DNA of 64,000 bases from positions 1-64,000 of the forward strand of contig NZ_VXCP01000006.1 of assembly GCF_011355085.1 (NCBI RefSeq). The letters run 5' to 3'. The position numbers and the translations under genes were made by a program. This DNA is from Pseudomonas akapageensis (GTDB taxonomy: Bacteria; Pseudomonadota; Gammaproteobacteria; Pseudomonadales; Pseudomonadaceae). This document shows positions 1 through 64,000 of the stretch, piece by piece. The first letter of the stretch is position 1; each line of letters begins with the position of its first letter. The notes under the pieces were generated by a model. It ran no database searches, had not been told where the DNA came from, and saw only the letters and a program-made list of their open reading frames with translations.

Positions 1-1
1 G

Positions 2-1708
2 CTGAAGATCACCGACGGCGCGCCGCAGGCCTTCGCCCCGGGCGCGGTGATCATCAAAATGACGACAACCGCCGCGCGCGATAGCAGCCTCCTGGTCACC
101 TTCGAGGCCATGCCCTATGCCGACCGGGTGTGCTTCCGCCCACCGCTGCGGGCCAAGCCACAAATCGCCGGCACCGTGCCGGCCCGCGTCACCAACCCGC
201 AGAAAAATGATCTCTATGCCGAGATGGACCCCGAAGGTCGCTACCGGGTCAACTTCCTCTTCGACCGCGACTCCTGGCCGCGCGGCGAGGAAAGCATGTG
301 GCTGCGCCTGGCTCGGCCCTATGCCGGCGACACCTACGGCTTGCACCTGCCGCTGCTCGCCGGCACCGAAGTGGCCATCGCGTTCCAGCGGGGTGATGTG
401 GACCGACCTTATATCGCCCACGCCCTGCACGACAGCGAGCACCCGGACCCCGTCACTCTGTTCAACCGCAAGCGCAACGTGCTGCGCACACCAGCCAATA
501 ACAAGTTGCGCATGGAGGACAACCGCGGCGAAGAGCACATCAAACTCAGTACCGAGCACAGCGGCAAGAGCCAGCTGAATCTGGGGCATCTGGTGGATGC
601 CCAGAAGAAGAAACGCGGTGAAGGTTTTGAGCTGCGCACCGATGGCTGGGGCGCGATAAGGGGCGGCAAGGGGCTGTTCATCAGCGCGGAGGAACAGGCC
701 AAGGCTCAGGGGCCGGTGCTCGAAATGAATGCCGCCGTGGATCGATTGCAACAGGCCGGCGAACAACTGCAAAAACTCTCGGTCGATGCCCAGGCCAGCC
801 AAGCCGAACCGGCTGACGTACAAGCGCAAATCAGCCTGCTCCGGCAGGATCTGGAACAACTCAAATCCTCCGTCCTGCTGCTCAGCGCCCCCCAAGGTAT
901 CGCCCTGACCAGCGGCAAGCACCTGCAACTGGCGGCGCAACACAACCTGATGCTCAACGCAGGCGCTGAAGCCGACATCAGCGTGGTCAAGCGTCTGTTC
1001 ATCGGCGTGGGGCGGGGGCTGAGTCTGTTCGTGCGCAAGTTCGGCCTCAAGCTGATCGCCAACCACGGCCCGGTGATTGTCCAGGCGCAAAACGACAAGC
1101 TGGAACTGCTGGCCCGGCATGGCCTGGACATCACCAGCACCGAAGACGAAATCCGCATCACGGCCAAAAAGAAAATCGCCCTCAATGCCGGCGGCAGCTA
1201 CATCACCCTCGATCCCAACAGAATCGAATCGGGAACGGCGGGCGACTACTACATCAAGTCTGCACATTTCGACTATCTCGGCCCAGCCAGCATGACGGCC
1301 ACGCATCCGGATTTTCCGCAAAGTCTGTCCAAACAACAGCTGCGTCTCAGCATTCCGCAAGCCCCCAATGCAACCCGCAAAGGCTGGATCGGCATGCCTT
1401 ACAAGCTCTATGCCGATGGCGCGCTGCTCAAGCAAGGCGTGTTGGATGACACCGGTCAACTGCTGATCGAACACCAGGTCGTGACCCGGCACTACCGCCT
1501 GCAGATGGCCAACGGTGTGAACTACCAGATTCCTGTCCCCACCGACTACCGCAATGCTGAGCAGGCGCACTTGGCCAATCGCGGCCTGCACAACCACCCC
1601 TCACAAACCGATGCCGAAGTGAACCAACCCGAGGGGCACACGGATCACCGTACTTCGTATGAAGCGGTGTTGGAAGGACTCGGTGACAAGGAAGGGAAAG
1701 CCCAATGA
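2..1708 (+). CDS. vgrG: Type VI secretion spike protein VgrG (5' end outside window)
   Basis: The frame is open from base 2, so only the C-terminal 568 residues are visible and the gp27/gp44 base lies outside. In order, I see the gp5-like OB fold (NPQKNDLYAEMDPEGRYRV, then LPLLAGTEVAIAFQRGDVDRP), a DUF2345 region (about residues 270-430 of the visible part, with LTSGKHLQLAAQ and SGTAGDYYIKS), and a last domain of about 120 residues resembling the transthyretin-like effector-docking domain known from Tle-carrying VgrGs. A coiled stretch (LQQAGEQLQKLSVDAQ) lies between OB fold and DUF2345. The stop overlaps the next start (ATGA), so spike and lipase are translationally coupled. Family assignment is strong; the docking role of the tail is inferred. 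Confidence 0.93.
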   Translation: MKITDGAPQAFAPGAVIIKMTTTAARDSSLLVTFEAMPYADRVCFRPPLRAKPQIAGTVPARVTNPQKNDLYAEMDPEGRYRVNFLFDRDSWPRGEESMWLRLARPYAGDTYGLHLPLLAGTEVAIAFQRGDVDRPYIAHALHDSEHPDPVTLFNRKRNVLRTPANNKLRMEDNRGEEHIKLSTEHSGKSQLNLGHLVDAQKKKRGEGFELRTDGWGAIRGGKGLFISAEEQAKAQGPVLEMNAAVDRLQQAGEQLQKLSVDAQASQAEPADVQAQISLLRQDLEQLKSSVLLLSAPQGIALTSGKHLQLAAQHNLMLNAGAEADISVVKRLFIGVGRGLSLFVRKFGLKLIANHGPVIVQAQNDKLELLARHGLDITSTEDEIRITAKKKIALNAGGSYITLDPNRIESGTAGDYYIKSAHFDYLGPASMTATHPDFPQSLSKQQLRLSIPQAPNATRKGWIGMPYKLYADGALLKQGVLDDTGQLLIEHQVVTRHYRLQMANGVNYQIPVPTDYRNAEQAHLANRGLHNHPSQTDAEVNQPEGHTDHRTSYEAVLEGLGDKEGKAQ

Positions 1709-3603
1709 CACAGCGCGATATCGTAGTGCCGGTCGCCCTGCAGCACACCGACCAGGCGACCTGTACCTCACCCTGGTTCGTCTGTAATACCGAATACCAC
1801 CCAGTGGCAGCCACCTATCAGCCCTTGATCAATGGCGAAGAAGCTTTCAGGGCTGTCCACCTTGCCATCGCTCAGGCGACGAAATCCGTCGACATCATCT
1901 GCTGGGGCTTCCAGCCGTCGATGTACTTCATCCGCGATGGCAAGGCCCCGAGCATCGGCGCGCTGCTCAAGGCCAAGGCCCGGCAAGGCGTGCGCGTGCG
2001 TGTGCTGGGTTGGGAAATGCCCTTCAATACCGCCGGCATGGCAGGTGAAGCCAACCTGCCCGGCAAGGGCACGATCCGCATCGCGGATCGCAAACTGCAA
2101 AGCTCGACCACTGGACAATACACCGAAGACCGGCAGTGGTTCGCCGACTGTGCGGTCGCGGACAACGAGGCCATTCAGCGGGGCGTAGATGGTCTTCCTG
2201 TTTTTGTCAGCCGCGGCTTCAGTCTGCGTGAGAGAGCCGAAATCGACCATCAGGTGAAATTCAAAAGTCTCGATCCACAGATCAGTACCGGCATGCGCTT
2301 TACGTTGAAGTTGGCTGCTACTCATCATCAAAAAAGTGTCCTGGTCGACTATGAGCTGCCGGATCGCGCCGTCGGTTTCGTCATGGGGCATAACATGCTC
2401 GACGAATACTGGGACACCGACGACCATTCGGCACTCAACCGTTCCGCGGAAAGCAAGCCTGCACACCACCGTGGTCCGCGTGGTGTAAGACCGCGCCAGG
2501 ATATTTCCAGTCAGGTCACGGGGCCGATTCTGGAGCACCTGCACCACAACTTCGCTACTGCCTGGCGCAAGGAAACCGGCGAAGACCTGCTCGCGTTACG
2601 TCAAGCCAAGCAAGCGGGGCAGCAGCTTCGATGCAACGGTGGCACCCCAATGCTGGCCCAATTGTTGCGCACCCAGCCACAAGTGGGAAAACGCGATATC
2701 GAGATGCTTTACCTGAATGCCGTCAACAACGCGACTCAGTTTATCTATATCGAAAACCAGTATTTCCGCTGGCCTCCGCTGGCCGAGGCGATCAAAAAAG
2801 CAGCGGCCGACCAGACCCGTGAGGGGCGAGATCCCGGCGTGCATGGGGCCTTGCATCTGTTTGTGATCACCAACGCCACCAACGACGGAATTGGCGCGGG
2901 AACCCTGAACACACAGCGCATGCTCGACGCCCTCGGGCGTGGTGACACCATTCCGCAACTAACCAAGTTGCAGCGCATCGAGAAGGCAAAAGCCGAAGTA
3001 GCCGCACAGGCACCGACCTTGGGTGAGCTTCTCGAAAAGCAGGCCTTGCTCACGCTGACGGGCATCACCGATGCCATGGGCGGCGGTGATATGAGCAGTA
3101 AAGCCAGGGAAGCCCAAAAGGATGCTGCGCGAGACTATCGTGCACGGCAAATCTCCCTCAAGTTCAAAATCAGTGAGATCGAGCACAGCACCGTTACCCC
3201 GAACAGGGACATACCCGGCCTGAAAGTCCACGTGTGCTCGCTGGTCGCTCCCGACTCGCCTGCGGGCGAGGAGTGGATGCCGGTGTATGTCCATTCCAAG
3301 CTGATGATTGTCAATGACGTGTTCACCACTCATGGGTCGGCCAATATCAATACCCGCAGCATGCAGATCGACAGTGAGCTGAATATCGCCCATGAATGGG
3401 CGAGTGTGACTGAGGCGATGCGGCGGCGGTTATGGGATCTGCATACGGCGGGGATGGGGGCGCAGGATGATCCAGGTAAGGCGTTCGAAGCTTGGCAGGA
3501 GATCATCAATCGGAATAAAGACTGTCAATTGGAAAAATTGACACCCTACGCTCCCCTTGTCGAATTTTATTACGACGAAGCCACCCTGAAGGATCTCGAT
3601 TGA
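1705..3603 (+). CDS. Phospholipase D-type T6SS effector (Tle5 class)
   Basis: 632 residues, no signal peptide. Two phospholipase D signatures are present: HHQKSVLVD near residue 207 and VHSKLMIVND near residue 530, the latter followed by GSANINTRS. This is the duplicated HKD architecture of Tle5/PldA effectors, which hydrolyse membrane phospholipids in the periplasm of target bacteria. In the second motif the usual Asp of HxKxxxxD is Asn, followed by Asp. The ATGA overlap with vgrG and TGATG overlap with the next lipoprotein gene fit the standard VgrG-effector-immunity order. Substrate specificity cannot be read from the sequence. A housekeeping cardiolipin synthase is less likely given the length and the vgrG coupling. 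Confidence 0.9.
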   Translation: MTQRDIVVPVALQHTDQATCTSPWFVCNTEYHPVAATYQPLINGEEAFRAVHLAIAQATKSVDIICWGFQPSMYFIRDGKAPSIGALLKAKARQGVRVRVLGWEMPFNTAGMAGEANLPGKGTIRIADRKLQSSTTGQYTEDRQWFADCAVADNEAIQRGVDGLPVFVSRGFSLRERAEIDHQVKFKSLDPQISTGMRFTLKLAATHHQKSVLVDYELPDRAVGFVMGHNMLDEYWDTDDHSALNRSAESKPAHHRGPRGVRPRQDISSQVTGPILEHLHHNFATAWRKETGEDLLALRQAKQAGQQLRCNGGTPMLAQLLRTQPQVGKRDIEMLYLNAVNNATQFIYIENQYFRWPPLAEAIKKAAADQTREGRDPGVHGALHLFVITNATNDGIGAGTLNTQRMLDALGRGDTIPQLTKLQRIEKAKAEVAAQAPTLGELLEKQALLTLTGITDAMGGGDMSSKAREAQKDAARDYRARQISLKFKISEIEHSTVTPNRDIPGLKVHVCSLVAPDSPAGEEWMPVYVHSKLMIVNDVFTTHGSANINTRSMQIDSELNIAHEWASVTEAMRRRLWDLHTAGMGAQDDPGKAFEAWQEIINRNKDCQLEKLTPYAPLVEFYYDEATLKDLD

Positions 3604-4892
3604 TGCGTCGGATCCTCCTGGTGTCGTGCCTGCTGCTGGCCGCTTGTGATCCTGGCGCCCCCTTTCTCTACACAAAGAAGGACAACCCCTTGAACCCCCT
3701 CACACATATCAAAGCCAATCTGGCTTTTACCTGCGTACACGAGACTGTTCCGCAGGCTCCGACCGAGGCCGATGTATTGTTCCAATACGCTCGCTGGCTG
3801 CAGAAAAACAACCAGCTCAAGCAGGACAAAAGCGTCGATGTCGAGATCGAGCGGCTCTACCGCATCGGCGCCGAAAACGACCATCACAAGGCCAATATCA
3901 ACCTGCAGAACGGCGCCATGCGCGGCTATTTCAACCTCCGGGGCGAGGAGCATTTGCGTATGAGCCAGCGATTGATCGAAGCGGGCGTGGCGACGGGGTA
4001 TTACTTCGGCGGGATATTTCTGAAGCAGGGTTCAGCGGGACTGAAGAAGGATCCGGAAATGTCCCTGCGTTATTTCCGCAAGGCTGCCGACCAGGGTAAT
4101 GCCCAAGCGCAATTCCATGTAAGTGACATACTGGCACCCATAGATATTGCACCGGATATTGCCCGGCAGATGCGCCGTTGTGCCGCCGAGCAGGGGAATG
4201 GCAAGGCTGCTAGAGCACTAGGAGTTAATTTGTCGACAAAAGGGACTTATCAAGAGGCACTCGAAGCATTTCAACTCGGAGTGGCTGCTGGTGACTCAAC
4301 CTCGGCTTCCTTTTTGGAGAAAGGTTTTCGTGGCCCCATGCCGGAGGATCGAATGTATTACCTCGGCCAGCAGGAAGACCTTGAACGCGCCGAACGCTAT
4401 GAAAAAATCTGGAGAGTGCTCGCCAACTACTCCTACGCCTACCCCACAGTCCCCGAAATCAACGAGATCCTCCCGCTACCACCGGCCAAACTTCCACCAT
4501 GGGACGGCAAACTCCAATGGCTGGAAGCGCGCCTGGCCAATGTCCCGCCGCAAAAGCCCAGCGAGGCGCTGATCAGCCAACTGGCCAAGGCCAAAGTCCT
4601 CGACCCCGCCACGGGCCGACCATTGCCAGATTCACGCGACTTCATTCGGGCCGCTTTCCCGGCGCCAACCTGCAACAGTGGCCAGGCGTGTCCGCAATCC
4701 GGCTACTGGCAGGCCACTGGGATTGCAAACCAAGCTTATTCGAGACTCACAGGAGGTGACATTCGCCGCTTCAAGCAGGGCGAGATCATGCCCACCCTGA
4801 ATGTCCAGAGCCACCAGACCCGCTTCTTGCTCCTCGACAAGGTTACGGTCAGCGAGGAACAAATTGAATGGAGTCTGTTCGGTGAGGCTTAA
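3603..4892 (+). CDS. Probable Tle5 immunity lipoprotein with Sel1-like repeats
   Basis: The chosen ATG overlaps the effector stop (TGATG); a TTG one codon earlier is also in frame. The 429-residue product begins with a lipoprotein signal (lipobox LLAAC) and should be membrane anchored on the periplasmic side. The middle part has helical Sel1-type repeats, for example LRYFRKAADQGNAQAQFHVS and EALEAFQLGVAAGDS. The C-terminal third carries a CNSGQACPQSGYW segment typical of proteins paired with Tle5 lipases. Position immediately after the lipase and periplasmic localisation match known Tli5 immunity proteins, which bind and block the enzyme. Function is inferred from context. Confidence 0.82.
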   Translation: MRRILLVSCLLLAACDPGAPFLYTKKDNPLNPLTHIKANLAFTCVHETVPQAPTEADVLFQYARWLQKNNQLKQDKSVDVEIERLYRIGAENDHHKANINLQNGAMRGYFNLRGEEHLRMSQRLIEAGVATGYYFGGIFLKQGSAGLKKDPEMSLRYFRKAADQGNAQAQFHVSDILAPIDIAPDIARQMRRCAAEQGNGKAARALGVNLSTKGTYQEALEAFQLGVAAGDSTSASFLEKGFRGPMPEDRMYYLGQQEDLERAERYEKIWRVLANYSYAYPTVPEINEILPLPPAKLPPWDGKLQWLEARLANVPPQKPSEALISQLAKAKVLDPATGRPLPDSRDFIRAAFPAPTCNSGQACPQSGYWQATGIANQAYSRLTGGDIRRFKQGEIMPTLNVQSHQTRFLLLDKVTVSEEQIEWSLFGEA

Positions 4893-4989
4893 GTTCTGAA
4901 TTGTCAGGCCTGAAATTTAAGCAATGCAGGTTTCAGGGGTAGCAGTACCCGATAGGCATGATCACCGCTATCAGCATCAAGGAACATCT

Positions 4990-7587
4990 ATGCAACCACA
5001 CTACGAAGCGGCCTGGATTGAACGCACAGTTCAATCCGAATGGAATGAAAACGATACCTTCAGAGCCGTTGAAGATGACACCCGACCGAAGTTCTATGCC
5101 TGTTCCATGCTTCCGTACCCCTCCGGAAAACTGCATATGGGGCATGTGCGCAATTACACGATCAACGATATGTTGGCGCGTCATATGCGCATGAAGGGAT
5201 TCAATGTCCTCATGCCAATGGGATGGGATGCTTTCGGGCTGCCGGCGGAGAATGCGGCCATGGTCTCTGGGTGTTCACCCGCCGAATGGACCCGGTTGAA
5301 CATTGCCGACATGAAGTTGCAGATGCGACCGTTGGGTCTGGCATTCGATTGGTCACGTGAAATCGCTACGTGCGATCCGCAGTACTACAAGTAGAACCAG
5401 TGGTTTTTCCTCAAGATGCTGGAAAAAGGCCTGGCCTACAAAAAGACGCAGATCGTCAATTGGGACCCTGTCGATCAAACCGTACTTGCCAATGAGCAAG
5501 TGGTGGATGGCCGTGGCTGGCGTTCGGGGGCCAAGGTCGAAAAGCGGGAGGTTCCGGGCTACTACCTGCGGATCACTCAATATGCCGATGAGTTGCTGTC
5601 GGCAATCGATACGCTGAGTGGGTGGCCGGAAATGGTTCGTACCATGCAGCGCAACTGGATCGGTCGCGCCGCAGGGGTTCGCTTGGCGTTTCCCCACAGC
5701 ATCAATGACGGACAAGGTCGAACGATTGGCGAAGGGCGGCTATGGGTGTTCACTACGCGCGTTGATACGCTCATGGGCGTTACCTTCTGTGCCGTGTCCC
5801 CCGACCATGTGCTGGCCAAACGTGCGGTGGAACTCAACCCTGAGCTCTCGGCATTTGTCGACTCTTGTCGACTATCGACCGTTAACGGTCCGGCCATGAG
5901 TGGTCGGAGCAAAGAGGGCGTCTCCAGTGGTTTGTACGTTGATCACCCTCTTACCGGTCAGTCGATCCCGGTGTGGATCTGCAACTATGTCCTGGCTGAG
6001 TATGGCGAGGGTGCGTTGATGGGGGTTCCGGCTCATGACGAGCGGGATTTTGAGTTCGCCAGGCAGCATGACCTGAGTATCCGCCAAGTCGTCGCCATTG
6101 ATGGCAGGACATATGACCCACAGCACTGGTCGGCCTGGTACGCCAGCATCGATGGAAGTCTGGTGCATTCACAAATCTATGATGGATTGTCAGTCGCCGA
6201 TGCTGCGCAAGCCATCACGGCTGCGTTGGTCACCAAGGGGCTGGGCGAGCGAAAGACGACCTGGCGTTTGCGTGACTGGGGGATTTCCCGGCAACGGTAC
6301 TGGGGCACACCCATTCCCATCATCCATTGTCGCCAATGTGGGGAGGTGCCGGTGCCCTATGCGGAGCTGCCGGTGTTACTGCCTACCGATTGCATTCCGG
6401 ATGGCAGTGGCAATCCACTGGAGGGGCATGACGGATTTCGTCATGTGAACTGCCCCAAGTGCGCGGCGCCGGCGTTACGCGAAACCGATACGATGGATAC
6501 CTTCGTCGATTCAAGCTGGTATTTCATGCGCTACTGCGATCCTGACAGCACCACCGCGATGGTCGGATCTGGAAGCCGTTACTGGATGGCGATCGACCAA
6601 TACATCGGCGGGATTGAACATGCCGTGCTGCACCTGCTCTATGCGCGGTTCTGGACGCGGGCCATGCGTGATGAGGGTCTGGTCGATTTCAGTGAGCCGT
6701 TCAAGAACTTGTTCACTCAAGGAATGCTGTTGCGTGAGTGTTACTACCGGGAAGGTGCTGACGGTAAGCGTCAATGGTTTTATCCCACGCAGGTGACGGT
6801 CGCCCATGACGAAAAAGGCCGACCCACTTCGGCCATTGCGATCGATGATGGCTTGCCGGTAGTTATAGGTGGCGTGGAGAAAATGTCCAAGTCGAAGAGC
6901 AATGTCGTTGAGCCCAAACAGATTATCGACAAGTTCGGGGCTGATACCGCAAGGTTATTCACTATTTTTGCCGGCCCTCCCGATCAGAGCACGGTCTGGA
7001 GCGACAGTGGAGTCGCAGTGGCTTATCGTTTTTTGCATCGGCTCTGGGCGTTTGCCTATGAATATAAGATTGCTTCGAGCTCGTTCGCCGAGGGCAACAA
7101 GGGGAGGGCTGAATCGAAGCGTCTGCGCTTCGAGATTCATAGCTTGCTGAAGCAGATCAACATCGACTTCCAACGGTTGCAATACAACACGGTGGTTTCC
7201 GGTGCTATGAAGATGCTTAAGATCCTTGAGGCCAGCAAGGTTGATGGGCCGCTTTTCTTGCGTGAAGGCATCGGTATTTTACTGCGCGTCTTATACCCCG
7301 TGACCCCTCATATCACTCATGTGCTGTGGAAAGAACTGGCGTTCGAAGGAGGTATTCTCGATAGCCCCTGGCCGGAGGTCGAAGAGGAGGCGCTGCAGCA
7401 GGAGGAAATAAAAATGATGGTGCAGGTCAACGGAAAGTTGCGGGGAAGTATTCTTGTGAAAACTGGCGCGGATCTGAAGGAAATCAGGGAAGCAGTCTTG
7501 GCCGATGTATCATTACGCGTCTATCTGGGCGAGCAGGCAGGCAAAATGGTCGTGGTGCCGAATCGCCTGGTTAACTTTATCGTTTGA
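4990..7587 (+). pseudogene. leuS: Second leucyl-tRNA synthetase, interrupted by an in-frame amber codon
   Basis: An 865-codon frame preceded by an AAGGAAC ribosome site encodes a full-length LeuRS, except that codon 135 (5392-5394) is TAG. Family alignment from memory puts Trp (TGG) there, one base away. Either side is intact: [11 protein letters not shown] (HIGH motif), editing domain with GVPAHDERDFEF, Cys-x2-Cys...Cys-x2-Cys zinc ribbon (CRQC, CPKC), TDTMDTFVDSSW, and EKMSKSKSN (KMSKS). The zinc ribbon and phrases such as NWDPVDQTVLANEQV resemble betaproteobacterial LeuRS more than the usual Pseudomonas housekeeping form, so this is probably an acquired paralogue, not the essential copy. 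The 134-residue truncated product ends before the CP1 editing insertion and should be inactive. Alternatives are a sequencing error or suppression. Confidence 0.88.
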
Positions 7588-7608
7588 AGCAATGCGGGCG
7601 CTGCTGCA

Positions 7609-7636
7609 CCGCTGAGGTCCCTGTGGGCCTCAGCGG
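7609..7636. terminator. Hairpin between convergent leuS and RND genes
   Basis: A near-perfect stem (arms CCGCTGAGG and CCTCAGCGG, extended by CCC/GGG with one bulge) lies in the 71-bp gap between two convergent genes. There is no clear T-run on either strand, so termination is inferred from position and stem strength. Confidence 0.5.
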
Positions 7637-7658
7637 CGCCCTGAGCCAGCGGCAGCGT

Positions 7659-10600
7659 TTACAGCTCTGCGGCGGCTGTCGGTATCGGTTTACCCTTGCC
7701 AGCCAACCGCATCACCACCACAAAAAACACCGGCACAAACACCACCGCCAGGGTCGCGCTGAGCATGCCGCCGATCACTCCGGTGCCGATTGCCTGCTGG
7801 CTGGCGGAGCTGGCGCCGGTGGCAATCGCCAGCGGGACCACGCCGAGGATGAACGCCAGGGAGGTCATGACGATCGGCCGCAAGCGCAGGCGGGCAGCCT
7901 GGACCGTGGCGTCGACCAGGTCATGGCCCTCGTCGACCAGGCTTTTGGCGAATTCGATGATCAGGATCGCGTTCTTGGCCGACAACCCGATCAGGGTAAT
8001 CAGACCGACCTTGAAGAACACGTCGTTGGGCATCCCGCGCAAGGTCACCGCCAGCACCGCGCCCAGCACCCCGAGTGGCACCACCAGCAGCACCGAGGTC
8101 GGTATCGACCAGCTTTCATACAGGGCCGCCAGGCACAGGAAGACGATCAATATCGACAAAGACAGCAGCATCGGCGCCTGATCGCCGGACATGCGCTCCT
8201 GCAGCGACAAACCGGTCCACTCCATGCCCATGCCCATCGGCAACTGGTCGATCAAACGCTGGATCTCGACCATCGCTTCACCCGAGCTGTAGCCCGGCGC
8301 CGGTTCGCCGGAAATCGCAATGGCCGGGTAGCCGTTGTAGCGGGTCAACTGGACCGGTGCCTGAACCCACTGCGCCTGGGTGAACGCCGACAATGGCACC
8401 ATCCTGCCGTCACTGTTGCGCACATGAATCCTGAGCAGGTCTTCGATCTGGCTGCGCTGGTCGCCTTCGGCCTGGACGATGACCCGTTGCATGCGGCCCT
8501 GGTTGGGGAAGTCATTGACGTAGGCCGAGCCGACCGCAGTGGCCAGCACCGTACCGATATCGGCGAAGGACACGCCCAGGGCATTGGCCTGGTTGCGGTC
8601 CACTTCCAGCTGTACTTGTGGGCTTTCGGCCAGGGCACTTTCGCGCACGTTGACCAGCACCGGGCTTTTGCCGGCGGCTTCCAGCAGGCGGTCGCGCGAG
8701 GCCATGAGGGTCCCATGGCCCAGGCCGCCACGGTCCTGCAGGCGAAACTCGAAGCCGCTGGACGTACCGAGCCCATCGACCGGAGGGGGCAGAATCGAAT
8801 AGACCACCGCTTCCTTGATCGCGCCGAAAACGCCGTTGGCCCGATCGGCCAGGGCGGCGGCCGAGTCTTCGCTGGTACGTTGCGACCAGTCCTTGAGCGT
8901 GGTGAATGCCAACGCTGCGTTCTGGCCGGTTCCGGAGAAACTGAAGCCCAGGATCAAGGTACTGTCGGCCACTGCCGCTTCCTTGGTGTTATGTGCCTCG
9001 ATCTGCTCGACGACCTGCAGCGTGCGGTTCTTGCTCGCGCCCGGGGGCAACTGGATGTCGGTGATGGTGTAGCCCTGGTCTTCGACCGGCAGGAACGACG
9101 ACGGCAAGCGACTGAAGCACAGGCCCAGGCCGATCAGCAGCACCCCGTAGATCAGCAGGTAGCGGCCGGTGTGCTTGAGCGCGGAAACCACCCAGCGCTG
9201 ATACCCCTGGGTCAGCGCCTCGAAGCGGCGGTTGAACCAGCCGAAGAAACCGCGTTTGTGTTGATGCTCGTCCTTGGCGATCGGCTTGAGCAGGGAGGCG
9301 CACAAGGCCGGCGTCAAGGTCAGGGCAAGAAACGCCGAAAACAGGATGGAGGTCGCCATCGACAGGGAAAACTGCTGGTAGATCACCCCGACCGAACCTT
9401 GCATGAAGGCCATCGGAATGAACACGGCGACCAATACCAGGGTGATGCCGACGATCGCGCCGCTGATCTGTTTCATCGCCTTGCGAGTCGCATCCCGTGG
9501 CGACAGGCCTTCTTCGGCCATGATCCGTTCGACGTTCTCGACCACCACTATCGCATCGTCCACCAGGATGCCGATGGCCAGGACCATGCCGAAGAGGGTC
9601 AGCACGTTGATCGAAAAACCCATTGCCAGCATTACCGCGAAGGTGCCCATCAATGCCACGGGCACGACCAGGGTCGGGATCAGGGTGTAGCGGATATTCT
9701 GCAGGAACAGGTACATCACGATGAACACCAGCAACATTGCTTCGAGCAGCGTATTGATCACCTGGCTGATCGATACCTTGACGAAGGGCGAGGTGTCGTA
9801 GGGGATGTCGTACCTGGCCCCGGCCGGGAAGTAGTGGGACAGCTCGTCCATCTTGGCGCGGATCAGCGTCGAGGTCTCCAGGGCGTTGGCACCAGGGGCC
9901 AGTTGCACGCTGAAGGCGGTAGAGGGTTTGCCGTTCAAGCGCGTGCTGAATTGGTACTCCTGGCTGCCGATCTCGACCCTGGCCACATCGCCGATTCGCA
10001 CTTTCGAGCCATCGGGGTTGGCGCGCAGGACAATGTCGGCGAACTCCCGTGGCGTCGACAACTGGCCCTTGACCACCACGCTGGCGGTGATTTCCTGGGT
10101 GGCCAGCGCGGGCAGGTCGCCGATGCTGCCGGCCGCGACCTGGGCATTCTGGGCGGCAATGGCGGCATTGACGTCGCCAGGTGTGAGGTTGAAGCCGATC
10201 AGCTTCTGCGGGTCGATCCAGATCCGCATGGCGCGTTCGGAGCCATACAACTGAGCTTTGCCGACACCTTTGATGCGCCTGATCTCGTTCATCACGTTGC
10301 GCGCCAGGTAGTCGCTCAGGCTGACTTCGTCGAGCTGGCCGTCTTCAGCGGTCAGGGTCACCAGCAGGAGAAAACCGGAAGAGGTTTTTTCCACCTGCAG
10401 GCCCTGTTGGGTCACAGCCTGGGGCAACCTCGATTCGACCACCTTGAGGCGATTCTGCACATCGACCTGAGCCAGTTCAGGGTTGGTGCCGGGTTCGAAA
10501 GTGGCGAGGATCGAGGCACTGCCCAGGCTGCTCTGGGACTGGAAGTACAGCAGGTTGTCGGTGCCGTTGAGCTCCTGCTCGATCAGGCTGACCACGCTTT

Positions 10601-10775
10601 CGTCCAGGGTCTGCGCGGAGGCGCCGGGGTAGACGGCGTAGATCTCCACCTGTGGCGGCGCGACATTGGGGTACTGCGCCACCGGTAACTGCGGAATCGC
10701 CAGGGCGCCGGCCAACAGGATGAAAAGGGCGATCACCCAGGCAAAGACCGGGCGGTCAATGAAAAACTGCGGCAT
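7659..10775 (-). CDS. HAE1-family RND multidrug efflux pump, inner-membrane subunit
   Basis: 1038 residues, the usual AcrB/MexB length, beginning MPQFFIDRPVFAWVIALFI (TM1). Proton-relay residues are present: the Asp pair in GILVDDAIVVVENVER (TM4) and Lys in LSAKNAILIIEFA (TM10). The two large periplasmic loops and the second-half MPNDVFFKVGLITLIG segment are intact. It forms the drug/proton antiporter of a tripartite pump. It lies 11 bases after the adaptor gene, in one operon. No outer-membrane factor gene or local repressor follows, so it probably uses a shared OprM-type channel. I cannot assign a specific Mex/Ttg/Emh name or substrate. Confidence 0.94.
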   Translation of the reverse strand: MPQFFIDRPVFAWVIALFILLAGALAIPQLPVAQYPNVAPPQVEIYAVYPGASAQTLDESVVSLIEQELNGTDNLLYFQSQSSLGSASILATFEPGTNPELAQVDVQNRLKVVESRLPQAVTQQGLQVEKTSSGFLLLVTLTAEDGQLDEVSLSDYLARNVMNEIRRIKGVGKAQLYGSERAMRIWIDPQKLIGFNLTPGDVNAAIAAQNAQVAAGSIGDLPALATQEITASVVVKGQLSTPREFADIVLRANPDGSKVRIGDVARVEIGSQEYQFSTRLNGKPSTAFSVQLAPGANALETSTLIRAKMDELSHYFPAGARYDIPYDTSPFVKVSISQVINTLLEAMLLVFIVMYLFLQNIRYTLIPTLVVPVALMGTFAVMLAMGFSINVLTLFGMVLAIGILVDDAIVVVENVERIMAEEGLSPRDATRKAMKQISGAIVGITLVLVAVFIPMAFMQGSVGVIYQQFSLSMATSILFSAFLALTLTPALCASLLKPIAKDEHQHKRGFFGWFNRRFEALTQGYQRWVVSALKHTGRYLLIYGVLLIGLGLCFSRLPSSFLPVEDQGYTITDIQLPPGASKNRTLQVVEQIEAHNTKEAAVADSTLILGFSFSGTGQNAALAFTTLKDWSQRTSEDSAAALADRANGVFGAIKEAVVYSILPPPVDGLGTSSGFEFRLQDRGGLGHGTLMASRDRLLEAAGKSPVLVNVRESALAESPQVQLEVDRNQANALGVSFADIGTVLATAVGSAYVNDFPNQGRMQRVIVQAEGDQRSQIEDLLRIHVRNSDGRMVPLSAFTQAQWVQAPVQLTRYNGYPAIAISGEPAPGYSSGEAMVEIQRLIDQLPMGMGMEWTGLSLQERMSGDQAPMLLSLSILIVFLCLAALYESWSIPTSVLLVVPLGVLGAVLAVTLRGMPNDVFFKVGLITLIGLSAKNAILIIEFAKSLVDEGHDLVDATVQAARLRLRPIVMTSLAFILGVVPLAIATGASSASQQAIGTGVIGGMLSATLAVVFVPVFFVVVMRLAGKGKPIPTAAAEL

Positions 10776-10786
10776 GGGTCAGGGCC

Positions 10787-11965
10787 TCACTGGCCAGTGG
10801 CTTGTACGATGGGGAGCGTTGCCCGGGACGGGGCCGGCGTGTCGATTTGCACCTGGTCGCCGACGCGCACGTGCTGCACACCTTCGATCACAACCCGGTC
10901 GCCCGGCGCCAGGCCTTCGGTGACGATCCAGCGATCCTGTTGCGCGCTGCCAAGCTTTACCGGGCGCTCGCTGATGCGTAGCTGCTCATCGACCAGCAAG
11001 ACGCGCGGCACGCCTGCGCTGTCACGCAGGACCGCCCGTTGCGGCACGCTGATGCCCTGCTGGTTGATTGCTTGTTCCAGGCGTACGCGGATGAAGCTGC
11101 CCGGCAACAGGTCGTGGTCCGGGTTGGGGAACTCGCTGCGTAAAATGATCTGGCCAGTGCCGGGGTCGACGCTGATGTCGGAAAACAGCAACTTGCCTTC
11201 AAGCGGGTAGGGCGTGCCGTCGTCCTGGATCAGCGTGGCGCGGGCCTGGTCCTGGCCGACTTGCTGCAATTGGCCGGCACGAAAGGCCCGGCGCAGGGTA
11301 TTGAGCTCGCGGGTCGACTGGGTCAGGTCGGCGTGGATCGGGTCCAGTTGCTGGATGATTGCCAGTGGCGTGGCTTCGCTCTGACCGACCAGCGCCCCTT
11401 CGGTCACCAATGCACGCCCGATGCGCCCGGAGATCGGCGCCGTGACGGTGGCGTAACCCAGGTTCAGGCGTGCTCGTTGCAGCGCCGCCCTGGCCGAGGC
11501 GACGTCGGCGTCGGCTTGCCGGAAGGCGGCGCGGGCGTTGTCGTAGTCCTGGCGGCTGACGGCATTGATGTCGATCAACTCGCTGTAACGCTGGTCTTGC
11601 AGGCGTGCCTGAAAACGATTGGCCTCGGCCTTGGCCAGGCTGGCCCGGGCGCTGTCGAAATCGGCCTGGAAGGGCGCTGGATCGATGCGGAACAGGACAT
11701 CGCCCTTTTTCACGTCACTGCCTTCGCGAAACACCCGCTGCAGCACCACACCGTCCACTCGTGCCCGCACTTCGGCAATGCGTGGAGCCAGAATCCGCCC
11801 GTTCAGCTCTGTGCTGATCGCCAACGGTTGGACTGTGATGGCTTCTATGGCGACCTTCTTCGGCGGCGCTTTTCCTTCGGGAGCGGTTTTCGAGTCGCAG
11901 GCGGCGAGGGTCAGGGACAGTACGAGCAAGGGCACGAGCGTCCAGCGGCGAGGGAGCGTTGACAT
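10787..11965 (-). CDS. RND efflux periplasmic adaptor (membrane fusion protein)
   Basis: 392 residues with a lipoprotein signal peptide (lipobox LAAC near residue 23) and the MexA/AcrA layout: first lipoyl half (LAPRIAEVRARVDGVVL, FREGSDVKKGDVLF), a central alpha-hairpin rich in Ala, Gln and Arg, the second lipoyl half (VTAPISGRIGRALVTEGALV), then beta-barrel and membrane-proximal domains. It bridges the inner-membrane pump to an outer-membrane channel. First gene of a two-gene operon, starting with ATG at 11965. Confidence 0.93.
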   Translation of the reverse strand: MSTLPRRWTLVPLLVLSLTLAACDSKTAPEGKAPPKKVAIEAITVQPLAISTELNGRILAPRIAEVRARVDGVVLQRVFREGSDVKKGDVLFRIDPAPFQADFDSARASLAKAEANRFQARLQDQRYSELIDINAVSRQDYDNARAAFRQADADVASARAALQRARLNLGYATVTAPISGRIGRALVTEGALVGQSEATPLAIIQQLDPIHADLTQSTRELNTLRRAFRAGQLQQVGQDQARATLIQDDGTPYPLEGKLLFSDISVDPGTGQIILRSEFPNPDHDLLPGSFIRVRLEQAINQQGISVPQRAVLRDSAGVPRVLLVDEQLRISERPVKLGSAQQDRWIVTEGLAPGDRVVIEGVQHVRVGDQVQIDTPAPSRATLPIVQATGQ

Positions 11966-12272
11966 GTGAATCTTCCATAATTGACCCGCGGCATGCTAAG
12001 CCAGGGGGCGTTTCAACGACAGGTTTGTTGTGTAGGAGATGTATTAAAAGATGTAAGGAAAAATCCCTCCTGCGGCAGATACTTTACATGCAAATGCAAC
12101 TCGTTACCATTACTGCTATGGTGAGGAGGGGGCCCTCGATCTCTCATTCCCACGCTCCGCGTGGGAATGCAGTGTCAATCGCTCCAGCGGTATTCACGAC
12201 GCAAAACGTCGCCCGACGCATTCCCACGCAGAGCGTGGGAACGAGGTCGCGGGGGTGAGGATGAGGGCGGGA
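11966..12272. other. Gene-free stretch upstream of the efflux operon
   Basis: This 307-bp gap holds the promoter region of the leftward efflux operon and a REP pair (12145-12245). Around 12088-12111 there is an A/T-rich segment with AATG and CATT half-sites spanning 19 bases, weakly reminiscent of a Fur box. I see no convincing gene. Confidence 0.4.
12145..12245. repeat. REP-type doublet with GCGTGGGAA palindromes
   Basis: Two short palindromic units sit 48 bp apart: CATTCCCACGC/GCGTGGGAATG at 12145-12169, and GCATTCCCACGC...GCGTGGGAACGAG at 12218-12245. The same unit recurs at 54949-55018, marking a dispersed intergenic repeat family. The two gene ends flanking it are the RND promoter region and the end of the leftward 12273-13472 gene. 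Confidence 0.75.
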
Positions 12273-13472
12273 TCAGTCACGCTCGCGCATGAAGAATCCG
12301 GCCACGTACTTGCGGAAGGTATCCAGGCTCTTGAAATCGGCAAAACGCTTGAAGGTGTCGGAGCTGGGCTCGGGCCCCAGAGGTTCTTTCATCAGCGACA
12401 CCGACAGCACCCGGTCCCGGTCCGAACTGAGCACCAGTTCGTCCATGACCGTGCCGCCGATCACCGGGCGACGCATGATCACCTTGACACCCTTGCTGGC
12501 CATCCAGTCGATCAGCGACACCAGCATTTTCAGCGGTTCGCGCTCTTCGTCCCGGTACACAGGGAACAGATGGGCGCGGGATAACACCGGCAGGGTCGCG
12601 ACGTGGATCATCTCGTAAAAATGACTGCCAGCGGTGGTGGGCGAGTAGATGGCCAGGGCGAGCAGGGGGCCACTGGTTTTCGCTCCGCCCCAGAGCAGGT
12701 GATGGCCCTGGAAGTCGAAGCCGTTTTCGCTGCGATCATTGATCAGCTTGCGAGCCTTGACCTCACTGATGCAGTCAAGCAACAGCCCGTAGCGACGATG
12801 TGTAGCGAACACGCTTGAGTCACGCAGGCGAGACTTGAGCATCATCATGTGTTTCATGTCGATGCGGGTTTCCAGGTAATTGCTGGCCGGGACGCGCTCC
12901 ACCAGCGGATAGCGGCTGGCGACGCTGCGCAATTCGGCGAATTGTTGTGTCAGGTCCTTTTTCATCTGCGTGGCATAGACATTCAAGCCGCTGGCCTCGA
13001 TCAGTGTGACCAGCAGGGACATAAGCCGATGTTGTTCCTTTCTGGCCAACCCGGGACCTGCGCCACGCTCGGCCTCGCGGTCGGCACTGGCGCGAAAATC
13101 TCCGATCAGTTTCAACGGCGTGTCGGGTGCCAGCCAGGCGGCTGGCGGTTCGTCCCGTTCGGCGTCGGCGGCGGAGGTTTCGCGCTCATCCTTGATGAAC
13201 ACACAGTCGGACGCATGATCCGGGGTGCCCGGATTGTTCTTGAGAAACAGCGTGCCGGTGCTGCTGTTGAGGGTGACGTTCATCACCGGCAGCACATGGG
13301 CCTGGCAGTCGCAGGCCAGCCAGTGGCCTTCGCTGCGGATGCGCATGAGCAATTGATTGACCTGCAGCAGGCGATGCCCCTCCAGGCTCCCCTCGGCAAA
13401 GCCGCGGGCCAGGACTTCTTCGGCGGGGGTGAGGGTGCGCACCAGGGCGCCGTTCTTTTCGATGATTCTCAT
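12273..13472 (-). CDS. Uncharacterised protein with DUF1173-like N-terminal motif
   Basis: 399 residues, no signal peptide or membrane segments. An N-terminal patch has the order Cys-x-Cys (ACDCQ) followed after about 30 residues by NPGTPDHASDC. This spacing resembles DUF1173 proteins, which carry C-x-C followed by PG...H...C, so a metal-binding knuckle is plausible. The remaining 300 residues are mixed and of unknown fold (for example NGFDFQGHHLLWGGAKTSG). It is a single gene between a REP doublet and the VOC gene's terminator. I do not recognise a function, and the DUF1173 relation is from memory of the motif only. Confidence 0.75.
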   Translation of the reverse strand: MRIIEKNGALVRTLTPAEEVLARGFAEGSLEGHRLLQVNQLLMRIRSEGHWLACDCQAHVLPVMNVTLNSSTGTLFLKNNPGTPDHASDCVFIKDERETSAADAERDEPPAAWLAPDTPLKLIGDFRASADREAERGAGPGLARKEQHRLMSLLVTLIEASGLNVYATQMKKDLTQQFAELRSVASRYPLVERVPASNYLETRIDMKHMMMLKSRLRDSSVFATHRRYGLLLDCISEVKARKLINDRSENGFDFQGHHLLWGGAKTSGPLLALAIYSPTTAGSHFYEMIHVATLPVLSRAHLFPVYRDEEREPLKMLVSLIDWMASKGVKVIMRRPVIGGTVMDELVLSSDRDRVLSVSLMKEPLGPEPSSDTFKRFADFKSLDTFRKYVAGFFMRERD

Positions 13473-13558
13473 GGGCTATCCCGGCCAAAGTACCTTGCAA
13501 TGGAGGGCACGGTAAGACAATTGGCGAGAAGAGTCACTCGGCGCGTAGCACCTCGAAA

Positions 13559-13585
13559 CGGCTCGCCGCAGCAAGCGGCGAGCCG
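13559..13585 (-). terminator. Intrinsic terminator-like hairpin after the VOC gene
   Basis: A perfect 11-bp stem (CGGCTCGCCGC and GCGGCGAGCCG, 5-base loop) starts 10 bases after the leftward VOC stop codon. On the minus strand it is followed only by TTTCG, so the T-run is short. Confidence 0.65.
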
Positions 13586-13594
13586 CTCAGGGGA

Positions 13595-14071
13595 TCAACC
13601 TTTTTTGGCGTTGCCGAACATTTCTGCCGCACGCTGGTTGATCTGTTCGACCGAGAGGTCTTCCTTGTGGGTGGCCAGGAACCAGACGTTGCCGAATGGA
13701 TCTTTCAGGGTGCCGGTGCGATCACCGTAGAACTGGTCCTTCACCGGGCTGATTTCCTTGCCTCCGGCCTTGAGCGCCTGGGCAAACTGGGCATCCACAT
13801 CGTTGACGTACAAATGCAGGGCAACCGATGCACCGCTGGTTTGCGACTGCGAGCTGCGCAGGGGGCCCTGGTCGCAGGGGTCGGCGAGCATGATCGAGGA
13901 GTCACCGATCTTCAGCTCCGCGTGCCCGACCTTGCCATCGGGCGTCGGCAACCGGAACATCTCCACCGCGCCGAACGCTTTCTTGTAGAACTCGATGGCT
14001 TCGCTGGCACCTTCGATCCCCAGGTAGGGGGTGACGCTGTGCTGACCTTCGGGAATGGATTTGACGGTCAT
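13595..14071 (-). CDS. VOC-superfamily (PhnB-like) protein behind a LexA-type box
   Basis: 158 residues starting at ATG 14071, chosen because of the strong AGGAGGAAAGG ribosome site. It has the glyoxalase/bleomycin-resistance fold typical of PhnB-like proteins: VTPYLGIEGASEAIEFYKKA at the N-terminus, HAELKIGDSSIMLADP in the middle, and the C-terminal GDRTGTLKDPFGNVW. Enzymatic substrate is unknown; members include antibiotic-binding and isomerase proteins. A monocistronic unit with its own hairpin terminator and a LexA-like palindrome about 92-107 bases upstream of the start, suggesting DNA-damage control. Confidence 0.88.
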   Translation of the reverse strand: MTVKSIPEGQHSVTPYLGIEGASEAIEFYKKAFGAVEMFRLPTPDGKVGHAELKIGDSSIMLADPCDQGPLRSSQSQTSGASVALHLYVNDVDAQFAQALKAGGKEISPVKDQFYGDRTGTLKDPFGNVWFLATHKEDLSVEQINQRAAEMFGNAKKG

Positions 14072-14162
14072 TTTCCTTTCCTCCTTGTAGTGGTGATGAC
14101 TCACCGTAAAAGCAGTATGGAAGTACACCAATCATTGGACAGCAGACTCGGCGATTGGTTAG

Positions 14163-14178
14163 CTGTATATATATACAG
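14163..14178. promoter_or_regulatory. Perfect LexA (SOS) box palindrome
   Basis: CTGTATATATATACAG is a perfect 16-bp palindrome equal to the core of the gammaproteobacterial LexA consensus (CTGT-N8-ACAG). The only gene transcribed away from it nearby is the VOC gene at 13595-14071; on the other side is the 3' end of chbG. Its chance occurrence as a full consensus match is low, but LexA binding is not shown here. Confidence 0.75.
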
Positions 14179-14184
14179 TTATTC

Positions 14185-14220
14185 GAAAAAGACAACCCCT
14201 GGGCAGCAAATGGCTGCCCA
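14185..14220 (-). terminator. Intrinsic terminator of the ChbG-type gene
   Basis: On the minus strand, 21 bases after the chbG stop, the stem TGGGCAGC/GCTGCCCA is followed within a few bases by TTGTCTTTTTCG. The stem plus T-rich tail is a classic rho-independent terminator. Confidence 0.72.
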
Positions 14221-14241
14221 ACGGTAACGGGTAGGTGAGGT

Positions 14242-15015
14242 TCAGGCCGGTGTGGACTTGCCCAATACACCGTAGCCCACTCGGGGCACTTGCGACAGGT
14301 GTTGGTCAAGCAAGGCCTGGAGCGACTCGCCGGTTTCCAGGTAGGCATCCCCGAAATCGGCACCCAGACGGCTGGGGTGGGTAACGATCTCCAGCACGCC
14401 ATGGGCCGGTGGCAAGGCATTGCGCAGGTCGGCCGGGTTGCAGACAAACCCGGCGGTTGCGCCACAGAGTTGGCGCAATCTGCGGTTGAAGAGGGTATTG
14501 AACAGCCATTTTGCCGCGCCAATGTTGTGCCCGATGTTGGGTGCCAGCCGCACCGCCACACCTTTTTCCGCGGCGAAGCGCGCGACCACTTCGCCGATCG
14601 GCCAGATGTTGTGTACATGCTTATGGGAATCCAGGTGACTGGGCACCAGGTCATGCTCCAGGCAGCGCTGCCATTGCGCATCGAGTTCTGCACGCACGGC
14701 TCGCCGAGCGCGTCGGCTCAACCATAACTGATGGCGTGGCAGGCTGAGGTCGAATTCGCCGTCTCTGTTGCAGAACATCGGCAAACCCAGGATAGGCTCA
14801 CTCAACGGGCGCCCATGGGTCAGGTTGAAATGCAGACCGATCCGCCCCTGTAGCAAAGGTTGCTGCGCCAGCACACAGGCCGAGGTAAATGCCGGCGTAT
14901 TGGCCATGATCGTGGCCGAGCTGATCATGCCGGTTTGAAAAGCCCGCAGGATCACCGCATTTACGTTACAACTGAGGCCGAAATCGTCAGCGTTGACTAT
15001 GACTTGGTGCGGCAT
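14242..15015 (-). CDS. ChbG/HpnK (YdjC) family carbohydrate deacetylase
   Basis: 257 residues from ATG 15015, with GGAGGGG just upstream; upstream in-frame codons were discarded. The metal-binding signature VNADDFGLS is at the N-terminus, followed by GLHFNLTHGRPL and SHLDSHKHVHN with the metal-binding histidines, and the C-terminal EIVTHPS. The family uses divalent metal to remove N-acetyl groups from amino sugars (chitooligosaccharides, hopanoid-linked N-acetylglucosamine). No hopanoid genes are present, so an oligosaccharide substrate is more likely. It neighbours the exopolysaccharide locus but is transcribed away from it and has its own terminator, so a link to EPS is only suggestive. Confidence 0.88.
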   Translation of the reverse strand: MPHQVIVNADDFGLSCNVNAVILRAFQTGMISSATIMANTPAFTSACVLAQQPLLQGRIGLHFNLTHGRPLSEPILGLPMFCNRDGEFDLSLPRHQLWLSRRARRAVRAELDAQWQRCLEHDLVPSHLDSHKHVHNIWPIGEVVARFAAEKGVAVRLAPNIGHNIGAAKWLFNTLFNRRLRQLCGATAGFVCNPADLRNALPPAHGVLEIVTHPSRLGADFGDAYLETGESLQALLDQHLSQVPRVGYGVLGKSTPA

Positions 15016-15188
15016 CAGGACCCCTCCAGTGGTGTGCCGGCAGTGCCGAGCGTTACGGTGGACGTGATGGTCAAGGTTCAGCAATGGAGACCAGTTCAGT
15101 AACGGCGGCGTTGGCCTGGAAATCCAACTGCACAGGTGTAAACGCCGCGAGACTGTTACATCGATGTATAGACTAGGAGTACCACCTT

Positions 15189-15338
15189 ATGTCAATGAAG
15201 TGGCATTTTTCTTGTTGGCGTCATAATTACGGCGTTTTTCCGTCAGCCGCACCAGGGAGAAACGATCCCGGCGAACCCATTGGATCAATGGGTGTCATGG
15301 GCATTAGTGGACGCCCGAGTGCCGCCGTTCTACGCTGA
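15189..15338 (+). CDS. Possible small protein (49 residues), unproven
   Basis: An ATG with GGAG 9 bases upstream opens a 49-codon frame starting MSMKWHFSCWRHNYGV. There is no recognised domain, no terminator and no compositional support beyond the ribosome site. It may be a leader or a chance frame in the EPS upstream region. Confidence 0.2.
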   Translation: MSMKWHFSCWRHNYGVFPSAAPGRNDPGEPIGSMGVMGISGRPSAAVLR

Positions 15339-15519
15339 CTCTCGGGCCAGGGGAGATGGCCGGCGATGGGCTTGTCGCCTATGCTGCGGATGCAGGTTTT
15401 ACAGCAGTGCCTTTGCTTCTCCGACGAGGGAACCCCAATCTTTCGCACCGGCGTTCCGTGGCGTTATTTTGACGTGCGCGTCCTGGTTTTTTATTTGAAT
15501 TTATTATGATGACGGACTA

Positions 15520-15547
15520 TTGACGTGGTGGCCATACACTCTATGCT
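15520..15547 (+). promoter_or_regulatory. Sigma70-like promoter of the EPS locus
   Basis: TTGACG (15520-15525) and TATGCT (15542-15547) are separated by 16 bases, and the first EPS-locus ATG is 70 bases further. Preceding sequence is A/T-rich (ttttttatttgaatttatta). Spacing is one base short of optimum. Confidence 0.55.
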
Positions 15548-15616
15548 CAATTTAACCTGATCAAAGGTTCCTTCGTCCGGCAAAAAGAAACATCCTCAGC
15601 GCAGGGAGGCAGTGTT

Positions 15617-16234
15617 ATGCGCCCGTCACTTCTTATTAAATCCGCTATGTTATTGATACTATTGAATAGTGCAGCTGTTTTCAGTGCGCAGGCGGCCAGT
15701 GTGGCCTATGATTTCAGCCGCCTGAGTAACTCTGGCGAGGATTCGGGACCTCAAGCCGGCATGCTGATCGAAGAGGGCGCACTGTTTACTTTAAGAGAAA
15801 ACCTTGGTGCGCCTTCGTCCATCAGCGATATTTATTTCGATGATGTGCAACCTGCCTTATTCAGCAGCATCGACATCCAGGGCACCCCGGCGTATTTTCC
15901 AGGTGGCTACGTCAATGACTTTCGTGCCGACTTTTCCGCTGATTCCGACGGGCAGAGCATTGCTACCAGCGGTGTGCTGAACAACGGGATCAACGCTGTC
16001 GGTGAGTGGTTCAGCTTCCTTGGGCCGTGGGCCAATGCTTCTTCGTTCGACGGTTTGATAGTGGCGCTTGGCAATGGACAATTGGGCGGGGGTCTGCATG
16101 CCAAGGGTACAGGGATGGAAACTACTGATTCCTATCTCAATCGTTCGAGTGCTGTACCGCTTCCTGCTGTAGCATGGTTACTTGCATCCGCGTTGCTTGG
16201 TTTTATTGTGGTCGCCAATCGACGGAAAGTTTAG
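15617..16234 (+). CDS. Secreted protein with VPLPA-CTERM sorting signal
   Basis: 205 residues behind a GGGAGG ribosome site. A Sec signal peptide (cleavage near AQAAS) is followed by about 145 residues with no recognised domain, predicted mostly beta. The C-terminus has the tripartite sorting tag: VPLPAVAWLLASALLG, a hydrophobic helix, then RRK. This is the VPLPA variant of the PEP-CTERM signal, which exosortases cleave and which occurs in bacteria making exopolysaccharide. It leads the EPS locus, 66 bases before the wza-like gene, so it may be a matrix protein processed with the polymer. No exosortase is encoded in the window. Confidence 0.85.
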   Translation: MRPSLLIKSAMLLILLNSAAVFSAQAASVAYDFSRLSNSGEDSGPQAGMLIEEGALFTLRENLGAPSSISDIYFDDVQPALFSSIDIQGTPAYFPGGYVNDFRADFSADSDGQSIATSGVLNNGINAVGEWFSFLGPWANASSFDGLIVALGNGQLGGGLHAKGTGMETTDSYLNRSSAVPLPAVAWLLASALLGFIVVANRRKV

Positions 16235-16300
16235 GTGGGAGCAAGTGACCCCGTTTTAAGGTGAAACTCATTTCGTCGCTACTTACTCGGGGGAATTCCG

Positions 16301-16858
16301 ATGGTGCGTTTTCTGATACCTGCGCTTTGCACGCTGGCGGTCTGGTCCAGCGTTACCAGTGCCGACGAAAAAGCCGCGGCTTACCTGCTGAGTCCGGGCG
16401 ATCTCATTGAAGTTTCCGTCTGGCGCGAAGAGAGCCTGCGCAAGGAGGTACGTGTACTTCCCGATGGCAGTATCACCTTCCCGCTCGCAGGACGAATCGA
16501 GGTTGCGGGGCTTGATACCCCCGCGGTTGCGAAAAAAGTCGCTGCAAAGCTTGAAGAGTACATACCTGATCCTAACGTGAGCGTTGTCATCAAGAGCATC
16601 GAAGGCAATCTCGTCTACATTCAGGGGAAAGTTGTGAAGCCCGGCCCGGTGCAGATGGCAGGTCCAACTGCAGTACTGCAGGCATTGAGCATGTCGGGCG
16701 GACTCGACAAATTCGCGGATAAAGATGAAATCAAGGTTGTGCGAGTCAGGGGACACGCACAAGAGATACTACCCGTTCGGTACAGCGATTTGATTTCCGG
16801 GCGTGACATGTCCACTAATTTTCAACTGCAGGCCGGCGATACGCTGATCGTGCCATAA
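16301..16858 (+). CDS. Wza-like polysaccharide export protein (EpsE type)
   Basis: 185 residues, ATG preceded by GGGGGAATT. A Sec signal peptide (cleavage around SADEK, without a lipobox) precedes a polysaccharide export domain (YLLSPGDLIEVSVW, LPDGSITFPLAGRIEVAG) and a single SLBB domain (YIQGKVVKPGPVQM). It ends at GDTLIVP and lacks the long C-terminal helix region of E. coli Wza, matching the short export proteins of exosortase-type EPS loci. It should form a periplasmic/outer-membrane export ring, possibly with the barrel protein encoded next. Confidence 0.92.
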   Translation: MVRFLIPALCTLAVWSSVTSADEKAAAYLLSPGDLIEVSVWREESLRKEVRVLPDGSITFPLAGRIEVAGLDTPAVAKKVAAKLEEYIPDPNVSVVIKSIEGNLVYIQGKVVKPGPVQMAGPTAVLQALSMSGGLDKFADKDEIKVVRVRGHAQEILPVRYSDLISGRDMSTNFQLQAGDTLIVP

Positions 16859-16884
16859 CCTTGCGTCATGCATAAGGGACTAAC

Positions 16885-18003
16885 TTGCTTCTGTTGCGAA
16901 CAACCGGTGTTGTGACGGCAATCCTGATACTGCCGTATTCTGGTCTGACCTATGCCGCCACTTGGCAATCGGCAATAGCTCTGCCGATGACTGTTGAGTA
17001 CGACAGCAACCCATTGCTGCTTACGGAGAATGAGAAAGGTGTGACTCGTACAATCATCGCGCCCGATTACAGTCTCGTGGGTACATCCGACCTGGATCAG
17101 TTTCGGTTCGGTCTCGGTGTGAATGTGGAGCGCTCGTCCGATTCGTCCATCGTATCGGACCGTGAAGACCCCACGTTGCAATTGGGGTGGCAGCGCGAAA
17201 CCGAAAGGGGAGGTTATGGGCTGACGGCGAAATATGTTGAGGTTTCTACGCTATCCACTGCGGTTCAAGAGACCGGTGTGGTAGTTGCCACCGATGGCAC
17301 GCAAAAGGCTTATTCGTTGGGAGGCAACTGGAGTACCAAGCTCAGCGAGCGAAGTACCCTGGTTAACGAAACTGACTACACAAACGTCAAATACGATATT
17401 GATTCACTGACCGACTATGACGAGATTGGGACCCGTTTCAGCTTGAACTATGCCTGGAGCGAGCGTGTCGTGTGGTTCACCCGATTTGGAGTGCGGCACT
17501 ATGAACCAGCGGGGGGGGCAGGACTTGATTCCTCGGACAGCTACACCCCCACAACCGGGCTGGACTTCCAGATCTCCGAGCGGCTTGAGGGGACGCTGCA
17601 CGCCGGTGTCACTCATGTCACTGGCGCTCAAAGCGGATCCAGCGGCATAGGCGGTTTGCTGTTGCACTATAAGGGTGAACGTATCGATACAAGCATCGAC
17701 GCTGGTCGCAATACCATCGCCAGCGGGGATGGCGGTTATGTCGAGGTCGACGAGGCACGGGGCACCTGGAGTTATGCTCTCGCGGAAACCAGTCGTGTCG
17801 GCGTTGATGCTTCATGGCAAGACAGCAAGGGGAAAACGCCGAATACCCTATACAACTATTCTGCCTGGGCGAGTCGGGAGCTCTCGCCATTTTGGATTGC
17901 GCGCCTATCCTTAGCCTACAAAGAACGCCAGCAAAATGGCTTGCCAGATGCCAACGAAGATGTCTTTGGGGTGACCCTGATCTATAGTCACCCCGACTTC
18001 TGA
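16885..18003 (+). CDS. Outer-membrane beta-barrel protein of EPS locus
   Basis: 372 residues with a TTG start supported by AAGGGAC 4 bases upstream; no in-frame ATG is available. A signal peptide (cleavage near TYAATW) is followed by many amphipathic strands with aromatic ends, for example GYGLTAKYVEV and RVVWFTRFGVRHYEP, ending DVFGVTLIYSHPDF with the C-terminal Phe of outer-membrane proteins. Similar barrels accompany wza-like genes in exosortase/EPS loci (EpsL-like) and may form the export channel. Barrel identity is strong from pattern; channel function is inferred from position. Confidence 0.82.
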   Translation: MLLLRTTGVVTAILILPYSGLTYAATWQSAIALPMTVEYDSNPLLLTENEKGVTRTIIAPDYSLVGTSDLDQFRFGLGVNVERSSDSSIVSDREDPTLQLGWQRETERGGYGLTAKYVEVSTLSTAVQETGVVVATDGTQKAYSLGGNWSTKLSERSTLVNETDYTNVKYDIDSLTDYDEIGTRFSLNYAWSERVVWFTRFGVRHYEPAGGAGLDSSDSYTPTTGLDFQISERLEGTLHAGVTHVTGAQSGSSGIGGLLLHYKGERIDTSIDAGRNTIASGDGGYVEVDEARGTWSYALAETSRVGVDASWQDSKGKTPNTLYNYSAWASRELSPFWIARLSLAYKERQQNGLPDANEDVFGVTLIYSHPDF

Positions 18004-18023
18004 ATTTCAGATGGGTGGGAATT

Positions 18024-19583
18024 ATGAGCTCTGAATACGAACTGTCGCTCAACGACTATATTGCTGTAATCAAGCGTCGAGCGTGGCTGTTGGGTCTGAG
18101 TTTCGCGGTGATACTCGGCGTGAGCGTAGTAGTAGCCATGAGTATCCCACCTATCTATCAGTCAGCCGGCACCATTCTGGTCGAGTCTCAGCAGATCTCG
18201 CCAGATCTGGTTTCGGCGAACAACAATACCTATGCGGACGAGCGCATCGAAATCATTCGCCAGCGAGTGATGACGCGTGAGCATCTGCTGCGGATCATCG
18301 ACAAATACAATCTTTTTGCAACGGAACGCAAGCAGCTGACTGTTTCCGAGAAGATCGATGAAATGCGCAATGCCATTACGCTTTCCCTGGTCAGTGCTGC
18401 GGTCAAGGGGCGCGGAGAAGTAACGATTGCCTTCCGTCTTTCCTTCGATCACAAAGAGCCAGAGATTGCGAACAATGTTGCCAACGAACTGGTTACGCTG
18501 TTTCTGGATGAAAACATCAAGCAGCGCACCGAGCGAGCGAGTGAAACAACAGAATTCCTGACGCAGGAGGCGAACAAGCTCAGGGTCGAACTGGAAACCC
18601 TGGAGAACCAGTTGGCGGACTTCAAGCAGGCGCACGGCAACGCGCTACCCGAGCATCAAGAGTTGCGCATGAATATGTTGTCGCGCGCTGAAGTCGAGCT
18701 TAAAGAGGTCGACCGTGACTACAAGGCTGCCCGTGAGGAGTCGCGCTTTCTTGAGTTGGAGCTCGCCGCGGCAAAAGCCGGGCCGGCGACCAAGACCGGA
18801 ACGTCCAATGCTGTAGCTGACGTACCGCAAGATCTGGCTAGCCTCAAGGCGGAGTACAGCAGGCTGCGGTCGCTGTATACGGAAGCCCACCCCGATGTAC
18901 GCGCCATCAAACGCAAAATTGCTGCGCTTGAGGCTAACAAAGGGGATCGCGCGGGTGGCGCGGTAAGTCTGGATGTTGCCAGGGTCCAGACTCGGATCGC
19001 TACCACAGAAGCACGTATCAACTCGCTGGCCGTGCAAAGGCAGGCGTTGATCAACAAAATGGACGCCTACGAGGCGCAGATTCTTGAGGCGCCGCAAGTC
19101 GAGCGCGGCCTGGTCACTTTGATGCGTGATCATGATAATGCCCGCAAGAAATATGAAGAGATTCGCACCAAGGAAATGGGTGCGAAAATTTCCGAAAGCC
19201 TGGAGCAGGAAAACAAGGCTGAGCGTTTTGTTCTTCTGGAACCGCCCCTGATGCCCGAAAAGCCGGTAAAGCCCAACCGCAAGAAAGTCGTTGCCTTGGG
19301 TTTTGTCCTGGCCCCGGCTGGTGCTGGCGGTCTGGTGATGCTCCTCGAGATGATGAATCAGCGCGTGCGCGGGGCTGCGGCCCTGGCAAGCGTACTGGGC
19401 AGGCGTGTCTTGGTGGCCATTCCCTATATTCCCACTCAGGCGGAACTGTCACGCCGCAAGAGGTTGCGAATGCTTCTGGTCCTTTCTGCAATCGTGATCA
19501 TCACCGTCCTTCTGGTGCTCGTGCACCGTTTCTACATGCCGCTGGATGTTCTGTTATTCAAGACTCTGGCCCGGTTTGAATAA
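18024..19583 (+). CDS. Wzz/GNVR polysaccharide chain-length determinant
   Basis: The ATG at 18024 is preferred over the in-frame GTG at 18015 because GGTGGGA lies 5 bases upstream. The 519-residue protein has an N-terminal Wzz domain with TM1 (LLGLSFAVILGVSVVVAMS), a long periplasmic coiled coil (about residues 165-385), a GNVR-type segment (EKPVKPNRKKVVALGFVLAP) around TM2, and a final TM near the C-terminus. It has no kinase domain; the partner kinase is encoded next. It sets polymer length and activates the kinase, as in EpsC/CapA-type split systems. Confidence 0.92.
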   Translation: MSSEYELSLNDYIAVIKRRAWLLGLSFAVILGVSVVVAMSIPPIYQSAGTILVESQQISPDLVSANNNTYADERIEIIRQRVMTREHLLRIIDKYNLFATERKQLTVSEKIDEMRNAITLSLVSAAVKGRGEVTIAFRLSFDHKEPEIANNVANELVTLFLDENIKQRTERASETTEFLTQEANKLRVELETLENQLADFKQAHGNALPEHQELRMNMLSRAEVELKEVDRDYKAAREESRFLELELAAAKAGPATKTGTSNAVADVPQDLASLKAEYSRLRSLYTEAHPDVRAIKRKIAALEANKGDRAGGAVSLDVARVQTRIATTEARINSLAVQRQALINKMDAYEAQILEAPQVERGLVTLMRDHDNARKKYEEIRTKEMGAKISESLEQENKAERFVLLEPPLMPEKPVKPNRKKVVALGFVLAPAGAGGLVMLLEMMNQRVRGAAALASVLGRRVLVAIPYIPTQAELSRRKRLRMLLVLSAIVIITVLLVLVHRFYMPLDVLLFKTLARFE

Positions 19584-19594
19584 GGAAAATAGCG

Positions 19595-20401
19595 ATGGAA
19601 GGAATCAAGTCGGATATCGAAAAAGCCAAACAACAGGCCTCACCAGGTCTCGGCACCAAGCCTCAAGCCTTGGTACTGACCGGGCAGCCCACGGCGTTGG
19701 GTCCGCTCAATTATGTGCAAACCAAGGTTGTTCCTTTGCGGGCAGAGCACCTTGAGCAACACCGCATTGTGGCTTACAACAAGAATTCGAACATGAGTTG
19801 GGCTTTCGATCTGCTGCGTACACAGGTTCTGAAAGCCATGGAGGAAAATGGCTGGCGCACGCTCGCTATCACCTCGCCAACGCCGGAAGCAGGCAAGACG
19901 GTATTGGCTATCAACCTGGCAATGAGTATTGCGCATTTCACTACCAAGACAGCGTTACTGGTGGATTTCGATTTGCGCCGTCCCAAGGTGGGTTCCTACC
20001 TGGGGCTGCCGATGGATAAATCACTCAATGACTTGCTGGCAGGTAAAGCTGAGCTACAAGAGGTTTTGGTCAATCCGACTTTGCCACGCTTTGTGGTCCT
20101 GCCGACGCGTAAGCCGGTTCCTCTCTCCACTGAGGTATTGTCATCGCCCGCGGTGAGCAATCTGATTACGGATCTGCGCGAGCGCTACGACTCACGTATC
20201 ACTATTTTCGACTTGCCGCCGTTGTTGAGCTCTGATGATGTCATCACCGTCTTGCCCAAGTTCGACTGCGTCCTGCTGGTGGTCGCCAACGGCATGAACA
20301 GCAATAAAGAGATCGAAGACAGCCTGCATCATCTGGCGACAGCCAATCTGATCGGTACGGTGCTAAATAAGGCAGAGATGGAACATCGCTCTTATTACTA
20401 G
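19595..20401 (+). CDS. CpsD/CapB-type bacterial tyrosine kinase
   Basis: 268 residues, 11 bases after the chain-length gene, ribosome site TAAGGAAAA. Walker A appears as SPTPEAGKT, Walker A' as LLVDFDLRRPKV, and Walker B as ITIFDLPP. The product ends HRSYY, a minimal autophosphorylated tyrosine cluster. It acts with the Wzz-like protein to control polymer assembly. Members of the exosortase-associated autokinase family have the same layout. It ends the first rightward gene block and is followed by a hairpin. Confidence 0.92.
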   Translation: MEGIKSDIEKAKQQASPGLGTKPQALVLTGQPTALGPLNYVQTKVVPLRAEHLEQHRIVAYNKNSNMSWAFDLLRTQVLKAMEENGWRTLAITSPTPEAGKTVLAINLAMSIAHFTTKTALLVDFDLRRPKVGSYLGLPMDKSLNDLLAGKAELQEVLVNPTLPRFVVLPTRKPVPLSTEVLSSPAVSNLITDLRERYDSRITIFDLPPLLSSDDVITVLPKFDCVLLVVANGMNSNKEIEDSLHHLATANLIGTVLNKAEMEHRSYY

Positions 20402-20422
20402 TGCTGGCGTTGGCGCTCGATA

Positions 20423-20450
20423 CTGCCTCCGCCACATCCGGAGGAGGCAG
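20423..20450 (+). terminator. Hairpin after the tyrosine kinase gene
   Basis: An 8-bp stem (CTGCCTCC and GGAGGCAG) with a 12-base loop begins 22 bases after the kinase stop. No T-run follows, so terminator activity is tentative. Confidence 0.45.
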
Positions 20451-20484
20451 ATAAAGCCTCAAATAACCCAAAACTCATGGATCA

Positions 20485-20510
20485 AGCCCTTGCGGTGTTC
20501 CGCCAGGGCT
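20485..20510 (-). terminator. Terminator-like hairpin after the phosphoethanolamine transferase gene
   Basis: Read leftward, arms AGCCCTGGCGG and CCGCAAGGGCT pair with one mismatch around an AACA loop, immediately after the leftward gene's stop codon, followed by TTGATCC. Position in a convergent gap supports termination. Confidence 0.5.
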
Positions 20511-20512
20511 GT

Positions 20513-22159
20513 TCAATGGGCATCAAAATCAAACGATGGAACATACCCAGCGCCGAGCATATAGGGGCATTTTGACGATACAAAATCATTGCTTAGTAGA
20601 TCGTCCGAACTATTGTACTTGCTCGTGGAAATTCCTGTGATATTTAAAAGGGTATGGGGCAGGGAAGATATGCTGATTTTCTGGTTTTCTCTCTCCTTCA
20701 ATATTGAAAGTTTGAGCGATTGCTGGCTTGAAATGTTATCGGATGCCCAGATGAATGCCGAAACCGGAAGGTCGTATTTGTTGCCAATGCCATGTCCCAG
20801 CAATCCTTGACTGTCATCCATGATGTTTTCACCGTGGTCCGATGAATAAAACAAAATGGATGGCTTTTTGCTTGATTGCAACTGGTTGATAATTTTGCTT
20901 AATAGCCAGTCCGTATACAGGATGGCATTATCATATTCTGCGGTAACTCTGTCTTTTGCGCTGTTTGTTGCAGGTGTGAACTTTTTGAAACTGTCCGGGT
21001 AGCGGCGCGAATATTCGAAATGGCTACCCTTGACATGAATGAATATGGCTTGCTTCTGCGTATCGCCTTTTTCTAATATTTTCTCATATTCTGGAATCAA
21101 GGCGCCGTCATAGCTCCTCTCAAAATATTGACGGTGTTGTGCCTCTGCAGCTATTTGTGGAATTATTCCGCCAAAACTATCGACTTCCTGTACAGACAAC
21201 CAATAGGTTGCATACCCGGCTGCGCGATATATCGCCACCAATGATTTTGTCGAGGCAATTGAATTCCAGTCCGATATGGGCTCGAGGCTAAGCATCGAAG
21301 GAACGGCAACCGACGTGTAGGGAGCTGTCGAACACATGCGATTAAACTTGAAAATCCCCGGCTGCTTATCGAGATTTGGGGTTGTTTCCTTGTTGTAGCC
21401 GTAAAGAGACCAATTTTGCGGTCGGGACGACTCACCGATCACAAAAACAACGGTTTCTATATTTGATTGGTCCGATATGCCGGTTATTTTTACCTCGGAC
21501 TCTCGACGTTGTTGGATAAGTTTTTCCGTCTCCGAAACCAGGTGCGCAGTCAGGCCGATTTGCGACAGGTAACCTAGTGGTGTGCTCTGATCCTTTGCAA
21601 CGAGGTCCAGGAATGCATGTTTCCCGAAAGAATTGGCCTTGACGGTTTTATAAAAATACGCCCCATATCCCAGGAGCAAGGCGCTAATGACCAGAAAGAA
21701 AAAGCTCTTGTTTTGATAGTATTTGCGATTATGCAGGCCTGTCAGTCCAACCCCATAGCAAATTATGAAAGCCGCCAGGACGATACTGATGGGCTGCCAA
21801 TAGGTCGGTAGAAAATCGCCTGCCTCCTTGTAATTGGTCAGGCCAATAAACAGGTATGCAGCTGTTAACCTTGAGTTGAAATTCAAAACCAGAAATAGAT
21901 CTATGGTCGCTGCCAGATAGAATGGCAGTAGCATGATATGGATTTTGAATTGGTTGGATGAAATAAATCTGAGTGCCAGAAGCCATAGCAATGAAATGCT
22001 GATGGTGTAAAGGGTCAGCAAATCAATTTTCGAGTACTGATAGTTTGTTATTAATCTGATTATCAAGGGCGACATCAAGTATGACCATAATACTATATTT
22101 GGCCATTCTGATTTTAGTGTTTGCGAAGAGCGATCGATAATCCTGGCTGAGATTTGCAT
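20513..22159 (-). CDS. Phosphoethanolamine transferase-like sulfatase-fold membrane protein
   Basis: 548 residues from ATG 22159, preceded by GAGAA; a TTG at 22210 would add 17 residues without a good site. Five hydrophobic helices (about residues 25-185) precede a periplasmic alkaline-phosphatase/sulfatase domain. Metal and catalytic motifs are VFVIGESSRPQNWSLYGY, STAPYTS with the likely phosphorylated Thr, HVKGSHFEYSRRYP, YSSDHGEN and LGHGIG. EptA/CptA-family enzymes transfer phosphoethanolamine to lipid A, core or glycans. Being inside the EPS locus, it might decorate the polymer. It is markedly A/T-rich compared with neighbours, suggesting separate acquisition. Acceptor unknown. Confidence 0.86.
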   Translation of the reverse strand: MQISARIIDRSSQTLKSEWPNIVLWSYLMSPLIIRLITNYQYSKIDLLTLYTISISLLWLLALRFISSNQFKIHIMLLPFYLAATIDLFLVLNFNSRLTAAYLFIGLTNYKEAGDFLPTYWQPISIVLAAFIICYGVGLTGLHNRKYYQNKSFFFLVISALLLGYGAYFYKTVKANSFGKHAFLDLVAKDQSTPLGYLSQIGLTAHLVSETEKLIQQRRESEVKITGISDQSNIETVVFVIGESSRPQNWSLYGYNKETTPNLDKQPGIFKFNRMCSTAPYTSVAVPSMLSLEPISDWNSIASTKSLVAIYRAAGYATYWLSVQEVDSFGGIIPQIAAEAQHRQYFERSYDGALIPEYEKILEKGDTQKQAIFIHVKGSHFEYSRRYPDSFKKFTPATNSAKDRVTAEYDNAILYTDWLLSKIINQLQSSKKPSILFYSSDHGENIMDDSQGLLGHGIGNKYDLPVSAFIWASDNISSQQSLKLSILKERENQKISISSLPHTLLNITGISTSKYNSSDDLLSNDFVSSKCPYMLGAGYVPSFDFDAH

Positions 22160-22302
22160 TTTTTTATTGTTCTCGTAGGGGATCGACCTGCTGCCCCGGG
22201 GTAGCTCCAATTGGCGTGTGCTGCAACGATGCTCACGGCCCTGTTTTTAATTACTTGTCTTTCCTGAACTATTTCAAACGAACAGGGCACGTGCGCCGAC
22301 TT

Positions 22303-23280
22303 TCAAATCCAGGGGTATTTCTGTTCCCAATTCCATGCGTGCGCAACGATCAGTTCAAGTGAGGCGAATTGCGGCTGCCAGCCAAGTAATTCCCTGGCCC
22401 TGCGGGGATCGGCCACCAGTCGTGGCGGATCGCCGGCGCGGCGCGGCGCTTCGCTGACGGCAATATCCTGGCCGGTCACGTGGCGTGCGGTGTCAATCAC
22501 TTGCTGTACTGAGAAACCTTGACCGTTACCGAGGTTAAAAACCGTGCTTGTACCGCCTGCCAGCAGATAATCCACGGCAAGTGCGTGTGCCGCAACGAGA
22601 TCAGTGACGTGGACGTAGTCGCGAATGCAGGTGCCGTCGGGCGTGTCGTAATCGCGGCCATACACGGTAATGGATGTGCGCCGACCTGCGGCAGCCTGCA
22701 GGATCAATGGCAGAAGGTGAGTTTCCGGTTCATGGCGTTCACCCAGCTCTCCTTCAGGGTCTGCTCCGGCGGCATTGAAGTAACGCAGGCAGACTGATTT
22801 CAGGCCGTATGCACGGTCGAAATCAACAAGCATCTGCTCCACCATCCACTTGCTGCGACCATAGGGGTTAATCGCGGTCTTGGGATGTTCCTCGTCGATG
22901 GGTACATACTCCGGGTCGCCATAAACGGCCGCGGATGAGGAAAAAATGAAGTTTTTAACGCCTGCACGAACCATGGCCTGGAGCAGCGCCAAGGTGGCGG
23001 TGACGTTGTTTTGGTAATACTTGGAAGGTTCTGTGACGGACTCGCCCACCTGAATGAATGAGGCGAAGTGGAACACGGCGTCAAACTGTTGTACGGCAAA
23101 CAGGATATTCAAGGCTTGCGCGTCGGCGATGTCCAGCTCGACCAGACTCCCACCCACCAATGCGCTGCGGTGGCCGGTGGAAAAGTTGTCTGCCACGACC
23201 AGTTCGTGACCTGCGCCCAGCAACCGCTTGACCATATGCGAGCCGATATAGCCCGCGCCGCCAACCACCAAGAACTTCAT
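22303..23280 (-). CDS. galE: UDP-glucose 4-epimerase
   Basis: 325 residues of the extended SDR family. The nucleotide-binding loop VVGGAGYIGSHMV is at residues 5-17; catalytic Ser lies in FSSSAAVYGDPEYVP and the Tyr-x3-Lys pair in INPYGRSKWMVE; RYFNAAGADPEGELGE is the typical GalE substrate segment. It interconverts UDP-glucose and UDP-galactose, supplying nucleotide sugar for the glycosyltransferases of the locus. It is transcribed leftward, opposite to the main EPS genes, 143 bases upstream of the transferase gene. Confidence 0.94.
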   Translation of the reverse strand: MKFLVVGGAGYIGSHMVKRLLGAGHELVVADNFSTGHRSALVGGSLVELDIADAQALNILFAVQQFDAVFHFASFIQVGESVTEPSKYYQNNVTATLALLQAMVRAGVKNFIFSSSAAVYGDPEYVPIDEEHPKTAINPYGRSKWMVEQMLVDFDRAYGLKSVCLRYFNAAGADPEGELGERHEPETHLLPLILQAAAGRRTSITVYGRDYDTPDGTCIRDYVHVTDLVAAHALAVDYLLAGGTSTVFNLGNGQGFSVQQVIDTARHVTGQDIAVSEAPRRAGDPPRLVADPRRARELLGWQPQFASLELIVAHAWNWEQKYPWI

Positions 23281-23365
23281 CCAATTCTCCTGGAGAATGT
23301 TGCTGTGAGCGCAGCTTGAAACGACAGCGATTTGCTAGACCATTATTTAAAAAAAGAAGAATTAT

Positions 23366-26056
23366 TTATTGGCTAACCGCCTTGTTCGATGATCCGCTAC
23401 CGACAGGGCGTGGCTGTGCGTTGTTTGAAGTTATAGCTTGCGAAATGCCTTTTTTCAAAAACAACCAATTGGAAATCCGCAGGCCGTCGAACTTGATCGT
23501 ATAGCGCCCATCCCGGTAGGTGGTGGGCAGCTCTTTCATTTGCGCAAGAACGCCATGGGTGAACAGCGTCAAGCCTGGCGGAGCCTTGATGGTGAGCGTG
23601 CCTTCGAGGGGTTCAACATAAAAAGGTGTTTGGTTGTCGTCCTTGGGGATGGCGCGGGTGCCCAGCGAAATCATCAGATCCTGGGATCGGCCGACAGGCA
23701 CGCCGTCCAGACTTTGAACCACCACGCTGGCATTGGCGGTTTTCATCTGGACCTGGATGTTGCCAAGGCTGATCGACTCGCCGCCGATCCAGCCGGTGGC
23801 TGCCTGGGTGCGCGGTGTATCGATGGTGTAGATGCCTTGTTTCCAGTTGCGCTTGAGCTCGCCAGTGTCTGTCGTGGACTCGCTGGCATTGGCGTCGAGC
23901 AGCGACTGGTCAGGGTCATCGAGCACCTGTGCAGTGCTCGAGATACTGCTCTGCTGCAGCCAAGGCAACTCCGGCGTCTGTGGCAAGGCGATCTGCAGCT
24001 TGCCTTTCTCCATGGCGGTACGCAGTAGCACCGCATTGGCCGCTGTGATGGATTGGTTGAACAGGGTGGTTGGCGAAGGCGCGAAGACAAAGGTTGTCTG
24101 TGCCTCGCGAACGTCTCCACGGCGATAAAGCAAGGCGGCGGCGGGCAGGGTGGCCAGCAGTGCGGGGTCGTTATAGGCGTGCCAGTTGTCGGCAGACATC
24201 CTTTCGCCGGATAGCGGCTCCTGGCTGTAGGCAAATTGCATCAGCGCATCCCAACCCTGATGGCTGGCGGTGCCGGCCATATAGAGTGGCAGCGAATGAC
24301 GGTCGGGGGTCGGGAAGGGCTCACTGTTCCACTCGGTGACCGTCAGGGGTTTGCCTGCGACTTGGCCGGCGGCAATCCAGTTCATCAAACCGCCGCTGGT
24401 GAGCGGGTTCTTTTCCAGCTGCCCAACACCACCGTAGCTATGGACGTCGATCACGTCGCCGGCGGTGAGGGCCGGCAGGGAGCTCAGGCCGTCGCCACCC
24501 CAGCTGCTGGTCGTGGCAATGGGTACCCTCACGCCTAATCCACGCAGCTGCTCAATCATCTCTACGTTGAAGCGTTGCTCCAGATCGTTGAGGAACAGCT
24601 TGGAGGGGCCATGCTCCCAGGAACGCCAGGTCTGGTCTGCAGATAGATTGTGCTCACTGGCAAAGGCCTGGGCCGCGGCCATGTAGATCTTGTTTTGCTT
24701 CGGCACTTGCTTGTCTGGCAACAGGGCGTTGCCAAAATGATTGGTGATGTCGTTTTCGTTGGTGATCAGGACGGCGGCGATCGCCGGATCGTCTTTGTAG
24801 GCGAGGCCGGTATAGGTGTTGACATGGGTCATATAGGCTTCGGTGAAGCGCTGCATCGCTTTCTTGATGGTGACATTGACATAGGAATAGCCTTTGAGCT
24901 CGGCGTTGTTCCTGCCATCTTTCGGTAGTTCATCGAAGCCATAGATGTTGTCGTTTGCAGTAAAGACTCTTCCGACGTGCATATCGAGCCATACATAAAT
25001 GCCCTCGTCTTTCAGGCACTTGATCCACCAATCAATTTTTTTCAGCGAGTCCGGGCTCAGTTGCTGGGTATCCCGTGTGATGTGACCGTCGCCGAAGATG
25101 TTGGGGCTCACCCATGGGGAGTCATGGTGGTGCAGTCGGACGAGATTGAAACCGAGCGCCGACAGGCGTTTTGCCTGCTGCTTGATCGCATCGTCTGGTG
25201 TGCGGAACAGCGCATAGGACGTAAGATTGGTGCCCCAGAAGCGCGCCGGGGTGTTGTCCGCGAATAACAGCTGCTCGCCGGATGCTTTGACGAAGCCGCG
25301 CTTGCCTGCGGGTTTTTCCTGAGCGTTGAGAAAGGACAGATCGACCGGCGAGGTTTTCCAGTCGAGGTTGTCACTCGGCCAGCTTTTTGGGTCCACCAGC
25401 CCGTAGCGTTCGGTACTGGTTGGACCGATCGCCACATCGCCAGTCACGCTCAAGGTGGCTTTGAAATTCTGGCGGCCGGGTTTGATCGTGTTCTTGTAGA
25501 AAAAAGCACGCACCTGAGCTTTATCACCCCGCTCGAAGTACACGCTCGCCAGCGCAGGTTCAAAACGCATTTCGATGCGTCGTCCTTGTGCATTGCCCCA
25601 GGACCAGCCGCGGTTGTCGGGCAGTAAAGCCGGCTCGCCCATTTCTCCGGCAAAAAGGGCAGGGTCGAAGTCGAAGACGATGCCCCCGCCCATCACGCTG
25701 CGCATCATGCTGTGTGCGTCCAGGGCAAAGTTCCAGGTCATCTTCTGCTCGCCTTCCTTCTGAATCTCTGAAGTCAGGTCGAAATCCAGCGCTTTGTTCT
25801 TGCCGGCAAGGGAGTAGCTGAAGGGGGTTTTGACTTTGAATTCGGTCTGCAGATAGGTCCAGTCCCAGTTGTTCCCCCAGAAGCTGAATGAAGAAGCAAT
25901 AACAGGGCCGCCACCACGCTCCAGCACTGGCAGACCGTTGCGCTCATCCACGCTGACGACCCAGTCCGACGCCCAAGTGCCAAATGGCCAGATAGTCGTG
26001 GCCAAAAGAATCGGAAGCAGCAGTCGGGTGCGGCGAAAGAAATTGGCCATTGGCAT
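23366..26056 (-). CDS. Secreted GH-A clan-like glycoside hydrolase of EPS locus
   Basis: The start ATG at 26056 overlaps the stop of the upstream polymerase gene (TAATG); a second in-frame ATG lies at 26050. The 896-residue product has a Sec signal peptide (cleavage near GTWASD). After a beta-rich N-terminal region, a TIM-barrel of the cellulase/GH5-GH39 type spans about residues 270-690: LSALGFNLVRLHHHDS, IYVWLDMHVGR, ITNENDI with likely acid/base Glu434, and VTEWNSEP with likely nucleophile Glu575. A beta-sandwich C-terminal region follows. It probably trims or cleaves the polymer in the periplasm or outside. Coupling to Wzy suggests equimolar production. Exact GH family is unresolved. Confidence 0.8.
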   Translation of the reverse strand: MPMANFFRRTRLLLPILLATTIWPFGTWASDWVVSVDERNGLPVLERGGGPVIASSFSFWGNNWDWTYLQTEFKVKTPFSYSLAGKNKALDFDLTSEIQKEGEQKMTWNFALDAHSMMRSVMGGGIVFDFDPALFAGEMGEPALLPDNRGWSWGNAQGRRIEMRFEPALASVYFERGDKAQVRAFFYKNTIKPGRQNFKATLSVTGDVAIGPTSTERYGLVDPKSWPSDNLDWKTSPVDLSFLNAQEKPAGKRGFVKASGEQLLFADNTPARFWGTNLTSYALFRTPDDAIKQQAKRLSALGFNLVRLHHHDSPWVSPNIFGDGHITRDTQQLSPDSLKKIDWWIKCLKDEGIYVWLDMHVGRVFTANDNIYGFDELPKDGRNNAELKGYSYVNVTIKKAMQRFTEAYMTHVNTYTGLAYKDDPAIAAVLITNENDITNHFGNALLPDKQVPKQNKIYMAAAQAFASEHNLSADQTWRSWEHGPSKLFLNDLEQRFNVEMIEQLRGLGVRVPIATTSSWGGDGLSSLPALTAGDVIDVHSYGGVGQLEKNPLTSGGLMNWIAAGQVAGKPLTVTEWNSEPFPTPDRHSLPLYMAGTASHQGWDALMQFAYSQEPLSGERMSADNWHAYNDPALLATLPAAALLYRRGDVREAQTTFVFAPSPTTLFNQSITAANAVLLRTAMEKGKLQIALPQTPELPWLQQSSISSTAQVLDDPDQSLLDANASESTTDTGELKRNWKQGIYTIDTPRTQAATGWIGGESISLGNIQVQMKTANASVVVQSLDGVPVGRSQDLMISLGTRAIPKDDNQTPFYVEPLEGTLTIKAPPGLTLFTHGVLAQMKELPTTYRDGRYTIKFDGLRISNWLFLKKGISQAITSNNAQPRPVGSGSSNKAVSQ

Positions 26057-27582
26057 TACCGGGTTTGAAGGTTGGCACTCGCAGTTACTGCGGTCGACAT
26101 GCTTGTTTGTCTGCGCGCCAACTGAGCATAGGCCACTCCTAGCCCGGCCACCGACCAATACACCAGGGGAATTACCGTAATGCTGCTGACAGTGACGATG
26201 GTCACCAGTATTCCGGCCAGCGTCGCCAACAGCACGCGTCCGAGTCGGCGCGTCTCATCGTCCTTGTTGGGAATGGAACGCATCGCCTTGCGGATGCCAA
26301 CCACAACAGTGGCGAAAAAAGCCACGAAAAGCGCCAAGCCGATCAGGCCGACCTTCAGCGCCACGCCGACATAGGTATTAACGATATCGATGATGCCCTG
26401 GCCCTGAATCATGGACTGCATTTCAGGTGTGTTGCGGAAATCGAAAGTACCCAGCAAAGGGTTGCGCTCGATGACGATCAATGCGTTGTCAATCAAGCGC
26501 TCCCGGTACGTGATGTTCTCTTTGTCCACCGTGCCGATGAACGGCAGCAGATCCAGCACCTTGTCCCCGCCGGGCACGATGCTCAGCAGGGGAATGGCGA
26601 GCACCCCGGCGAGTGCCAGCAGCGTCAGGCGTTTGACGGCGCTACGGCCGGTGGCGACGAACACGGCGATCATGGCGGCGGCACCGACCCAGGGACCTCG
26701 CGACAGCGGTGTCATCAGGCCGACGGCCAGCAGAAGGGCGCCGAGGTGGCGATGCAATCGGCTGCGTACACTCTCGCGCAGGAACAGGTAAAAGCCGAGG
26801 GCCACGCTGATGACGTAACCCAGTGCAATTGCCTGGCCGGTGCTGGCACTGGCACGTAGCGAGCCACCACGGCTCAAATAGGTGGCAGAACCCCACTGCA
26901 TGTCCAGGGCGCCGATCAGCGCGCTGTACAGCAGCCAATGGCGGGTATATTCGGCGAGACCAATAAGCGCCAGCAGCATGCCGGCGAGTACAAAGGCGAA
27001 CAGCGCATCCTTGAAGTCGCTGAGGTCCTTCAGTGCCCGACTGGCAACGTAATAAGGCAAAAAAACTTCGATGAACAGGTAGAACGTTTGGCGAAACGTG
27101 TCAGTGATGGTGGTTGCTCGCAGGCAGAGCAAGCTCATCAGCAGGATGTTGGCCGCCAGCAATCGGTCAGGCCAGGTACGTCCGAACGGGAGTGTGTCGG
27201 GACGCTTGCGCAAGGCCAGGAATGCCGGGAACAACACACACAATGCCAGTAGGCGAATATGGTCCAGGTCAAAAAAATAGTTGACCAGGCCCAGGCCGGG
27301 AATCCGCGCCTGAGCCGGCGGTATGAGAAACAGCAGAAGAAAAAACAGCGCCAGGGGGTTGTGTTCGCGTTGTCGTGCGAGGGTCAAAACGATCGCCGCA
27401 ATGCCCGCATACACCCAGAAACTGTGCGAAACAAAGGCCAGCAGCGTCAATGCGAACCACAGATTGCGACGGCGAGTGAAGTCGCCCTGGGGGATCAGGT
27501 CTGTTGCCGGTCGGCGTGCAAAGGCAAAAACGATGCCCGCCAGAACCAGAATGACGATCAACGCGCGTAGGTGCTCAGGCAT
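26056..27582 (-). CDS. Wzy-like O-antigen ligase/polymerase family membrane protein
   Basis: 508 residues with about 12 hydrophobic segments and a large loop (VPGGDKVLDLLPFIGTVD... up to FRNTPEMQSM) typical of the Wzy_C/O-antigen ligase family. The conserved LMTPLSRGPWVGAAAM motif precedes this loop, and ERNPLLGTFDF lies within it. It is expected to polymerise undecaprenyl-linked repeat units on the periplasmic side. It diverges from the flippase gene and is coupled downstream to the glycosidase. It lacks the Cys/Arg/His catalytic pattern of exosortases, so I do not call it one. Confidence 0.85.
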   Translation of the reverse strand: MPEHLRALIVILVLAGIVFAFARRPATDLIPQGDFTRRRNLWFALTLLAFVSHSFWVYAGIAAIVLTLARQREHNPLALFFLLLFLIPPAQARIPGLGLVNYFFDLDHIRLLALCVLFPAFLALRKRPDTLPFGRTWPDRLLAANILLMSLLCLRATTITDTFRQTFYLFIEVFLPYYVASRALKDLSDFKDALFAFVLAGMLLALIGLAEYTRHWLLYSALIGALDMQWGSATYLSRGGSLRASASTGQAIALGYVISVALGFYLFLRESVRSRLHRHLGALLLAVGLMTPLSRGPWVGAAAMIAVFVATGRSAVKRLTLLALAGVLAIPLLSIVPGGDKVLDLLPFIGTVDKENITYRERLIDNALIVIERNPLLGTFDFRNTPEMQSMIQGQGIIDIVNTYVGVALKVGLIGLALFVAFFATVVVGIRKAMRSIPNKDDETRRLGRVLLATLAGILVTIVTVSSITVIPLVYWSVAGLGVAYAQLARRQTSMSTAVTASANLQTR

Positions 27583-27679
27583 AGATTATTGGGCTTTTTT
27601 TATTGGTGAGCGACGCCTAATGGCATTCCCATTTGCGGCTATAGTCATTTCCATGACACAGAGCCTTGGGGTTGATGTT

Positions 27680-29056
27680 ATGCCTTCAATCGATTTATCG
27701 CCAACCATGAACCTTCGCAAGCGAGCGATATCTGCAGGGGCATGGAACCTGGGCTCGCTGGTCACGACTCAAGCCATTCGCCTGGGCGGCAACCTTTTGA
27801 TGGCCCGCTTGCTGGTGCCGGAAATGTTCGGTGTCATGGCCATTGCCACCACCGTCTCGGTGATCCTGCACTTGCTTTCCGATGTGGGCGTGCGCCAGAA
27901 CATCATCCAGAGCCCGCGTGGTGACGATCCGGTGTTTCTCAATACCGCCTGGACGGTACAGATCCTGCGCGGTTTTTCCCTTTTCGCCTTGACACTTCTG
28001 GTGGCGGGCTTTGCGTGGTTTGCGCAAGCCTTGAATCTGTGGTCGGCCGATTCCACCTATGCCGAACCGGAGTTGCCACTGGTGTTGGCCGTTACCGGTT
28101 TTACCGCGGTCATCTTCGGTTTTCAGTCGACCAAGATCGACCTGGCAGTTCGCACCTTCCAGCAGAAGAAAGTGGTGCTCGCCGAGTTCGCGTCCCAGGT
28201 TGCCGGCCTGCTGGTGATGCTCGGCATCGCTTACTTCACCAGGTCTATCTGGTCACTGGTGATTGCAGGGTTGTTCTCGGCACTGGTCAGCACGCTGCTT
28301 GGTCATCTCTGGTTTCAGGGTCCGCCTAACCGGATACAGTGGGACCGCACTGCGCTCACAGAGTTAGTCGCCTTCGGCCGTTGGATACTGTTGTCTTCGG
28401 CGGTAGGGGTATTGGCCATGAATGGCGATCGCATCTGGTTCGGCGGCAGCATATCGGCCGCCGATTTGGGTATCTACTCCATTGCCGGACTGATTCTGGG
28501 GGGCATTCAACTCGGGGTGCTGAAGTTGGTCGCGTCGGTGGCCCTGCCAGCCTTCGGCGAGGCAGCCAGAGCCAATGACACCGCGCGGCTGCGCGCGTTG
28601 TATTACCGCTTGAGATTGATTGTCGATCTTGCCTTGCTTTTTTTATGCGGGCTGTTGCTGACCGTCAGTCCACTCGTCATCAGCTGGTTGTACGACGCGC
28701 GCTATGCCGCCGCCGGCAGCATGTTGGGCATACTATCCCTGTCGTTTTTCATATTGCGTTTCACCCTGGCGCATCAGATTTGGCTTGCCATGGGGCTAAC
28801 CAAGTACCTGGCCATGGATAATATTATTCGCGTTGTCTCATTATGGCTGCTACTGCCATTGTTGTTGGCACTTGGCGGGTTGGATTATGCAATTTGGGGG
28901 GTTGCCCTGCATGCGCTTCCCACGCTTGTCCTGATCATTTATGTCAATTGTAAATTGGGGCTGTTCGATATCAAGCGTGAACTTCTTGTGCTACCAATGA
29001 TGGGGGTTGGCGCGTTGTGTGGAGAGCTAGTGGTAAGTGTCGCCAAATGGCTTTGA
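27680..29056 (+). CDS. Wzx-like polysaccharide flippase (MOP superfamily)
   Basis: 458 residues from ATG 27680; an ATG at 27620 with GGTGAG nine bases upstream would add 20 residues, so the start is uncertain. The conserved domain begins MNLRKRAISAGAWNLGS and has about 12 transmembrane helices, with VPEMFGVMAIATTVSV in the N-terminal half and RLRLIVDLALLFLCGLLLT in the second. It moves lipid-linked repeat units across the inner membrane. It diverges from the polymerase gene, so flippase and polymerase share a short promoter region of under 100 bp. Confidence 0.88.
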   Translation: MPSIDLSPTMNLRKRAISAGAWNLGSLVTTQAIRLGGNLLMARLLVPEMFGVMAIATTVSVILHLLSDVGVRQNIIQSPRGDDPVFLNTAWTVQILRGFSLFALTLLVAGFAWFAQALNLWSADSTYAEPELPLVLAVTGFTAVIFGFQSTKIDLAVRTFQQKKVVLAEFASQVAGLLVMLGIAYFTRSIWSLVIAGLFSALVSTLLGHLWFQGPPNRIQWDRTALTELVAFGRWILLSSAVGVLAMNGDRIWFGGSISAADLGIYSIAGLILGGIQLGVLKLVASVALPAFGEAARANDTARLRALYYRLRLIVDLALLFLCGLLLTVSPLVISWLYDARYAAAGSMLGILSLSFFILRFTLAHQIWLAMGLTKYLAMDNIIRVVSLWLLLPLLLALGGLDYAIWGVALHALPTLVLIIYVNCKLGLFDIKRELLVLPMMGVGALCGELVVSVAKWL

Positions 29057-29201
29057 TTTAATCTCGATCTCTTGCTACTTTCAAAGTGGTGGCAGATGGA
29101 CATTATTGAGGTGGTTGGCAGGGATGGTCGATCAGAAGGTGGTGTGACTTTGATGTTTAATTAAAATTACAACGCATTTCAACGTCGTGGAACTTTGAGT
29201 C

Positions 29202-29396
29202 ATGAGTGAACTTGATTTGAAATTCCCTGTGATGAGTCGAAGAGGCTTTTTCCAGGCGTGTGTTCTGTTGAGTGTAGGGGGGTATGTATTCGGACTTCCC
29301 CGCGTCGCCGCTCGGCCTTCTGTTGATAAACCAGAGTTTGTTCTTGTCAACGGCTGGGTGTTGCCTGCTCACTATTTTCGGAACGAGCGAGCATGA
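29202..29396 (+). CDS. 64-residue Tat-signal protein coupled to GMC oxidoreductase
   Basis: The product is essentially a twin-arginine signal (MSRRGFFQACVLLSVGG with RR-x-FF) plus about 30 mature residues (RPSVDKPEFVLVNGWVLPAH). Its stop overlaps the oxidoreductase start (ATGA). Larger Tat-targeted small subunits of GMC dehydrogenases (gluconate dehydrogenase gamma type) occupy the same position, so this may be a reduced version that exports or anchors the flavoprotein. The ribosome site is weak (GTGGAACTTTGAG). The mature part matches nothing I recognise. Confidence 0.65.
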   Translation: MSELDLKFPVMSRRGFFQACVLLSVGGYVFGLPRVAARPSVDKPEFVLVNGWVLPAHYFRNERA

Positions 29397-30856
29397 TCAA
29401 AGATTACCAGTCGCAGAAAGAACTGCGCGACCTTTATGACTTCTGCATCGTCGGGGGCGGGCCGGCCGGCATCACACTGGCGTTGCGTCTGGCCGGGTAT
29501 GGCTGGAGCGTGGTACTTCTCGAAGGCGGGGAGCACAATTATTCGCAGCGCTCGCAAAGCCTCTACAAGTGCTCATCCTCAGGCCTCAATGTCTACCTCG
29601 AGGAGACGCGCCTGCGCTTTCTTGGCGGTACCTCCAATCATTGGGCCGGGCGTTGCCGCCCCTTTCAGCAATCCGACTTCGCCGTGCCGCCTCCTGGGGA
29701 CTTGCCCGGTTGGCCCATTGAGTTTTCCGAGATAGAGCGTCATCTGCCGGCGGCCATGGCTATCCTGGATCTTCCGCTGGACTCGGGCTTCAAGACCATT
29801 AATGGTGCCATGGACAGCGAATTTGAAGCGGATCGCTTTTTGCTCAGCCCACCGACGCGATTTGCACAAAAATATGCCCGGGATCTTGAGGAGACCGAGG
29901 GACTTGATGTCTTCATCAATTGCAACTGCGTCGATCTGGAGTTTGACAATACGACCAGCCGCATAGCTGCGGTAGTGGTGTCTGACTACGACCTGCGCCG
30001 AGAAAGAGCGAGGGCAAAACATTTCATTCTGGCAACGGGCGCCGTCGAGAATGCCAGGCAACTGCTCAACAGCGAGTCCCTGGTGGCTGGCGGTGTCGTC
30101 AGCAGGGATGGCTTCGTCGGAAGTTGTTTCATGGAGCACCTGAATGTCGAAATGGGTACCTTCATTCTGATGGAGGGGCAGGATCCAGAGCCTCGACAGT
30201 ACTTCACTACCGATGCGTTTGTGATGGAGCACAAGTCAGGTAAAGGCAATGTATCGACTGCGCTTCTATCTGAAGTGAAATCCTATGGGCGAATGGCAGA
30301 AGTCAAGACCTTTCTCGAGACGCTATCCTGCGATATAGGGATTGCACATAAAATCGATTACATTGCCAAGTTTAATTGCCCGGGCGATGGGGTGATTACT
30401 ACTATGATTGAGCAGTTTCCCAATCGTAAAAGCCGCCTGTCCTTTCTCGAAGAGCGAGATGGATTAGGCATGGGCAAGGTGAACATAAACTGGGAACTCA
30501 GTCTTCAGGACAGGCATACCATCAAAACCATCGGGATGGAGATGGCAAAGTGCTTCGTAGAAGCAGGGCTTGGTTACGTCAAGTTGAGTGAGGGCGTATA
30601 TGATGTCTCGCAGCCACTGAAAATGACGCCCCATGCTCACCATATGGGGACTACGCGAATGGCATCTACGCCTGAATTCGGGGTTGTCGATCAAAACTGT
30701 AAAGTGTTCGGCACCGACAACCTTTACATGGCCGGCAGCAGTGTTTTTGCTACCGGCGGCGCCAGCAATCCCACTATGCCTATCGTGCAGCTTACCCTGA
30801 GATTGGCGGAGCATCTCAATCATCAAATGAGTTCGGCAGTGGCTGCGAATTCCTGA
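29393..30856 (+). CDS. GMC-family FAD oxidoreductase of EPS locus
   Basis: 487 residues without its own signal peptide. The FAD-binding Rossmann motif is FCIVGGGPAGITLALRLAG near residue 20, followed by LRFLGGTSNHWAGRC, ILATGAVENARQLL, and the C-terminal GMC_oxred_C region with HAHHMGTTRM and GGASNPTMPIVQLTLRLAEHL. The catalytic His lies in HHMG and Asn in GASNPT. Family members oxidise sugar or alcohol hydroxyls. Here the enzyme could oxidise a sugar residue of the polymer or its precursor. Coupling to a Tat-signal microprotein suggests export of the folded flavoprotein. Confidence 0.88.
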   Translation: MIKDYQSQKELRDLYDFCIVGGGPAGITLALRLAGYGWSVVLLEGGEHNYSQRSQSLYKCSSSGLNVYLEETRLRFLGGTSNHWAGRCRPFQQSDFAVPPPGDLPGWPIEFSEIERHLPAAMAILDLPLDSGFKTINGAMDSEFEADRFLLSPPTRFAQKYARDLEETEGLDVFINCNCVDLEFDNTTSRIAAVVVSDYDLRRERARAKHFILATGAVENARQLLNSESLVAGGVVSRDGFVGSCFMEHLNVEMGTFILMEGQDPEPRQYFTTDAFVMEHKSGKGNVSTALLSEVKSYGRMAEVKTFLETLSCDIGIAHKIDYIAKFNCPGDGVITTMIEQFPNRKSRLSFLEERDGLGMGKVNINWELSLQDRHTIKTIGMEMAKCFVEAGLGYVKLSEGVYDVSQPLKMTPHAHHMGTTRMASTPEFGVVDQNCKVFGTDNLYMAGSSVFATGGASNPTMPIVQLTLRLAEHLNHQMSSAVAANS

Positions 30857-31052
30857 GCGGGAGCGTTCTACATGGACAGGAGGCAAATTCACCAATAGTA
30901 GTGTGTTGATGCGTTGACTAGAGTGTACGAATGTTGAGTTCAAGGGGGAGACAATCCACTTTCGGAGTAATGCAGTGAAGGGTGGATAAAAACCGAAGGT
31001 GTATCTGGCTCTGGTTCAGTTATAAATCGCTGTATTTTGTGAGGCTGACAGG

Positions 31053-31670
31053 ATGATTGGTCTACTAAAGCGTGCTATTGCTCATTACGCCAAAACAACA
31101 GGGCGTGGTACCTCACTCTACAAAAAGTTTTGTAAACCGGATGGGTATCAATGGGCTGAACATATGGCGCGATGGGGGGGACTGCACTCCATCGGTAAAG
31201 GCGTATGGATCAACCTTGGGTGCAACATCACCGACCCGGGGATGCTACGAGTCGGCGACAACGTAGGTTTATCTGATTGCACAATATTCGGCCACGATGG
31301 CATCGTCCATATGCTCAATGCGCGTAACGGAACAAAACTCGATTCTGTTGGTGGCGTCGATATCCGATCTAATTCCTTTGTCGGCCATGGCGCTATCGTC
31401 ATGCAGGGCGTAACGATTGGCCCGGATTCAGTTGTGGCCGCTGGCGCTGTTGTACTCAGAGACGTTCCGCCCGGGGTCGTGGTCGGGGGGAATCCAGCCA
31501 GGGTTATCTGTACGATGGAAACGCTGGTGAAGAATGTCGAAGAGCGTTGCGCCGCTTATCCATGGATTGACCTCATCCAGCAGCGCAAGGGTGTATATGA
31601 CCCGGAACTGGAACCGAAGCTGAAAGCAATGAGAACAGAGTATTTTTTTGGCGAACAAGCAAATGGCTAG
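31053..31670 (+). CDS. Left-handed beta-helix acyltransferase (WcaF/Maa type)
   Basis: 205 residues with hexapeptide repeats: LGCNITDPGMLRVGDNVG, GGVDIRSNSFVGHGAIVM, and VTIGPDSVVAAGAVVLRDV, ending in VVVGGNPARVI, the hallmark of O-acetyltransferases that modify sugars. It has an N-terminal helical region before the coil. It probably acetylates an EPS sugar residue. Its last bases overlap the following glycosyltransferase start, so the genes are coupled. Confidence 0.87.
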   Translation: MIGLLKRAIAHYAKTTGRGTSLYKKFCKPDGYQWAEHMARWGGLHSIGKGVWINLGCNITDPGMLRVGDNVGLSDCTIFGHDGIVHMLNARNGTKLDSVGGVDIRSNSFVGHGAIVMQGVTIGPDSVVAAGAVVLRDVPPGVVVGGNPARVICTMETLVKNVEERCAAYPWIDLIQQRKGVYDPELEPKLKAMRTEYFFGEQANG

Positions 31671-32619
31671 TGCAGCCCTTGATGTCTTGGTAGTTAATTA
31701 CAATACAGCATCTCTGCTGCAGCCGATGTTTAATGCGTTACGCCAGTCAAATAACGCGGAGCGCACGCGTTATTTGGTGGTGGACAATGCCTCTGCCGAT
31801 AATTCGCTGGAGTGCCTGGCAAGTATTTGTCCAGAGGCATTGCAACTGGCCAATGAAAATAATGTTGGTTTTGGACGTGCCAATAATCAATTGGTCGAAC
31901 ACCTGCAAGGCAAGTACGCGTTGCTCCTCAATACCGATGCCTTCGTAGATTTGGATACCCTGAGCAAGACCCTCGAATACATGGAGACTCATACTGATTG
32001 CGGTGTCCTGGGCGTTCGGCTGGTCGGACGAGAGGGCGATTTGCAACCCTCCTGCCGCTATTTTCCAACTCCGTTTAATGTCTTTATCGCCACTACAGGG
32101 CTTGAACGTTTTTTCCCTGGGGTGAAAAAGGTCGACGACATGACCTGGGATCATAACTCGGTGCGTGAGTGCGACTGGGTGCCCGGGTGCTACTACCTGA
32201 TCCGTCGTGAAGTCATTGACAAGGTGGGCTTGTTCGACCCGCGCTACTTTCTTTATTACGAGGAGGTCGATCACTGCAAACGCGTTAAACAGGCGGGTTG
32301 GAAGGTGGTTTATTACCCGCATACCACGGTGGTGCATATCGGCGGTGAAAGCGCCAAATCTGTTGACCAGCTCAACGCGGCCAGTCGCCAGATTCCCAGG
32401 TTGCAAATTGAAAGTGAGCTTTTGTACTTCCGCAAGCACCACGGCCTATCGGGTTTGACCGTACATATGTTCCTGGTCAGCCTGGGTGATCTGATTCTGG
32501 CGCTAAAAGCTCTATTGAAGGGCCGCGGCTGGGCCGCCATGGGTGCACGCTGGCAGCATGCCCGGGTTACCTGGGCATTGCTGCGCGATACCCATTTCGC
32601 CAGGCAACCAACACGGTAG
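31663..32619 (+). CDS. GT2-family glycosyltransferase (rhamnosyltransferase-like)
   Basis: 318 residues from ATG 31663, which overlaps the end of the acyltransferase gene; an in-frame TTG at 31648 is less likely. A GT-A fold with VLVVNYNTASLLQPM, YLVVDNASADNSLE, NNVGFGRANNQ and LLLNTDAFVD (DxD-like) is followed by DWVPGCYYLIRREV and YYEEVDHCKRVKQAGW. This is the WbbL/rhamnosyltransferase subgroup, which adds sugars to lipid-linked repeat units on the cytoplasmic side. Confidence 0.9.
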   Translation: MASAALDVLVVNYNTASLLQPMFNALRQSNNAERTRYLVVDNASADNSLECLASICPEALQLANENNVGFGRANNQLVEHLQGKYALLLNTDAFVDLDTLSKTLEYMETHTDCGVLGVRLVGREGDLQPSCRYFPTPFNVFIATTGLERFFPGVKKVDDMTWDHNSVRECDWVPGCYYLIRREVIDKVGLFDPRYFLYYEEVDHCKRVKQAGWKVVYYPHTTVVHIGGESAKSVDQLNAASRQIPRLQIESELLYFRKHHGLSGLTVHMFLVSLGDLILALKALLKGRGWAAMGARWQHARVTWALLRDTHFARQPTR

Positions 32620-32627
32620 ATCAATCT

Positions 32628-33152
32628 ATGTTCGAAAATATACGTGGGGATTTGCGTGCTTACGGTGGTGATTGGGGGGGCCAGGGGTTCTGGGTGATGC
32701 TGGTCTATCGCTTCGGCCGCTGGCGCTACGGTGTGCGCCCGGCGTTGTTGCGAAAGTTGCTCTCCTTTATCTACAAAGTGCTCTTCAAATGGGTGCAGAT
32801 CGTGACGGGTATCGAGCTGCCGTGTGAAGTGGTGATCGGTCGCAACTTCGTCATCGATCATTTCGGCGGAATCGTGATCAGTGGTTATGCGCAGTTTGGC
32901 GATAATTGCCGTATCCGCAATGGTGTGGTCGTGGGGCTGAAGAATGTGAGTGAGCCGATTGCCCCGGTGATAGGCAACAATGTTGATATCGGTGCAGGGG
33001 CCAAGGTGCTGGGCAATATCCGCATTGGTGACAATGTCGTGATTGGTGCCAATGCCGTGGTGCTGACAGATGTCCCGGACGACTGCCTGGCAGTGGGCGT
33101 GCCTGCGACTATCAAGAAAATGCAGCGCGCAGAAGTAAGGAAATGCTCATGA
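32628..33152 (+). CDS. Serine acetyltransferase-like (CysE-fold) acyltransferase
   Basis: 174 residues: an N-terminal helical region (YRFGRWRYGVRPALLRKL) followed by hexapeptide repeats (EVVIGRNFVIDHFGGIVI, IGNNVDIGAGAKVLGNI, IGDNVVIGANAVVLTDV) and the usual GVPATI end. EPS-locus members of this CysE-like group acylate sugars rather than serine. It lies between two glycosyltransferases and its stop overlaps the next start (ATGA). It is the second acyltransferase of the locus. Confidence 0.87.
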   Translation: MFENIRGDLRAYGGDWGGQGFWVMLVYRFGRWRYGVRPALLRKLLSFIYKVLFKWVQIVTGIELPCEVVIGRNFVIDHFGGIVISGYAQFGDNCRIRNGVVVGLKNVSEPIAPVIGNNVDIGAGAKVLGNIRIGDNVVIGANAVVLTDVPDDCLAVGVPATIKKMQRAEVRKCS

Positions 33153-34135
33153 ACGCCATGGCTACTGGCCTTGGTGTTGTTGTGATCGGTCGCAATGAAG
33201 GCCTAAGGCTTGAGCGCTGCCTGGCTTCGCTGGTCGCTTCGGGGCAGAAGGTTGTGTATGTCGACTCCGGATCAACGGATGGTTCAGTGCAGATGGCACT
33301 GAGGTTTGGGGTCGAGGTGGTCGAGTTGGATATGGCAATTCCCTTTACGGCTGCGCGTGCGCGCAATGAAGGGTTTGCCTGCGCGCAACGCTTGTTGCCG
33401 GCGCTGCGTTACGTGCAGTTCGTCGACGGTGATTGCGAAGTTGCCGGCGGCTGGCTACTCCGGGCACAAGCCTTTCTTGATGCGCGACCAGAGGTTGCGG
33501 TGGTCTGCGGGCGGCGTCGGGAACGTTTTCCACAGCGCTCGATTTACAACTTGCTGTGTGATCTTGAATGGGACACGCCGATAGGTGAGGCCAGGGCCTG
33601 TGGTGGCGATGCGCTGATGCGGGCTGACGCGTTCGCTTCAGTGTCGGGGTTTCGAGCGGATCTCATTGCCGGAGAAGAGCCCGAGTTGTGCGTGCGTCTG
33701 CGTACGGCTGGATGGAAGGTCTGGCGTCTGGAGGAGGACATGACCTTGCACGATGCAGCCATGACCCGCTTCGGCCAATGGTGGCGGCGCACCTTGCGCA
33801 GTGGCCATGCCTTCGCCCAGGGCGCATTCTTGCATGGGGCCGCACCGGAGCAACATTGGCTGCGGGAGTCGCGCCGTGCCTGGCTATGGGGCCTGGGGTT
33901 GCCACTGGCGACTATCGGCGCGTGTCTGCTGCTGGGATGGTCCGGGCTGCTTCTGCTGCTGGTCTATCCACTGCAGGTGGTGCGCCTGGCTCGCCGGGGC
34001 GAACGATCTGCGCGCGAAAACTGGTTGCAGGCTTTCTTTCTGGTGCTGGGCAAATTTCCCGAGATGCTCGGGCAAGTCAAGTTTCTGTTGAGCAGATTCA
34101 GTGCCGGCAAGACGACGCTGATCGAATACAAGTGA
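33149..34135 (+). CDS. Membrane-associated GT2 glycosyltransferase
   Basis: 328 residues from ATG 33149; an in-frame ATG at 33143 leaves only two bases from AAGGAA, so it is less likely. The GT-A motifs are VVVIGRNEGLRLERCLASL, YVDSGSTDGSVQMA, FVDGDCEVAGGW (DxD) and GGDALMRADAF, then EEPELCVRLRTAGWKVW. A C-terminal hydrophobic pair (LGLPLATIGACLLLGWS and LLLLLVYPLQVV) anchors it to the membrane. Likely adds one sugar of the EPS repeat unit. Confidence 0.9.
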   Translation: MNAMATGLGVVVIGRNEGLRLERCLASLVASGQKVVYVDSGSTDGSVQMALRFGVEVVELDMAIPFTAARARNEGFACAQRLLPALRYVQFVDGDCEVAGGWLLRAQAFLDARPEVAVVCGRRRERFPQRSIYNLLCDLEWDTPIGEARACGGDALMRADAFASVSGFRADLIAGEEPELCVRLRTAGWKVWRLEEDMTLHDAAMTRFGQWWRRTLRSGHAFAQGAFLHGAAPEQHWLRESRRAWLWGLGLPLATIGACLLLGWSGLLLLLVYPLQVVRLARRGERSARENWLQAFFLVLGKFPEMLGQVKFLLSRFSAGKTTLIEYK

Positions 34136-34142
34136 GACTTCC

Positions 34143-35078
34143 ATGACGTATCGGCACATATTGAAAAGCGTGGTTTTTTTGCATGCAGGGTACTCCTTCA
34201 GAGCATTGAATAATAAATTAAAGTTAATGGTTTTAATTGCCAGGCACTGGTCTGAGCTCAAGTTGTTTTTGCAGCGAATGTCGAATGCTCTGGGCAGGTC
34301 CGGCTTTGAAAGGCTGGGAAATGATTGTGTCGGTGTTGTTCATTGGCCTTACATCAGTAAATGCTGGAGGCCACAGGATAGACTGGGTGTGCTGGCTTCC
34401 CATTATGAAGTGGTGACAAAGAGCTGTCCGCAGCTGTTACTACTGGGACGCAATGAAAGTTTGATCTTGAGTGACTTGTCGGAGTGCGCTGTCGGTTGTT
34501 CCCTGGTGCTGGATCGTCCGATGTGGTTTATGCGCGAAGGAGAACTGGTGCTGAATTTGTTTCAGGGGGATTTGCGCATTGCATCAATAGCGTTCACCTT
34601 GTGTCGCACGGAGACTGAATTATGTATTTTTATCGGTGCGGTCCAGGGGATACACAAGGGCGTGGAGAGTGACAAGTCTCTGGATATTTACAGGGAACTA
34701 ACAAAGAATTTTGAAGGCCTGCGGCCAAGAAGTTTTCTGATCGAAGCAATCAAGTATATCGCAATCAATATTGGAGTTGAAAAAATTTATGCGATAGGGG
34801 ATGGCTATCGTCATCATCGTCATCCGTATTTTGGGGCTCACAAAGCCCAGGAACTGGCGGCCAATTATGATGTCATCTGGTTGGAACATGGGGCTTTTCC
34901 ATCAGGGCGTGAAGACTTTTTTGAAATTCCCCTGACCCTGTCGAAAAAAGCGCTTGATGATATTCCCTCAAAGAAACGCGCCATGTACCGCAGGCGTTAT
35001 GAGCTTCTTGAGTGTGTTTTTACAAGAATAGACGAAGTGTTGACAGGCAGTTCTGCAGTGAGCGCAAGCGCTCATTAG
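34143..35078 (+). CDS. DUF535 (VirK/YbjX) family protein
   Basis: 311 residues, no signal peptide. Conserved family phrases include GVVHWPYISKCW, LGVLASHYEVV, GELVLNLFQGD, IGAVQGIHKGV, IYAIGDGYRHHRHPYFG and SKKRAMYRRRYELLE. VirK/YbjX proteins of enterobacteria affect outer-membrane properties and virulence, but their biochemistry is unknown. Its position between glycosyltransferases, 7 bases after the previous gene, implies a role in this locus. The gene is A/T-richer than its neighbours, suggesting independent acquisition. Confidence 0.85.
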   Translation: MTYRHILKSVVFLHAGYSFRALNNKLKLMVLIARHWSELKLFLQRMSNALGRSGFERLGNDCVGVVHWPYISKCWRPQDRLGVLASHYEVVTKSCPQLLLLGRNESLILSDLSECAVGCSLVLDRPMWFMREGELVLNLFQGDLRIASIAFTLCRTETELCIFIGAVQGIHKGVESDKSLDIYRELTKNFEGLRPRSFLIEAIKYIAINIGVEKIYAIGDGYRHHRHPYFGAHKAQELAANYDVIWLEHGAFPSGREDFFEIPLTLSKKALDDIPSKKRAMYRRRYELLECVFTRIDEVLTGSSAVSASAH

Positions 35079-35285
35079 CTCAATATCCGAGTATAGAGGG
35101 TATTGATTTTAAACGGTTTTTTATTTGCCCTTCCTGGGTGAGTGTCTACACGCATTTTATTTGGTCAATAATTGACGTGTGGTCGGTATAAGCGACGTGG
35201 TGTTGTTGACGTTCCTGATAACTGTACTAGCTTTGGGAATAAAGCAGCATTAATCCACCGTAACGATATCCAAGCATGGGTTCCT

Positions 35286-36488
35286 ATGCGTATCGCTTAT
35301 TTTATCAATCAATACCCCAAAGTTAGCCATAGCTTCATTCGTCGCGAGATTTTGGCGTTGGAACGTCAGGGCTTTGCAGTGCAGCGTATTGCTCTGCGTG
35401 GCTGGGACGCCGAATTGGTGGACGACGAAGACGCTTCCGAACGCGATAAAACCTGCTATGTGCTGCAGGGTGGCGTCAAAGGGCTGTTATTGCCTGTGTT
35501 GCAGGTACTGCGCGCCCAGCCGCGGCGCTTTCTTTCGACGCTGCGCCTGGCGCTGCGCATGGGCCGGCGTGCCGATCGCCCTTGGCCGTACCATTTGATC
35601 TATTTGTCCGAGGCGTGCCGCCTGCTGCCCTGGTTGCACGCGTTTGGCGCCGAGCATGTGCATGCGCATTTCGGCACCAACTCAACCGAGGTGGTGATGC
35701 TGGCCAATGCACTCGGCGGGCCGGCGTACAGTTTTACCGTGCACGGCCCGGAAGAATTCGACAAACCGCAGTTTATTCATTTGGGCGAGAAAGTCCGGCG
35801 CGCGGCCTTTGTCGCGGCTATCAGCTCTTATGGGCGCAGCCAGCTGTTTCGCTGGGTGGCGCATGCGCACTGGGCAAAGGTAAAGGTGGTGCATTGCGGC
35901 CTGGAGCGGGCGTTTCACGATGTGCCCGCAGTTGCAGTGCCGTCCGTACCGCGATTGGTTTGCGTGGGCCGCTTGTGTGAGCAAAAGGGCCAACTATTGT
36001 TGATTGAGGCTGCCCGCATCCTGGCAGCGCAAGGCGTGGCGATCGAAATCGTACTGGCCGGCGACGGTGAAATGCGTGGGCAGATCGAAGCCCTGATTGC
36101 CCTGTACGGCTTGCAGGCGCAGGTGCGGATTACCGGCTGGATCAGCAGCGAGCAGGTGCGGGCGGAAATGCTTGCGGCGCGTGCCCTGGTGTTGCCGAGC
36201 TTCGCCGAGGGTTTGCCGGTGGTCATCATGGAGGCCATGGCCTTGCGCCGGCCTGTGCTGACGACGTATGTAGCCGGCATTTCCGAGTTGGTACGTCAGG
36301 GTGAGAACGGTTGGTTGTTTCCTGCTGGGGCGGTGGATGAGTTGGCAGCGGCGCTGGCGGACTGCCTTGCGCAACCTGCCGAGGTCTTGCAGCGGATGGG
36401 CGAGGCGGCTTATCAGCGAGTGCTGGAGCGACACGACATCGATACCGAAGCGGCCAAGCTGGCCGATTTGTTTAGGACGCAAGCATGA
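35286..36488 (+). CDS. GT4-family glycosyltransferase
   Basis: 400 residues, starting at ATG 35286 where the conserved domain begins (MRIAYFINQYPKVSHSFIRR). Upstream in-frame codons back to 35172 look non-coding. The N-terminal lobe contains HVHAHFGTNSTEVVMLAN and VHGPEEFDK; the C-terminal lobe has LVCVGRLCEQKGQLLLIEA and the E-x7-E retaining-enzyme motif in PSFAEGLPVVIMEAMA. It transfers a hexose from a nucleotide sugar to the lipid-linked repeat. Its end overlaps the next gene (ATGA). Confidence 0.92.
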   Translation: MRIAYFINQYPKVSHSFIRREILALERQGFAVQRIALRGWDAELVDDEDASERDKTCYVLQGGVKGLLLPVLQVLRAQPRRFLSTLRLALRMGRRADRPWPYHLIYLSEACRLLPWLHAFGAEHVHAHFGTNSTEVVMLANALGGPAYSFTVHGPEEFDKPQFIHLGEKVRRAAFVAAISSYGRSQLFRWVAHAHWAKVKVVHCGLERAFHDVPAVAVPSVPRLVCVGRLCEQKGQLLLIEAARILAAQGVAIEIVLAGDGEMRGQIEALIALYGLQAQVRITGWISSEQVRAEMLAARALVLPSFAEGLPVVIMEAMALRRPVLTTYVAGISELVRQGENGWLFPAGAVDELAAALADCLAQPAEVLQRMGEAAYQRVLERHDIDTEAAKLADLFRTQA

Positions 36489-37672
36489 TCACATTATTTG
36501 ATTGGCTTCTCAGCGTACTGCTCATACTCCTCTTCTTGCCGGTGTTGGTGCTTTTTGTGCAGGTGCTGCTGGCCTGCCTGCCGGTGCGATCGCTCCCATC
36601 GGCGCAAGGTTCGCGTCCGCGGGTGGCGGTATTGGTGCCGGCACACAATGAATCCTCGGTCATCATCGCGACGCTCAATAGCATTCGGCCGCAGTTGCTG
36701 GAAGGCGATCGTCTGTTGGTGGTGGCGGACAACTGTGCTGATGACACGGCCGCGCTGGTCCGCGCTTCGGGCGCCGAGGTGGTGGAGCGCAGCAATGATC
36801 AGCAGCGTGGCAAGGGGTATGCGCTGGACTTCGGGGTGCGTCACCTGGCGGAGCGGGCACCGGACGTCATGATCATTGTCGATGCCGATTGTCAGCTGGG
36901 CGAGGGCGCTATTGACCGTCTGGCAATGTGTTGCTTCGACTCCGGTCGGCCCACGCAAGCACTTTATCTGATGCGCGCTCCAGAACATTCCGGGCTGAAA
37001 GTGCGGATCGCCGAGTTTGCCTGGTGTGTGAAGAATCTGGTGCGGCCGCAAGGTTGGGCTCGGTTGGGTCTGCCCTGTCAGTTGATGGGCTCAGGAATGG
37101 CCTTCGTCTGGCGGGATCTGGCTTTGATCGATTTAGCCAGTGGCCACATCGTCGAAGATTTGAAGATGGGCTTCGAATTCTGTCGCCGCGGCAAACCACC
37201 CCTGTTTTGCCCTGATGCACGAGTGACCAGTTATTTTCCGCGCAGTGATGAAGGTTTGAGTACCCAACGTACGCGCTGGGAGCATGGTCATCTGGGGGTA
37301 ATCCTCGGTGATGCACCAAGGTTGTTCGTAGAGTCGATTGGCCGGGGTAACTGGAACCTGCTGGCCATGACGCTGGATTTATTGGTCCCGCCGTTGGCCT
37401 TGCTGGCTTTGGCGTTGGGGGCGGCCTTTAGCCTGTCATGGCTGGTATTCATGCTGGGAGGAGCCTGGCCCCCGGCATTGATCGCTTCTGCCGGGGTTGC
37501 ACTCTTGAGTGCGACTATCGTGCTGGCATGGAGCCAATTTGCGCGCGCAGTGATCTCTTTTTCAGCCTTGTTGTATGCGCCGTTCTACGCGGTGAAGAAG
37601 ATACCCCTGTATCTGGGCTTTTTGCTCAAGCGCCAAGTGGAGTGGGTGCGTTCTTCGCGAGGTGACCAATAA
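36485..37672 (+). CDS. Membrane GT2 glycosyltransferase (processive type motifs)
   Basis: 395 residues: an N-terminal helix (LLSVLLILLFLPVLVLFVQ), GT-A domain with VAVLVPAHNESSVI, VVADNCADDT, IIVDADCQLGEGA, then HIVEDLKMGFEFC (ED motif) and STQRTRWEHGH (QxxRW-like), and three C-terminal hydrophobic segments. The ED and QR-RW motifs recall synthase-like enzymes, but it lies among repeat-unit transferases, so it more likely adds one sugar. Overlaps both neighbours, indicating tight coupling. Confidence 0.9.
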   Translation: MITLFDWLLSVLLILLFLPVLVLFVQVLLACLPVRSLPSAQGSRPRVAVLVPAHNESSVIIATLNSIRPQLLEGDRLLVVADNCADDTAALVRASGAEVVERSNDQQRGKGYALDFGVRHLAERAPDVMIIVDADCQLGEGAIDRLAMCCFDSGRPTQALYLMRAPEHSGLKVRIAEFAWCVKNLVRPQGWARLGLPCQLMGSGMAFVWRDLALIDLASGHIVEDLKMGFEFCRRGKPPLFCPDARVTSYFPRSDEGLSTQRTRWEHGHLGVILGDAPRLFVESIGRGNWNLLAMTLDLLVPPLALLALALGAAFSLSWLVFMLGGAWPPALIASAGVALLSATIVLAWSQFARAVISFSALLYAPFYAVKKIPLYLGFLLKRQVEWVRSSRGDQ

Positions 37673-38445
37673 TGCGCACTTTGGCCTGGCAGAATAACTG
37701 GCAAACAATTATCCATAACCTCAGGGTGGTCAGTGATCCCGGTGATGAACAAGGCTTGATTGATACGCTATCCAGGCCTGAGGCGGCGACAGTGCTTGGA
37801 TTCGTCAATGCCCATGCCATGAACCTGGTGGCGTGCAACAGCGATTACTATAACGCGCTGTCGGCTGCTCACGTGTTGTTACGGGATGGCTCCGGCATGT
37901 CCATCCTGTATCACCGACTCGGCCTGTTGCCGGGGCTGAATATGGATGGCACGGATTTCATTCCCAAGTTACTGGCTGCGTTCAAGGGGCGGCGCGTGGC
38001 TTTCTGGGGCACCCGCGAGCCCTTTCTGACGAATGCGGTGCAGCGTTGCGAAGCGATATATGAAGTAAATGTCGTTTCTGCTCACCATGGGTTTGCCGAG
38101 GTGGATGCCTACATACAACTGGCCCGGCAACTGCAGCCGGAATTGGTTGTGCTGGGCATGGGCATGCCCAAGCAAGAAGCTGTTGCTGCCAGGCTGACTG
38201 CCATTGGAGTGCCCTGTCTGATTGTGTGCGGCGGGGCGATCCTGGATTTTCTCGGCGGCAAGGTTACCCGGGCTCCGCATTGGGTTCGTCATATCGGTTG
38301 TGAGTGGGTATTCAGGCTGATGAGTGAGCCAAAGCGATTATTCGTTCGCTATGTGGTTGGTAATCCGAAGTTCTTGTTGCGCACGCTGATCTTCAGAAAT
38401 GTTCTGCTCAGGGGGAACCTGAAAAAGACTTACCATCTCTGGTGA
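37672..38445 (+). CDS. WecG/TagA/CpsF family glycosyltransferase
   Basis: 257 residues; its ATG overlaps the upstream stop (TAATG). Conserved GT26 phrases: VLGFVNAHAMNLVACN, LLRDGSGMSILYHRLG, NMDGTDFIPKLL, VAFWGTREP, VVLGMGMPKQE, CGGAILDFLGGKVTRAP and WVFRLMSEPKRLFVRY. Enzymes of this family transfer the second sugar onto undecaprenyl-diphospho-sugar, fitting the priming transferase encoded at 41463-42887. Confidence 0.92.
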   Translation: MRTLAWQNNWQTIIHNLRVVSDPGDEQGLIDTLSRPEAATVLGFVNAHAMNLVACNSDYYNALSAAHVLLRDGSGMSILYHRLGLLPGLNMDGTDFIPKLLAAFKGRRVAFWGTREPFLTNAVQRCEAIYEVNVVSAHHGFAEVDAYIQLARQLQPELVVLGMGMPKQEAVAARLTAIGVPCLIVCGGAILDFLGGKVTRAPHWVRHIGCEWVFRLMSEPKRLFVRYVVGNPKFLLRTLIFRNVLLRGNLKKTYHLW

Positions 38446-38925
38446 CGTTCGTCGGTCCTTGCTGCACGATTTTCCCACGAAGCAGATGACCTTCGTCGAC
38501 GCCGCGCAGGTCGTCAACGCAAGCAAAAAATTCGGGCACGCCAGTCTGGCAAACGCCCGCTCAACCCTGGCGCAGAGCCCGGCGATCGATCTCACTGATC
38601 GTCGGATCCCTGCTCAGCGGCAAACGTGCCTGGAACGTCTCCAGAAAATCCGGGGCGATTCAGTGGCTGATCGGATACTGCTGCTACAGTGATATCAATG
38701 TCACCTGAACGTCGAATAAACGGCCAGAGATGGATTTTTGACGCCACCCGTTTTGGGCGCGCCTGACGGGCACTGTGCAAGGTGGCAGCGATCTGCCGGG
38801 GTGAGGCTGACAAGGCCTGTCAGAGCCTGCGAAGCGCCTAGTGAAGCGTTAAAAAGACTTCATGAGATTGGCTGTGCCACGGCTGGCGGCTCATATTACG
38901 CATTGACCTCCAAGGGGTGAATTCG
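38446..38925. other. Gene-free 480-bp stretch inside the EPS locus
   Basis: Between the WecG-type gene and the PrsT-like gene no convincing coding region is visible. A 77-codon rightward frame at 38459-38692 (MLHDFPTKQMTFVDAAQ) and a leftward one at 38592-38813 match nothing I know and lack good ribosome sites. The gap may be a gene remnant or may hold the promoter of the distal block. Confidence 0.45.
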
Positions 38926-41388
38926 ATGAAGTTGTATTTGAGCAAAGTTGGCAAGGACGCCGCTATCGGGCTCCTTGCAATTTGCTTTTTTGGCTTGGCG
39001 GCCTGCTCTTCGCCGGTTGAGAAGGCCATCAAGTATTACGAGAAAGGTCTGGCGCTGATGGTTCAGGGCGACTTGCCCAAAGCCCGCATCGAATTGCAGA
39101 ACGCGTTACAAATCAGTCCCGGACTCACCAGGGCATGGTTTGCGCTCGCCCAGATCGCCGAACAGCAGGGGGACTGGGAACAACTGTTCGGTTTGCTCAA
39201 CAAGGTTATTGAACATGATCCTCAGCATCTTGAAGCCCAGCTGAAGTTGGGGCGCATGCTGCTGGCTGCCGGTCGAATGGACCAGGCGCTTGTCGCGAGT
39301 GATATCGCCTTCGGTTTGGCGCCAAATAATGCCGAGGTACTCGGGTTGCGAGCTGGCGTGCTCTACAAAGGGGGCAATGTGGCAGGGGCAGTCGCCCAGG
39401 CAAATGCGGCGCTGAAGACAAGCCCGAATAATATGGATGCGCTGGTGGTGCTGGCGACTGAACGCCTGGCGGCCAACGATGTTGACAGGGCCATTGAATA
39501 TCTCGACCGAGGCTTGAAAGTCAGCGAGAAAAATATTGCCCTGCAACTCATCAAGGTACAGGCGCTGGACGCTTTAGGTCAGACAGGGTCTGCCGAGGTT
39601 GTTTTGCGAAAGCTGGTTGAGCTCTACCCGCAAACTCGCGCCTTGCGCCATATGCTTGCCCAGTTCTACCTGACTCACGAGCGTGCAGATGCGGCTGAAG
39701 CCGAGTATCGGGCCATTGCAGTGGAGAATCCGAATGACGTTCAAGCCCGCCTGGATAGGGTGCGCTTTATCGCTTCCGTCAAAGGGACAAAAGCAGCGAT
39801 CGGACAATTGCAGGAAATGATTGCCAGGGACTCTGGCAATAATGAGCTCAACTTCCTGCTGGCCGCCACGCTGCAATCTCAGGGTGATCACCGCGCTGCC
39901 GCGGCGGTATTTCGCTCTATCATCGAGAAATCCGGCGATAGTACTGATGCCATCAAGGCCAAAGGGCTGTTGGCGGGCGTGTTGCTCTGGAATGGCGACA
40001 AGCCGGCAGCGCAGTCCCTTATCAACCAGGTGCTCGCCGGGGATCGGCGTAATGAACAGGGCCTGCTGCTCAAGGCCAGCCTGGCGATAGACGAGCGCCA
40101 ACTCGATCTGGCGTTTGCCGATTTGCATACCATCCTGCGCGATTCGCCCAATTCCCCCCGTGCTCTGCTGATGCAGGCCAAGGCCCATGAGCTTGCAGGG
40201 GCGACTGAACTTGCCCAGGAAAGCTATATGAAGGCTTACGAGGCAGGCAAGCCGACGCTGCCCTTTGGCATCACCTATGCCGAGTTTCTGTTGCAGCGTG
40301 GTCAGGTGGCCCGTGCCGAGGCTGTCGCGTCCGAGATTTTGCAGTCAGAGCCGCGGAATGTGCCGGCGCTGAGGTTGCTTGCGCAGGCTCGGATCAAGCA
40401 GAGCAAATGGTCGGGCTCGCAAGCGGTGGCGGATGAAATGAACAAGCTGCCAGGTCACCAAGAGCTGGCAGAGCAGATCCGTGGAAGCATCTTTGCTGCT
40501 CGCAAGGATTACGTGGGAAGTATTGCAGCGTTTCGCCGCGCCTACGATGCCGCGCCTTCGGATGTTCAGGCGATGGTGTCCCTGGCGCGCGCCTACCTGC
40601 TGGCCGGCAAGGCGAGCGAGGCAGTGGCTTTCCTTGACTCGGTAATCAAAGCAAACCCGGGAAATGCGAGAGCGCTTTTGCTCCTCGGCGAGCTGCATGC
40701 AGTGAGTGGCAATAACATGGCCGCCATTCAGGCCTTCCGGCAAGTCATTAGCCAGCAACCGCAGCTGGCGGCCGGTTATGTCAATTTGGCCAGTTTGCAA
40801 ATGCGAGCCGGCCGCATCCTTGAGGCGGAGCAGATTATTGATCAGGGTGTGGCGAAGGTTCCTGGCAATTTTGAGCTGTCCATGGCAAGAGCGGGCATCC
40901 TTGAGGTGTCCGGGCGGTTTGATGAGGCAATCGAGGCGTACGAGAGCCTGCTCAAGGACCATCCAGGTTCCGATGTGCTGGTCAACAATCTTGCGAGCCT
41001 GCTGAGCGAGCACCGCGCCGACCAGGCGAGTTTGATTCGCGCACACGGTTTGGCTCAGCGCTTCAGGCGCAGCGATGTCCCTTATTTCAAGGACACCTTG
41101 GGCTGGACGAGTTATCGGTTAGGTAATGTCGAGGAGGGGATTGCGCTAATCGAGGACGCTGCACGCGAATTGCCCGAACAGCCGGCGTTCCGTTATCACC
41201 TCGGGATGAGCTATCGGGCACTGAATAAAAATGAGCAGGCGCGCAAGGAGCTCGAAAAGATGCTCGAGCTGAGTCAAGGGAATAGTTCTTACGACGCTGA
41301 GCGGGTCCACCAGGCGCTGGGAATATTGAACAGGTTCAAGGAGCCTATCATGTATGAGGCGGGTCATTCAGGACTGACAGTTAATTGA
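38926..41388 (+). CDS. PrsT-like TPR-repeat lipoprotein (exosortase/EPS-system type)
   Basis: 820 residues from ATG 38926 with AAGGGG upstream; an in-frame GTG at 38917 is possible. Lipoprotein signal (FGLAACSSP) precedes more than 20 TPR-like units, beginning KAIKYYEKGLALMVQGDLPK and including IAAFRRAYDAAPSDVQAMV and EAIEAYESLLKDHPGSDVL. Length, lipobox, first repeat and position beside the priming transferase match the PrsT family found with XrtA/PEP-CTERM EPS loci. It probably scaffolds the assembly machinery in the periplasm. The precise role is unknown. Confidence 0.87.
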   Translation: MKLYLSKVGKDAAIGLLAICFFGLAACSSPVEKAIKYYEKGLALMVQGDLPKARIELQNALQISPGLTRAWFALAQIAEQQGDWEQLFGLLNKVIEHDPQHLEAQLKLGRMLLAAGRMDQALVASDIAFGLAPNNAEVLGLRAGVLYKGGNVAGAVAQANAALKTSPNNMDALVVLATERLAANDVDRAIEYLDRGLKVSEKNIALQLIKVQALDALGQTGSAEVVLRKLVELYPQTRALRHMLAQFYLTHERADAAEAEYRAIAVENPNDVQARLDRVRFIASVKGTKAAIGQLQEMIARDSGNNELNFLLAATLQSQGDHRAAAAVFRSIIEKSGDSTDAIKAKGLLAGVLLWNGDKPAAQSLINQVLAGDRRNEQGLLLKASLAIDERQLDLAFADLHTILRDSPNSPRALLMQAKAHELAGATELAQESYMKAYEAGKPTLPFGITYAEFLLQRGQVARAEAVASEILQSEPRNVPALRLLAQARIKQSKWSGSQAVADEMNKLPGHQELAEQIRGSIFAARKDYVGSIAAFRRAYDAAPSDVQAMVSLARAYLLAGKASEAVAFLDSVIKANPGNARALLLLGELHAVSGNNMAAIQAFRQVISQQPQLAAGYVNLASLQMRAGRILEAEQIIDQGVAKVPGNFELSMARAGILEVSGRFDEAIEAYESLLKDHPGSDVLVNNLASLLSEHRADQASLIRAHGLAQRFRRSDVPYFKDTLGWTSYRLGNVEEGIALIEDAARELPEQPAFRYHLGMSYRALNKNEQARKELEKMLELSQGNSSYDAERVHQALGILNRFKEPIMYEAGHSGLTVN

Positions 41389-41462
41389 TAATTTTGTTTT
41401 CATTGCTGTTTTTTTCATTGGTTGGCAGGAGCTTTGGCATTTCATTTTAAGGAGGTCTGAAT

Positions 41463-42887
41463 ATGATATTCGAACCCAGCACTACCCGCTCCATACTCCA
41501 GCGTCGAAGCAGTGCCAGTAACACTATTCAGTCCGCTCTCGATGGTATCGCTGTAACCGGCGTCGCCTGGTATTTGATTGATTATCATATCGGCTTTATA
41601 ACGTCTGATTACGTCATCATGCTCCTGTTGCTGCTTGGGGCGTTGGCCGTCGTATACGACCATTATGCTATCTACCGAAGCAATGTTGGATTTGCCGCCA
41701 AAGCCTTCAAGCTTTTCAAGGCGTGGTCTGCCGCTTTTGGTTTTCTCGTGGTCATGGCCTTTCTTACCAAACAAAGCGAACAGTACTCGCGGTTATTGGT
41801 TGCGCAGTTATATGTTGTTGGATATTTTGCTCAGTTGCTTTTGCACCTCGCGGTGCGCGAAGTGCAGAAGAGAATATTGGCCCACTCGGCTCAATCGGAA
41901 AACGTTCTTATTATTGGCTCGGGAGGGCTGGCCAGCTTCCTTCACCATAAAATAAGCAATAATCCCTGGCTCGGTGAACGGGTGGTCGGTTGTGTGTTGG
42001 CTGGGGCGGGCAACGATCGGAGGAGGGAGAGCTCAGGGCGTGTGCAGCGTTTACCGATACTGGGGACTATTGCCGACCTGGATGAGTTGGTCGTGCGCCA
42101 TTCCATCCGAACCGTATATTTTGTTACACCGCTGGATGGCTCGGAGGTCATCAAGGATGTCTACTTGAAGCTGCTTGATAAGCACATTGCAGTGAATTGG
42201 GTGCCTGACATCTTTGCACTGCGCTTGATCAACCACAGCGTCCGTGAAATTGCCGGTATTCCCGTGCTGACCTTGTCTGAAACTCCGCTGGTGGGGATGC
42301 GGCTGTTTCTGAAAAACCTTGAAGACAAAGTCCTGGCCTTTCTCATCTTGCTTCTTGCCCAGCCATTGCTGCTGACTGTAGCGATAGCCATCAAGCTCGA
42401 CAGTCCAGGACCGGTGTTCTTTCGGCAGGAGCGTATGGGATGGAGTGGGGAAGTCTTTCGTATCTGGAAGTTCAGAAGCATGGTCGTCCACAAGCAGGAA
42501 GACGGCATGGTCAAGCAGGCAGAAAAGAATGATCCACGCAAGACCAGGGTTGGCGCCTTTATTCGGCGAACCAGCCTGGATGAGCTGCCACAGTTGTTCA
42601 ACGTTTTGATGGGGGAAATGTCTCTGGTAGGGCCTCGCCCGCACGCTATTCAACACGATGCGCAGTACTCGAAGGGCATCGCAGAGTACTTTGCACGTCA
42701 CAATATCAAACCAGGCATTACAGGCCTGGCTCAGGTGCGTGGTTTTCGCGGTGAAACGAAAGATATGGAGCAGATGGCTCTTCGTGTTGATTCCGATATT
42801 GAGTACATCAACAACTGGTCGCTCTGGCTCGATTTCGTCATTCTGGTGCGAACGCTGTTTGCCTTTACTGGCAAGCACGCCTACTAG
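41463..42887 (+). CDS. Undecaprenyl-phosphate glycosyl-1-phosphate transferase (WcaJ type)
   Basis: 474 residues with a strong AAGGAGG site. Four N-terminal transmembrane helices, a Rossmann-like CoA-binding region (ENVLIIGSGGLASFLHHK), a fifth hydrophobic segment (VLAFLILLLAQPLLLTVAIA), then the catalytic bacterial sugar transferase domain: FRQERMGWSGEVFRIWKFRS, ARKT-like PRKTRVGAFIRRTSLDELPQ and MSLVGPRPHA. It starts repeat-unit assembly by loading a hexose-1-phosphate (glucose in most WcaJ enzymes) onto undecaprenyl phosphate. Last rightward gene of the locus. Confidence 0.94.
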   Translation: MIFEPSTTRSILQRRSSASNTIQSALDGIAVTGVAWYLIDYHIGFITSDYVIMLLLLLGALAVVYDHYAIYRSNVGFAAKAFKLFKAWSAAFGFLVVMAFLTKQSEQYSRLLVAQLYVVGYFAQLLLHLAVREVQKRILAHSAQSENVLIIGSGGLASFLHHKISNNPWLGERVVGCVLAGAGNDRRRESSGRVQRLPILGTIADLDELVVRHSIRTVYFVTPLDGSEVIKDVYLKLLDKHIAVNWVPDIFALRLINHSVREIAGIPVLTLSETPLVGMRLFLKNLEDKVLAFLILLLAQPLLLTVAIAIKLDSPGPVFFRQERMGWSGEVFRIWKFRSMVVHKQEDGMVKQAEKNDPRKTRVGAFIRRTSLDELPQLFNVLMGEMSLVGPRPHAIQHDAQYSKGIAEYFARHNIKPGITGLAQVRGFRGETKDMEQMALRVDSDIEYINNWSLWLDFVILVRTLFAFTGKHAY

Positions 42888-43083
42888 CCGCACTTGAGTG
42901 GCTGGGCGATTACAACGTGCGGCCGGGTAAACCCACTTGAAATATGGGATGCCCGGCGAAAGAGTGAGAATGAGCCTGAAACCGGAGTGGGGAAAGAAAA
43001 GAGTTCTGGCGGACGGATTGCATCGACTTGAAGGGGGGGCGGCGCGAACCGGTGAGTTGTTCAACGCCGCGCAAAAGAAACTG

Positions 43084-44217
43084 TCATGACGGAAACAGAT
43101 CCAGCGTACGCTCAACCTCATCGGGGTCGATACTAAAACCATCTCCCTCTGGTGTACCGACGACAAAACCAAAATGTTGGTGATCGCGATCCGTCAGGTA
43201 TTTGAAAAAACAGAGGAAGCGATTAGGGGGCTGCAAAATCAGCAGCGAACCACCTGGCTGGAGCACATTGACACCATGTATGAGATGACTCCCCTCGATC
43301 CCCACCACGGTTCTTGCTCCTGCGCAGGTCGCCACGATGGTCGGAACATCGGTTGTCGCAGGATCGATAATGCGGAAACCTCTGCGCTCGCGCAGACGTT
43401 CAGCAAGTTCCAGTTCATTGCGTAACAATCGCAATGCACCCTTGCCGCCTCGCAGAATGAACACGCCGGGGTGAGAGCACACTTTTACGTGGGATAGCAA
43501 TTTGTCGCCCATCGCACGGAAACGCAAGTGCTTGTGTCGGTTTTGACTGAGGTCGTCAAAGATCACCAGTTCACGAAAAAATGCATTACGCAGACGAACC
43601 GGCTGCATGCCAAGCCAGTCCTCATAACCCGGCGTATGAAGTATGCCATTCCTTGCTGTGGAGCCCAGGTTGGCAGAAAGTGCCGTAGTTACCGGGACGC
43701 CTTCCTCGCATGCCAATGGATATGTCACACAATCGTCCATTAACCACGAGCCAAACCATTTATTCCCTCCCGGCGTGCAATACAGCGCCCCGCGATCAAT
43801 TTCGTCTTCTACCCGAATCCTTGGTAACCAACTGGATCTGGGGGATAAGCATGATTTTGCATTATCCTTGTAAAGGGTGCCGTCGATTAACCAGACATCT
43901 TTTAGCAGGTAGCCACGTGTTGGACCGTGTTCAACACTCCCCACGCCTTCCATTGTGCGACGGGGATGTTCGTAAGGATAAAAAAGCTCTCCTTCCCAGC
44001 CGGTCACACGTTCGAGTTGATTGGGAAGGAAAAAAGCGGGCGGAGCAATTGACGTTTCACCTGGAGCAATTTCCCACGTTTTCACCGCCACTTGTTGCAG
44101 GGGTAACGACGGCTTTCGTACAAGTCGCGTTTTTAAAATGTGTTTGTACGCCGCAAGACTCCACTTCGACCGATCGCCACCCGCCAATGTAGTAATTTCC
44201 AACATGTGATTTTCCAT
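43084..44217 (-). CDS. GT61-family (DUF563) glycosyltransferase
   Basis: 377 residues from ATG 44217. The frame is open further upstream, but that part overlaps the neighbouring gene's end, and a GTG at 44256 is an alternative. Family features are the WLPRIRVEDEIDRG region, a segment with VFILRGGKGALRLLRNE, RGFRIIDPATTDVPT, and AGARTVVGIEGSHLIHG with the conserved Glu-Gly-x-His. GT61 enzymes transfer pentose or hexose residues to glycans. It forms a leftward pair with the FemAB-like gene and is convergent to the priming transferase. Confidence 0.83.
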   Translation of the reverse strand: MENHMLEITTLAGGDRSKWSLAAYKHILKTRLVRKPSLPLQQVAVKTWEIAPGETSIAPPAFFLPNQLERVTGWEGELFYPYEHPRRTMEGVGSVEHGPTRGYLLKDVWLIDGTLYKDNAKSCLSPRSSWLPRIRVEDEIDRGALYCTPGGNKWFGSWLMDDCVTYPLACEEGVPVTTALSANLGSTARNGILHTPGYEDWLGMQPVRLRNAFFRELVIFDDLSQNRHKHLRFRAMGDKLLSHVKVCSHPGVFILRGGKGALRLLRNELELAERLRERRGFRIIDPATTDVPTIVATCAGARTVVGIEGSHLIHGVNVLQPGGSLLILQPPNRFLCFFKYLTDRDHQHFGFVVGTPEGDGFSIDPDEVERTLDLFPS

Positions 44218-44290
44218 TTTGATGGGTTGCACAGAAGTGTCGTCATGGCTAAACACGTAAAACGTTATTTCGTTTAAAGCAGCAAGCTGT

Positions 44291-45433
44291 TCAGGTGGAG
44301 AGAATACTTTCCACGATAGGCGGGGACGTAAGGTGAGTGTAGCGGCTACGTAAGGTTTCGAGCAGTGTCTCTCCCGGATTTTTGGCGCAATGGAGATAGA
44401 TCTTGAATAGTCCACCAAAACCCATTTCACGATATCGGCTGGCGACTTCCTCATCACTCGGTCCATCCGGAAGCCCAAGATGAAGGGTCAATTTTTTGCC
44501 TTCAACAGCGAACAGAGGTGTATCCCAGAGAAACTGCGCTGCGCCAACCCTGGGCAGTCGAACAAACATATAACCGTGGTTGCCCAGCGTATCGACATCA
44601 CCCCCACGTCTTCTTTTCCACTCTAGAAGTCCGTCGTCCGGGCGAGCCAGACAAGTCCCTATATCATAATAGTCAAAACCATTTTCCAGCGCCCATTCAA
44701 GTGCCATGAAGGTGGTGATTGAGTTGATTTCACGTAGCCTTTTGGCATCCGAAAAAACAGCTTCAGGATAGCCGAACCTGATCGTGCTCCAGTAGCGCTT
44801 TCCAGCCCTGGTGATTACGCAGCCAAGATGGCAGGCCACCACCTCGTCATCCAACAGTATCAGATCGAGCCGCCCGGAAATCCTTGCCACTCTTTGAACC
44901 TCGTGGGATTCAATTTGAGAGGCGGCTGGGCCATGTCTTGCACTGGCATAAGGTTGCAGCATTTCCCGATCGGCAGTTTCAATCTCGTCGTCGAGCAGCG
45001 CCTGTTTCATCCGGTAGCGTGACCGGTTCTTGCGTAGATTTCGACGTAACTCCGTATTGTATCTCGCGGTGATCTCGTCGATTGACCTGTTCAGAGGCAC
45101 GATAGCACTCAGATACTGAGGGACAAATAATGCCCCCCGGGTTGGCATTTCACTGACCAACACCGTTCGACTTGATTTATCTGATTCCAGGTTGCTGTCA
45201 AGTACTTGAGATTCTCCACCCATGAGAACCTTCACCATGTCCCGCTGTGCTTTTCTGCCAACATAGAGGATGTCGTGAGGACTATCTTTGCGTAGTTTGA
45301 ATCTGGCAATTTCCCAGCGCCAAAAACATGCTCTTCCAAACATGTCTCGTAGCCAGGCGGCAGCTTTTCTTATCTCAAATCGTATTGAAGGAGATATGAG
45401 TTTACGCGTCAGTGTCGCTACGGATTCTTTCAT
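44291..45433 (-). CDS. FemAB/BioF2-like GNAT-fold protein
   Basis: 380 residues, no signal peptide. The central and C-terminal part has an Acetyltransf_6 pattern: LRRNLRKNRSRYRMKQA, RLDLILLDDEVVACHLGC, a stretch around residues 225-275 with ALEWALENGFDYYDIGTC, and EWKRRRGG. Exosortase-associated EPS loci commonly carry a FemAB-like GNAT protein, so this may be the counterpart. It could acylate or aminoacylate a glycan. It heads a leftward pair with the GT61 gene, 73 bases apart. Subfamily assignment is tentative. Confidence 0.72.
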   Translation of the reverse strand: MKESVATLTRKLISPSIRFEIRKAAAWLRDMFGRACFWRWEIARFKLRKDSPHDILYVGRKAQRDMVKVLMGGESQVLDSNLESDKSSRTVLVSEMPTRGALFVPQYLSAIVPLNRSIDEITARYNTELRRNLRKNRSRYRMKQALLDDEIETADREMLQPYASARHGPAASQIESHEVQRVARISGRLDLILLDDEVVACHLGCVITRAGKRYWSTIRFGYPEAVFSDAKRLREINSITTFMALEWALENGFDYYDIGTCLARPDDGLLEWKRRRGGDVDTLGNHGYMFVRLPRVGAAQFLWDTPLFAVEGKKLTLHLGLPDGPSDEEVASRYREMGFGGLFKIYLHCAKNPGETLLETLRSRYTHLTSPPIVESILST

Positions 45434-45709
45434 TTATTTATCAGTGCGCCAAAGTTATTCGAGATTGTGAATTCAAACGTTTTTATTGCAAAAACTCGCA
45501 ATCCTCTCCATGGAATCAGGAATGCCTGGCAACATTCCCCCTGTCTCCAGCGTTAATGCAGAAGGCTTTTCCAATGAAAAACATAACCACTGACACACCC
45601 ACCACTGACACACCCACCACTGACATCGAGTAAAGATGCTGCGTCGGCGTTTTGCAAGGTAGTCGGTGGTGTCGCGGTCTGATTCAGGCCGGCAGACAGC
45701 CCAGGGGCA
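45434..45709. other. Intergenic region with short tandem repeat
   Basis: This 276-bp gap holds the promoter side of the FemAB-like gene and the 3' side of topB. Its only evident structure is the 15-bp tandem repeat at 45586-45630. Confidence 0.4.
45586..45630 (+). repeat. Three 15-bp tandem repeats
   Basis: ACCACTGACACACCC occurs twice in perfect tandem, followed by a diverged third copy (ACCACTGACATCGAG). The repeat lies within a possible 19-codon frame (45574-45633, MKNI then a TTDTP repeat) with AGAAGG 8 bases before its ATG. Whether it is translated is unknown. Confidence 0.6.
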
Positions 45710-47659
45710 TCAAGTCTTGCCGACAGGTTTTCTACTGCGCCTGGCGGTGGACGTGCTCTTGCGCGGGGCGGTCCTGGGTTTTTTCTTCCAGGGCGCGCTG
45801 GCTCGACCGGCCGGGCTTGCCGGCCCCGCGATGGCAAGGCTCAGGCCGGCGCAGCGTTCTACCTGCTTGCTCATCCAGGCTGACTGCTTGGCGACGAATT
45901 CATCAAGGCTCATCTCGCCGCTTTGCACCATGTCCAGCGCCTGCTCCCAGATGGCTGTGGTGCCGGGGTCGGCGATGGCGCGCGGTACGGCGTCGATCAG
46001 ACTGAACGCGGCCGGGGTGGCGGCCAGAGCCTTGCCCACTTTGGTCAGATAACCGCGGTCCAGCAATCCCTGAATGATTCCGGCGCGAGTGGCTTCGGTG
46101 CCGATGCCGGTGGTGTCCTTGAGCTTTTGCTTGAGCCGTGGATCGTCCACCAGCTTGGCGACATTCTTCATCGCCTTGATCAGGTCGCCTTCGGTGAAGG
46201 GTTTGGGGGGTTGGGTCCAGAGGTCTTTGAGCGCAATGTCCGCAACGGTGCAGTCCTGACCTTCGCGCAGGCTCGGCAAGGCCTGGGGGGCAGGGGCTTC
46301 ACGACCTTTGGCCGGGGTCAGCGCCTCAGGCAGGGCCCGGCGCCAGCCTGGTTCGACGATGCGCTTGCCCACGGCGCGCAAGGGCTGTGCGGCGCAGTCG
46401 AAATCCGCCTGGGTGCGATCGTATTCATGGTTGGGCAGGAACTGGGCCAGGTAGCGTGCCCGTATCAGGGTGTAGACGGCGCGTTGCTTGCTCGTCAGCC
46501 GACCCGGGTCGATCGCGGCGGCCGTCGGGATGATGCCGTGGTGGGCACTGACTTTTGCGTCGTTCCAGGCGCGTGAGCGACGTTGCGGGTCCAGGTGTTT
46601 GTGCAGTTCGGCCAGGCCCGGATCGGCACGGCCCAGCGCCGCCAGGATGGCCGACGCCTCGCCATGCTGGCTCAGCGGCAGGTAGCCGCAATCGCTGCGC
46701 GGGTAGGTGATGATCTTGTGGGTTTCATAGAGCGCCTGGGCGATGTCGAGGGTTTCCTGGGCGCCGAGGCCGAGCTTTTTCGAACACACTTCCTGCAGGG
46801 TACCCAGATCGAACAGCAGCGGCGGTGCTTCGCGCAGGCGTTCGGTGCGCAGTTCGAGCACCCTTGCGCTGGCGGCGTTGGCCATGGCTGCAGCGGCTTG
46901 TTGGGCCAGCGGTTGGTTCAGGCAGCGGCCGTGTTCGTCGCAGTGCTCATCGGCTGCACGCCATTGGGCAGTGAAGGTGGTGCCGTCGCTGACCAGTTGC
47001 ACATCGATGGCCCAGTAGGGTGCCGGCACGAAATTGGCAATGCTGCGGTCGCGGTCCACCACCAGACGCAGGGTCGGCGTCTGCACGCGGCCCACCGGCA
47101 GCACGCCCTGATACCCGGACTGGCGCCCGAGCAGGGTGAACAGCCGGCTCATGTTCATGCCGATCAACCAATCGGCTCGCGAGCGACCCAGCGCCGAATG
47201 GTAGAGGCTGAAGGTCTCGGCGCCGGGCTTGAGCGCCGCCAGGGCCTTGCGGATCGAGGCGTCGTCGAGCGCCGACAGCCAGAGGCGCTGGATTGGCCCG
47301 CGATAGCGGCAATGCTCCACCAACTCGCGGGCGATCATCTCGCCCTCACGGTCGGCGTCGGTCGCGATCACCAGCTCGCGGGCTTCACCGAGCAGGCGCT
47401 TGACGGCCTTGAACTGGCCGGCAGTCTTGGGCTTGACCAGCATTTTCCACTGTGCCGGAACGATCGGCAGGTCGGCCAGGACCCAGCGTTTGTAGCGAGC
47501 GTCATAGGTATCCGGTGGTGCGGCTTCAAGCAGATGGCCGATGCACCAGGTCACCGTCACGTCCGTGCCGACCCAACAGCCATCCCCACGCCGCCTGGCG
47601 CCGAGCACCTGGGCGATATCCTTGGCCTGGGAAGGTTTTTCACAGAGAAAGAGCCGCAT
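45710..47659 (-). CDS. topB: DNA topoisomerase III
   Basis: 649 residues from ATG 47659, where the TOPRIM domain begins (MRLFLCEKPSQAKDIAQVLG). DADREGEMIARE supplies the acidic metal-binding residues, PVGRVQTPTLRLVVDRD is the typical IA hinge, and catalytic Tyr319 lies in ITYPRSD. A Lys/Arg-rich tail (PRKSTSTARRSRKP) probably binds DNA. The enzyme decatenates single-stranded or hemicatenated DNA. A LexA-like box lies 74-89 bases upstream, overlapping the likely promoter, suggesting SOS control. Confidence 0.94.
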   Translation of the reverse strand: MRLFLCEKPSQAKDIAQVLGARRRGDGCWVGTDVTVTWCIGHLLEAAPPDTYDARYKRWVLADLPIVPAQWKMLVKPKTAGQFKAVKRLLGEARELVIATDADREGEMIARELVEHCRYRGPIQRLWLSALDDASIRKALAALKPGAETFSLYHSALGRSRADWLIGMNMSRLFTLLGRQSGYQGVLPVGRVQTPTLRLVVDRDRSIANFVPAPYWAIDVQLVSDGTTFTAQWRAADEHCDEHGRCLNQPLAQQAAAAMANAASARVLELRTERLREAPPLLFDLGTLQEVCSKKLGLGAQETLDIAQALYETHKIITYPRSDCGYLPLSQHGEASAILAALGRADPGLAELHKHLDPQRRSRAWNDAKVSAHHGIIPTAAAIDPGRLTSKQRAVYTLIRARYLAQFLPNHEYDRTQADFDCAAQPLRAVGKRIVEPGWRRALPEALTPAKGREAPAPQALPSLREGQDCTVADIALKDLWTQPPKPFTEGDLIKAMKNVAKLVDDPRLKQKLKDTTGIGTEATRAGIIQGLLDRGYLTKVGKALAATPAAFSLIDAVPRAIADPGTTAIWEQALDMVQSGEMSLDEFVAKQSAWMSKQVERCAGLSLAIAGPASPAGRASAPWKKKPRTAPRKSTSTARRSRKPVGKT

Positions 47660-47732
47660 GCACACCACTGATGATCGTTTGTCTTCAATGGTGCATAGCA
47701 TGCGTAGTGATGCGGACGGAGGCAACCTTTAT

Positions 47733-47748
47733 CTGTATGGATATACAG
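47733..47748. promoter_or_regulatory. LexA-like box upstream of topB
   Basis: CTGTATGGATATACAG fits CTGT-N8-ACAG with an A/T-rich core and near dyad symmetry. It sits 74-89 bases before the topB start; on the minus strand it lies beside the A/T-rich TATATTTTAT. Two LexA-type sites in the window (also 14163-14178) share the same consensus. Binding is inferred. Confidence 0.68.
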
Positions 47749-47773
47749 ATAAAATATAGGTGGCGGGGTTACC

Positions 47774-47877
47774 CTGTGGGAGCTGGCTTGCCGGATCGCC
47801 GGACCGCAGCGATGGCAACACCGCGGTGATTCAGAGACACCGCGTCGCTAGCATCGCGGGCAATCCCGCTCCCACAG
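47774..47877. repeat. REPIN: inverted pair of REP sequences
   Basis: CTGTGGGAGCTGGCTTGCC on the left and the inverse GGCAATCCCGCTCCCACAG on the right bound about 104 bp with an internal hairpin (ACACCGCGGTG). This is the doublet organisation of mobile REPINs dispersed by RAYT transposases in fluorescent pseudomonads. Confidence 0.8.
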
Positions 47878-47904
47878 AACAGTAAAACCCGGGCAGGTTC
47901 CAGG

Positions 47905-48318
47905 TTATTGATCCTTCTCGCAGTTGATCATCCACGGCACCCCGAAGCGGTCGGTCAGCATGCCGAAGCGTGACGCCCAGAACGTTTGCTCCAGGGGCAT
48001 CTGGATGGTGCCCTGGTCGGACAGTTCCTCGAAGATGCGCTTGGCTTCGGCAATGGTGTCGACATTCAACGAGACCGAACATCCCGTAATGCCGGCATGG
48101 GGACGATCGGTGGTGGTGTCCGAGCCCATCAGGACTTGGTCGCCGACTTCCAGGCGGACATGGATGATCCTCTCATGATCCTCCTTCGGCATTTTTTCCC
48201 CGCCGGGCATCTCGCTAAAACGCATCATGGTGGCAATTTTGCCGTGCAGGACCAGTTGGTAGAACTTGAAGGCTGCCTCGCAATGTCCATCGAAGATCAG
48301 GTAGGGATTGATTTTCAT
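47905..48318 (-). CDS. PhnB-like VOC protein
   Basis: 137 residues: NPYLIFDGHCEAAFKFYQ at the N-terminus, central HVRLEVGDQVLMGSD and the C-terminal FGMLTDRFGVPWMINCE identify the PhnB/3-demethylubiquinone-like VOC group. No substrate can be deduced. It lies 24 bases downstream of the YCII protein gene in the same orientation, a pairing common in pseudomonads, so the two are probably co-transcribed. Confidence 0.88.
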   Translation of the reverse strand: MKINPYLIFDGHCEAAFKFYQLVLHGKIATMMRFSEMPGGEKMPKEDHERIIHVRLEVGDQVLMGSDTTTDRPHAGITGCSVSLNVDTIAEAKRIFEELSDQGTIQMPLEQTFWASRFGMLTDRFGVPWMINCEKDQ

Positions 48319-48342
48319 GGTCAGTTCCTTGTAGTAGCAGGT

Positions 48343-48777
48343 TCAGGGTTTAGACTGCCTGGCTTCCATTTCTGCTCGCAGGCGTTCTTCCTGTTCACGT
48401 AATTCGGGCGTGAACTCGGCACCGAAGTCTTCGGCGTCGAATAACGGGCGAATCTCGATTTCGCAGTCTCCCGGCGACGGGTTGGGGCAGCGTTTGACCC
48501 ACTCGATCGCCTGATCCATCGAGTCGACCTGCCACAACCAGAACCCGGCGACGAGCTGTTCGGCGGGGCCGAACGGCCCCCGATTGACGCTTCGATCCTT
48601 ACCTGAAAAACGAACGCGGGCCCCCCTGGAGCTAGGGTGCAGACCCTCGCCGGCGAGCATGATTCCCGCCTTTACCAATTCCTCGTTGTACTGACCCATT
48701 GCGGTCAGCAACGCCTCGCTCGGCATCTCGCCAGCTTCGGATTCCTTGCTGGCCTTGACTATGACCATGCAGCGCAT
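48343..48777 (-). CDS. YCII-related (DGPF-type) protein
   Basis: 144 residues from ATG 48777, selected by the AAGGGAGG site. It begins MRCMVIVKASKESEAGEMPS, has MGQYNEELVKAGIMLAGEGL and VRFSGKDRSVNRGPFGPAEQ, and FWLWQVDSMDQAIEWVKRCP, all typical of the YCII/DGPF ferredoxin-like fold. Biochemical role unknown; often paired with PhnB-like proteins and an extracytoplasmic sigma factor, but no sigma gene is adjacent here. Confidence 0.87.
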   Translation of the reverse strand: MRCMVIVKASKESEAGEMPSEALLTAMGQYNEELVKAGIMLAGEGLHPSSRGARVRFSGKDRSVNRGPFGPAEQLVAGFWLWQVDSMDQAIEWVKRCPNPSPGDCEIEIRPLFDAEDFGAEFTPELREQEERLRAEMEARQSKP

Positions 48778-48852
48778 CGTCGCACCTCCCTTGTGTTTTG
48801 CAAAAGTCAGCAACAGGAAAGCGCAAAATCCGCGACATGGGTAATGTTTCTT

Positions 48853-49692
48853 TTAGACGATTTGTTTCTCGCCGAAGGGAGCCTTATTCACATCCTTGGC
48901 TGCGCCGTCGTTGATCGGCATTGCCAGTTTGGCTCGACCGTAAAAAACCAGCGCCATCGACAGGGAGCTCAGCCAGACGAAGATGCCTGACCACAAGGTG
49001 TGGGACATGTAGTGCCAGCCCTGGAAGACACGCGTCGTGCCATACACGAATCCCAACAGCAGCACGACGTAGAGGAGTTTTTTCGAATGCTGCCAACGGT
49101 AGCGTCGGGCGACGAAGTAGAGCGCGAACAAGCTGAAGGCGCTGGATGCGTGGCCACCCGGCCAGCAGCGTCCAGCACCGGCTTTATGCAACAGCGAGAA
49201 GTTTTCCCACCATTCCTTGCGAATTTCCGTTCCCCCGTACAACGTGGTTTCTACCGGGCAATACACACTGGTGTGGCTTTTGAGGTAGTGAATCACGCCG
49301 GTGCTCAAGGCAAAGGCCACTACCACGAACAGGAAGTCCCGGCGGTGGCGAGTGGTAAAGCGCAAGACGGGCGCGAGCCGGATTTTTTCCAGCCATACAG
49401 TGATGCGGGCATTGGGGTGTTTGGCGAATCGCGGCCAAATGAACGACAGCAATGAGCCGATGATCGCAATTTCCCCGGTCCAGTTCGGAATGATCCGTGG
49501 CCATTTATGGGTGACTTTTTCGAACAGTTCATTGTGTTCCAGCGGGAACAAACCAATCGACGGATCATAGATCAGGTTGCTGAGCACCCGGTCCAGATCC
49601 GTCAGATCGAACAGCAAAAACACCACCACGGCCAACAGCAGAGGAAGGCCAAGATTGGTGCGATAGAAGGTGTTGCCGGTGCCACGTTGCAT
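48853..49692 (-). CDS. PAP2-family membrane phosphatase
   Basis: 279 residues from ATG 49692, with about five to six transmembrane helices. PAP2 motifs: KSHTSVYCP, CWPGGHASSAFSLFA with the catalytic His, and RVFQGWHYMSHTLWS. The family includes undecaprenyl-diphosphate and lipid A phosphatases/phosphotransferases acting at the periplasmic face. Its start lies just inside the 5-base gap after the histidine phosphatase gene, so the two form an operon possibly devoted to lipid A or undecaprenyl phosphate. Confidence 0.88.
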   Translation of the reverse strand: MQRGTGNTFYRTNLGLPLLLAVVVFLLFDLTDLDRVLSNLIYDPSIGLFPLEHNELFEKVTHKWPRIIPNWTGEIAIIGSLLSFIWPRFAKHPNARITVWLEKIRLAPVLRFTTRHRRDFLFVVVAFALSTGVIHYLKSHTSVYCPVETTLYGGTEIRKEWWENFSLLHKAGAGRCWPGGHASSAFSLFALYFVARRYRWQHSKKLLYVVLLLGFVYGTTRVFQGWHYMSHTLWSGIFVWLSSLSMALVFYGRAKLAMPINDGAAKDVNKAPFGEKQIV

Positions 49693-49697
49693 GCGTA

Positions 49698-50339
49698 CTA
49701 CTCCGCCTTGGCCAGAACACGCTGCCATGCGGCAGCGTTCACCGACCCCAGAATTTTCGGTTTCCCCAGCTCGTCGACCGAGATGAAAAAGGCCTCAGTA
49801 TAGTCGCTCGAGCGCTGGCCGCCCGAAACTTTCATGTCCCGGGCGAAATGGTCGATGCAACCACTGTGGGTGATGAGGACCAGATTTCGATGGGCTTGCT
49901 TGTGTGCCAGGAGCTTGCCGGTAAAGTCCTGGTCGCACTCCTTGAGCCACTCCTGGGTATCGGCTGGCTTGCCGAACATGGAATACGCCGTCTGTTTGGT
50001 GCGGGTCTCGGGGCTGGAAAGAATGGTGGCCTGGTCGAGCCCCAGGCTCTTGATGCCTTGACCGACTTGCGTAGCCGTCTCGCTGCCTTTGATGGTTATA
50101 CCGTCGGCATCGGCCAGGCAAGGATTGTCGGAGCGATCGCAACGTTCGGCGTGGCGCACCAGCACGATGATTTCGCCCTTTGCCCATCCGGCATAGACAC
50201 CCGTTTTGGTCATCTGGGCGCCGCTGTCCAGGTCTTCGATGCGTGTACAGCCTGAAAGCCAGAGCGTTGCTGCTGTCAATGCAAGCAAAGCGAACAGCTT
50301 TTTCGCAACGGTTGATTCAATTCCAACAAAACGCAGCAT
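49698..50339 (-). CDS. Ais/PmrG-like histidine phosphatase lipoprotein
   Basis: 213 residues with a lipoprotein signal (lipobox LSGC near residue 31). The phosphohistidine motif IIVLVRHAERCDRSDNPC matches the Ais/PmrG subgroup of histidine phosphatases, with the second His in VLITHSGCIDHF. Ais-type enzymes remove heptose-linked phosphate from LPS core in polymyxin-response regulons. It is transcribed divergently from a two-component system and together with the PAP2 gene, consistent with envelope remodelling. Confidence 0.86.
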   Translation of the reverse strand: MLRFVGIESTVAKKLFALLALTAATLWLSGCTRIEDLDSGAQMTKTGVYAGWAKGEIIVLVRHAERCDRSDNPCLADADGITIKGSETATQVGQGIKSLGLDQATILSSPETRTKQTAYSMFGKPADTQEWLKECDQDFTGKLLAHKQAHRNLVLITHSGCIDHFARDMKVSGGQRSSDYTEAFFISVDELGKPKILGSVNAAAWQRVLAKAE

Positions 50340-50702
50340 CGGGCCGCTCCAGAACCAGGGTCAATGTCGGGTGGCGCCAATGCCGGTCAAGCACGACCCG
50401 GCAGCGTGTTACGCCACGAATGCCGGGCAATGTAAGAAACGACCAGTTACTGGCAGGTGAAAGGGTTGTGAGAAATTGGTCAAAAGGTCGGGCGCAGACC
50501 CCTCGCATATGCGGCACATTGACATAACTTTACGAAGGTTTTGACATTTTTTTGGCAAATAGGGCGGTAGTCTCCGCGGTTAGTTATCTTTCGACTTTAT
50601 TGTTCATAACCTCCCATCATCCAGTTCATTGCCAACCCCGATAAAAATCAAAGCGGCTCTCCATCGTGTGTGTTTGAACTCGAAAGGGAGTGAGGACTCG
50701 CA
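50340..50702. promoter_or_regulatory. Divergent promoter region between phosphatase operon and sensor kinase
   Basis: This 363-bp gap separates two divergent operons. On the plus strand TTGACA occurs twice, at 50519-50524 and 50541-50546, 22 bases apart, in an otherwise A/T-rich patch; no clear -10 box accompanies either. I see no small gene. Binding of the encoded response regulator here is plausible but inferred. Confidence 0.4.
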
Positions 50703-52007
50703 GTGAAGTCGAGAAGGAGTCGGCGGAACCCAATGGAACTCAAGCAAAGCCTGGCCAGCAGGATCGTCATCGTGTTTGCGTTGATGAGCGCTTTCGTCGC
50801 CGGCATATTCGCCACGGGTATTGTCGCAACCGTCCATGTCGTCGAACGCAAACTGACGGCACTCAGCTTGAGTGGAAGCCTGCACGGGTTATTGATGCAG
50901 CGCAGCACTGAAAGTTGGCGTCATCGACCGGTAAACGATGAACTCTTTTATGTTCAGGATGGCCAGGGCGACCTGGCGCTGGGTAATGATCTCAAACAGC
51001 TGAAAATTGGCTTTCAGGAAGTCGTCCTGGGGGCTTCACACTATTTCGCAATGGTCGAAGTCGTTGACGGACGCAAGTATGTCCTGCTGCGTGATCAACT
51101 CGGCCTGGTCAAACGCGAAAAACTGCTGTTCGTCATTGTCGGCGCGGGCTTTTTGTTGAGTATCGTGCTGGCATTGTTACTGGGCAGGCTGTTGGCCCGG
51201 CGGGTCATGGCCCCGGTGATTCGGCTGGCAGGGCAAGTTCGCCACCGTGATCAGATGCTCACCCTGGCACCCGCACTGTCGCCGGAATATGCAAGCGACG
51301 AGGTCGGCGAGCTGGCTGCTTCCTTCGATCAGGCTCTGAGCAAATTGCGCGCTGCCCTGGGGCGTGAGCAACTCTTCACCAGTGATGTCAGCCATGAACT
51401 GCGCACACCCTTGATGGTGCTGGCCAGTTCGTGCGATCTGCTATTGGAAAATACAAAGTGCGACCCGCGCGCGCAAAAACAGGTGACCCGTATCGCGCGA
51501 GCCACGGAGGGAATGCGGCAGTTGATCGAAACCTTCCTGTTGCTGGCGCGTGACAAGGGAAGTGCGTCGGCATTGAGCACGACAGCCACATTGAAAAAAA
51601 CCGCCGATGAACTGGCCGAGATATGGGGCAGGCAAATCGAGGAAAAAGGACTTGAGTTCATCTACCTTCCCGAGAACGATCCGCCCGCTCTTTATAATCA
51701 GACGTTCCTGCAATCGGTGATGGGCAATCTTCTGCGCAATGCCTGGCACTATACCGATCAAGGCTTTGTTCGCTTAACGCTGGATGCCACCGGCTTTAGT
51801 GTCGAAGACAGTGGTATTGGCATTCCGGAAGCACAGCGGCACGCGATGTTTCAACCTTTTGTCAGGGGGGATGAACAGCGAGGCGAGGGTCTCGGCCTGG
51901 GGCTTTCCCTGGTGCAGCGGATTTGCGTAAACCAGGGTTGGAAAGTGACGCTAACCAGCCGCGAGCCCAACGGTTGTCGATTTTCGGTCGAGCTAGGCCG
52001 GCCTTGA
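50703..52007 (+). CDS. Sensor histidine kinase of a two-component system
   Basis: 434 residues with a GTG start and GAGG 8 bases upstream; an ATG at 50733 is the alternative. Two transmembrane helices (VFALMSAFVAGIFATG and LFVIVGAGFLLSIVLALLLG) flank a periplasmic sensor of about 110 residues. Then HAMP-like region, dimerisation box FTSDVSHELRTPL, N box (QSVMGNLLRNAWHY), VEDSGIGIP and GLGLGLSLVQ. It precedes its regulator gene by 12 bases. Divergence from lipid A-related phosphatases suggests it senses envelope stress, cations or antimicrobial peptides. Confidence 0.92.
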   Translation: MKSRRSRRNPMELKQSLASRIVIVFALMSAFVAGIFATGIVATVHVVERKLTALSLSGSLHGLLMQRSTESWRHRPVNDELFYVQDGQGDLALGNDLKQLKIGFQEVVLGASHYFAMVEVVDGRKYVLLRDQLGLVKREKLLFVIVGAGFLLSIVLALLLGRLLARRVMAPVIRLAGQVRHRDQMLTLAPALSPEYASDEVGELAASFDQALSKLRAALGREQLFTSDVSHELRTPLMVLASSCDLLLENTKCDPRAQKQVTRIARATEGMRQLIETFLLLARDKGSASALSTTATLKKTADELAEIWGRQIEEKGLEFIYLPENDPPALYNQTFLQSVMGNLLRNAWHYTDQGFVRLTLDATGFSVEDSGIGIPEAQRHAMFQPFVRGDEQRGEGLGLGLSLVQRICVNQGWKVTLTSREPNGCRFSVELGRP

Positions 52008-52019
52008 AGGTAAAACCAG

Positions 52020-52694
52020 ATGCGTATATTAGTTGTAGAAGACAACCAGGACATTCATGACAATCTTGTCGAGTTTCTGGAGCTCAAGGGCCACGAGGTC
52101 GAAGGTGCCCTGGATGGTTTGACCGGGCTTCATCTTGCGGCTTCAAGGCACTTTGACGCCATTATTCTGGATATCATGTTGCCGGGAATCGACGGCAATC
52201 AGATTTGTCATAGTTTGCGTCAGCATTCGAAGTCCGAAGTGGCCATCGTGATGCTCAGCGCACGGGATCAACTCAATGATCGGCTGACCGGATTCAATGT
52301 GGGCGCCGATGATTACATCACCAAGCCCTTTGCAATGTCGGAATTGCTCGCCCGTATCAAGGCAGTGGTATCGCGGCGCGTTCGCAAGGGGGGCCGCATC
52401 CTTGAGGTCGGCGACCTGCGGTTCGATCTCGATACTCTGGAAGTTTCTCGAAGCGGTACGCTGCTCAAGCTCAATCCCACCAATATGAAGTTGCTGGAAG
52501 TGTTGATGCGCAAGAGTCCTCATGTGGTTCAGCGGCGTGAACTGGAGGAGGCGTTGTGGGGGCGGGACCTGCCCAGCAGCGACAGTTTGCGCAGCAACAT
52601 TCACATGATGCGCCGCACGATCGACAAGTCCTTTGAAAAGCCGCTGCTGCATACCGTGCATGGCCTGGGCTACAAGCTGTGCCAGGAGCCCTGA
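52020..52694 (+). CDS. OmpR-family response regulator
   Basis: 224 residues: receiver domain with VVEDNQDIHDN, phospho-acceptor Asp in AIILDIMLPGIDG, Lys in DDYITKPFAMSELLARI, then an OmpR/PhoB winged helix (LNPTNMKLLEVLMRKSPHVV, RSNIHMMRRTIDK, VHGLGYKLC). Partner of the kinase encoded immediately upstream. The kinase-then-regulator order is the reverse of the common arrangement. The divergent phosphatase operon is the obvious candidate target. Confidence 0.93.
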   Translation: MRILVVEDNQDIHDNLVEFLELKGHEVEGALDGLTGLHLAASRHFDAIILDIMLPGIDGNQICHSLRQHSKSEVAIVMLSARDQLNDRLTGFNVGADDYITKPFAMSELLARIKAVVSRRVRKGGRILEVGDLRFDLDTLEVSRSGTLLKLNPTNMKLLEVLMRKSPHVVQRRELEEALWGRDLPSSDSLRSNIHMMRRTIDKSFEKPLLHTVHGLGYKLCQEP

Positions 52695-52700
52695 GCAGGC

Positions 52701-52850
52701 TTTGTACGAAAAGTGCCTGCGCGGCGATCATGCTGCGTTAAAAACAGGCTCGGAATGCTCATTTACAATCAGTAAAGTCGGGCGCGACCCCGGCCGTTCC
52801 TCGCCTGTTTTTGCCTTGCCTGATCGCCGCTCGGCGACTTTTCGTACAAA
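52701..52850. repeat. 150-bp imperfect inverted-repeat (MITE-like) element
   Basis: Terminal arms of about 30 bp face each other: the outer 14 bases (TTTGTACGAAAAGT and ACTTTTCGTACAAA) are perfect inverses and the inner arms both carry GGCGATCA/TGATCGCC. A nested pair (AAAAACAGGC and GCCTGTTTTT) and a central TTTACAATCAGTAAA complete the structure. It fills the whole gap between the convergent response regulator and GST genes, so it could also terminate both. No target duplication is evident. Confidence 0.75.
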
Positions 52851-52852
52851 CC

Positions 52853-53536
52853 CTAATTGTCACGCAGAAAGCGCGCCGGGACATCTTCCTTGAACGGAAA
52901 AATGGCCAGCCACGGGCGCGCTTCGTTTAGCACCCGCTTGAACGATGGGCGTTGCAATAGCCGCTCGAAATAGGCATTCAGGTGGCCGTAAGCGGCCGGG
53001 AACGGCTCTACGATCGACCCATAGAACAGCGCCGGCGCAGCGGCACAATCGGCCAGGCTGAAGGCGTCGCCAATGGCCCAGTGCCTGTTGGCCATGTGCT
53101 GCTCGAGCAGGGCATAGGCCTTGCGCAGGCTGGCATGGGCGTCAGCGACTCCCAGCACATCCTTGCCGTTCTCGGGGCGCAGGCGATCGCCGACGATTTT
53201 CTGCATCGGCACCTGCACATGCAGGTCGAAGAAGCGGTCCCACAGGCGCGTCTGCAGGCGCAGGCTTTCATCATTCGGGAGCAGAGGAACAGGGCCTGGA
53301 TAATGCTGCTCCAGGTACTCGATGATAATGCTGGTTTCAGGAATGGTTTCGCTGCGCGCGGCGTCCCGCAGCACCGGCATCTTGCCCATTGGCCATAGCC
53401 TGTGCAGCAGGGCGGTGGAGTCCGGGTCGCCGAAGTCGACCAGGTGGCTGGTAAAGGGGGTGTCGTTCTCGTAAAGCGCAATAAAGACCTTGTGACAGAA
53501 CGACGACAGCGGGTGGGAATAAAGCGTCAGGGACAT
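52853..53536 (-). CDS. Glutathione S-transferase family protein
   Basis: 227 residues from ATG 53536 with AAGGA nine bases upstream; a GTG at 53542 is also in frame. Thioredoxin-like N-domain with TLYSHPLSSFCHKVFIAL, MGKMPVLRD (cis-Pro) and ETSIIIEYLEQHYPGP, then the helical C-domain with WAIGDAFSLADCAAAPALF. Conjugates or reduces small electrophiles with glutathione. It is the last gene of a three-gene leftward operon and begins 6 bases after the regulator's stop. Confidence 0.9.
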   Translation of the reverse strand: MSLTLYSHPLSSFCHKVFIALYENDTPFTSHLVDFGDPDSTALLHRLWPMGKMPVLRDAARSETIPETSIIIEYLEQHYPGPVPLLPNDESLRLQTRLWDRFFDLHVQVPMQKIVGDRLRPENGKDVLGVADAHASLRKAYALLEQHMANRHWAIGDAFSLADCAAAPALFYGSIVEPFPAAYGHLNAYFERLLQRPSFKRVLNEARPWLAIFPFKEDVPARFLRDN

Positions 53537-53542
53537 ACGCAC

Positions 53543-54196
53543 TCATCCTTCTTCTTGCGCTTGCGCAGGCTCGCCAGGCGCGGCTGCCGCTGGCGTGAGG
53601 TGAAAACGACACACCGTGCCGCCACGCAACATGCATTCGCCATGTTCCACATCAGCATGGCCCAGTGTGCCGATCAGCGCCAGATCCAGCTCGCAGACTT
53701 GCGGATGGGCCTTGGCCAGGTGATGGAAGACACAGTTGTGCGCCACAATTTCCTTTTCGCCGCCGGAGCGAAAGATGACCTCGGCTTCATACCCGGCGTG
53801 GTTCATGTGGCTTACGATCTGCGCCTCGTCGATGGCCTGCTGTTCCAGGCCGGCCGCCATCTTGCGGCCGAGGCTGCGCATCAGGGCGACCAGGCCGTCA
53901 TGGCCGATGATATTGGCGACTTCCTCGATCAACAGGTTGGCCAGGAGCTGGTATTGCCGAGGGAACAGCTCCTTGCCTCGTAGCGTCAGTTGATACAGCT
54001 GCTCGGGCCGTCGACCGGTGGGGCGGGTTTCACCCCGCGCCACCAGGCCGTCGCGCTCCAGTGCCGAGAGGTGCTGACGCACTGCGGTGCGGGTGATTGC
54101 GAGCACCTCGGCCAGGTCATCAATGCTCATGCCCGCTGCCCGGTAGAGCAGCGCGCTGAGCAGATCCTGCTGGGTACGGCCCATGCCCTGAAGCAT
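53543..54196 (-). CDS. HTH transcriptional regulator with Cys cluster (SufR-like)
   Basis: 217 residues, ATG preceded by AAAGGAG. An N-terminal ArsR/MarR-like winged helix (MSIDDLAEVLAITRTAVRQH, RPTGRRPEQLYQLT) is followed by a C-terminal domain with four Cys in the order C-x12-C-x19-C-x7-C (HNC...QVC, GEC...TVC). Cys sets of this type in SufR-like repressors bind an iron-sulfur cluster, so redox or iron sensing is inferred. It probably autoregulates the operon with the exported protein and GST. Confidence 0.82.
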   Translation of the reverse strand: MLQGMGRTQQDLLSALLYRAAGMSIDDLAEVLAITRTAVRQHLSALERDGLVARGETRPTGRRPEQLYQLTLRGKELFPRQYQLLANLLIEEVANIIGHDGLVALMRSLGRKMAAGLEQQAIDEAQIVSHMNHAGYEAEVIFRSGGEKEIVAHNCVFHHLAKAHPQVCELDLALIGTLGHADVEHGECMLRGGTVCRFHLTPAAAAPGEPAQAQEEG

Positions 54197-54207
54197 TCGA
54201 TCTCCTT

Positions 54208-54843
54208 TTAGAACTTGTCAGGGAATTGTTTGACCAGTGCAGAGGTCAAGGTATCGGCCAGCACCAGAATGTGTCCACGCATGGCCTCCTCGGTTTTCGC
54301 CTCGCCGGTGTAGTCTTTCTTGGCTAATTCATCAATCTGGGCCACGTGGTGTCCGCCATGGGCGCTGAGCATGGCCACCAGCGTCGGTTCTGGCAAGTTC
54401 GGGTTGGCCTTGGCCAGGAACGCTGCTATCGCCTTGGCATTGCTGGTCAGATCGTTGACCGCGGCCTCCTTGCCGGCCGAATTTTTGGCAACGGTGGCAT
54501 CACTGTAGTGTTTCACCGCGCCCCAGTGCCCGGCCAGCAATTTGAGCATCTGGTCGGCGGCCGGCTGCCCATAGAGCGGTGCGAGGCTGTTGGCGATGGC
54601 TGTAGCGTTGGCGACTACCTGATCGGCGGCGACTTTGGCTTCAGCGCTGTTTCCTGCCTGATTGGCCATCGCATAATTTCTGATCCAGAAGATATGCTGG
54701 ACCCACAGGTCGCGCAGCGCCAGCCGCGTGCTCAGTGCAGCGGAGTCTGCGGCGGCGGGTTGGGTGGTGACTGCGTAGGACGGGTTCAAAACGGGTTGAA
54801 CGCAGAAGGCGAGTAACAGCAAAGCCGGGATCTTGATGTTCAT
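54208..54843 (-). CDS. Periplasmic all-helical protein of unknown function
   Basis: 211 residues with a Sec signal peptide (cleavage near SYAVTT). The mature part is strongly helical, Ala-rich and His-containing, and looks internally repeated: LRDLWVQHIFWIRNYAMA and LLAGHWGAVKHYSDATVAKN head two similar halves, each followed by an Ala/Asn-rich helix (VANATAIANSLAPLY, TSNAKAIAAFLAKAN). A final ...AHGGHHVAQIDEL segment has paired His. No function recognised. First gene of the operon with the Cys-containing regulator and GST, behind an inverted repeat. Confidence 0.78.
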   Translation of the reverse strand: MNIKIPALLLLAFCVQPVLNPSYAVTTQPAAADSAALSTRLALRDLWVQHIFWIRNYAMANQAGNSAEAKVAADQVVANATAIANSLAPLYGQPAADQMLKLLAGHWGAVKHYSDATVAKNSAGKEAAVNDLTSNAKAIAAFLAKANPNLPEPTLVAMLSAHGGHHVAQIDELAKKDYTGEAKTEEAMRGHILVLADTLTSALVKQFPDKF

Positions 54844-54878
54844 GGCGGTTACCTCGAGCCGGGGATGGATGATACAAA

Positions 54879-54913
54879 ATCAATTAAAGCATTAAAATAT
54901 GTCATTAATTGAT
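54879..54913. promoter_or_regulatory. Inverted repeat upstream of the exported-protein operon
   Basis: Perfect 9-bp arms (ATCAATTAA and TTAATTGAT) separated by 17 A/T-rich bases lie 36-70 bases before the operon start. The layout suits a dimeric operator, plausibly for the operon's own regulator; the TTGAT/ATCAA ends also resemble an Anr half-site arrangement, but the spacing is wrong. Confidence 0.45.
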
Positions 54914-54948
54914 GTTGAAAAAAATTCACCCATCACCCTCGTTACCTC

Positions 54949-55018
54949 TCGTTCCCACGCTCCGCGTCAAGACGCAGAGCGTCAGGGGAGGCATTCCCAC
55001 GCGGAGCGTGGGAACGAG
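54949..55018. repeat. REP-type doublet
   Basis: TCGTTCCCACGCTCCGCGT and GCATTCCCACGC...GCGTGGGAACGA form an inverted pair of the same family as at 12145-12245, located downstream of xdhC and near the operon start of the exported protein. Confidence 0.75.
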
Positions 55019-55038
55019 GGCGAGAGCCCTGTCAGGAA

Positions 55039-56010
55039 TCAGAGCCGATCGCGAGCAATACCACTGCGAATACGCAGAATATCGGCCAGCACTGCCAAGG
55101 CAATTTCCGCCGGCGTCTTGCTACCCAGATTGAGTCCGATCGGTGCATGAATGCGCGCCAGTTCCAGCTCGCTCAAGCCACCGATTCGGCGCAGCCGCTC
55201 GAAACGCTTTTGCGAAGTCTGCATCGAACCCATCACGCCGATATAGAACGCATCGGTGCGCACTGCTTCCATCATGGCCAGGTCGTCGATGCGCGGGTCA
55301 TGGGTCAAGGCCACCACGGCAGTATCGCTGTGGCAGCCGCCATCGGCGATAAAGATCGATGGCAGTTCGCGGCGAATCTCCACATTCTCCAGCACGACGC
55401 CTTCAAGCACTTCGTCGCGCGGATCGCAGAGAATCACCTCGAAGCCCAGCCCCACAGCGAACTCCGCACAGGCCTGGGCCACGCTGGAGTAACCGGCGAG
55501 GAGCAAGCGCTGGGCGGCCCCCATGCGCAAGCGCACGCGGTCCGAATCACGCTCGACCCGCGGCCCGTGTTCATGGTCGGCGATCAGGTGCCGCGCTCCG
55601 GTGGCCAGGTCCACTTCGCGGATCAGTCGGCGCTGGCCGAGCAGGGCGGATTCCAGTTCGCGCAGGTGTGCTTGTACCTCGCAATCGGGATCGAGCTTTT
55701 CCACCAGCACATCCAGGATGCCGCCGCAGGGCAGGCGTACCTGTGAGCGCGGGTCGTCACCTTCGCCGTAGCGCACCACCGCGACCGCAGCGGTAAATGC
55801 ACCTTCGGCCACCCGGGCGAGAAAGTCGTCCTCCACGCAACCTCCGGACAGTGAGCCGATCCATTGCCCGGTGCCGTTGACCGCCAGCAACGAGCCCGGC
55901 GCACGAGGCGCCGAGCCGTAGGTGCAGAGCACCGTGCAGAGCCAGACGCGCTGGCCAGCGCTGGACCAGGCCAACGCTCGCCGTATCACTTGCAGGTCCA
56001 GGTGCTGCAT
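55039..56010 (-). CDS. XdhC/CoxI-family molybdenum-cofactor maturation protein
   Basis: 323 residues from ATG 56010, immediately after the cytochrome stop. XdhC_CoxI domain with TVLCTYGSAPRAPGSLLAV and GSLSGGCVEDD, and a C-terminal Rossmann domain (LLLAGYSSVAQACAEFAVGLG, CDPRDEVLEGV, VALTHDPRIDDLAMMEAV, YIGVMGSMQTSQKRFERLRR). XdhC proteins bind and sulfurate the molybdenum cofactor and insert it into xanthine-dehydrogenase-family enzymes, matching the Mo subunit encoded in the same operon. Confidence 0.92.
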   Translation of the reverse strand: MQHLDLQVIRRALAWSSAGQRVWLCTVLCTYGSAPRAPGSLLAVNGTGQWIGSLSGGCVEDDFLARVAEGAFTAAVAVVRYGEGDDPRSQVRLPCGGILDVLVEKLDPDCEVQAHLRELESALLGQRRLIREVDLATGARHLIADHEHGPRVERDSDRVRLRMGAAQRLLLAGYSSVAQACAEFAVGLGFEVILCDPRDEVLEGVVLENVEIRRELPSIFIADGGCHSDTAVVALTHDPRIDDLAMMEAVRTDAFYIGVMGSMQTSQKRFERLRRIGGLSELELARIHAPIGLNLGSKTPAEIALAVLADILRIRSGIARDRL

Positions 56011-56011
56011 G

Positions 56012-57250
56012 TCAGTGCGCCTTGTGCTCGGCAGAGGCATCGGCTTTCAACTGCTCTACCTGATTGACGGCAAGTTCGGTCGGTTGACCGCCCCAGGCCT
56101 GCCGCAGGTAGTTGACCAGGTCGGCCAGTTGTTCGGTGCTGAGTTTGTCGGCAAAGGCCGGCATCGGTTGCATGTGTTCGAAACCTGCGAACTTCTGCTC
56201 GCCGATACCGTCTTCGATCACCCGTACCAGGTTGCGCGAGTCTTCCAGGCGCAGGGTGGTGTTGCCTTGCATGGCGACGGCTATATGCGGTTTGCCTTCG
56301 CCTTCGACACCATGGCAGCCGGCACAGACGTTCAGGTAATGCTGGCGACCACGCTGGGCGCTGGCACTGAGTTTGTCTGTCGGCACTGCAGCCAGGGTCC
56401 GGGCCTGGGGCGGCTGGTCACCGAGCAGGAAGGTCGCCATGGCGGCCAGGTCCTGGTCGTTCAGGCCCACGGTGCTGTTGTGGAACACCGGGAACATTTC
56501 ATTGAACATGGTGCCCTGGGCGCTCATGCCGTGCTTGAGGAAGGTGCTCAGGTCCTGGTGGGTCCAGCCGCGTGCGGCCAGGTCATCGGCCAGCAGGCTG
56601 GGCGCCAGGTAACCATTGAGCAGGCCGCCGGTCAGGCGCTTGTCCTGTTGCATGGCGCCGGGCAGGCCGCGGGGGGTGTGGCATTCGCCGCAGTGACCGA
56701 GGACATCGACCATGTACTGGCCGCGTTTCCAGGCTTCGCTCTTGCCATCGGCCGGCGCCAGTTGCACATCCTTGCCGTAGAGCATGTTCCAGCCCATGAG
56801 TCCCAGACGCACGTTGAACGGGAAGCTCAGACTGGTGACGGGCGCTGCACGGTTGATCGGCTCCACGGTCTGCAGGTAGGCGTGGATGGCGTCGGAATCT
56901 TCACGCGACATCAAGTGATAGGAGGTGTACGGCATCGCCGGGTACAGGTTGGCGCCATCGCGGCGCTTGCCCTGGGTCACGGCGGCGAAGAATTCATCGT
57001 CGCTGTACTGGCCGATGCCGTGTTCCTTGTCCGGCGTGATGTTGGTCCCGTAGATGGTCCCGAATGGCGAGACGATCGGCTGGCCGCCGGCAAACGGCGC
57101 GCCGCCGGGCGCGGTATGGCAGGCCATGCAGTCCGATGCGCGCGCGAGGTATTCCCCGCGTTCGATTTGCTTCTGGTCGGCGGCCTGGGCCAGCAGCGCC
57201 GGCACAGCCAGGGCAACCGCCAGGCTAAGGCGGGGGAAAAGTTGCTTCAT
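56012..57250 (-). CDS. Triheme cytochrome c subunit of molybdenum hydroxylase
   Basis: 412 residues from ATG 57250, with a Sec signal (cleavage near AQAADQ). Three heme sites: CMACH, CGECH and CAGCH, each within a cytochrome c domain, as in AdhB-like subunits of alcohol and aldehyde dehydrogenases. It would accept electrons from the 2Fe-2S subunit and pass them to the quinone pool or oxidases. It lies two bases after the 2Fe-2S gene and before xdhC. Confidence 0.93.
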   Translation of the reverse strand: MKQLFPRLSLAVALAVPALLAQAADQKQIERGEYLARASDCMACHTAPGGAPFAGGQPIVSPFGTIYGTNITPDKEHGIGQYSDDEFFAAVTQGKRRDGANLYPAMPYTSYHLMSREDSDAIHAYLQTVEPINRAAPVTSLSFPFNVRLGLMGWNMLYGKDVQLAPADGKSEAWKRGQYMVDVLGHCGECHTPRGLPGAMQQDKRLTGGLLNGYLAPSLLADDLAARGWTHQDLSTFLKHGMSAQGTMFNEMFPVFHNSTVGLNDQDLAAMATFLLGDQPPQARTLAAVPTDKLSASAQRGRQHYLNVCAGCHGVEGEGKPHIAVAMQGNTTLRLEDSRNLVRVIEDGIGEQKFAGFEHMQPMPAFADKLSTEQLADLVNYLRQAWGGQPTELAVNQVEQLKADASAEHKAH

Positions 57251-57252
57251 GC

Positions 57253-57792
57253 TCAACCCTCCTTGACCAGGTCGAGATCGAGCAACACATCGCGGGTGGC
57301 GCTGTAGTAACGCACGTAACCGGTGCAACGGCAGATATGGTGGCCGAGGCTGTCTTCGATCACCTGTTCCATCTGGCTTTTCTTGATCGGCTGGCGCTGG
57401 AGCTTTTCCACCAGCACCGTGGCTGCGTTGACGAAACCCGGAGCACAGTAGCTGCACTGGAAGGCGAACTTGTCGACGAACTTCTGCTGGATCGGGTTGA
57501 GTTCAGTCACCTTGCCGCTTTCGTCACGGTGGGCGTGGCCTTCGATGGTGCGCACTTTCTTGCCGTCGAAGAAATGCGCACCGGTGATGCAGGTACGCAC
57601 TTCTTCGCTGGTGCCATCGGGGTTGTCGACGATCACCACGCAGGCATGGCAGATGCCCTGGCCGCAGCCCAGGCGTGAGCCGGTGAGGTTGCGGTACTCG
57701 TGGAGGTAGTCAATCATCGGCAGATCATCGGGGACCTCCACTGGACCGACGGATTGACCGTTGAGGGTCAGTTGCAGCGGACGATTAGCCAT
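57253..57792 (-). CDS. 2Fe-2S subunit of xanthine dehydrogenase-family hydroxylase
   Basis: 179 residues from ATG 57792, overlapping the end of the Mo-subunit gene. The N-terminal plant-ferredoxin cluster motif is CGQGICHAC and the C-terminal cluster motif is CSYC...CRC with LGHHICRCTGY. It shuttles electrons from Mo to the cytochrome. It lacks a signal peptide, so in a periplasmic enzyme it would travel with the Tat-targeted Mo subunit. Confidence 0.94.
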   Translation of the reverse strand: MANRPLQLTLNGQSVGPVEVPDDLPMIDYLHEYRNLTGSRLGCGQGICHACVVIVDNPDGTSEEVRTCITGAHFFDGKKVRTIEGHAHRDESGKVTELNPIQQKFVDKFAFQCSYCAPGFVNAATVLVEKLQRQPIKKSQMEQVIEDSLGHHICRCTGYVRYYSATRDVLLDLDLVKEG

Positions 57793-60616
57793 TGAGGGCC
57801 TCCTTGATGCGCGCAGAAGTGATGGGCAGGTCGCGAACGCGCTTGCCGATTGCATGGGCCACGGCGTTGCCGATGGCGCCGGCCACCGGGATCATCACCA
57901 CTTCGGCGATGCCTTTGGACGGGTCGCTTGGCGACAGGGGCGGGAGTATCTCCGAGGTCTGCTTCCAGACCGCGACATCCCGGGCGTGGGGCAAGCGGTA
58001 GCGGTTGAAGTTCCAGTCGCCTTCGCCCGGGCCACCTTCATACAGCGGCATTTCTTCGAGCAGCGCATGGCCGATGCCCATGGCCACGCCACCTTCGATC
58101 TGGCCTTTGACCAGCTCAGGTACCAGCACGCGACCACATTCGACCCAGGTGTGGTGGTCGAGTACTTTGACTTCGCCCGAGCCCTTGTTCACTTTCAGCT
58201 CTACCAGGGTCGCCACCGGGCTGTAATAGGTCACGGCCGCATTGTTCAACTGCGTGACCGGGTACGCCACGTTCTGGCGGTCGAGCAGGTGGAAGCCGGC
58301 GCTGTTCATTTGCGCCTTCTTCACGTTCGGTGCGCCGTCACCGTATTTGACCGCCAGGCCATCGAGGGGCAGGCGCTCGCGCACGCCATCGATGGTGAAC
58401 TCGGACTCGGCCCAGCTCCAGCGGTTGAAACCGTGCACGGTGGCGCCGGTTACCAGGCCGCGCTCGTGGGCGCGCTTGGCGAGCATGGCAAAGGGCAGGG
58501 GCTCCATGCCATTGGCGGTGAGCTTGCCGTCGACCCAGTGGGCGTCTTCGCGGCGCACCACATAGGGGTTGGCCTGGCCGCCGTACGGGCCTTGTCGCCA
58601 GATTTCCAGCGCCGCCGGCCACAGGCCGTGGTTGAACAGCACGCGCGCCGCTTCGCGGGTGGCGTGGCTGAAGTAGTAGGCCGAGTTGGTGGCCGAGGAG
58701 GCCGATGCAATCTTGCCGACCCAGCGCGGATTGCGCAGGACGTTGTCCTGTTCGGCCTGGCTCATGATGTACGGGTTGCCGCTGGTGGTCAGTTGCAGCT
58801 CGCTCCAGTCGGTGACGCCGGTGCTGACTTCATTGGCCGGGTTGCCGAGGAAGTCGGCGACCACCAGGGCCTGGGAGGTGGACATGCCGGTGCCCAGCTC
58901 GATGCCGATATGACGCAGGGTAATGTGCCCCTCGGCGGTGTATTCGATGCTGGCCATGGGCGCTTCGGAGCCGGTACCGAAGTCTTTCTGGCAAATGGCG
59001 AAGCCGACGCCGTACCAGTTGTCCGGGTCCTGCGCGTCGAACTGCTTCTTGCGCGCGTCGCGGTTTTTCCAGATCTCGTTGGCGCTGGCCTTCTCGAGAA
59101 TCTCGTTCAGGCGCAGGGCACCGGCAGGCACCGCACCCTGGGTGTTCTTCATGCCCGAACGCAGGACGTTTTTCTTGCGCAGATCGATCGCGTCAATGCC
59201 CAGGCGCCCGGCAATTTCGTCCACCATCATTTCGGTGGAGGCCATGCTTTGCAGGGTGCCGTAGCCGCGCATGGAGCCTGCTTCGACGCCGCGCGAGTGG
59301 TAGGCGGTGGCCTGCAGGTCGCTTTGCGGCATGTAGTAGATCGACTGCGCCGCCGTGGCGCCGACCGCTGCCACCGAGGCGCTGTAGTTGATACGTCCGC
59401 CACCGTCGACATCCATCTCGGCACGGAAAATCTTGAAGCTGTGATCCTTCTTGTCCACGGCCAATTGGTAATGGATATCGAAAGAGTGGCGCTTGATGCC
59501 GCTCTGGAACTGCTCGTAGCGGTCATTGGCCAGGCGAATCGGCACACCGGCGCCGTACAACGCGGCCAGGGCTGCGTAGTAAACGAAGATGTTGTGGTCC
59601 TTGGAGCCGTAACCCACGGTGTAGCCGGGGTGCATGTTGAGCTTGGCCAGGCCGAAACGCGACGGGGCGATCATCTTCGCCGTTTCGGTGGCGGCCTCGA
59701 CCGGGCACTGGGTGGCCACGACGAAGTGCAGGGTTTTGGTCGCCGGGTCGTACCAGCCGTTGCCGTTGTCCGGCTCCAGGGCCGCAGGTTCGATGGACGG
59801 GGTCTTGTAGCGCTCGTCGAACACCAGCCAGTCTTCGGGCGGGGTCTGCAGTTGCTGTTTCATGCGCTCGGCATAGAACATCCCGCGCTCGTTCAGATTG
59901 CCATGCAGGTCGGGCTGGGAATTCCACTCCGGGCGACGGTTGCGGATCATCGGGAACAGGATCGAATCCTTGAGGCTGGCGAATTCGTCTTCGTCTGCCG
60001 AGGTCGGGCCGCCAACACGCACATAGCGGAAGCTGCCATAGGGTTCGCCCTTGTAGTACGGCACCTGGGCGCCGTAGCGGATGGCCTTGTCGTTGAACTT
60101 GAGTTTGCTCTTGGCCTGGCGGTAGCGTTCGAAATCATTCCAGATCAGGATTGCGACGGGGTGGCCGATGAACATGGGCACCTTGCCTGCGGGCAGCAGC
60201 GGGTCGGGTGCGTGCTCTTCGGGGAAAACGATACCGTCCTTCTGCAGATCGTCGGCCGTGACAATTCGGTCAGGCTGCAACTCGGCGCCGAGCCAGGACA
60301 GGTCGTAACCGTCATAGATGCGGTCGGCGCGCACGGTCTTGAGCAGCATGGCGTGGCCTTGCTGCTGCGGCCAGCCCGGCATGTCCTTGGCACGGATGTC
60401 GCGGGCAAACACCTTGCTGCCGCAGACCTTGGACAATGCGTCGTTGCGAAAACGCGCCTGGCCGTTATTGCCCAGCCACTGCTCGGACGGCACGGTCACG
60501 CTGTTTTCCATCAGGGCGGCCAGCGCCTGGCTGCTCAGGGGCGCCAACGTCACGCTGACGCCGGCAACCAACCCGCCCTGAAGGAATGAGCGTCGGGATA
60601 TTTCACGGTTGGACAT
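57785..60616 (-). CDS. Tat-exported molybdopterin-binding aldehyde/N-heterocycle hydroxylase subunit
   Basis: 943 residues beginning with a twin-arginine signal (EISRRSFLQGGLVAG). Aldehyde-oxidase/xanthine-dehydrogenase Mo-domain features include GTGMSTSQALVVADFLG and the C-terminal GIAEVVMIPVAGAIGNAVA with the Glu expected to be catalytic. With the 2Fe-2S and triheme subunits the set resembles AldFGH-type membrane-linked aldehyde dehydrogenases, but isoquinoline or nicotinate-type hydroxylases share the layout. Head gene of the four-gene operon. Substrate unassigned. Confidence 0.9.
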   Translation of the reverse strand: MSNREISRRSFLQGGLVAGVSVTLAPLSSQALAALMENSVTVPSEQWLGNNGQARFRNDALSKVCGSKVFARDIRAKDMPGWPQQQGHAMLLKTVRADRIYDGYDLSWLGAELQPDRIVTADDLQKDGIVFPEEHAPDPLLPAGKVPMFIGHPVAILIWNDFERYRQAKSKLKFNDKAIRYGAQVPYYKGEPYGSFRYVRVGGPTSADEDEFASLKDSILFPMIRNRRPEWNSQPDLHGNLNERGMFYAERMKQQLQTPPEDWLVFDERYKTPSIEPAALEPDNGNGWYDPATKTLHFVVATQCPVEAATETAKMIAPSRFGLAKLNMHPGYTVGYGSKDHNIFVYYAALAALYGAGVPIRLANDRYEQFQSGIKRHSFDIHYQLAVDKKDHSFKIFRAEMDVDGGGRINYSASVAAVGATAAQSIYYMPQSDLQATAYHSRGVEAGSMRGYGTLQSMASTEMMVDEIAGRLGIDAIDLRKKNVLRSGMKNTQGAVPAGALRLNEILEKASANEIWKNRDARKKQFDAQDPDNWYGVGFAICQKDFGTGSEAPMASIEYTAEGHITLRHIGIELGTGMSTSQALVVADFLGNPANEVSTGVTDWSELQLTTSGNPYIMSQAEQDNVLRNPRWVGKIASASSATNSAYYFSHATREAARVLFNHGLWPAALEIWRQGPYGGQANPYVVRREDAHWVDGKLTANGMEPLPFAMLAKRAHERGLVTGATVHGFNRWSWAESEFTIDGVRERLPLDGLAVKYGDGAPNVKKAQMNSAGFHLLDRQNVAYPVTQLNNAAVTYYSPVATLVELKVNKGSGEVKVLDHHTWVECGRVLVPELVKGQIEGGVAMGIGHALLEEMPLYEGGPGEGDWNFNRYRLPHARDVAVWKQTSEILPPLSPSDPSKGIAEVVMIPVAGAIGNAVAHAIGKRVRDLPITSARIKEALNG

Positions 60617-60727
60617 GGATCATCCTCTGGACGGTAGTGAAATCCGCCCATGTCGTTATGTTCTTGGAAACTTTAGGTCATGCGGGGGCCCTTCCCGAGA
60701 ATGCGAAGGGCTGAATTCTGACGGAAT

Positions 60728-60751
60728 AAAGTTGACCTGAAGGTTAACTTT
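60728..60751. promoter_or_regulatory. Operator-like palindrome upstream of the molybdenum hydroxylase operon
   Basis: AAAGTTGACC-TGAA-GGTTAACTTT is a 24-bp inverted repeat with one mismatch, 112-135 bases before the operon start. Symmetry and spacing suit a dimeric TetR- or MerR-type regulator; no such regulator is encoded adjacent. It also contains TTGACC/TTAACC boxes usable as a -35 element. Confidence 0.55.
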
Positions 60752-60795
60752 ATCGAATTTTGACGCCCAAGGCAAAGTAATAGCAGTCTAGACCT

Positions 60796-60829
60796 GCTCG
60801 ATCGGCCCCGATGGCAGGCCGATCACAGG
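60796..60829 (-). terminator. Hairpin after the orphan sensor kinase gene
   Basis: The stem GATCGGCC/GGCCGATC is flanked by ACCTG/CAGGT, making a longer imperfect stem just downstream of the kinase stop. No T-run, so tentative. Confidence 0.45.
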
Positions 60830-60855
60830 TAGTCTGGAGAGGGGGGCAGGCGAAC

Positions 60856-62313
60856 TTATTGATTCTTTGCTATGCGGAAGGTCAAGCGCACTTCGGTTCC
60901 GCTGTTAACCCGGCTGGTCACGCTGATCTTTCCGCCAAATCGATCCATGATGCGTTTGACCATCACCAGGCCTACGCCCAGTCCGCCTTGCTTGCTGGTA
61001 CAGAACGGCTTGAACAGCATTTGCTGCTGGTTCTCGGTCATGCCCTTGCCATTGTCCCTGAGGGTGATGCTGAGTTTCCTGCGCAGTGCATCCGGTTCAA
61101 TTTCTATTTGCAGCCTGCCGCCCTGAGCCATGGCCTCCACGGCATTGGACACCAGGCTGTTGAGCACCTGCGAGAGCAGCACCCGGTGGCCAACCACGAC
61201 GGGGGCTGCGGTTGCCGTGAATTCGACCAGCACGTTTGCCTTGCGAATCTGTGGCTCGAACGCATGCAGGGTTTCGAGAATGGCTTCCAGCGGGTCGACC
61301 TCTTCGTTGGAACCTTGCAAGGGGCTCGAGGCCAACAGCAGGTCACGCACCCACTTGGACATGCGATCGACCTGGCCGATGATATCGGTGATGTTTTTCT
61401 GCACCGGCGGGTTGCCGAGTTCCTGGGCAAGTTCGGCGCTGGAGCGAATCGTCGCCAGGGGGTTGCGCAGGCTGTGGGCAACCGCGGCGGACATCTCGCC
61501 GAGAGCGACGAAGGTTTCGTTCTCGATCAACTGACTTTGCTGGGAAACCAGCAAGCCGGAGGCGCGGCGCACGATCCAGTACAAGCCCAGGTAGATCATC
61601 GCGCCGCCGAAGGAGGTGGCGAGCCACATCAACACATAGCCGCGCTTGGTCCTGGCGATCAGGTCCGAGGGTTCCTTGTAGATTTCGAGGGTCGCCACGG
61701 CCTTGCCGGCCGAATTGAGCATCGGAATGTAGTTTTCGATGAACAGATTTTCCGGCTTGCGCAGGAACTGCTGCTCTTCGCGGTCATTCTGCACTTCATG
61801 GTAGGTCGCGAAGATCCGTTCCTTGGATTGGAATGACTCGTCCAGCTCATCGTCATCCTCGAACTTCTGGCCGATCAGTGTGGGATTGCTCGACCAGATG
61901 ACGGTGTCGTCGGGCGCATAGATGGAGATCAACAGCGAGTCGGGTTGCTTGGCGATATGTTTGATGTGATCGAGGAACTCAATGCGCGCCTCTCGCCGAC
62001 TCTTCTGTATCTCGGCAGGTAGCCCGACGTCGTCTCGCGGATCGAGCACTTCCCCCATCTGCATATTAGGCAAGTTGTGATGACTCACCTCCGCCGCAGC
62101 CATGGATTGAATGAACTGAGCTGTCAGTACCGCATCGCGCTGGATGCTTTCGTTGACCACGAAACGGGTGGCGATGAAGCCAAGCCCCAGGGCGACGAAG
62201 GTAATGATCAGGAAGCTTGCCAGCGAGAACCAGCGCAACAGGTTGAACTGCACCGTTGTCGAGGTGACTTCCTTGCCGGAAAAATACTTGCCCAAGCTGT
62301 ATGTGAGGCTCAT
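60856..62313 (-). CDS. Orphan sensor histidine kinase
   Basis: 485 residues. TM1 (FSLASFLIITFVALGLGF), a periplasmic sensor of about 165 residues with a dCache-like pattern (SLLISIYAPDDTVIWSSNP), TM2 (YVLMWLATSFGGAMIYLGL), then a kinase core with ALGEMSAAVAHSLRNPLATI (phospho-His), QVLNSLVSNAVEAM, LRDNGKGM and GGLGVGLVMVKR. The NtrB-like H-SLRNPL box is typical of kinases partnered with sigma54 activators. No response regulator gene is adjacent. Signal unknown. Confidence 0.91.
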   Translation of the reverse strand: MSLTYSLGKYFSGKEVTSTTVQFNLLRWFSLASFLIITFVALGLGFIATRFVVNESIQRDAVLTAQFIQSMAAAEVSHHNLPNMQMGEVLDPRDDVGLPAEIQKSRREARIEFLDHIKHIAKQPDSLLISIYAPDDTVIWSSNPTLIGQKFEDDDELDESFQSKERIFATYHEVQNDREEQQFLRKPENLFIENYIPMLNSAGKAVATLEIYKEPSDLIARTKRGYVLMWLATSFGGAMIYLGLYWIVRRASGLLVSQQSQLIENETFVALGEMSAAVAHSLRNPLATIRSSAELAQELGNPPVQKNITDIIGQVDRMSKWVRDLLLASSPLQGSNEEVDPLEAILETLHAFEPQIRKANVLVEFTATAAPVVVGHRVLLSQVLNSLVSNAVEAMAQGGRLQIEIEPDALRRKLSITLRDNGKGMTENQQQMLFKPFCTSKQGGLGVGLVMVKRIMDRFGGKISVTSRVNSGTEVRLTFRIAKNQ

Positions 62314-62512
62314 GGAGAATTCTCGTTTGTGATTAACGCTTTAGATAGCGCAAGAGGCCCCATTGCCTCCCATCACCGGCTTCAATTAGCCATTAGCCTA
62401 GCTGACGTTTTTTTGTTTGCAGCCGACTAATTCGGGCGATCATGGAATTTCATGCAAATGCCATGCGCAGTCGAGAATGCCAACCAGTTACCCCCCAACG
62501 TCCACGTCATTA

Positions 62513-63868
62513 TCATGACCGACGAGCTGAAAGCGGCACCGCGCTGGCGCCGGGTTCACCGTCAGTGTCGCCAACACCGTGAAGGGATATTTTCGAGGTT
62601 TCCGGCAGAGCCAGGCCGCCCGCCAGCGCCAGCAGCGCGATCGCCATCAGATAGAAGGCCGGCGACAGATTGCTGCCGGTCCGGGTGATCAACCAGGTGG
62701 CCATCAGGGGGGCCGTACCGCCAAAGATCGTATAGGCCAAGTTGTAGGTGATGGCCGACGCGGTATAGCGCGTGCGGGTCGGGAAGGTTTCGGACAACAG
62801 CGCCGCAGTGACCACGCCGCAGAGCACCGCGCCGATCGCCAATAGCAACACGCCGATGATCGAGGCCACGAACGAGCCGGAACTGGCCATCAGGAACGCC
62901 GGGTACACCACCAGGATCAGCAACGTACAGGCCGAAACCACAGTCACCCGACGCCCGACCTTGTCTGAAAAGGCACCGGCCAGCGGGCAGAACGCTGCGG
63001 CAAACACCAGGGCAATCACCGAAATCAGCAGCGCGGTCGCACGACTCAAGCCGCCGGCAACCTGCAGGTAGGTGGCGAAATAGGTGGTGAACATATAGAA
63101 GGACAGGGCGGTCAGGGACACGAACGCCCCCAGGCAGCAGATCGCCGCACCATGGTTGCTCAGGGTTTCGCGCAGCGGCGAATGGGCGACGGCATCGTCC
63201 TTGGCAACCGCCTTGAATGCAGGCGTCTCATCCAGCCGCCAGCGCAAATAGAGGCCGACAATACCCAACGGCGCGGCCACCAGGAACGGCACGCGCCAAC
63301 CCCAGCTGCTCATCGCCTCGCTCGTCAGCGATGCTTCCAGCGCATAGGCCACCACCGCTGCACAGGCGAACGCGGAAAAGGTCGAGACCGGTACGAAACT
63401 GCCATACCAGGCGCGTTGTGTACGCGGGGCATGTTCCATCAGATAGGCGCAGGCCCCGGCGTACTCACCCCCGGCGGAAAAGCCCTGGGCGCAGCGTATG
63501 AGTGTCAGCAACACGGGCGCCATGACGCCGATGGCCGCATAGGTCGGCAGCAGTCCGATCAAGGTCGTGGCACCTGCCATCAGCAAAATGGTCGTGGCCA
63601 GGGCTTTCTTGCGCCCGATCCGGTCGCCGAGCATGCCAAAGAAGATCCCGCCAAGCGGCCGGAAGGCGAAGGCCACGGCAAACACCGCGAAGGTTTTCAA
63701 CAAACCGGCGCTGGGGTCGTCGCTGGGGAAGAACTGCAGGGCGATGGTGGTGGCGAGAAAACCGTATACGGCAAAATCGAACCATTCGACAAAGTTGCCG
63801 ATGGCCGCCGCGCAGATGACTCTTTTCAAAGTGGCGGGATCGACCCGCTGCATGTCCGTGGTTGCCAT
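62513..63868 (-). CDS. MHS-family major facilitator transporter
   Basis: 451 residues, twelve transmembrane helices. AAAIGNFVEWFDFAVYGFLA at TM1 and the DRIGRKKAL loop between TM2 and TM3 identify the metabolite:H+ symporter group (ProP, KgtP, ShiA relatives). RCAQGFSAGGEYAGACAYLM fits TM4-TM5. It probably imports an organic acid or osmolyte with protons. Monocistronic. Substrate not predictable from sequence alone. Confidence 0.92.
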   Translation of the reverse strand: MATTDMQRVDPATLKRVICAAAIGNFVEWFDFAVYGFLATTIALQFFPSDDPSAGLLKTFAVFAVAFAFRPLGGIFFGMLGDRIGRKKALATTILLMAGATTLIGLLPTYAAIGVMAPVLLTLIRCAQGFSAGGEYAGACAYLMEHAPRTQRAWYGSFVPVSTFSAFACAAVVAYALEASLTSEAMSSWGWRVPFLVAAPLGIVGLYLRWRLDETPAFKAVAKDDAVAHSPLRETLSNHGAAICCLGAFVSLTALSFYMFTTYFATYLQVAGGLSRATALLISVIALVFAAAFCPLAGAFSDKVGRRVTVVSACTLLILVVYPAFLMASSGSFVASIIGVLLLAIGAVLCGVVTAALLSETFPTRTRYTASAITYNLAYTIFGGTAPLMATWLITRTGSNLSPAFYLMAIALLALAGGLALPETSKISLHGVGDTDGEPGASAVPLSARRS

Positions 63869-63973
63869 ACCGACTTCTCCTTGCGCGTGATCGATAGTCG
63901 ATTATCGGCAGGGCGGGCAGGTGAAGTAGCCGGAAAGCGGCGTTCACGTAGTCAGGGGCGAACAGAAAGGGCT

Positions 63974-64000
63974 TCATCGCTGGCAAGCCAGCTCCCACAG
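63974..64000. repeat. REP unit truncated by the window end
   Basis: CATCGCTGGCAAGCCAGCTCCCACAG is the same REP type as the arms of the REPIN at 47774-47877, in inverse orientation relative to its left arm. The partner unit, if any, lies outside the window. Confidence 0.7.

Follow-up and report, generated by a model that had tools for sequence, protein, structure and literature searches.

A small gene in Pseudomonas akapageensis encodes a 64-residue protein made up of a twin-arginine (Tat) signal and a short, highly conserved C-terminal tail, and it overlaps the start of a gene for a GMC-family flavoenzyme that carries no signal. The two products probably constitute a minimal Tat hitchhiker pair, in which the microprotein would lend its Tat signal in trans and thereby export the folded flavoenzyme. 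The window, meaning the whole stretch of DNA analysed here (64,000 nucleotides, positions 1 to 64,000 of contig NZ_VXCP01000006.1, assembly GCF_011355085.1), holds the following features of the pair.

29202..29396, + strand: Tat microprotein, 64 aa, proposed minimal Tat carrier (ORF list; kept 5' of the GMC gene)
29202..29312, + strand: Tat signal of the microprotein, residues 1-37, SRRGFF and a hydrophobic stretch (sequence)
29334..29381, + strand: conserved tail EFVLVNGWVLPAHYFR, residues 45-60, putative docking segment (row conservation)
29393..29396, + strand: ATGA stop/start overlap (microprotein TGA at 29394-29396, enzyme ATG at 29393)
29393..30856, + strand: GMC-family FAD oxidoreductase, 487 aa, without signal sequence (ORF, Pfam, PDB profile)
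29453..29470, + strand: FAD-binding GGGPAG, enzyme residues 21-26 (G21, G23, P24, A25 and G26 invariant in 31 rows)
30641..30643, + strand: enzyme His417 in HHMGTTRM (invariant in 31 Pseudomonas-type rows)
30767..30769, + strand: enzyme Asn459 (invariant in 31 Pseudomonas-type rows)

The gene pair and its conservation among close relatives

The microprotein (MSELDLKFPVMSRRGFFQACVLLSVGGYVFGLPRVAARPSVDKPEFVLVNGWVLPAHYFRNERA, 64 codons) opens with S-R-R-G-F-F within its signal, followed by the hydrophobic stretch, with a possible cleavage site after VAA. It matches no Pfam or NCBIfam family at E<=1, and the best hit of a PDB profile search was the Tat signal of CueO (E 0.023); a match to the NGWVL of a tail spike in that search (E 0.026) was taken as chance. 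The 487-residue protein is a GMC oxidoreductase (PF05199, E 9.4e-19, Pfam). Its N-terminus, MIKDYQSQKELRDLYDFCIVGGGPAG, provides only 20 residues, not signal-like, ahead of GGGPAG, and since it passes directly into this FAD-binding motif, the enzyme itself lacks a signal. We take His417 to be the likely catalytic base and Asn459 the likely second catalytic residue, as in GMC enzymes. The original prediction of a 64-residue Tat-signal frame overlapping a signal-less FAD oxidoreductase through ATGA is confirmed (29202-29396 and 29393-30856); its description of the small protein as little more than an RR signal is not, the C-terminal NGWVL tail being the most conserved part.

Conservation was followed across 96 close loci (L001 and L005-L099), window included, assembled from 66 named loci and the best 30 of 48 genus matches, with enzyme identities of 64.7-100%; because 19 genomes entered through both collections, these represent 77 distinct pairs. 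Retention of the small frame beside homologous oxidoreductases had been set beforehand as a refutation test. The microprotein lies directly 5' of the GMC gene in 96/96 of these loci (77 distinct pairs), and in 13 of the 14 assessable non-Pseudomonas members of the enzyme clade described below. Spacing from stop to start is -4 in 84 loci, +2 in 5 and +8 in 7, so tight spacing is constant and the ATGA overlap is not. A frameshift fusion of the two frames is ruled out by the 12 of 96 loci without overlap. Nor was a natural microprotein-enzyme fusion seen among the 157 loci, many of them overlapping, that contain a GMC match.

The Tat consensus [STGND]RRx[FLI][LIVFM] is present in 95 of the 96 microproteins, and the distance from RR to the end is 48-60 residues in all 96; lengths were counted from RR because listing by the first in-frame start made some microproteins too long. 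Among 32 aligned rows the invariant positions are M1, R13, R14, V47, N50, G51, W52, V53 and P55, from which it follows that the tail is conserved more than the signal; the segment between signal and tail differs in both length and sequence. The tail FVVINGWVLP is nearly invariant as protein while its third codon positions vary: across its ten codons, variability at codon positions 1/2/3 is 0.064/0.012/0.364 (58 distinct sequences), and the Tat block gives 0.225/0.175/0.415 (74 distinct sequences). These values come from 94 of 96 loci, with identical blocks counted once; the other 2 were missed under a 420-base limit. The pattern indicates selection on the microprotein as a protein, and the small frame is a genuine gene. 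Being short, and running into the start codon of the enzyme gene in 84 of 96 loci, the frame might also be envisioned as a translational leader, or as open by chance, with no function as a protein; the codon variability of the tail, and the recurrence of the same tail far outside Pseudomonas at a different spacing to the enzyme gene, leave that explanation with almost no credibility.

In a survey of 298 genomes of the genus, the GMC enzyme occurs in 48 and the microprotein (profile E<=2e-23) in those same 48. The profile gave 53 matches in total; the other 250 genomes account for 5 weak ones (E 4.4e-4 to 9.6e-4) in frames of 183-621 aa, all ending at or before the tail region of the profile. 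Named loci come from Pseudomonas in 64 of 66 cases and from genomes named Pantoea in 2 (L086 and L089). These two have a Pseudomonas-type pea locus with an enzyme identity of 65-66%, and their genome names are probably wrong. Locus L013 is the same pair as L046 drawn from the other collection, with a TAG inside its enzyme match.

Distribution beyond Pseudomonas and the larger Tat partners

Outside Pseudomonas, 13 enzymes of 30-40% identity have a Tat microprotein ending in (N/D/S/A)GW(V/I/L)(L/V) (L101-L104, L106, L110, L112-L117 and L131). Searching 321 genomes of the class with the enzyme profile at E<=1e-60 yielded 5 homologues outside the genus. The enzymes of L101-L104 are 34-40% identical, and the microproteins upstream of them end in IIVNGWVL, IVIDGWVL, IIVNGWVL and LLVNGWVV, respectively; at L105 the contig starts too near the enzyme for the upstream side to be judged, and a 365-residue Tat protein lies downstream. 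A wider enzyme profile, applied to 398 genomes of the phylum at E<=1e-45, found 25 places in 24 genomes, of which 9, window included, have the microprotein (the others being L110, L112-L117 and L131). The microprotein profile returned 9 matches at E<=1.2e-7 in the same 398 genomes, all reaching the tail and all adjoining a GMC gene. Remaining matches have E>=7.7e-5 and mostly end ahead of GW; three weak ones that reach GW (in G789, G966 and G895) lie in frames of 208-747 aa.

On an Azospirillum plasmid (L106, an alphaproteobacterium) the microprotein is found at 11802-11990. It is annotated there as a 62-residue hypothetical protein with the start placed after the RR motif, so that its Tat signal would escape notice. 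In 18 diverse rows, including 12 non-Pseudomonas ones, G51 and W52 are invariant, as is R-R; the whole microprotein measures 43-65 aa in 12 aligned distant rows.

A maximum-likelihood tree of 43 enzymes gives this distribution an evolutionary shape. Its 32 non-Pseudomonas homologues comprise 13 with a microprotein, 6 with a larger Tat partner, 12 with none found and 1 (L148) cut by its contig. A branch with support 100/99 separates 24 microprotein rows, L108 and L148 from the 6 rows that have a larger Tat partner and a further 11 for which no partner was found; no label shuffle out of 500 was as clustered as the observed tree. Only this split is used, since several outer branches are long. Within the enzyme clade outside Pseudomonas, 13/14 assessable members have the microprotein, L148 being cut by the contig; none was found for L108, whose genome carries a microprotein-bearing paralogue about 4 kb away. 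At L132 (G835 contig 3), two clade enzymes, one with a microprotein, lie about 4 kb apart near sugar-epimerase-like genes.

The larger Tat partners of the sister enzymes span 131 to 365 aa, the L128 partner (at least 285 aa) being cut by the end of its locus; they lie downstream of the enzyme in L105, L109, L118, L122 and L128, and upstream in L123. L123 (660-1450, reverse complement) has a cytochrome c-like gene, a 131-residue Tat protein and then the GMC enzyme, a three-gene order that recalls the hitchhiker dehydrogenases. In L105 (1843-2940) and L128 (2967-3825), both + strand, the starts of the Tat proteins (365 and at least 285 aa) overlap the ends of the sister GMC genes, and both proteins have a GW(K/S)LSxxECQL motif near residue 120 with further sequence beyond it. 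The C-terminal region of the L122 partner reads VVIDGWVLSETEANL plus about a dozen residues. When 554 ORFs were ranked with a 15-column score matrix of the microprotein tail, this partner came first at 21.1; the next score, 13.6, is a GMC enzyme's own SGWPL. The remaining partners ranked 8 (L128), 10 (L105), 14 (L118, via another stretch), 29 (L109) and 86 (L123), so a common origin of microprotein tail and larger partner is supported for L122 only. A Pfam search at E<=5 with the six larger partners and four microproteins (one range a codon off) gave no domain above cut-off, with TAT_signal below cut-off in L105 and L103; a pectinacetylesterase match in this set was set aside as chance. The best PDB match of the L109 partner had E 1.3.

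Kinship with hitchhiker dehydrogenases and the proposed export route

The nearest solved structures of the enzyme are Tat-hitchhiker dehydrogenases acting on fructose and glucose. By profile against the PDB, the alpha subunit of Burkholderia cepacia FAD-dependent glucose dehydrogenase (BcGDH) is first (E 5.5e-39), followed by the large subunit of fructose dehydrogenase (4.4e-31), with pyranose oxidase the next match after the hitchhiker dehydrogenases (1.2e-20). The structural comparison used a model of the L104 enzyme, which is about 35% identical to the window enzyme. Its top match is the fructose dehydrogenase large subunit (Z up to 40.2, 446 residues, 4.0 A); the next family reaches Z 34.9, with choline oxidase and pyranose oxidases at about 35 and BcGDH, at 34.3, tied with that group. 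Gluconobacter fructose dehydrogenase (PDB 7w2j, 9jqa), this best structural match, is likewise sugar-oxidising and about 22% identical to the L104 enzyme. It has a larger small subunit, a 3Fe-4S cluster and a heme c subunit. The pyranose oxidase / C-glycoside oxidase group (PDB 9fl2, 7dve, 7qf8) shares the fold, with profile values of 1.2e-20 to 3.8e-13; the window enzyme scores 58.7 bits against pyranose oxidase TIGR02462, under its 544.9 cut-off, and we know of no Tat partner in this group.

That known GMC dehydrogenases use a larger Tat-targeted subunit, as the original prediction held, is borne out by BcGDH (gamma/alpha/beta; PDB 6a2u, 8grj), which like the present pair combines a GMC subunit with a separate Tat small subunit (PMC6719666). 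That small subunit, 168 aa long with a 47-residue signal, is considered secretion-promoting; the hydrophobic tail at its C-terminus lies over the contact surface with the catalytic subunit (PMC6719666). Several differences stand against these shared features. The mature BcGDH small subunit has 121 aa in five helices, whereas that of the microprotein would have 19-33 aa (by the permissive cleavage rule given below). BcGDH alpha carries a 3Fe-4S cluster (Cys212/218/222), and its system includes a cytochrome c subunit; none of the 43 GMC rows, the window enzyme among them, has the corresponding C-x5-C-x3-C motif, and no CxxCH occurs in ORFs of at least 60 aa on either strand of window positions 26,000-43,500, leaving no electron-transfer partner nearby, though one may be encoded elsewhere in the genome. 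Electron transfer therefore probably differs from that of BcGDH. The pair thus has a signal-less GMC subunit, an adjacent small Tat protein and closest kinship to BcGDH alpha and fructose dehydrogenase; a folded mature small subunit is absent, the microprotein matching no Pfam family at E<=1. Since it lacks this subunit, the 3Fe-4S motif and an adjacent cytochrome, the pair is not counted as a member of the hitchhiker dehydrogenases. Tat-hitchhiker export of GMC dehydrogenases is known, and the best reading is that the microprotein pair works like such a system with a tiny carrier.

Because the tail of the BcGDH small subunit lies at the interface, and the microprotein keeps both a signal and a hydrophobic tail, docking through NGWVL is proposed. 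The flavoenzyme would fold in the cytoplasm and take up FAD there; the microprotein's C-terminal tail, possibly a beta-hairpin around Asn-Gly followed by the invariant Trp, would dock on the folded enzyme and supply the twin-arginine signal in trans; and the complex would be exported through the Tat system. Afterwards the signal would probably be clipped, leaving a peptide of about 15-33 residues on the enzyme, or would otherwise stay in place as an anchor. The Pseudomonas enzyme, once in the periplasm, would oxidise a hydroxyl group on the Pea polysaccharide or on its repeat unit. Docking, Tat export and cleavage are steps that we infer from sequence.

Cleavage bears directly on one alternative, in which the microprotein would be a Tat-inserted membrane tether whose signal remains uncleaved and whose periplasmic tail holds the enzyme, so that it both exports and anchors. 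The very short mature part is consistent with a tether, as are the 6 of 96 microproteins without a permissive site and L104 and L131, where no clear site is visible by eye. Against it, a permissive AxA-like site ([AVSTILGC]xA) lies between the hydrophobic stretch and the tail in 90 of 96 loci, where it would leave a mature microprotein of 19-33 aa, and the variable signal-to-tail segment fits a processed linker as well. The signal is thus probably cleaved, and we consider the tether unlikely, if the more serious of the competing explanations. For the preferred reading, the six microproteins of 96 without even a permissive site count as a point against, as do L108 without a microprotein, the lack of a nearby electron-transfer partner, the low confidence of the AlphaFold2 models described next, and the 12 of 32 tree homologues for which no Tat partner was found, 11 of these 12 lying outside the microprotein clade.

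Structure prediction of the pair used AlphaFold2 on an artificial in-frame L104 microprotein-enzyme chain with its two stops read as residues. With GMC rows only, the microprotein part had a pLDDT of 37-50; with microprotein rows added by nested anchor rows, the tail block rose to 56 and the rest stood at 34-44, in an alignment where about the first 13 residues of the GMC rows fall in linker columns. (MAFFT aligned microprotein rows onto the GMC enzyme's own GWPI.) Both models contain a low-confidence hairpin (39-42/45-48), and neither run docks the microprotein confidently. The absence of docking in these models of an artificial chain, along with the lack of a signal on the enzyme, would suit a microprotein that is a cytoplasmic or membrane accessory, such as an FAD-loading chaperone or activator, itself a Tat substrate, serving a cytoplasmic enzyme that acts on nucleotide sugars. 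Such a role would leave it less clear why 95 of 96 loci retain the Tat consensus and all 18 diverse rows have R-R, why some sister enzymes adjoin a gene for a larger Tat protein, and why one of the nearest solved profile relatives leaves the cytoplasm together with a small Tat subunit; we regard it as distinctly improbable.

Genomic setting and implications

The window pair sits in a cluster of the pea type, the remainder of which is as follows.

27323..29056, + strand: Wzx-like polysaccharide flippase frame (start putative), first in the pea order (Polysacc_synt_3, E 3.3e-40, 27590-29056)
31053..42887, + strand: rest of the pea-like cluster (Pfam/NCBIfam; some names read from ORFs), with an LbH acetyltransferase, GT2, serine-acetyltransferase-like protein, GTs, PrsT-like TPR protein and WcaJ-like phosphoglycosyltransferase

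In P. putida KT2440, the gene table of PMC4287175 lists PP_3132 as a transporter, PP_3133 as 'Oxidoreductase, putative', PP_3134 as a conserved domain protein, PP_3135 as a GT, PP_3136 as a serine O-acetyltransferase and PP_3137 as a GT2. The order of that pea cluster (PP_3132-PP_3142) is consistent with the window cluster, the likeness over PP_3132-PP_3137 being one of annotation and order, not of alignment (PMC4287175). The table, which is not a sequence, differs in having no small-gene entry between PP_3132 and PP_3133 (PMC4287175). In the open-licence literature as far as its text is accessible, no paper describing a Tat microprotein paired with a GMC enzyme was found, and PP_3133 is assigned no function past 'oxidoreductase, putative'; the words oxidoreductase and Tat are absent from the accessible text of a survey of Pea distribution (PMC7716237).

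A pea-type wzy-like gene lies within 8 kb in all 66 named loci, and other window genes have homologues there in most of them (GT2 65/66, SAT-like 65/66, LbH 61/66, Wzx 53/66). L046 has the microprotein and enzyme without the downstream pea glycosyltransferases (GT2 and SAT-like missing). The placement of the pair inside an exopolysaccharide (EPS) locus, as originally described, thus stands for the window, where the cluster is of pea type; the pair is not an EPS speciality, since outside Pseudomonas it mostly has other neighbourhoods. The L102 pair lies between lipB- and lipA-like genes and the L101 pair beside folate-type genes (both read from ORFs), and the L106 pair is near flagellar genes. 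An EPS-only role was rejected: pea-type similarity (E<=1e-4) occurs in 3 of 14 wider non-Pseudomonas regions (L132, L135 and L144), and the enzymes of L135 and L144, with their pea-type neighbours, have no microprotein.

PEP-CTERM-like features occur around pea in the window. A protein with a VPLPA-type tail (15617-16234) matches EppA, 'EPS-associated small membrane protein', below cut-off at E 3.6e-15, and the PrsT-like protein (38917-41388) scores 296.8 of 312.2 bits. Elsewhere in the window, a leucyl-tRNA synthetase frame (4893-7587, + strand; TIGR00396 E 7e-226 over 5416-7584) has an in-frame stop shortly 5' of 5416 and comes after VgrG- and phospholipase-like genes (ORF reading); it may be a second copy, decayed or specialised.

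Many of the enzyme's near profile relatives oxidise sugars or glycosides and the operon makes a polysaccharide, which makes oxidation of Pea likely; we tentatively infer that Pea or its repeat unit is the substrate, and are equally cautious about the electron acceptor. If export occurs as proposed, PP_3133 of the pea operon would act outside the cytoplasm, and an oxidised sugar would be predicted in Pea.

More broadly, we lean towards the view that these microgenes form a family of 'signal peptides in trans', each coding solely for a Tat signal and some 15-30 residues of docking tail, and passed on together with a single GMC clade across gamma- and alphaproteobacteria. Such a microprotein may be the smallest Tat carrier in nature. 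It would be related, by reduction or expansion, to the larger Tat partners (131 to at least 365 aa) found beside some sister enzymes, and at least the L122 partner has the same GW tail. Because the microprotein matches no Pfam or NCBIfam family, annotation can easily overlook carriers of this kind or place their start wrongly, as happened with Azospirillum. If the view is correct, a peptide of about 15-30 residues would suffice to couple a folded 487-residue flavoenzyme to the Tat machinery, and the pair would offer both a minimal natural system for studying what a Tat carrier requires and a portable export tag.
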